Positions 1 to 20,650 of a DNA stretch of 20,650 bases are shown one piece after another; position 1 is the first letter of the stretch, and each line of letters opens with the position of its first letter. The DNA lies in IMG/VR virus record IMGVR_UViG_3300032284_001669, positions 1-20,650 of that record; one strand, 5' to 3'. A program made the translations under genes and the position numbers. The stretch is from a virus. The notes under the pieces were generated by a model. The model did not search any database. It was not told the origin of the DNA and saw only the letters and a list, made by a program, of their open reading frames with translations.

Positions 1-39
1 GCAGGGAAGCAACATCCAGCTAGTGTGTTTCAGAATAGT

Positions 40-112
40 GCGGGTATTCTCCTGGGAGAGAATTTAGCCTTCCAAGCTAACAGACTCGGTTCGAATCCGG
101 GTACCCGCTCCA
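40..112 (+). tRNA. tRNA-Gly (anticodon TCC)
   Basis: A complete cloverleaf can be folded by eye. The acceptor stem is GCGGGTA (40-46) with TACCCGC (102-108). The anticodon stem is TTAGC/GCTAA around the loop CTTCCAA, with anticodon TCC at 71-73. The T arm is CTCGG/CCGGG around TTCGAAT. The 3' end TCCA (109-112) is encoded, and the U73 discriminator is the usual base for bacterial tRNA-Gly. It probably supplements decoding of GGA/GGG codons during infection. Bases 1-39 before it show no feature I can support. Confidence 0.93.
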
Positions 113-119
113 GTTTTAT

Positions 120-186
120 GCGGTTCAGTATTAACTGCTTGGAGGTCCACTCTGAGATGGTTGTGAGAATCAATCGAGCCGCTCCA
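120..186 (+). pseudogene. Degenerate tRNA-like element (Gly-TCC-like remnant)
   Basis: A 7-bp acceptor stem (GCGGTTC 120-126 with GAGCCGC 176-182, one G-U pair) is followed by an encoded TCCA. There is a T-arm-like stem GGTTG/CAATC, and a central stem TTGGA/TCTGA presenting TCC at 146-148. The element is only 67 nt. The D arm is shrunk to a 3-bp AGT-ATTA-ACT hairpin, the base before the anticodon is G instead of the invariant U33, and the T loop reads TGAGAAT instead of TTCGAAT. I read it as a decayed tandem copy of a tRNA-Gly or a tRNA mimic that still invites RNase P/Z processing upstream of the GroES-like gene. A functional tRNA is unlikely. Confidence 0.45.
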
Positions 187-200
187 CATTTGAGGTAATT

Positions 201-440
201 ATGAAGCCATTGCAAAATAAAGTTATTGTTCAACGTGTTCAGAACCAAGCAGTGAGTTCTGGCGGAATCATTCTAAATAGATCAGAAGAACCTGATCGTG
301 CTAAAGTAATTGCAATTGGTCCTGATGTTGATGAAGTTTCCGTTGGTGATGTTGTTCTATTGGATTGGAACAAAGCAATCAAATCGTCCGATTTTTACGT
401 AATTACTGTAGACAATATCGTATTCATTTACGGAGAATAA
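201..440 (+). CDS. GroES-like co-chaperonin (T4 gp31-type)
   Basis: This 79-residue protein matches the GroES fold pattern. It opens MKPLQNKVIVQRV (GroES: IRPLHDRVIVKR), has a mobile-loop remnant SSGGIILNRSEEPDRAKV, then VIAIGPDVDEVSVGDVVLLDW and a C-terminal IVFIYGE. The GGIIL tripeptide region that contacts GroEL is retained. GroES is about 97 residues and T4 gp31 about 111, so this is a trimmed version lacking most of the roof-loop region. By analogy with gp31 it would partner host GroEL to fold the major capsid protein. A clear GAGG Shine-Dalgarno at 192-195 supports the start. The next gene begins one base after the stop, so the two are co-transcribed. Confidence 0.85.
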   Translation: MKPLQNKVIVQRVQNQAVSSGGIILNRSEEPDRAKVIAIGPDVDEVSVGDVVLLDWNKAIKSSDFYVITVDNIVFIYGE

Positions 441-441
441 A

Positions 442-693
442 ATGTCTGACGGTGGTAAAGGAAGTAATCCAAGACCATTTAGTGTTTCACAAGAAACATA
501 TGCAAATAATTTTGATAGGATTTTTAGGAAAGATCCTAAAGTTGTAGAAGATCAGAAGGCAGAAGATGAAGCCTTTGAGCAAGCAAAAAAAATACAACAA
601 ATGAGACAAAAAGCACTAGATGAAATGGTGCGAATCAGTCAAGAATTGGGATTGTATGAGGATAATCCCAATCGCAACACCAGTAACTTTTAA
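442..693 (+). CDS. Small conserved phage protein of unknown function
   Basis: The 83-residue soluble protein has a glycine/proline-rich start (MSDGGKGSNPRPFSV), then ETYANNFDRIF and a charged helical stretch (about residues 35-70, likely coiled coil: KVVEDQKAEDEAFEQAKKI). From memory, the opening GGKGSxPRPFSV...Y...WD/FDxIF is a recurrent signature of small uncharacterised proteins in many tailed phages; no function is known to me. GGAGAA at 432-437 is the ribosome binding site and overlaps the end of the GroES-like gene. Its stop codon lies one base before the tRNA-Met, so the message must be cut there when the tRNA is processed. Confidence 0.75.
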   Translation: MSDGGKGSNPRPFSVSQETYANNFDRIFRKDPKVVEDQKAEDEAFEQAKKIQQMRQKALDEMVRISQELGLYEDNPNRNTSNF

Positions 694-694
694 T

Positions 695-768
695 CGCAGG
701 TTAGTGAAAAGGTATCACAGAGGACTCATAATCCTCAGTTCTTAGTTCGACTCTAGGACCTGCAACCA
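695..768 (+). tRNA. tRNA-Met (CAT), initiator-like
   Basis: The cloverleaf is complete: acceptor CGCAGGT (695-701) with ACCTGCA (758-764), discriminator A765 and encoded CCA (766-768). The D stem is GTGA/TCAC, the anticodon stem GAGGA/TCCTC around CTCATAA with CAT at 727-729, and the T arm CTTAG/CTAGG around TTCGACT. The T arm fixes the register, so the first acceptor pair is a C1-A72 mismatch, the hallmark of bacterial initiator tRNA. Against a strict initiator, the anticodon stem lacks three consecutive G-C pairs (it has G-C, G-C, A-U) and the 11-24 pair is T-A. It could be an initiator-like hybrid, an elongator Met, or less likely an Ile tRNA with modified CAT. Confidence 0.9.
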
Positions 769-772
769 ATAT

Positions 773-799
773 AAGGCTCGGTTAAGACCGAGCTTTTTT
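773..799 (+). terminator. Rho-independent terminator after the tRNA/GroES-like block
   Basis: A 7-bp GC-rich hairpin GCTCGGT (776-782) / ACCGAGC (787-793) with loop TAAG is followed directly by TTTTTT (794-799). The stem can extend with weaker pairs at 773-775. The T-run lies downstream on the plus strand, so it ends the rightward tRNA/GroES-like transcript. On the minus strand the hairpin is not followed by a U-tract. It touches the stop codon of the convergent cyclase gene (798-800), so the two transcription units meet here. Confidence 0.85.
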
Positions 800-2807
800 A
801 TTTGGAAGTTGCTCGGTAAGTGCCATCCCAGTTTTCTGGTTTACCTTCTTTTAGGCGTTCTGCCATATTCTCATAGTAGTGTGCAAGTTCGGGTGATGCA
901 TTGGCTAGATGTGGAATCAATCCTAATGCATTATTCCAATCACCTTTATAGTACGCTGTCAGCCATTTATCATGCAGTTCTTTATCATATCCATTAACAA
1001 CCGTATAGATAAAGACTCCCTCTTTTTTACCTTTAACAGCAATACAGTCCAGCTGTGCAACGGTAAAATGATCCTCTACTTGAACGGCTGTATCGGGACC
1101 CAAAACGATTCTGACACCGTATGGTTTACTTTGTCCTTCAAGTCTGGACGCAAGGTTGACGCCATCACCAAGACAAGTATAATCAAACCGCTGAGTGCTA
1201 CCCATGTTACCAACAACGACAGTAGCAGTATTGATACCAAGGCCCATGCCAAATGGCGGAATACCTTCAACAACAATTTCTTTGTTAAATTCATCCAAAC
1301 TCTCCATCATTTCTAATGCTGTTTTAACTGCCATTCTGGCATGGTTTGGTTCGTCAACTGGTGCATTCCAAAAAGCCATCTGTGCATCTCCGATATATTT
1401 ATCAAGAGTACCGTTATTTTCCAATATTTTTTTGGTCATTGCAGTCATATAACGATTCATAATTTTAGTTAGGCCTTGAACATCTTTTCCGTAATGTTCG
1501 GAAATGGCCGTAAAACCTCTAACATCTGTGAACATAATAGACAACTCCTTAGATTCGCCTCCGAGTTGTAATAGTTCAGGATTTCTTTGTAGTTTTTCCA
1601 CAAGTGCTGGTGAAAGATATGTTCCGAATTGTTTTTTGATTTGTTGTTTGGCGAAAAATTCTGAAAGGAACTTGACAGTATATCCGTGGGCATAGGTAAC
1701 GAATAAGGCAAGAAGTGGAAAAGTAACATCAAAAAGATAGCCATATCTGTTGAATAGTTCACGACTGGCGTAATAACATCCTGCACCAAGTAAGATGATT
1801 GCTGTGTAGCCATGTGTATACCTTGTGAAAAAGAGTGATATGATGGCAATAATAGCCAGACCTAGTATTTCTGCACCATCAGCCCAATCTAAACGGCTAA
1901 TTGTTATTCCGCTTGCGATTGTTCCGAGGACACTGGCTTGCAAATGATGCGGGTAGATTTCTCCTCTTGCTGTTGCAACGGGATTGTTGAGTCCTCTAGC
2001 GGTGAGGCCGACAATAACGATTCCACCTTTGAAGTCTTTAGGCAAGTCAGATAAGGAATATTCGGTTGGTCTGGTCGACCAATCCACCCATATTCTACTG
2101 TATTCGTCTGTTGGTATTTTTCCAAACTGTGGAATTCTGACAGCGGAGATGTTCCCGTCATCAACTTTAACTTGGAATGATGGGTCTCCTGCGGCAACTC
2201 TAAGTGTTTCAAGCGAAATGCTTGGATAGAGTTTTCCGCCTGAGTTGATGACCATTGGTATTCGTCTGACCACGCCATCGATTTCAGGGAAAGTATTGAT
2301 AATACCAGCACCAGCAACTTTTTCATTTATAACTCCCACATTCGATTGGACATTTTTAAATTTGATTCCAGGATCACCTTCACCGATAACTGATACACCC
2401 GGTCTAAAAGCCACTACATTACCAACTTCTTCATTTGTTGCGGCTTGTGGCAGTATTACTGGAAATTGTTTTAGTGTAGAAGCAAGTTGATTATCTTGAC
2501 CAAACCTATCAGCGTCAGGCATGAAAACATTAAACACAACCAACCCAGCCCCATGCCTATAAAGATCAGTAATAATGGAGGAATATTGTCCACGAGGGAA
2601 CGGGAATTGGCCTTGCTTTCGAATAGTTTCATCATCTATATTGACCACAGATACTTGTTGGGAAACTGTAGTTGGCTTTGAAGTTATAAGAGTATCAAAA
2701 TAACGTAGTCTGATACTTTCTACAAAATTAGGATCTTCTATACGGACAAACAAACAAAGAGCTAATGTTAAAAGTGCTGTCCACGGTGATAGAATAATCT
2801 TTTTCAT
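798..2807 (-). CDS. CHASE2-domain class III adenylate/guanylate cyclase, membrane-bound
   Basis: This 669-residue protein has the full architecture of proteobacterial CHASE2 cyclases. There is an N-terminal membrane segment (about 8-22), an extracytoplasmic CHASE2 sensor domain (about 30-300), three membrane segments (about 311-330, 334-350, 358-376), a linker (KKQFGTYLSPALVEKL), a class III cyclase domain (about 415-605) and a short helical tail ending near NWDGTY. Catalytic residues are all present: metal Asp428 in FTDVRGFT, Lys470 and metal Asp474 in LDKYIGDAQMAFW, and Asn551/Arg555 in GDGVNLASR. The lysine and the T of FDYT point to ATP rather than GTP, so cAMP is the likely product. It is the last gene of the operon, and its ATG overlaps the FecR-protein stop (ATGA). 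Nothing suggests decay. A signalling enzyme of bacterial origin carried by a phage is unusual. Confidence 0.93.
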   Translation of the reverse strand: MKKIILSPWTALLTLALCLFVRIEDPNFVESIRLRYFDTLITSKPTTVSQQVSVVNIDDETIRKQGQFPFPRGQYSSIITDLYRHGAGLVVFNVFMPDADRFGQDNQLASTLKQFPVILPQAATNEEVGNVVAFRPGVSVIGEGDPGIKFKNVQSNVGVINEKVAGAGIINTFPEIDGVVRRIPMVINSGGKLYPSISLETLRVAAGDPSFQVKVDDGNISAVRIPQFGKIPTDEYSRIWVDWSTRPTEYSLSDLPKDFKGGIVIVGLTARGLNNPVATARGEIYPHHLQASVLGTIASGITISRLDWADGAEILGLAIIAIISLFFTRYTHGYTAIILLGAGCYYASRELFNRYGYLFDVTFPLLALFVTYAHGYTVKFLSEFFAKQQIKKQFGTYLSPALVEKLQRNPELLQLGGESKELSIMFTDVRGFTAISEHYGKDVQGLTKIMNRYMTAMTKKILENNGTLDKYIGDAQMAFWNAPVDEPNHARMAVKTALEMMESLDEFNKEIVVEGIPPFGMGLGINTATVVVGNMGSTQRFDYTCLGDGVNLASRLEGQSKPYGVRIVLGPDTAVQVEDHFTVAQLDCIAVKGKKEGVFIYTVVNGYDKELHDKWLTAYYKGDWNNALGLIPHLANASPELAHYYENMAERLKEGKPENWDGTYRATSK

Positions 2808-3829
2808 TTTGACTGTTTAATATAAATGTTGTTGGTTGTGAAGTCTTGGTTCTTGATATTTATTGTAGTACCATTTTGAATCAAAGTTATATTATAGCCT
2901 CGATCTTTAGCAATTAATATAACTGCATCTTGTCCCATATGTCGTTCAACTTGCCAGTAGTAGTCCTTATCAAATATGTATACATTCGAAGTTGAGTTGA
3001 AACCAACCACAAAAGCATTCATGTCCAACGAATCAAATGCATTACCCAAATAATTTGTATCAAGTGCATTTATATCCAAAGCATTAAAGTTTAATGGATT
3101 CACGTAAGGCTTAATGTCGAGTGCATTTATATCTAGTCCATTAAACGCCAGTGCATCTGCTTTTGTTGCAGTCTGTTGTATTAGTTGTCTAACTATTTCT
3201 TTTGGTGGAGAAACAATCAACATATTATCAATTGCTGACTCCGACAATGGCAGTAAAACTGGTTTCAATGGTTTAACTTCTGAACCTGATGTGTGAGTTG
3301 CTTGAAATGCTTGATTCAATACGACTGTACCGGCAGATGTTTTAACTTCAATTTCACCAACACTTCCGTCTGGATTTGGAAGAAGAATGACTGTGGAGCC
3401 ACCAATCTCATCAACAGTCATCGAGAATGCGGTACCACGAACAGCAATAGATGCAGTTGGTGTATTGATTGCTACGTTCTTGCTGTTTTCATGTGCAACC
3501 GCACCTGAGGCATATCTAACTGTGCCAAGTGCAACTTTCATGGCTAGTTTGCCAGAACCTTTGGCTTTTGGATCATAAACAAAATCATCAATCAAAAGTT
3601 TTGAGTGTTCTGTCACACGCACTTTAGTATCATCTTGAAATGTTATACCAACAACACCATTATTTGTTTCAACAGTATCCATAGACTCGATGCCGCCATC
3701 TTTTTTGGCGACAATCTTAGCCTTATTGCGAGTTATTTCACCATTACCTTTTTCTTCAGTAATTGTGCCTATACCAGCAAAACAATTAATGCTGAATGAT
3801 AGCAGTAGAAGTATTATTGCCTGTAACAT
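2804..3829 (-). CDS. FecR-domain periplasmic protein with short tandem repeats
   Basis: The 341-residue protein starts with a signal peptide (MLQAIILLLLSFSINCFA, cut near residue 18), so it is probably periplasmic. A FecR domain spans about residues 25-175, with the characteristic NVAINTPTASIAVRGTAFSM (118-137). Residues about 226-273 hold imperfect 5-residue repeats of the type LDINA (GLDIN, ALDIK, ALDIN, ALDTN, SLDMN), followed by a beta-rich C-terminus. FecR-domain proteins beside CHASE2 cyclases are, from general knowledge, a recurrent bacterial gene pair, suggesting that FecR supplies a periplasmic partner or ligand for the CHASE2 sensor. The start lies 44 nt inside the upstream curlin-like gene. 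It is kept because it alone gives a signal peptide, and AGG lies upstream at modest spacing. The ligand is unknown. Confidence 0.88.
   Translation of the reverse strand: MLQAIILLLLSFSINCFAGIGTITEEKGNGEITRNKAKIVAKKDGGIESMDTVETNNGVVGITFQDDTKVRVTEHSKLLIDDFVYDPKAKGSGKLAMKVALGTVRYASGAVAHENSKNVAINTPTASIAVRGTAFSMTVDEIGGSTVILLPNPDGSVGEIEVKTSAGTVVLNQAFQATHTSGSEVKPLKPVLLPLSESAIDNMLIVSPPKEIVRQLIQQTATKADALAFNGLDINALDIKPYVNPLNFNALDINALDTNYLGNAFDSLDMNAFVVGFNSTSNVYIFDKDYYWQVERHMGQDAVILIAKDRGYNITLIQNGTTINIKNQDFTTNNIYIKQSK
3011..3154 (-). repeat. LDINA-type pentad repeats within the FecR-domain gene
   Basis: Residues about 226-273 of the FecR-domain protein contain recurring pentads (GLDIN, ALDIK, ALDIN, ALDTN, SLDMN) separated by short breaks such as PYVNPLNFN. 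They resemble, but do not cleanly match, the A(D/N)Lxx pentapeptide-repeat pattern. At DNA level, units related to GCATTTATATC recur on the plus strand. They may form a small beta-helical spacer or binding surface. Confidence 0.6.
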
Positions 3830-4502
3830 TTAGAGTAACCTGGTTAGGACGAGTTATTCCATCCTGTGTTATTGCTACAGAGTTACTGTTACCAATAATG
3901 CTTGTATTGATGTAGTGACCATTAGTTGTTGCTGATCCACCAGCACCAATTTGTGTGGTAGTCAATGTATTGGAGCTACCAGTAATAGTAATATTGTTCA
4001 CGGTATATGTACTATTAATATTACTTGTAATGATGTTTGAATTACCAACGGCAGTCAAAGAGTAATTGTAGTTACTCGCATTACTTGTAGTGCCCATGTT
4101 CAAGGTATGTGTGTTGTTGTCGCCAGTATAGGTCAAAGCTAATGTGCCTGAACCAGTACCAAAGTTACCTTGATTTAAAATCAAACTATTACCATTACCG
4201 GTTTGTGTGATTGTTGCAGTTGAATCACCACCAACAAAAGTACCAACGATAGAGTTGTTCATACCATCTTGTTGAATAGTTAGATTCATTGCATTACCAT
4301 CAATTACAAATTGTGGTGTTAACAAACTTGTAGGATCACCAACTTGGTTACCTGATCCTGTTTGTGTGATACTCACCGATGAGTTATCCGCATTTGTTTG
4401 GTCAATGTAAACGGAGTTTCCACCTGAGTCTGTTGCGAACACATTAACAGACAATAATAAAGACACAGCAATCATAATAACGCTTTGTCTTAAGTTTTTC
4501 AT
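3786..4502 (-). CDS. Curlin-like (CsgA/CsgB-type) amyloid repeat protein
   Basis: The 238-residue protein has a signal peptide (cut near VFA, residue 23) and a mature part rich in Asn, Thr, Ser, Gly, Ile and Val, with no cysteine. About eight curlin-type repeats are visible, in the pattern SxxxxxQxGxxNxx: SVSITQTGSGNQV (42-54), NLTIQQDGMNNSI (73-85), TATITQTGNGNSL (95-107), LALTYTGDNNTHT (121-133), YSLTAVGNSNIIT (147-159) and two or three near the C-terminus including SVAITQDG. Curlin repeats stack as beta-strand-loop-strand units and polymerise into extracellular amyloid. It sits directly after csgG (TAA immediately followed by ATG), so it is the obvious export substrate. Middle repeats lose the Gln, so it may be closer to a nucleator or a diverged fibre subunit than to CsgA itself. 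Confidence 0.87.
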   Translation of the reverse strand: MKNLRQSVIMIAVSLLLSVNVFATDSGGNSVYIDQTNADNSSVSITQTGSGNQVGDPTSLLTPQFVIDGNAMNLTIQQDGMNNSIVGTFVGGDSTATITQTGNGNSLILNQGNFGTGSGTLALTYTGDNNTHTLNMGTTSNASNYNYSLTAVGNSNIITSNINSTYTVNNITITGSSNTLTTTQIGAGGSATTNGHYINTSIIGNSNSVAITQDGITRPNQVTLNVTGNNTSTAIIQH

Positions 4503-5285
4503 TTATTCCTCTACTTTCTTAAAATCCCATAATCCTTTTCTTTTACCTTCATATACCATTTCTTCTACTGCCAATTCAATAGCGGCTTTTACCGCAAATA
4601 CTGTAGGTTCAGTAGAAGTTATACCAATTTCATTCTCAAAGGCTTTTGTGCCTTGGTTGAAAAATTTAAAAGTTGACATAGATGTTGCCACACTCAACAA
4701 AGTTTTTTGAGCATTTACTGTCAGCATCACTTCACCTGTCTGAACATTAACTGCCCTCAACGAAACGGTTACAATATCTTCTTGATAATTCGTTTGTGGT
4801 CCAATTCCCAAATAAGCAACACCAAAACCACCTGTCTTTTGGTTGGTGTCATATGAAACAATACCACCTTCAACAATCATACCCGCATAAAGAATTGGTC
4901 TAAGTATATTTGGATCTTTAGATTCTTCTCTTGCGGAACGAATCAGTTGTCTTTCTTTCAATAGATTTTCTAAACCTACTCGTTCAACAATTCTGAACCA
5001 TTTGCCATCACCAACATCAGCTAGTGCTTTTAACAACAATGATTCGCCTCCTTGTGTCACAGCAGATGAAAACTTTGCAACTGTTGCTGAATCTTTTTTC
5101 TGTCCAGTTTTATCTTGGAATGAATAAACTGCAATAACGATTGGTTGTCCAGTTGCAGGTTCAGGAAACGGTCTTTTGAATTTAGTTGGTGCCATCAACT
5201 CAGGTTGAGAATCTTCTCCTTTGATTGGAAAAGTATTACAGCCAGCAAGCATACTAATTAGGATTGATAATATAATTTTCTTCAT
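4503..5285 (-). CDS. csgG: CsgG curli secretion channel lipoprotein
   Basis: The 260-residue protein closely follows E. coli CsgG (277 aa) over its length. It has a lipoprotein signal with lipobox LAGC (Cys16), IVIAVYSFQDKTGQ, FRIVERVGLENLLKERQLIRSA, IVEGGIVSYDTNQKTGGFG, LGIGPQTNYQEDIVTVSLR, VNVQTGEVMLTVNAQKT and the C-terminal RKGLWDF. CsgG forms a nonameric pore in the outer membrane through which curlins pass unfolded. The constriction loop differs from E. coli (Y51, N55, F56 of mature CsgG): here it reads QKKDSATVAKFSS, one residue longer, keeping the Phe but placing Lys where Asn sits and losing the Tyr. It starts in a TGATG overlap with the csgF stop. Confidence 0.95.
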   Translation of the reverse strand: MKKIILSILISMLAGCNTFPIKGEDSQPELMAPTKFKRPFPEPATGQPIVIAVYSFQDKTGQKKDSATVAKFSSAVTQGGESLLLKALADVGDGKWFRIVERVGLENLLKERQLIRSAREESKDPNILRPILYAGMIVEGGIVSYDTNQKTGGFGVAYLGIGPQTNYQEDIVTVSLRAVNVQTGEVMLTVNAQKTLLSVATSMSTFKFFNQGTKAFENEIGITSTEPTVFAVKAAIELAVEEMVYEGKRKGLWDFKKVEE

Positions 5286-5731
5286 CAGTTCAATCCAAAT
5301 GTACCAACTGGTATAACAACTTGAGTTATATTTCCTGTTGGATCTGTAACTGTTAATGAAATTTGATCAGTTGTTTTCGTATACTTTATTGTATTACCTT
5401 CAAGATTCAAAGTTCCACTTGTTTGTGGATTCTCACCAAAAAGGTTATTGACCAATTGTGTTGAAAGTTGTGCATACACACGACTCTCAAAGTTGTTTAG
5501 GAATTTGGCCAAGTTTGTATTACCTGCGGCTGTAGCGGCATCTATTGCGGCTTGTTTCTGTGCGGCAATTATTGTTTGTTGTCTGGAGTATTCTGTATTC
5601 TCGATTGTCTGAACATGAGAGGAATAACCATTACCATTAAATTGTGGAGATTTGAATGCAAAACTCTGTTCAGCTTTGGCCGTTAGAGTCATCATGGCGA
5701 TAACTGCCACTATCATTTTTTTGTTTTTCAT
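5285..5731 (-). CDS. csgF: CsgF curli assembly factor
   Basis: This 148-residue protein has a signal peptide ending AKA (residue 20). The mature N-terminus EQSFAFKSPQFNGNG matches the conserved E. coli CsgF start (TMTFQFRNPNFGGNP), which is the part that inserts into the CsgG channel. A helix LAKFLNNFESRVYAQLSTQL (74-93) aligns with the CsgF neck helix, and the C-terminal beta part carries ISLTVTDPTGNITQVVIPVG. CsgF caps the CsgG pore on the cell surface and helps nucleate fibres. The start overlaps the preceding small membrane gene by 62 nt, with GAGGG upstream. An in-frame Met6 (5716) is a weaker alternative. Confidence 0.9.
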   Translation of the reverse strand: MKNKKMIVAVIAMMTLTAKAEQSFAFKSPQFNGNGYSSHVQTIENTEYSRQQTIIAAQKQAAIDAATAAGNTNLAKFLNNFESRVYAQLSTQLVNNLFGENPQTSGTLNLEGNTIKYTKTTDQISLTVTDPTGNITQVVIPVGTFGLN

Positions 5732-5963
5732 CTTTGAGTTCCCTCATCATTAGAACAATATTAACTTTTTGGTTCAATCTAATCAAATCATTATCTAACA
5801 TTCTAATGCGATCAATCAAAGCAATCAAAACCGTATTTGCTTCACCTAATGTTGGCTTTATTTCTTTGGTAGCCCAACCCCAAACATAATATATAAGATA
5901 TCCCATGCCACCTGCGGCAACGATTGGAAATCCATATTTATTAATTAATTCTGCTATATCCAT
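5670..5963 (-). CDS. Small single-span membrane protein, paralogue of its upstream neighbour
   Basis: The chosen start (MDIAELINKYGFPI) gives 97 residues. A longer reading from 6005 exists but would overlap the upstream gene by 41 nt, whereas this ATG sits one base after that gene's stop and aligns with the paralogue's start. It has one membrane segment (about 10-30, with GFPI at 11-14), an amphipathic helix (about 40-75: LIALIDRIRMLDNDLIRLNQKV) and a polar tail. The GFPI-plus-membrane-span layout resembles YvrJ-like and holin-like small phage proteins, but I cannot assign a function. Position at the head of a curli operon suggests a membrane accessory or holin-type role. Confidence 0.7.
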   Translation of the reverse strand: MDIAELINKYGFPIVAAGGMGYLIYYVWGWATKEIKPTLGEANTVLIALIDRIRMLDNDLIRLNQKVNIVLMMRELKDEKQKNDSGSYRHDDSNGQS

Positions 5964-5964
5964 A

Positions 5965-6243
5965 TCAATCCCGTCTTGCGTCATTCTTGCCATCTGCTCT
6001 GGCAATCCGGTCGATATCTGGTTTTACACCTAAAGCATTTGACACGAGAGTATCAATTCTGATAACATCATGATTCATTGTCTTAACTCGGTTATCCAAA
6101 GCATTAATGATACCTTTAATACCATTCACAGAACCAGTCACGCCTTGGAGAATAAACTTCAAGGTCAAGAACACAAAATATCCTGCGGCAAGGGCCGCGG
6201 CGATTGGAAAACCAACTTCGGCAACTAATTTGAAAAAATCCAT
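5965..6243 (-). CDS. Small single-span membrane protein, first gene of the curli operon
   Basis: The 92-residue protein (MDFFKLVAEVGFPI...) has one hydrophobic segment (about 10-32) and then a helix with regularly spaced hydrophobics (about 42-70: IINALDNRVKTMNHDVIRID), ending in a charged tail. It aligns with the next protein at MDxxxL, GFPIxAA, GY and a (D)NRxxxMxxDxIRxx core, so the pair arose by duplication. The ribosome binding site is weak. It is nearest the divergent control region at 6244-6320 and would be the first gene translated from the leftward transcript. Function is unknown; a holin or membrane scaffold for the secretion channel are both possible. Confidence 0.75.
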   Translation of the reverse strand: MDFFKLVAEVGFPIAAALAAGYFVFLTLKFILQGVTGSVNGIKGIINALDNRVKTMNHDVIRIDTLVSNALGVKPDIDRIARADGKNDARRD

Positions 6244-6250
6244 ATTAAAC

Positions 6251-6279
6251 TTGACTTCTTTTAATAATTATGTTACAAT
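6251..6279 (+). promoter_or_regulatory. Sigma70-type promoter for the replication genes
   Basis: TTGACT (6251-6256) and TACAAT (6274-6279) are separated by exactly 17 bases, close to the consensus -35/-10 pair. Transcription would begin near 6286, giving a leader of about 35 nt before the ATG at 6321, with AGGAG at 6311-6315. Host RNA polymerase could use it early in infection to express the 6321 gene, gp43, UvsX and gp41. Confidence 0.75.
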
Positions 6280-6290
6280 TCAGAATACCT

Positions 6291-6298
6291 TATTTATC
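6291..6298 (-). promoter_or_regulatory. T4-type late promoter box for the curli operon
   Basis: Read on the minus strand this is GATAAATA, seven of eight bases of the T4 late consensus TATAAATA that is recognised by the gp55-type sigma. At the usual spacing, transcription would start near 6285 and reach the first operon ATG at 6243 after about 40 nt. It lies between two divergent genes where a leftward promoter is needed. One mismatch in an AT-rich genome leaves room for chance. Confidence 0.5.
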
Positions 6299-6320
6299 GG
6301 TTATCAACATAGGAGAATAA

Positions 6321-6629
6321 ATGAATATTATTGCATTGAAACTTGTTACAGGTGAGGATGTTCTCGCCGAGGTCGAATCTGAAGATGAAATTAGTGTTGT
6401 ATTGGAAAATCCAGTTGCGATTGCAGTAGTCCGTGGACCAAAAGGTGAACCAAATGTAGGTTTTGCTCCTTTTCCACTACATGCACCGCACCAAAATGGT
6501 GCTAAAATTGTGCTACTAAGAAAGCATATTGTTTACCATTATGTTCCTGCTGAAGATTTCATTACCAACTATAAGCAAATCTTTGGTGCCGGCATCGTTC
6601 TTCCAAACAAACAAATTATTACAGGCTAA
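6321..6629 (+). CDS. Small conserved T4-like phage protein (Sm-like appearance)
   Basis: The 102-residue protein begins MNIIALKLVTGEDVLAEV, continues with ENPVAIAVV, then GFAPFPLHAPHQNGAKIVLLRKHIVYHYVPAEDFITNYKQIFG and ends GIVLPNKQIITG. The N-terminal K-L-x-T-G-E-D-x-x-A-x-V strand pattern followed by a bent beta barrel resembles small Sm-like folds. From memory such proteins are common in marine T4-like phages near DNA replication genes, without an assigned role. AGGAG precedes the start, and it overlaps gp43 by one base (TAATG), implying translational coupling. A regulatory or RNA-binding role is only a guess. Confidence 0.75.
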   Translation: MNIIALKLVTGEDVLAEVESEDEISVVLENPVAIAVVRGPKGEPNVGFAPFPLHAPHQNGAKIVLLRKHIVYHYVPAEDFITNYKQIFGAGIVLPNKQIITG

Positions 6630-9187
6630 TGACAAGATTCTATACCAATGTCCAATGCCTAGGTAACTCCATTCTGTACCGCGGAGTTATTGATGGCAAA
6701 CGTGTCAAGCAACGAGTTGACTATTCACCATCAATGTATTTTCCTGCTAGAAAAGCAGGCCACGAAACACACAGAAGTCTTGATGGTATTCCATTGACTC
6801 GTAAAGAGTTTGAAACTATTCGTGAAGCAAGAGATTACATCAAGCAATTTGATGGTATTCCTGGTGCACCAAAAATCTATGGAAACACTCGATTTGAATA
6901 TGCTTACATCGGTGAAAACCATGAAGGTATGGTCGACTGGGACCAAGATAAAATTGTTGTTGGTGTAGTTGATATTGAGGTTGGATCAGAAAATGGTTTC
7001 CCTGATCCATATAAAGCGGAAGAACCAATCACAGCAATCACCATTGAATACCTTAGTGGTGAAATTCTAGTCTTTGCTTGTGGTGACTATGAAGTCCAAG
7101 GCAATGAAACCTACATCAAATGTAAAGACGAATGGACTCTTTGCAAGAAGTTTCTGATGGCCTGGGAAGCCAAATGTCCTGATGTGTTGACTGGTTGGAA
7201 CACCAAGTTCTTTGATGTACCATATCTTGTGAATCGTTTCAACCGTATTCTTGGTGAAGATGAAGCACTGAAACTTTCGCCATGGAAACGAATCAGTCAA
7301 CGCAAAGCAATCGTCAAAGGCAAAGAACAGATTGTATATGAGATTCTTGGCATTTCACACTTAGATTATATTGAACTGTATCGTTGGTATGCTCCTGAAG
7401 GTAAATCACAGGAGTCCTATCGTTTGGATGCTATTGCACAATCTGAGCTTGGTGAAGGTAAACTATCATATGATGAATATGATAACCTACATGCCTTGTA
7501 TCGACTGAATCACCAGAAATTCATTGAGTATAACATTAAAGACGTTCGGCTAATTCTGAAACTTGAAGATAAGTTGAAACTTATTGAATTGGCTTTGACT
7601 CTTGCCTATGATACCAAGTGTAACTATGAAGATGTATTTGCACAAACTCGTATGTGGGATGCTTTGACTTATAACTATCTGATGGAGCAAGGAATTGTTG
7701 TTCCTCCTCGTGAAGTGCAAGAGAAAGATGCGGCATTCGAAGGTGCATATGTTAAAGATCCTCAAGTTGGTCTACATCAATGGGTTGCATCGTTTGACTT
7801 GAACAGTCTTTATCCACATTTGATGATGCAATACAATATTAGCCCTGAGACACTGATTGAGCCATCAGAATACACTGATGGTATGCGTCAGATTCTTTCT
7901 CAAGGTGTAAACATTGATAAAATGTTGCTTAAACAGATTAACCTATCATATTTGAGTGATAAGAAGATTACCATTACACCTAACGGCCAATTCTTCCGAA
8001 CAGATAAGCAAGGTTTCTTGCCAAAGATGTTGGAAGATATGTATGAAGATCGTAAGAAATTCAAAAAGATGATGCTTCAAGCCAAACAGGATTATGAAAA
8101 TGAAAATGATGAAAGTAAGAAGTATGAAATTGAAAAACGTATTGCCAGATACAACAACCTACAGTTGGCTAAAAAGGTATCACTTAATAGTGCTTACGGA
8201 GCTTTGGGTTCTCAATATTTCAGGTTTTATGATTTGCGTATGGCCTTGGGTGTCACCACTGCTGGACAATTGAGTATTCGTTGGATTGAAGGTAAACTGA
8301 ACGATTACATGAGAAATCTGTTAGATTCTAAACAAGATTTCGTAATTGCATCTGATACAGATTCAATTTATTTGAAACTTGGTCCTTTGGTTGAACAAGT
8401 GTATGGTGCCGCTGGTGTGGTGAGTATGCCTGGAGCAAAAGTGATTGATTTTATGGATCGTGTTTGTGAAAACAAGATTCAACCATATATCGATAAATCA
8501 TATCAAGAATTGGCCAAGTATGTAAACGCATATGCACAGAAGATGCAGATGAAGCGTGAAGCATTGGCCAACAAAGCAATTTGGACTGCCAAGAAACGTT
8601 ATATCATGAATGTGTATAACAATGAAGGTGTTCAATACAAAGAGCCAGACTTAAAAGTTATGGGTCTTGAAATGGTGAAATCTTCTACTCCACAAGTTGT
8701 GCGTGAAAAGATGAAAGAGTCTATTCGCATTATGATTTCTGGCACCGAAGGTGACATGCATAAATTCATTGCAGACTTTCGTGAAGAATTCAAAAACTTG
8801 AATCCTGAAGATGTATCATTTCCTCGTGGTATGAATGGTTTGAGGGAGTATTCTGATTCCGTTACACTATATAAAAAGGGAACACCTATTCATGTGAAAG
8901 GTGCAATCATATACAATCATAACTTGAATAAAATGGATCTAACTAAAAAGTATCCACTTATTCAAGAAGGAGAAAAGATTAAGTTCTCCTATTTGAAAAT
9001 GCCAAATCCATTTAAAGATACCGTTATATCTTATCCGGCAAGATTGCCTAAGGAATTTGACATTACAAAATATATCGATTATGATACACAATTTGAAAAG
9101 ACGTTTCTTGAACCGTTGAAAGCCATTCTAGACTGCATTGGTTGGACAGCAGAGAAGCGTGGCTCTCTTGAAGATTTCTTTAATTAA
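6629..9187 (+). CDS. 43: DNA polymerase, family B (T4 gp43-type) with proofreading exonuclease
   Basis: The 852-residue replicative polymerase (T4 gp43 is 898) has every core motif. In the 3'-5' exonuclease, Exo I is VVDIEVG (D115, E117), Exo II is TGWNTKFFDVPYL (D196) and Exo III is YNIKDVRLI (D305). In the polymerase, motif A is FDLNSLYP (D390), motif B is KKVSLNSAYG (about 515-524), motif C is ASDTDSIY (D576, D578) and the KKRY motif is at 655-658. Catalytic residues are intact, so both polymerising and proofreading activities are expected. The C-terminus keeps the fingers/thumb region and ends SLEDFFN, a plausible clamp-binding tail as in gp43. It lies between the Sm-like gene (1-base overlap) and uvsX (10-base gap). 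Confidence 0.97.
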   Translation: MTRFYTNVQCLGNSILYRGVIDGKRVKQRVDYSPSMYFPARKAGHETHRSLDGIPLTRKEFETIREARDYIKQFDGIPGAPKIYGNTRFEYAYIGENHEGMVDWDQDKIVVGVVDIEVGSENGFPDPYKAEEPITAITIEYLSGEILVFACGDYEVQGNETYIKCKDEWTLCKKFLMAWEAKCPDVLTGWNTKFFDVPYLVNRFNRILGEDEALKLSPWKRISQRKAIVKGKEQIVYEILGISHLDYIELYRWYAPEGKSQESYRLDAIAQSELGEGKLSYDEYDNLHALYRLNHQKFIEYNIKDVRLILKLEDKLKLIELALTLAYDTKCNYEDVFAQTRMWDALTYNYLMEQGIVVPPREVQEKDAAFEGAYVKDPQVGLHQWVASFDLNSLYPHLMMQYNISPETLIEPSEYTDGMRQILSQGVNIDKMLLKQINLSYLSDKKITITPNGQFFRTDKQGFLPKMLEDMYEDRKKFKKMMLQAKQDYENENDESKKYEIEKRIARYNNLQLAKKVSLNSAYGALGSQYFRFYDLRMALGVTTAGQLSIRWIEGKLNDYMRNLLDSKQDFVIASDTDSIYLKLGPLVEQVYGAAGVVSMPGAKVIDFMDRVCENKIQPYIDKSYQELAKYVNAYAQKMQMKREALANKAIWTAKKRYIMNVYNNEGVQYKEPDLKVMGLEMVKSSTPQVVREKMKESIRIMISGTEGDMHKFIADFREEFKNLNPEDVSFPRGMNGLREYSDSVTLYKKGTPIHVKGAIIYNHNLNKMDLTKKYPLIQEGEKIKFSYLKMPNPFKDTVISYPARLPKEFDITKYIDYDTQFEKTFLEPLKAILDCIGWTAEKRGSLEDFFN

Positions 9188-9197
9188 AAGGTGATTT

Positions 9198-10238
9198 ATG
9201 AGTATATTAGACAAAATCAAAAAGAATAGTAGTATCAAAGATTCCGCAATTCTGTCCAAATCAAAGTTCTTTACTGATAAAGACATGATACCAACACAGG
9301 TGCCGGCAGTTAATGTTGCGTTATCAGGTAAACTGTATGGTGGTTTAACACCTGGTCTTACAATGTGGGCTGGTCCATCAAAACACTTTAAGACAGCATT
9401 TTCTTTATTGATGGCCAAATCTTATATGGACAAATATGAAGACGCCGCTTTACTTTTTTATGATAGTGAGTTTGGTACTCCTCAGTCTTACTTTGACAGT
9501 TTTGGAATTGATACTGATAGAGTTCTCCATACTCCCCTTACTGATATTGAACAACTCAAATTCGATATAATGAAACAGTTGACAGAGTTAGCTAGGGGTG
9601 AACACCTCATCATTATCATTGATTCTATTGGTAACTTGGCTTCGAAGAAAGAAGTTGAAGATGCATTGAGTGAAAAATCTGTTGCTGATATGAGCCGGGC
9701 AAAACAAGTTAAAAGTTTGTTCCGTATGGTAACTCCACATCTATCATTGAAAGATATTCCAATGATTGTGGTGAATCACACCTACAAAGAAATTGGTATG
9801 TTCCCTAAAGATATTGTTGGTGGTGGTACAGGATCATATTACTCCGCTGACAACATTTTCATTCTTGGTCGCCAGCAAGAAAAAGAAGGAACAGAAATAA
9901 CTGGTTACAATTTTATAATCAATGTTGAGAAGTCACGTTATGTTAAAGAAAAATCTAAGATTCCTGTTTCAGTATCTTTCGATGGTGGTATTAATAAGTG
10001 GTCTGGTCTATTGGATCTTGGACTCGAATCCGGACATGTTATCAAGCCTAGCAATGGTTGGTATTCAAAAGTAGATCCAGAAACCGGTGAAGTTGAAGAA
10101 AAGAAGTATCGTGAAAAGGATACCAGTTGTTCAGAATTTTGGTCTTCAATTCTAGAAGATGAAGGTTTTAAGGCTTTTGTAGAAGCTAAGTATCGTGTTG
10201 CCTCAGCCAATATTATGCAACAGGAGACTGAAGAATGA
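9198..10238 (+). CDS. uvsX: UvsX-like RecA-family recombinase
   Basis: This 346-residue RecA-fold ATPase (T4 UvsX is 391) has Walker A AGPSKHFKT (58-66; T4 has GPSKSFKS), Walker B LIIIIDSIG (Asp142), the acidic YDSEFG strand (88-93), and the DNA-binding loop region VNHTYKEIG...GGGTGSYYSAD. UvsX coats single-stranded DNA and drives strand exchange for recombination-dependent replication. AAGGTG precedes the start. The stop overlaps the start of the next gene by 4 nt (ATGA). The C-terminus is acidic (QQETEE), as usual in RecA-type proteins. The mediator UvsY is not in this window. Confidence 0.95.
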   Translation: MSILDKIKKNSSIKDSAILSKSKFFTDKDMIPTQVPAVNVALSGKLYGGLTPGLTMWAGPSKHFKTAFSLLMAKSYMDKYEDAALLFYDSEFGTPQSYFDSFGIDTDRVLHTPLTDIEQLKFDIMKQLTELARGEHLIIIIDSIGNLASKKEVEDALSEKSVADMSRAKQVKSLFRMVTPHLSLKDIPMIVVNHTYKEIGMFPKDIVGGGTGSYYSADNIFILGRQQEKEGTEITGYNFIINVEKSRYVKEKSKIPVSVSFDGGINKWSGLLDLGLESGHVIKPSNGWYSKVDPETGEVEEKKYREKDTSCSEFWSSILEDEGFKAFVEAKYRVASANIMQQETEE

Positions 10239-10597
10239 TTGAGGGTGTTGATTACTGCTACATCTATCCAAAAGATGATAAAGAAGTAGCACACATTAGA
10301 TTGCTCACTGGAACTTATAAGGATACTCTATTCAAATATGGTAAAGTTACTTTTAAGGAAGAATTAGACCATGTGCGTTTACTTTTTGCATATTATGTGT
10401 TAGAATCTCCAAACATGAAGCCGAAAAAGATGGAAAATGATCCAGACTTTAAGAAATATGTAGGAGATTTGTTGGTAGATATTATGTTTGCCAATATTGA
10501 TGAGGAATTTATAGATGAAAATAGAACAGATGATTTTGAAACACTTGGTTTACAACGAGGAGTATATGAGAAGGGTTCTCCCTTTTCTGAAGACTGA
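10235..10597 (+). CDS. Small protein of unknown function between uvsX and gp41
   Basis: The 120-residue acidic protein (MIEGVDYCYIYPKDDKEVAHIRLLTGTYKDTLFKYG...) has a predicted alpha/beta N-terminal half and a helical middle (LLFAYYVLES, FKKYVGDLLVDIMFANI). I do not recognise a family with confidence. Its place between UvsX and gp41 and its 4-nt overlap with uvsX suggest a replication or recombination accessory role. Its last 28 codons overlap the start of the helicase gene in another frame, which is unusually long for this genome. It is not a recognisable UvsY or primase. Confidence 0.72.
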   Translation: MIEGVDYCYIYPKDDKEVAHIRLLTGTYKDTLFKYGKVTFKEELDHVRLLFAYYVLESPNMKPKKMENDPDFKKYVGDLLVDIMFANIDEEFIDENRTDDFETLGLQRGVYEKGSPFSED

Positions 10598-11921
10598 ATA
10601 CTTCACAGAAAAAACCGATAAAGTAATTTTCGATGAGATTATAAAATTCACTGAAGACTACAATACAACACCTACAATTGAATCGATTGGATTGGCCGTC
10701 AGAGAAAGACGTAACTTGAACGAAGAAGAAGTGGAAAAGTGTGAAGCATATATCAAAGAAATTGAATCGTCCAATAAAGAACAATCAGAAATTCAATGGC
10801 TCATTGATAAGACTGAAAAGTTCTGTCAAGAAAAAGCAATCTACAACGCTGTATTGAGTTCTATTTCGATAATTGATGGTAAAGATAAAAACCACGATAA
10901 AGGTCAGATACCAAAAATATTGTCAGATGCTTTGGCTGTAAGTTTTGATTCCTCAGTTGGTCATGATTATTTGGAAAACTCAGATGAACGATACGACTTT
11001 TATCACAGACATGAAGAACGTATACCGTTCGATTTGGAATTCTTCAACAAAATTACAAAGGGTGGTCTCCCTACTAAAACTCTCAACATTGCTCTTGCTG
11101 GCACTGGTGTCGGTAAGTCTCTTTTTATGTGTCATTGTGCCGCTGGAGCTATGTCGTTGGGTAGAAATGTTCTTTACATCACCATGGAAATGGCTGAAGA
11201 AAAGATTGCGGAACGTATAGATGCTAATTTGTTGAATGTGACCTTGGATAGTTTGATGGAACTTCCAAAGGATATGTATGACAAAAAAGTATCTAAGCTG
11301 AGAAGTAAGATTACCGGTAAACTGATCATCAAAGAATATCCAACTGCATCCGCTTCCGTAACACATTTCAGAGCATTATTGAATGAACTCAACCTTAAAA
11401 AGTCTTTTAAACCTGATATTATATTTGTCGATTATCTCAACATTTGTTGTAGTTCTAGAATTAAAGCAGGAGCTAATGTTAATTCGTATACTTATGTTAA
11501 GTCAATTGCAGAGGAACTTCGAGGACTTGCCGTTGAATACGGAGTGCCAATCGTGTCAGCAACCCAAACAACAAGAAGCGGGTTCACTTCATCCGATCCA
11601 GGACTTGAAGATACCAGCGAATCGTTTGGTTTGCCTGCTACCGCAGATATGATGTTTGCATTGATTACATCTGAAGAATTGGAAGAACTTGGCCAACTTA
11701 TGGTAAAACAATTGAAAAATCGTTATAATGATCCATCTTATTACAAGAGATTCACGATTGGTGTTGATCGAGCAAAGATGAGACTTTATGATGTTGAACA
11801 ATCTGGCCAAGATGGATTAGCCGATGTTGGCAACAATTCTCCTATACCTGATAGACCTTTGAATACGTTTGGAAACAGAGAAACACCAAACAAGAAAGAT
11901 TTTGGAGGATTCAAGATATAA
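10515..11921 (+). CDS. 41: Replicative DNA helicase (T4 gp41, DnaB-like)
   Basis: This 468-residue hexameric helicase (T4 gp41 is 475) opens with an N-terminal domain resembling gp41: MILKHLVYNEEYMRRVLPFL against IILSHLIFDQAYFSKVWPYM. The RecA-like motor has Walker A ALAGTGVGKS (K201, S202), catalytic Glu225 in YITMEMAEEK, Walker B DIIFVDYLN (Asp306) and the H4 segment SATQTTRSG (Gln351). It moves 5'-3' on the lagging strand and normally works with the gp61 primase, which is not in this window. The start at 10515 has GAGG upstream and keeps the conserved N-terminus; Met6 (10530) is the only other option, so the overlap with the previous gene is real either way. Confidence 0.95.
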   Translation: MKIEQMILKHLVYNEEYMRRVLPFLKTEYFTEKTDKVIFDEIIKFTEDYNTTPTIESIGLAVRERRNLNEEEVEKCEAYIKEIESSNKEQSEIQWLIDKTEKFCQEKAIYNAVLSSISIIDGKDKNHDKGQIPKILSDALAVSFDSSVGHDYLENSDERYDFYHRHEERIPFDLEFFNKITKGGLPTKTLNIALAGTGVGKSLFMCHCAAGAMSLGRNVLYITMEMAEEKIAERIDANLLNVTLDSLMELPKDMYDKKVSKLRSKITGKLIIKEYPTASASVTHFRALLNELNLKKSFKPDIIFVDYLNICCSSRIKAGANVNSYTYVKSIAEELRGLAVEYGVPIVSATQTTRSGFTSSDPGLEDTSESFGLPATADMMFALITSEELEELGQLMVKQLKNRYNDPSYYKRFTIGVDRAKMRLYDVEQSGQDGLADVGNNSPIPDRPLNTFGNRETPNKKDFGGFKI

Positions 11922-11924
11922 ATA
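11917..11924 (+). promoter_or_regulatory. T4-type late promoter box
   Basis: A perfect TATAAATA lies across the gp41 stop codon. Expected initiation near 11930 would give a roughly 20-nt leader carrying AAGGAG (11938-11943) before the ATG at 11950. Gene spacing, an exact consensus match and a good ribosome binding site together support late expression of the downstream gene and perhaps the glycosyltransferase cassette. Confidence 0.7.
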
Positions 11925-11949
11925 TTGTTGAACATTTAAGGAGTTTAAG

Positions 11950-12897
11950 ATGGCATCAACACTTTCGTCTAGAGAATTAATGAAACCAGGAAGAGAGTGG
12001 CGTTTACAAAAATTTATTGATATGTATGAAAAGGGTGAAGAATTCACACTCGTACAAGGCTTAAAAAAAGTAAAATTGATAAAAGATGCATCAATAGTCA
12101 AAAAATTGAAAGCTAAAACTGGATTGGATCAAATTATTTTTACTACAAATGATTCTAAAAAGATCAAATTAGTAAATTTAGCCAAAACTTCGGATTTCGG
12201 TGGACTTGCTGACAAGAAACAATCCACAACACATATTGAAGAAAAAGAAATTAAAAGTATTCGTTCACAGTTAGATGAGATTCGTAAGAAAACTAAAAAA
12301 ACTACCGTTCCAATTAAAATAAAAAACAAAATATATGATGTTTTTGGTATCGCCAAAACACCAGGGACACCAAAATCAGATTTTCATTTTCTGGACGAAA
12401 AAGGCAACGAAATTGTATGGATGTCACATAAAGATGGAGGTTCAGCCAAGGATTTTCAGCAATGGGGTGGAATATCAAAAACTGTTCCAAATGTACATAA
12501 CCATAAAGAAACAAAAACTTTCGTCAATCAACTTGAAGAAAATTTTCCAGATGGTCTCACTAGAGGATCAAACATAGTTAAAGATATAAAAGATCCCATT
12601 TTGAAAGCTAAATCTGTATATGGAGATGATTACAAAAGAGGCTCTAGGGCTTATGGTAGAAACAATGTTACATTGTTGTTACAAGGTCCTGTGAAGATTG
12701 TACAAAGGGGTTCATATTATGTGATAGTATCTAACCACACACATGAAAATGGAAAAACTTTAACTGGTGATTATGAACCGACTTTTGCCGCACAATATAG
12801 AAGTGACCGTGGAGCACCAATAAAAAATGCTAGAGCTTCCGTGTGGCCAAAATATGTAGAAAAACGTGCCAAAACCATAAAATTACCAACCAAATAA
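11950..12897 (+). CDS. Late-type phage protein of unknown function
   Basis: The 315-residue basic, lysine-rich protein has an N-terminal module (LSSRELMKPGREWRLQKFID, then FTLVQG) and a helical linker (95-118). Its central part contains PKSDFHFLDEKGNEIVWMSH, KDG and DFQQWGGIS, spanning about 141-176. That central arrangement, Asp144 followed by strand-turn-strand and SHK (159-161), resembles the layout of PD-(D/E)xK nucleases with Ser replacing the acidic residue. This is a weak structural guess, not an assignment. It sits directly behind a perfect late box, which argues for a virion, packaging or late nucleic-acid role. I do not recognise the family. Confidence 0.75.
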   Translation: MASTLSSRELMKPGREWRLQKFIDMYEKGEEFTLVQGLKKVKLIKDASIVKKLKAKTGLDQIIFTTNDSKKIKLVNLAKTSDFGGLADKKQSTTHIEEKEIKSIRSQLDEIRKKTKKTTVPIKIKNKIYDVFGIAKTPGTPKSDFHFLDEKGNEIVWMSHKDGGSAKDFQQWGGISKTVPNVHNHKETKTFVNQLEENFPDGLTRGSNIVKDIKDPILKAKSVYGDDYKRGSRAYGRNNVTLLLQGPVKIVQRGSYYVIVSNHTHENGKTLTGDYEPTFAAQYRSDRGAPIKNARASVWPKYVEKRAKTIKLPTK

Positions 12898-12912
12898 AAG
12901 AAGATTTTTATT

Positions 12913-13638
12913 ATGAATCCATTAGTGACAATAATCACACCAACAACTGGTGCATCAACACTTAGACAGGCCATTGAGTCTGTCAAATCTCAAACATACA
13001 AAGAGATTCAACATCTGGTTGTAGTGGATGGAAGTCATCCATCTGCTACACCTGTCTTGCAAGATTATCCACACTTAGATGTTATAAAGTTGCCGTATTC
13101 TACAGGCAAAGACCGGTTCAACGGTCATAGAATCTATGGTGCATCAATATACCTTGCTAAAGGTGAATTGTTTTGCTTTTTAGATGAAGATAATTGGTTG
13201 GATCCAGACCATGTAGAATCGCTGGTTCAAATCATGTTATCTGGAGCACCTTGGGCATTCTCCTTACGCAAAATAATGGATAAGGAAGGCAATTACATAT
13301 GTAACGATGATTGTGAGAGCCTAGGCAACTGGCCATCTATCCTATCTGATGATGATTACTTTGTTGATGTTGGTTGTTATTTTATTCCTAAGATGATAGC
13401 AATACAAACATCACAATTGTGGTATCGTAAAGCAAGAGAACCAGGTGTGCCTGAAATTGATAGAATACTTAGTCATGTATTACGATCAAACAAAGCGTTT
13501 GGAGTATGCAACAATAAGTATAGCCTAAATTATAGAACAGGCAACACTGGTTTGTCTGTACAGAAAGAATTCTTTATTAACGGTAATGAACACATGATGA
13601 AAAAATATAATGGGGTACTTCCATGGCAAAAGACTTAA
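12913..13638 (+). CDS. Family 2-like glycosyltransferase
   Basis: The 241-residue GT-A fold enzyme opens PLVTIITPTTGASTLRQAIES with QTYKEIQHLVVVDGS, the standard GT2 nucleotide-binding start, and has a DxD-type metal motif in CFLDEDNWLDPDH (D91, D93). A C-terminal acceptor region follows. GT2 enzymes move a sugar from a nucleotide-sugar to a glycan, lipid or protein. It is short (one catalytic domain, no membrane helix), so it should be cytosolic. It overlaps the next gene by 16 nt, and begins a run of six overlapping or abutting sugar-related genes. Donor and acceptor are not readable from sequence. Confidence 0.88.
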   Translation: MNPLVTIITPTTGASTLRQAIESVKSQTYKEIQHLVVVDGSHPSATPVLQDYPHLDVIKLPYSTGKDRFNGHRIYGASIYLAKGELFCFLDEDNWLDPDHVESLVQIMLSGAPWAFSLRKIMDKEGNYICNDDCESLGNWPSILSDDDYFVDVGCYFIPKMIAIQTSQLWYRKAREPGVPEIDRILSHVLRSNKAFGVCNNKYSLNYRTGNTGLSVQKEFFINGNEHMMKKYNGVLPWQKT

Positions 13639-14504
13639 TAATTGGAGCATTCAAAAACTATTCATTCAATCAAATCAAACCTTGGATTTACTCCATAAAT
13701 GAATGTGGTTTTAAGGGAGATAAAGTTTTAATTGCCATTGGTGCAAGTAATGAGACAATATCAAAAATAGCTGATGCAGGTTTTAAAGTAATCTCTGCTC
13801 CAAGTCAAAATGGTATGATGTTCCACATGGAAAGATTCATACATATTTACAATTACTTAAAAGAGTATATTGATGACTATAATTATGTTGTGACTACTGA
13901 TGTTCGTGATGTTATATTCCAAAAGAATCCATCTGATATCATACCTGCTTTTTTAGGTGATAGTAATGAAGAAGGTTGTGGTTTCTATAACACAATATCA
14001 TCTTCTGAAGGAATCAAAATTAAAGATGAACCATGGAACAGAGAAAATATTGTAAAATGCTTTGGTCCATTTTTCTATGAGCAAGTTAAAGATTGTGATG
14101 TTTTAAATGTTGGAACATTAGCAGGTCGAGCATGTGATATACGTGATTTGTGTGCCGCACTATTTCAAATGTCACTTAATCGTGCAGATTGGGTAGCAGA
14201 TCAAGCCGCCTATAATATTATGATGCGTTGGATACAATATAATGGTTTTGACTATTGCACAACATTAGAAGATGCATGGGCTTGTAACCTACATGTCACA
14301 AATAAACCAGATCAAATGGAACAATTTGGTCCATACTTATTGGGTGAAAGGCCGGTATTTGAAAATGGTTTGGTGCTTGATGGAAAGAATAAAAAACCTT
14401 ATTGTATAGTTCACCAATATGATCGTGTACCAGAAATGAAAAAATATTATGAAGCGAAATATGGAGTAGAAAATGTTATCACAATCAGAACTGACCATGT
14501 ATAA
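13623..14504 (+). CDS. Putative GT-A-type glycosyltransferase
   Basis: The 293-residue protein starts with a Rossmann-like strand (KDLIIGAFKNY), has VVTTDVRDVIFQ (D93, D96; a metal-binding DxxD/DxD position typical of GT-A enzymes), LNVGTLAG (a common acceptor/donor-side motif), a WVADQAAYNIM helix and a C-terminal IVHQYDR (264-267 HQYD), where a His often completes the metal site. I therefore call it a glycosyltransferase, though I cannot place the family number. It overlaps the preceding GT2 gene and the next oxygenase gene, indicating co-translation. Confidence 0.75.
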   Translation: MAKDLIIGAFKNYSFNQIKPWIYSINECGFKGDKVLIAIGASNETISKIADAGFKVISAPSQNGMMFHMERFIHIYNYLKEYIDDYNYVVTTDVRDVIFQKNPSDIIPAFLGDSNEEGCGFYNTISSSEGIKIKDEPWNRENIVKCFGPFFYEQVKDCDVLNVGTLAGRACDIRDLCAALFQMSLNRADWVADQAAYNIMMRWIQYNGFDYCTTLEDAWACNLHVTNKPDQMEQFGPYLLGERPVFENGLVLDGKNKKPYCIVHQYDRVPEMKKYYEAKYGVENVITIRTDHV

Positions 14505-15282
14505 TAAAATCAATAAAATATTGGTCAATGGATTAGATATAGAAGAACTCAAGAGTAACTTCTTTGAAGGTAAACCTTTCAATCATGTTATCATTGATAA
14601 TTTTTTCGATGAAGACTTTGCACTAGAAGTGGTCAAGGAATTGCCAGATTATAACAGCAATTACTTCGATGCGAAATATGATAACATGATTGAGAAGAAG
14701 AAAACTATTCAAAATTGGTCAATGTTTCCACCGAATGTTTATAAAGCATTCAATCTCTTGATGGGGCAATATTTTACTCTCTTGTTACGTGAGGTGACAA
14801 ATCAACCATGGTTAACGCCTGATATTGGGCTTCATGGTGGTGGAATACATATGCATCAAGCAGGCGATTATTTGAACACACATTATGATTATGAAATTCA
14901 TCCCAAACTTGACATGAAGCGTAAGTTGAATATTATCATTTATATGGAACCATCATGGCAACCAGAATGGGGTGGTAATTTAGAATTATGGTCACATGAT
15001 CCAGAAACAAACAGGCCAAAAGAATTGGTTTCTTCTATTACACCCAAATTCAATCGTGCCGTTATATTCGATACAACACAAAATTCGTGGCATGGTGTCA
15101 CTGGTGGTATTTTTTCACCAAAAGGTATTTACAGAAAGAGTCTTGCGGCTTATTATTTGATTCCAGCAACAGATGAGGAATTGAATGCTTCCCTTAGAAA
15201 AAGAGCACTTTTTGCCCCTAGAGTGGATCAAATTGATAACCCAGAAGTTGAAGAATTTATTAAAAACCGTTCGGAGATGTAA
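14473..15282 (+). CDS. 2-oxoglutarate/Fe(II)-dependent oxygenase (prolyl-hydroxylase-like)
   Basis: The 269-residue protein has the double-stranded beta-helix signature: GGIHMHQAGDYLNTHYDYE gives His137-x-Asp139, NSWHGV gives the distal iron ligand His207, and YRKSLAAYYL gives Arg221, which binds 2-oxoglutarate. The middle strands LNIIIYMEP and WGGNLELW are typical of prolyl-4-hydroxylase-like enzymes. Such enzymes hydroxylate proteins, sugars or small molecules. The start at 14473 has GGAG at 14463-14466, so it overlaps the preceding gene by 32 nt; Met9 at 14497 lacks a ribosome binding site. Its place between glycosyltransferases suggests it modifies a sugar or the peptide that will be glycosylated. 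Confidence 0.9.
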   Translation: MLSQSELTMYNKINKILVNGLDIEELKSNFFEGKPFNHVIIDNFFDEDFALEVVKELPDYNSNYFDAKYDNMIEKKKTIQNWSMFPPNVYKAFNLLMGQYFTLLLREVTNQPWLTPDIGLHGGGIHMHQAGDYLNTHYDYEIHPKLDMKRKLNIIIYMEPSWQPEWGGNLELWSHDPETNRPKELVSSITPKFNRAVIFDTTQNSWHGVTGGIFSPKGIYRKSLAAYYLIPATDEELNASLRKRALFAPRVDQIDNPEVEEFIKNRSEM

Positions 15283-16095
15283 ATGGGTAACATTAGTATT
15301 GTAACAGCATTTTTTGATATTGGTCGTGGTGATTGGACACCAGATAAAGGCTTACCACATTACTTACAAAGATCAACTGAAACATATATGGAAAGATTCT
15401 CACACTTAGCCAAGTTGGAGAATGATATGGCTGTGATCACAACACCAGAATTCACACAAAGAATTTTGGACTTGAGACAAGGTAGACCTACGATTGTCAT
15501 TGAAGATTCGTTGGATAACTATGATGATATCAGACAGAGAATCAAGAGTGTACAATCTGATCCAAATTTTCAAAAGTTGATTCATCCATCACAAGTTAAA
15601 AATCCAGAATATTGGAATGCTGATTATGTGTTGGTCAACTTTTTAAAATCAACCTTTGTTAGAAATGTAATCCGATCTGAACTATTCACAACAGATTTGA
15701 TTGCATGGTTGGATTTTGGTTACTGTAGAACAGCGGATAAGATTCCACCTAGCAAACGTTGGTCATATAATTTTAATCCAGATAAAATGCATATGTTCAA
15801 CTACAAAGATTTGGAAAAAGAACCATCTCTTTTACGCATCATATCAACCAATGATGTTTATATACTAGGTGCTAAAATTGTAGGTGGACAAAAAGCATGG
15901 ATAGAATTCAAAGATTTAATGGGTGTCTGTTTGGCCAATTTACTTAATAGCAAGTTGGTAGACGATGATCAAACCTTGATGTTAATGTCTACGATTTATA
16001 GACCACAATTGTTCGACCTACATAGAATACCAGACCATCAACTTGGTTTGGATCCATTTGTTATTTTAAAGGACTTTAATACAGATTATGAGTGA
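15283..16095 (+). CDS. HtrL/YibB-like (WlaTC/HtrL family) glycan-related protein
   Basis: The 270-residue protein opens with the family signature ISIVTAFFDIGRGDW (4-18), followed by YLQRSTETYMERFSHLAKLEN, and carries AWLDFGYCR (141-149), where an acidic residue sits on a strand as in GT-A metal sites. HtrL/YibB proteins occur in LPS core and surface-polysaccharide gene clusters and are thought to be glycosyltransferase-like; their biochemistry is poorly known. It follows the oxygenase stop without a gap and overlaps the methyltransferase by 8 nt. Confidence 0.82.
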   Translation: MGNISIVTAFFDIGRGDWTPDKGLPHYLQRSTETYMERFSHLAKLENDMAVITTPEFTQRILDLRQGRPTIVIEDSLDNYDDIRQRIKSVQSDPNFQKLIHPSQVKNPEYWNADYVLVNFLKSTFVRNVIRSELFTTDLIAWLDFGYCRTADKIPPSKRWSYNFNPDKMHMFNYKDLEKEPSLLRIISTNDVYILGAKIVGGQKAWIEFKDLMGVCLANLLNSKLVDDDQTLMLMSTIYRPQLFDLHRIPDHQLGLDPFVILKDFNTDYE

Positions 16096-16657
16096 TACTA
16101 TTATTTTCAATACTGAACAACAAGCATTCTCTCTTAGACCAGGTTTCAGAAAAAGTTCTGGCCATGGATTAGGTGAATTGGTCAAAAACATGGAAAATCC
16201 ATTTGTGGTCGAAATTGGTTGCTCCGAAGGTGACACAACTGAATGGCTACTACAATGTAATCCAACATTAAGAATTGTTTCCATTGATCCTTATGTTAAT
16301 TATGTGGATTGGAATGGCAACAATCTGAATGATAGACAGGAGTTTTATGAAAAGACTCTACGCCGGTTGCAACCATATGGTAATCGTTTCAGAATGATTA
16401 GAGATTATTCGGATAATGCTGTTAACATGTTTAGTGACAATATGATAGATGTGCTATTCATCGATGGATTACACACCTATGATCAGGTTTTAATTGACTG
16501 TAACAACTATTACTCCAAAGTTAAAACTGGTGGAATCTTCTCAGGACATGACTACAGAGTTATACCGGGTGTCAACAAAGCCGTTAACGAATTTGCGGCC
16601 AAAGTTGGTAAAGATATTTTAGAAACAGAATGTGACGTTTGGTATTGGTATAAATGA
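16088..16657 (+). CDS. SAM-dependent class I methyltransferase
   Basis: The 189-residue Rossmann methyltransferase has motif I VVEIGCSEGDTTEWLL (40-55), an acidic end of strand 2 in IVSIDPY (63-69), and VLFIDGLHTYDQVLIDCNNYY (122-142) with KTGGIFSGHDY, the pattern of the Methyltransf_24-type family often linked to sugar or small-molecule O-methylation. The C-terminus (GVNKAVNEFAAKVG, CDVWYWYK) is complete. It overlaps its neighbours at both ends (8 nt upstream, 4 nt downstream), so it belongs to the same cassette and may cap or decorate the glycan. Confidence 0.87.
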   Translation: MSDTIIFNTEQQAFSLRPGFRKSSGHGLGELVKNMENPFVVEIGCSEGDTTEWLLQCNPTLRIVSIDPYVNYVDWNGNNLNDRQEFYEKTLRRLQPYGNRFRMIRDYSDNAVNMFSDNMIDVLFIDGLHTYDQVLIDCNNYYSKVKTGGIFSGHDYRVIPGVNKAVNEFAAKVGKDILETECDVWYWYK

Positions 16658-17331
16658 ATTCATTGTTTATTATAACCTCTTGCATCAATAATCTACCAGG
16701 CAGAGGTGTTTTTTCACATGGTGAAAGATATGAACAAACTTTCGACACTATCGAGTCAATTAAAAGATTGGCTCCTGGTGCGAAAATTGTAATTGCAGAT
16801 GATTCTATTGAACCTTTAATTGATGAATGGATGTATAATCTATCAAGCAAGGTAGATAATTTCATTTCATTTAAAGAACACTTTGACATACAAAGATTGT
16901 CCAAAATGGGTCAACAGAGTTATGCGGAATGTATCCTGATGCTAGAATTGTTCAAATCATTACAGGATGGTGTGATTTTACCAGATTTTAAATCGGATAG
17001 AATATTCAAAATAACTGGTCGATGCTCCTTGGATGATGGTTTTGACCTGGGAAATTATAGTAACCTAAGTGATTGCTTCGTTTTCAAAAAACGAGTACAA
17101 TCTTGGATGAGATCAGATATTAGCCTGCTGGATACCAGATTATGGTCATTCAGTTCACCACTTTTATCGGATGCAGTAGAAATGTATCAAAAGATGACAT
17201 GGTACATAAATCAAGGTTTCGACCTTGAACACGCCAGCTTTGCCTGTGTTCCACAAGATAAATTGGTCGAATTTGACCGGGTTTACCTGAAAGGAAGAGT
17301 TGCCTCTGACGGAACCTGGCGCTACGATTGA
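16654..17331 (+). CDS. Putative glycosyltransferase-like protein
   Basis: The 225-residue protein begins with a hydrophobic strand (NSLFIITSCINN), has IVIADDSIEP (46-55), a helix AECILMLELFKSL and DRIFKITGRCSLDDGFD (115-131), then ends KGRVASDGTWRYD. The FKITGRxxL pattern is shared, as far as I recall, with uncharacterised GT-A-like proteins from bacterial polysaccharide loci. No clean DxD motif is visible, so catalysis is uncertain. It overlaps the methyltransferase by 4 nt (ATGA) and is the last gene of the cassette, followed by a late promoter. Confidence 0.6.
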   Translation: MNSLFIITSCINNLPGRGVFSHGERYEQTFDTIESIKRLAPGAKIVIADDSIEPLIDEWMYNLSSKVDNFISFKEHFDIQRLSKMGQQSYAECILMLELFKSLQDGVILPDFKSDRIFKITGRCSLDDGFDLGNYSNLSDCFVFKKRVQSWMRSDISLLDTRLWSFSSPLLSDAVEMYQKMTWYINQGFDLEHASFACVPQDKLVEFDRVYLKGRVASDGTWRYD

Positions 17332-17337
17332 AAGTAT

Positions 17338-17345
17338 TATAAATA
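17338..17345 (+). promoter_or_regulatory. T4-type late promoter box for the candidate internal-protein genes
   Basis: A perfect TATAAATA lies in the only gap between the sugar cassette (stop at 17331) and the next gene (ATG at 17388). Expected start near 17351 gives a leader of about 37 nt. The leader contains a GCAAC/GTTGC hairpin candidate but no clear Shine-Dalgarno before the ATG, which is odd for this genome. Confidence 0.75.
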
Positions 17346-17387
17346 TTCTTACGGCAACCAAAGTGTGTTGCAATTCTCAAAAAAACA

Positions 17388-18590
17388 ATGAAATCATTTA
17401 AATACTTTATCACAGAAGCAGAAGAAGCACCTGAACCTGAAGGCGAAAAGCTAAAGCATATCACCCATGCTGAAGATAGACCACTTCAAAAAGGGCCTGA
17501 AGGTTTCAGACATGCGGTAGAAGCTCTAAAACAAGCACATAACCACATTAAATCTGGTGGCCACAGTTCTGCTTTGTCTATGAAATATGATGGCTCACCA
17601 TCTTTGGTATTTGGCCACCATCCTGAAAGTGGTAAGTTTTTTGTTGCATCGAAGTCTGCATTTAATAAAACACCAAAAATCAATTTTACACATGATGATA
17701 TAGCTAAAAATCATGGCCACGCACCAGGCTTGATGGCTAAATTACATGACTCTCTCAATCACTTAAAGAAGATTACACCAAAAACTGGTGTTTACCAAGG
17801 TGATTTGATGTTCTCAGGTGATGATAAAAAAGAAACAAAGAATGGAGTATCGTTTACACCAAACACCATTCGATACACCGCAAAGGGACATGAGGCAGAT
17901 AAAGTCCGTAAAGCCAAATTGGGTATCGTTGTACACACACAATATCATGGAGACTCAGCCGCTTCAATGAAAGCTGATCCACATCCAGATTTGCATAATT
18001 TCAAAGAACACCCAGATGTTTGGAGAGTTTCTCCAAACCATGATACTCGACAAGTTCATTATTCTGACGAAGCACAGAAAGAATTTAACAATCATATCAA
18101 GGCGGCCGAAGATATACATAAAAAACACGGTAAACAAATGTACTCAGCGGTGCAACCACATTCAGGTTCTGGTGGCCATATGGAAACATATATCAATCAT
18201 ACAGTTAGAACTGATGAGAAGCCAAGTGCGGAAGGTTTAGCGAAGCACATTATGGATAAAGCTAAAAAAGCCTCTGAGAAAGTTAAAACTCCTGCGGCTA
18301 AAGCTAAGAAAACTGCTGAAGGTCAAGAACACGTTAATCATATAATGAACAATAAACAACATTATAATAATATGTTTAATATGCATGATCATCTACAGAA
18401 AGCTAAGGATGTTTTAGTACACACATTAAATCAACATGAGGGTGGGTTGGAACACCATGTTGAGGTTGGTAAAGGTGAAATGAAAAGAACTGATCCTGAA
18501 GGATTTGTTGTGCATCACGCAGGTGAACCGACTAAATTGGTTAACCGAAAAGAATTCAGTAAAATTAATCTATTGAAGGTCAGAAAATGA
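17388..18590 (+). CDS. Candidate packaged protein with ligase-like nucleotidyltransferase motifs
   Basis: The 400-residue, histidine-rich protein (about one residue in ten is His) starts MKSFKYFITE-A, very like the T4 internal-protein capsid-targeting sequence MKTYQEFIAE-A with an I-x-E cleavage site. Downstream it has motifs of covalent nucleotidyltransferases (DNA/RNA ligases): motif I SMKYDGSPSLVFG (Lys66, KxDG), a motif III-like GVYQGDLMF (134-142), motif IV DPEGFVVHH (369-377) and a motif V-like KLVNRKEF (383-390). Motifs III and IV are separated by about 230 residues including a Lys/Ala-rich helix (288-310), which is unusual for ligases. It could be an active ligase, a relative using another acceptor, or an inactive structural form. 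It overlaps the next gene by 4 nt. Confidence 0.75.
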   Translation: MKSFKYFITEAEEAPEPEGEKLKHITHAEDRPLQKGPEGFRHAVEALKQAHNHIKSGGHSSALSMKYDGSPSLVFGHHPESGKFFVASKSAFNKTPKINFTHDDIAKNHGHAPGLMAKLHDSLNHLKKITPKTGVYQGDLMFSGDDKKETKNGVSFTPNTIRYTAKGHEADKVRKAKLGIVVHTQYHGDSAASMKADPHPDLHNFKEHPDVWRVSPNHDTRQVHYSDEAQKEFNNHIKAAEDIHKKHGKQMYSAVQPHSGSGGHMETYINHTVRTDEKPSAEGLAKHIMDKAKKASEKVKTPAAKAKKTAEGQEHVNHIMNNKQHYNNMFNMHDHLQKAKDVLVHTLNQHEGGLEHHVEVGKGEMKRTDPEGFVVHHAGEPTKLVNRKEFSKINLLKVRK

Positions 18591-19942
18591 AAAGTTTCAA
18601 AACATTTATTACTGAAAACTTAGGTGACGACCATGATTTTGGTAGCCAAAAACCATATCACTCATACACAACTGATGATGGTCATAAAATAGATGTACAT
18701 GTTATCAATCGTTTAGGTGGTAAATCTGCAATATTTTACAATAAGAATCTAGGTGATGTAACTAAAGTTGCACACTGGGGTTTAAATGCGGATGAGCCAA
18801 CCAAAGAAGATTTGAGGAAAATTGGTCATGATGAAGAAGATGAACATGGCCAAAGTTTGTTGGAAAAATTTACTGCTGGTGGTGATATAACTCCAGACAC
18901 TGCTGGTAAAATAGCCGAACACTCTACAGCAATGCATTTGATGCATATTGCACATAAAACTTCTGGAACATATGGTTCTCCTGAACATAAAAAAGCAATT
19001 CAACCACATATTGATGCTATTAATAAATTAGGTCAAGGCGCAAAAGCCGAACATGTCGATACAAGAGTTGAGCATGGTAAAATAGCCGCAAATGCTATAC
19101 ACGAAGCAATTCGTCAGAAACATGGTGAGGGTGCCACAATTACTTCTGTCGGACACACATCAAAAAAAGGTGATATTGGAAGATTCACAAAAGGTCAACA
19201 TAATGATACACAAGAAAATCCTTCAGATGTTTCTATTGAAGTTTCTAATTCACAACATGCTTTAGGACCAGAAGAAAAGCATTATGAAGGTTATTCTTTA
19301 AAATCTTCCAAAAAATCTAATGTCATAACTGCAAAAAATCCATCAATTCATATGGATGGTATTCTTGACCATCCAAGAAGAAAACTTAATACGGATGCTA
19401 TCTCTAGAACTGAGTTGGGAAAAGTACACACAATGTTGGGAGTCGGTCATCTGAAATCTAGTGAAAGAAAGAAATATCTTGATGATTTCCGCAAAAAAGA
19501 AGGCGTTAAGTCTGATTCTTCACTTGAAGGTGCTACAAATGAATTGGCTCGTCCAGCAAAAACTTCAGTTGCAAAAGAATTACATGACCACTTAGATTTC
19601 TTAACAAAACATTCTGAGGGCCATGAAATGATAGGAAAAATGCTTAAAAAACATTTGACTGCTGATACCAGTATGCCATGGTCAAAAGTTCACATCAAAG
19701 GTGATACACCTTCAAAAGTTCATGCCGCAGTAACATCTGGTAGTGATTCTCCACTAAATAAATTGTTCAATGATAAAACCACAAAATATGCTGTTACTAG
19801 AAATGGTGATAAAGTGACTGTACACAAAAAAGAGAAAAATGGATCAATGACTCCTTTAGCACACTATTCACCTAAAACAAAATCTAACGCTTTTAAAGAA
19901 AACGTTCATGGATGGAACGTATTACCAGCAAAAATACACTAA
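18587..19942 (+). CDS. Candidate packaged protein of unknown function (MKSFK leader)
   Basis: The 451-residue hydrophilic, His/Lys-rich protein starts MKSFKTFITE-N, the same leader as its neighbours. A mixed alpha/beta region follows, with a segment NPSDVSIEVSNSQ (211-223) and, after a loop, HYEGYSLKSSKKSN (232-245). The Asp214/Glu218...Lys239 spacing and strand pattern faintly recall the PD-(D/E)xK nuclease core; I give this low weight. It is coupled to the upstream gene by ATGA and followed one base later by the next gene. I do not recognise the family. High charge and the leader fit a protein held inside the capsid with DNA. Confidence 0.7.
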   Translation: MKSFKTFITENLGDDHDFGSQKPYHSYTTDDGHKIDVHVINRLGGKSAIFYNKNLGDVTKVAHWGLNADEPTKEDLRKIGHDEEDEHGQSLLEKFTAGGDITPDTAGKIAEHSTAMHLMHIAHKTSGTYGSPEHKKAIQPHIDAINKLGQGAKAEHVDTRVEHGKIAANAIHEAIRQKHGEGATITSVGHTSKKGDIGRFTKGQHNDTQENPSDVSIEVSNSQHALGPEEKHYEGYSLKSSKKSNVITAKNPSIHMDGILDHPRRKLNTDAISRTELGKVHTMLGVGHLKSSERKKYLDDFRKKEGVKSDSSLEGATNELARPAKTSVAKELHDHLDFLTKHSEGHEMIGKMLKKHLTADTSMPWSKVHIKGDTPSKVHAAVTSGSDSPLNKLFNDKTTKYAVTRNGDKVTVHKKEKNGSMTPLAHYSPKTKSNAFKENVHGWNVLPAKIH

Positions 19943-19943
19943 A

Positions 19944-20650
19944 ATGAAATCATTTAAGCAATTAATCGTAGAGAAAAATGACGAATCCAATCCAGTTGTG
20001 ATGGCGTTTGGTCGTATGAATCCTCCAACAACAGGACATTTGAAATTGATTCATAAAGTGCATGATATTGCAGATAAAGAAAAAGCGGCCCATGCAGTTA
20101 TAGTTTCACACTCTCAAGATTCTAAAAAGAATCCATTGTCTACTCAACAAAAATTAAAACATCTACAACGTTATTCACCTGAAACACATTTTGTTGGTTC
20201 ATCTTCAAATGAGCCATCTTTGTTACATCATGCTTCCAATCTGTACAAAATGGGCCATAAGCATTTAATTATGGTTGCAGGTTCAGACCGTGTTAAAGAG
20301 TATCATGATTTACTACACAAATATAACGGAGTAGAAGGAAGACACGGTCATTTCAATTTCAAAAAAATAGAAGTTCGTTCCGCAGGCCACCGTGATCCTG
20401 ATGCTGAAGGTGAAGAAGGCATGTCAGGATCTAAAATGCGCCAACATGCGAAGAACAATGACTTCTCATCTTTTAGACAAGGTGTACCTAGTCATGTATC
20501 AGATCATGATGCTAGGGAATTGATGCATGATGTCCGTAAAGGAATGAACTTACATGAAAGTCATAATCGCGGATTGAACAAAGCTATTTTTGTTACAGGT
20601 GGTCCAGGTTCAGGTAAAGATATCATTTTACGTGAATGTATTGCTGAACA
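19944..20650 (+). CDS. Candidate packaged nucleotidyltransferase fused to a P-loop domain (partial)
   Basis: The reading frame is open to the window end (235 codons, no stop), so the protein is truncated here. It starts MKSFKQLIVE-K, again the shared leader. Residues about 17-180 form a cytidylyltransferase/NMN-adenylyltransferase-like domain: VVMAFGRMNPPTTGHLKLI carries the (H/T)xGH nucleotide-binding signature (TTGH 29-32), then VAGSDRVKEY (111-120), and GMSGSKMRQ (159-167) corresponds to the ISSTxxR-type motif. A second domain begins with a Walker A loop FVTGGPGSGKD (216-226), as in a kinase or ATPase. The order resembles NadR-type fusions (adenylyltransferase then kinase), suggesting NAD metabolism, but the second domain could equally be a different P-loop enzyme. 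No Shine-Dalgarno is clear; it probably relies on coupling. Confidence 0.83.
   Translation, partial: MKSFKQLIVEKNDESNPVVMAFGRMNPPTTGHLKLIHKVHDIADKEKAAHAVIVSHSQDSKKNPLSTQQKLKHLQRYSPETHFVGSSSNEPSLLHHASNLYKMGHKHLIMVAGSDRVKEYHDLLHKYNGVEGRHGHFNFKKIEVRSAGHRDPDAEGEEGMSGSKMRQHAKNNDFSSFRQGVPSHVSDHDARELMHDVRKGMNLHESHNRGLNKAIFVTGGPGSGKDIILRECIAE

Follow-up and report, generated by a model that had tools for sequence, protein, structure and literature searches.

A probable late operon in a T4-like phage fragment encodes three proteins with a capsid-targeting-like leader that are probably packaged in the head

Layout of the locus

The stretch of DNA analysed, called the window here, is the 20,650-base IMG/VR virus record IMGVR_UViG_3300032284_001669 (positions 1 to 20,650), a 20.6-kb contig fragment without head genes. 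Among its genes are those that read as DNA polymerase gp43, UvsX and the helicase gp41, arranged as in T4-like phages; the annotated phages close to it belong to the Kyanoviridae. Downstream of gp41, and separated from it by an islet of genes of the sugar and modification type, lie three genes whose products start with similar ten-residue leaders; in Melnitz, HTVC008M and Syn1 the corresponding interval is occupied by DUF6267 and cytidyltransferase genes. The features of the locus are as follows.

17338..17345, + strand: T4-type late promoter box TATAAATA of the operon, kept in close homologous loci
17354..17371, + strand: 5′UTR RNA hairpin GCAAC-CAAAGTGT-GTTGC with the loop CANAGUGY; its stem covaries
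17388..18590, + strand: protein 1 (DUF6267, PF19782, phrog_455; ligase-like), complete ORF of 400 aa
17388..17417, + strand: capsid-targeting-like leader of protein 1, MKSFKYFITE; F4 and E10 conserved in homologues, residues 1–20 disordered in the model
18587..19942, + strand: protein 2 (no family), complete ORF of 451 aa with relatives found only in IMG/VR
18587..18616, + strand: capsid-targeting-like leader of protein 2, MKSFKTFITE; relatives have MKRFSVYVTE and MKLGFLDYLAE
19944..20650, + strand: protein 3 (cytidylyltransferase/NMNAT-like domain, then a P-loop domain), ORF cut by the contig end, 235 aa present
19944..19973, + strand: capsid-targeting-like leader of protein 3, MKSFKQLIVE

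Because the first two ORFs overlap by four bases and the third starts just past the end of the second, the three genes are read as one operon. All three products are basic, with a pI of about 9.

The shared leader

The initial annotation had noted that the proteins at 17388, 18587 and 19944 start with these closely similar sequences and are otherwise unrelated. The starts were confirmed from the ORFs, and the lack of relationship downstream was borne out by BLASTP among the leader-trimmed proteins, which gave no mutual similarity better than E 0.098. The leaders themselves differ at positions 7–10 (FITE, FITE and LIVE), so that the common part is F4-x-x-[FL]7-I8-x-E10 and not an identical 10-mer. 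It meets the criterion for a T4-type capsid-targeting sequence (CTS), i.e., about ten residues with aromatic residues at 4 and 7, I or L at 8 and E at 10, with protein 3 having L at position 7. In IPIII of T4 the first ten residues are enough for packaging, with targeting depending mainly on residues 4 and 7 and processing on residues 8 and 10 (PMC9026906). The conserved residues of the leaders (F4, F/L7, I8 and E10) coincide with these targeting and processing positions mapped by mutation, and the likeness to the T4 internal-protein leader that had been proposed for them is upheld by this agreement.

For counting, a strict motif, M..[FY]..[FYLIM][ILVF].E at the protein start, was used. It matches 3 of the 24 called genes of the window, against about 0.04 predicted by its frequency inside proteins (Poisson p about 1e-5). 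A scan of the T4 genome with the same motif returned ipII, ipIII and gp61.1; the motif is therefore specific in one genome, for which the answer was largely known.

The pattern persists in IMG/VR relatives of all three proteins. Protein 1 and its relatives start with MKSFKYFITE, MMHFKTFLKE, MRSFTSFLTE, MISFLHFLKE and MQTFKTFLTE, those of protein 2 with MKSFKTFITE and the two sequences listed above, and those of protein 3 with MKSFKQLIVE, MKSFLELVEE and MKTFRDLLEE. Across 24 DUF6267 homologues, with identities down to 27%, F4 and E10 keep a conservation of at least 90%, while the linker that extends to residue 23 is variable in length and sequence; E10 is lost in some pelagic DUF6267 proteins (MFSFKGFxTK). 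The AlphaFold model of protein 1 (pLDDT 88.8) is confident apart from residues 1–20. As predicted from the model and the alignment, protein 1 is built like a tagged protein, with a leader, a connecting linker and a folded body.

Late promoter box and 5′UTR hairpin

A late promoter upstream of the three genes had also been claimed, and the box TATAAATA is indeed found at 17338, 50 nt before the first ATG. Taken alone it is not significant, since the + strand of the window has 2 copies where 0.94 would be expected. Its weight comes from conservation: in close homologous loci it recurs 45–66 nt ahead of protein 1; the independent lineages are few, about eight, because many of these loci are near-identical. 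The 161.8-kb relative G001 contains only 7 forward copies of TATAAATA, and in more distant homologues (e.g., loci L188, L198, L118 and L117) no TATAAATA was found within 100 nt upstream. The conserved box satisfies what would be required for late expression of the operon, as far as such evidence, which is confined to sequence, can do so.

Between the box and the start of protein 1 lies a hairpin with a five-pair stem and the conserved loop CANAGUGY. Its stem covaries, with changes on both sides in 3 of the 5 pairs, and 95% of the cells are paired versus 12–60% in slid controls. In close relatives a hairpin following a late box occurs once per genome. A role in translational control is a guess.

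Predicted functions of the three proteins

The proteins had been described as enzymes. The description is firm only for protein 3; protein 1 is likely to be one, and the function of protein 2 is unknown. Protein 3 matches PF01467 (CTP_transf_like; E 2.5e-7) and phrog_3041 (E 7.5e-65). Searched against NCBIfam it gave only weak or general nucleotidyltransferase models, with the NadR equivalog far below its cut-off, and its profile had no match in the PDB. Judged from these profile matches, it is firmly an enzyme, an NMNAT-like one with a P-loop domain, whose NMNAT activity is inferred.

In protein 1, motifs I (KxDG), III, IIIa, IV (EG) and V were recognised in this order by eye in invariant columns (K66-D68-G69, Q137-G138-D139, F156-P158-N159, E371-G372-V374, K383 and R387). 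It is thus likely an enzyme, and on this by-eye evidence would resemble the covalent nucleotidyltransferase (ligase/capping) superfamily, with a helical insertion. Comparison with the PDB by profile and by fold gave nothing significant (no E below 0.001); the low-probability fold matches include an RNA editing ligase, a tRNA ligase and the adenylation domain of an NAD+ ligase. The BFVD contained phage relatives, several of them named as cytidyltransferase-like fusions. A profile match of DUF6267 to other tagged ligase-like proteins was rejected: it was lost once the leaders were cut, and had therefore come from the leader. Some phages carry the DUF6267 and NMNAT-like parts as a fusion (S-PM2; phrog_455), which hints at a shared function. 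Speculatively, protein 1 could be a ligase that uses NAD+ and releases NMN, which the NMNAT of protein 3 would then recycle.

For protein 2, tblastn against phages gave no match, and a profile built from three sequences found no further relatives in the fetched loci. A PD-(D/E)XK-like pattern (SDVSIEV...EGYSLKSS) stays a guess, because the structure model is poor (pLDDT 52.7). For the three proteins together, PADLOC matched no family, and their mature parts (DUF6267, an orphan and CTP_transf_like) matched no family of the T4 internal proteins IPI–III.

Breadth of the tag and the prohead protease

A search for further leader starts had been proposed, and many more were found in IMG/VR, on dozens of unrelated families. 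A scan with the pattern MK[ST]FKxFIxE gave at least 88 starts in at least 80 loci; those proteins among the matches listed that reach 40 aa, 84 in all, fall into 41 BLAST clusters, and all fetched loci together contain at least 230 tagged proteins in 81 BLAST clusters and 144 loci. The commonest residue at position 11 is Ala, as in T4. Among the first 80 loci listed, 36 of 868 non-bait ORFs are tagged versus about 0.5 expected. Since the loci were picked by pattern or homology, these counts show diversity and not frequency. Domains on tagged proteins include ART-PolyVal, ADPrib_exo_Tox, HicA, HD_4, adenylate kinase, acetyltransferase and DUF6267, and RNA_ligase below its cut-off; deoxynucleotidase-like proteins are also in the set. 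Presence of the leader on clearly early cytosolic proteins would have spoken against packaging. It was not seen on replication genes, but an adenylate-kinase-like protein does carry it. A late cytosolic role is possible for the tagged adenylate kinase and for the deoxynucleotidase-like proteins, which counts against the packaging view.

All leader-bearing records of 100 kb or more that were scanned have the S77 prohead protease, including the 161.8-kb relative mentioned above. Strict leaders occur on 48 of 3,367 genes in S77-positive genomes and fragments of relatives, versus 0 of 516 in S77-negative controls (SPO1, Felix O1 and 156 kb of phiKZ); the genomes were scanned whole or largely, and several positives had been chosen for carrying a leader. 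The protease was seen in 1 of 22 short tagged contigs, a count that says little because these are fragments. It does not imply the tag, because phiM12 and HTVC008M have S77 and no strict leader. In the major capsid proteins of relatives, an N-terminal stretch of about 50–60 residues ends in FLTE, FLSE, FLGE, LLGE, FLYE, ILTE or LNE. This phi-[LI]-x-E precedes the conserved, likely mature part, like FLTE of T4, with the cut sites being inferred; the terminal pattern is the same as that of the leader.

Virion proteomes of cyanophages

No proteome of this phage is at hand. The prediction that the proteins would be found in virions could be followed only through relatives, where published lists place tagged proteins, the homologue of protein 3 among them, in virions of S-CREM2, S-SM1 and S-SCSM1. 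The S-CREM2 study lists 52 virion proteins (PMC10665884, Table 3) against a total of about 219 CDS (221 annotated features less two tRNAs). The strict leader is found at four annotated starts, and on that list all four are virion proteins: gp6, a SAM hydrolase (MKDFDSFLEE); gp14, a kinase with a GTG start (MKRFDAFLTE); gp136 (MQTFSMFFSE); and gp154, a cytidylyltransferase (MKNFSSFLTE). The hypergeometric p is 0.003, or 0.0003 among non-structural proteins, and two more virion proteins of S-CREM2 carry near-leaders, gp13 (MKDLHSFLTE) and the Cas9-like gp12 (LRFASFMAE near the N-terminus). In S-SM1 the sole strict match at an annotated start is SSM1_190, i.e., T4-GC190, which was detected in virions by Sullivan et al. 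(PMC3037559). In S-SCSM1 the sole strict match is the NMNAT gp281, a virion protein. Over these cyanophages with mass spectrometry data, the strict matches at annotated starts are thus virion proteins in 6 of 6 cases, and a tagged homologue of protein 3 is a virion protein in all three phages.

Untagged homologues give the converse. The T4-GC190 homologue of S-PM2, which directly follows the C-terminus of DUF6267, has no leader, and it was undetected in S-PM2 virions (PMC3037559); this is weak evidence, because the S-PM2 study was an older analysis. The untagged DUF6267 proteins of S-CREM2 (gp87) and S-SCSM1 (gp115) are unmarked in the respective virion lists. For the NMNAT and DUF6267 families, tag and virion location agree in 6 of 6 cases. 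Virions also contain untagged proteins, such as those encoded next to the S-SCSM1 NMNAT, and virion lists possibly include co-purified cell proteins. A term search of the accessible text of PMC10665884 and PMC3037559 found no mention of a targeting sequence or leader.

These lists bear on the possibility that the leader is merely a common N-terminal cassette, spread by recombination as an expression or initiation element or as the site for another binding partner, and without any role in packaging. The leader is modular and is carried by dozens of families, and S-SCSM1 gp030 (MKTFKQFMSE, one residue outside the strict motif) is absent from the virion list. Against this, conservation is at the protein level, with codons and flanking residues variable, the pattern ends in the protease-type I/L-x-E, and the strict matches are without exception virion proteins and untagged homologues are unreported in virions. 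A packaging-free cassette is therefore extremely doubtful. That only protein 3 is genuine cargo, with proteins 1 and 2 being cytoplasmic and their leader left from an ancestral arrangement, is quite improbable. It would fit with the fact that direct support from virion mass spectrometry exists for just one of the three families, NMNAT, and that many cyanophage DUF6267 proteins lack the leader and are absent from the two virion lists checked; in fact, the virion data cover no leader-bearing DUF6267 and no relative of protein 2. However, the retention of F4 and E10 in distant DUF6267 homologues, and of the pattern in protein 2 relatives despite substitutions, is what selection predicts.

Proposed packaging and its significance

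It is highly probable that the three genes are a single late operon and that the proteins made from it bear a T4-type CTS and are loaded into the head, with cleavage, injection and functions being inferred. Head packaging, as the initial annotation proposed, is well supported by the match to the IPIII residues, by S77 in relatives, by tagged proteins in virions and by the conserved late promoter, although the virion data come from relatives and not from this phage's own proteins. In the proposed sequence of events, the leader (through F4 and F/L7) would dock each protein on the prohead core late in infection, and the S77 prohead protease, the gp21 homologue, would cut after I/L-x-E10 and free the mature protein in the head. 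DNA would then be packaged around the freed proteins, which would accompany the genome into the following host cell: protein 3 (NMN-adenylyltransferase-like with a P-loop), protein 1 (DUF6267 with ligase-like motifs) and the basic protein 2. Such cargo could be active at once, ahead of any phage gene expression. Cleavage after E10 is likely, but unproven without N-terminal peptide data, and injection with the DNA is inferred from the T4 precedent.

The leader might, alternatively, target the proteins to the prohead core for assembly only, as scaffold or in DNA-end processing, without their being delivered in active form. The T4 core proteins gp22, gp67 and gp68 for the most part do not persist, being degraded or lost (PMC9026906), the operon has a late promoter box, and ligase-like cargo could work on packaged DNA. 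We consider this unlikely, however, as tagged NMNAT homologues are still in the mature virions of three cyanophages, T4 ejects its IPs, and CTS fusions too, into cells (PMC9026906), and NAD metabolism has no obvious use within the head.

A broader view can be entertained, towards which we lean only slightly: the F-x-x-[FY]-[IL]-x-E leader would be a portable cargo tag across fresh- and sea-water T4-like phages, which loads dozens of unrelated enzymes and toxin-like proteins into heads, so that the first ten residues give a genome-scale list of effectors; the three-gene kit described here could mend DNA or RNA ends and replenish NAD+ upon genome entry. The non-DNA material that phages inject is largely unknown, because head cargo is not recognisable from sequence. 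If the leader reliably marks cargo, to which the virion data point, it would tell where and when many uncharacterised phage proteins act, and genomes could be mined for early counter-defence or takeover enzymes. The tag also offers an explanation for the recurrent NMNAT-like enzymes in cyanophage virions. Varied cargo was already foreseen by a review of T4 head assembly (PMC9026906). The CTS mechanism is known; the new part is an operon in which enzymes carry the tag, along with the match between the tag and published virion lists.

On the broader view, the cargo of the tag would include NMNAT, DUF6267 ligase-like proteins, RNA ligase, ADP-ribosyltransferases, HicA, SAM hydrolase, a Cas9-like nuclease and kinases.

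Comparison with known systems

One close parallel is with IPII and IPIII of T4 (CTS MKTYQEFIAE), which share the ten-residue leader with aromatic residues at 4 and 7, I/L at 8 and E at 10, as well as the basic character of the proteins and the S77 protease (here, in relatives). The T4 IPs are small and not known as enzymes, whereas the proteins described here are larger, are enzymes or enzyme-like, are unrelated to the IPs and are encoded in one operon beside replication genes. T4 Alt is similar in being a head-packaged enzyme, an ADP-ribosyltransferase, that is trimmed by gp21, ejected and early-acting, but it has a different, 7-residue propeptide, whereas ART-like proteins in IMG/VR contigs carry the IPIII-type leader. 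The SPN3US and phiKZ ejection proteins are alike in that the head is loaded with many proteins, which a prohead protease cleaves and which are later ejected; in phiKZ there is no strict leader in 156 kb, and no PF03420 match in the genome.

Phage NAD+ reconstitution (NARP1, with a NadR-like NMNAT) resembles protein 3 in that NMNAT-like chemistry could restore NAD+ after depletion by host defence. The difference lies in the delivery by the virion that is proposed here, and the activity of protein 3 is inferred. Close to protein 3 itself are the virion NMNAT/cytidylyltransferases of cyanophages (S-SM1 T4-GC190, S-SCSM1 ORF91 and S-CREM2 ORF154), which are its tagged homologues and were placed in the virion by mass spectrometry; these three phages differ from the one described here in that their DUF6267 is untagged.

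Other features of the window

17354-17371: covarying hairpin with the conserved loop CANAGUGY, in the 5′ UTR of the tagged operon
11917-11924: second TATAAATA box, immediately 5′ of a 315-aa gene (11950-12897)
798-6243, minus strand: CHASE2-cyclase, FecR, curlin-repeat protein, CsgG and CsgF genes
12913-17331: gene islet (glycosyltransferase, 2OG-Fe(II) oxygenase, HtrL_YibB, methyltransferase)

The hairpin, found once per genome after the late box in close relatives, is a candidate translational operator of the tagged operon. The 315-aa gene behind the second box belongs to phrog_13937 (unknown) and encodes no leader, and its product may also be late. The minus-strand block is a nucleotide cyclase plus a curli-type secretion set, carried by the phage, and the islet is flanked by gp41 and the tagged operon.

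Tagged proteins and leader variants in other phages

L129 (single 14-kb contig) 3442-9422: seven tagged proteins
L107 12007-12633: HicA toxin domain and DUF6321, fused to the leader
S-CREM2 (cyanophage, OR473000) 7704-10313: Cas9-like nuclease, virion protein
S-SCSM1 (cyanophage, NC_070962; L317) 86357-91835: five virion proteins in a row around a tagged NMNAT
T4 (NC_000866; L313) 18966-19130: gp61.1, 54 aa, N-terminus MKTFKEFIKED

Five of the seven L129 proteins carry the exact pattern, and some resemble ADP-ribosyltransferases, as judged by eye. The L107 protein may be a toxin-like protein that the virion delivers. In the S-CREM2 nuclease, leader-like LRFASFMAE lies near the N-terminus, and the true start may be downstream of the annotated one. 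The DUF6267 proteins of L163, L110, L120, L209 and L005-L007 begin MFSFKGFxTK, where E10 is gone and the targeting residues are retained, as if they were packaged without cleavage. Most proteins of the S-SCSM1 run lack the leader, and these would enter the virion by another route.

Small tagged proteins similar in size to gp61.1 are present in G001 (the 161.8-kb relative), G002, G003 and G009. In T4 itself, gp61.1 is predicted to be a further internal protein bearing the capsid-targeting sequence.
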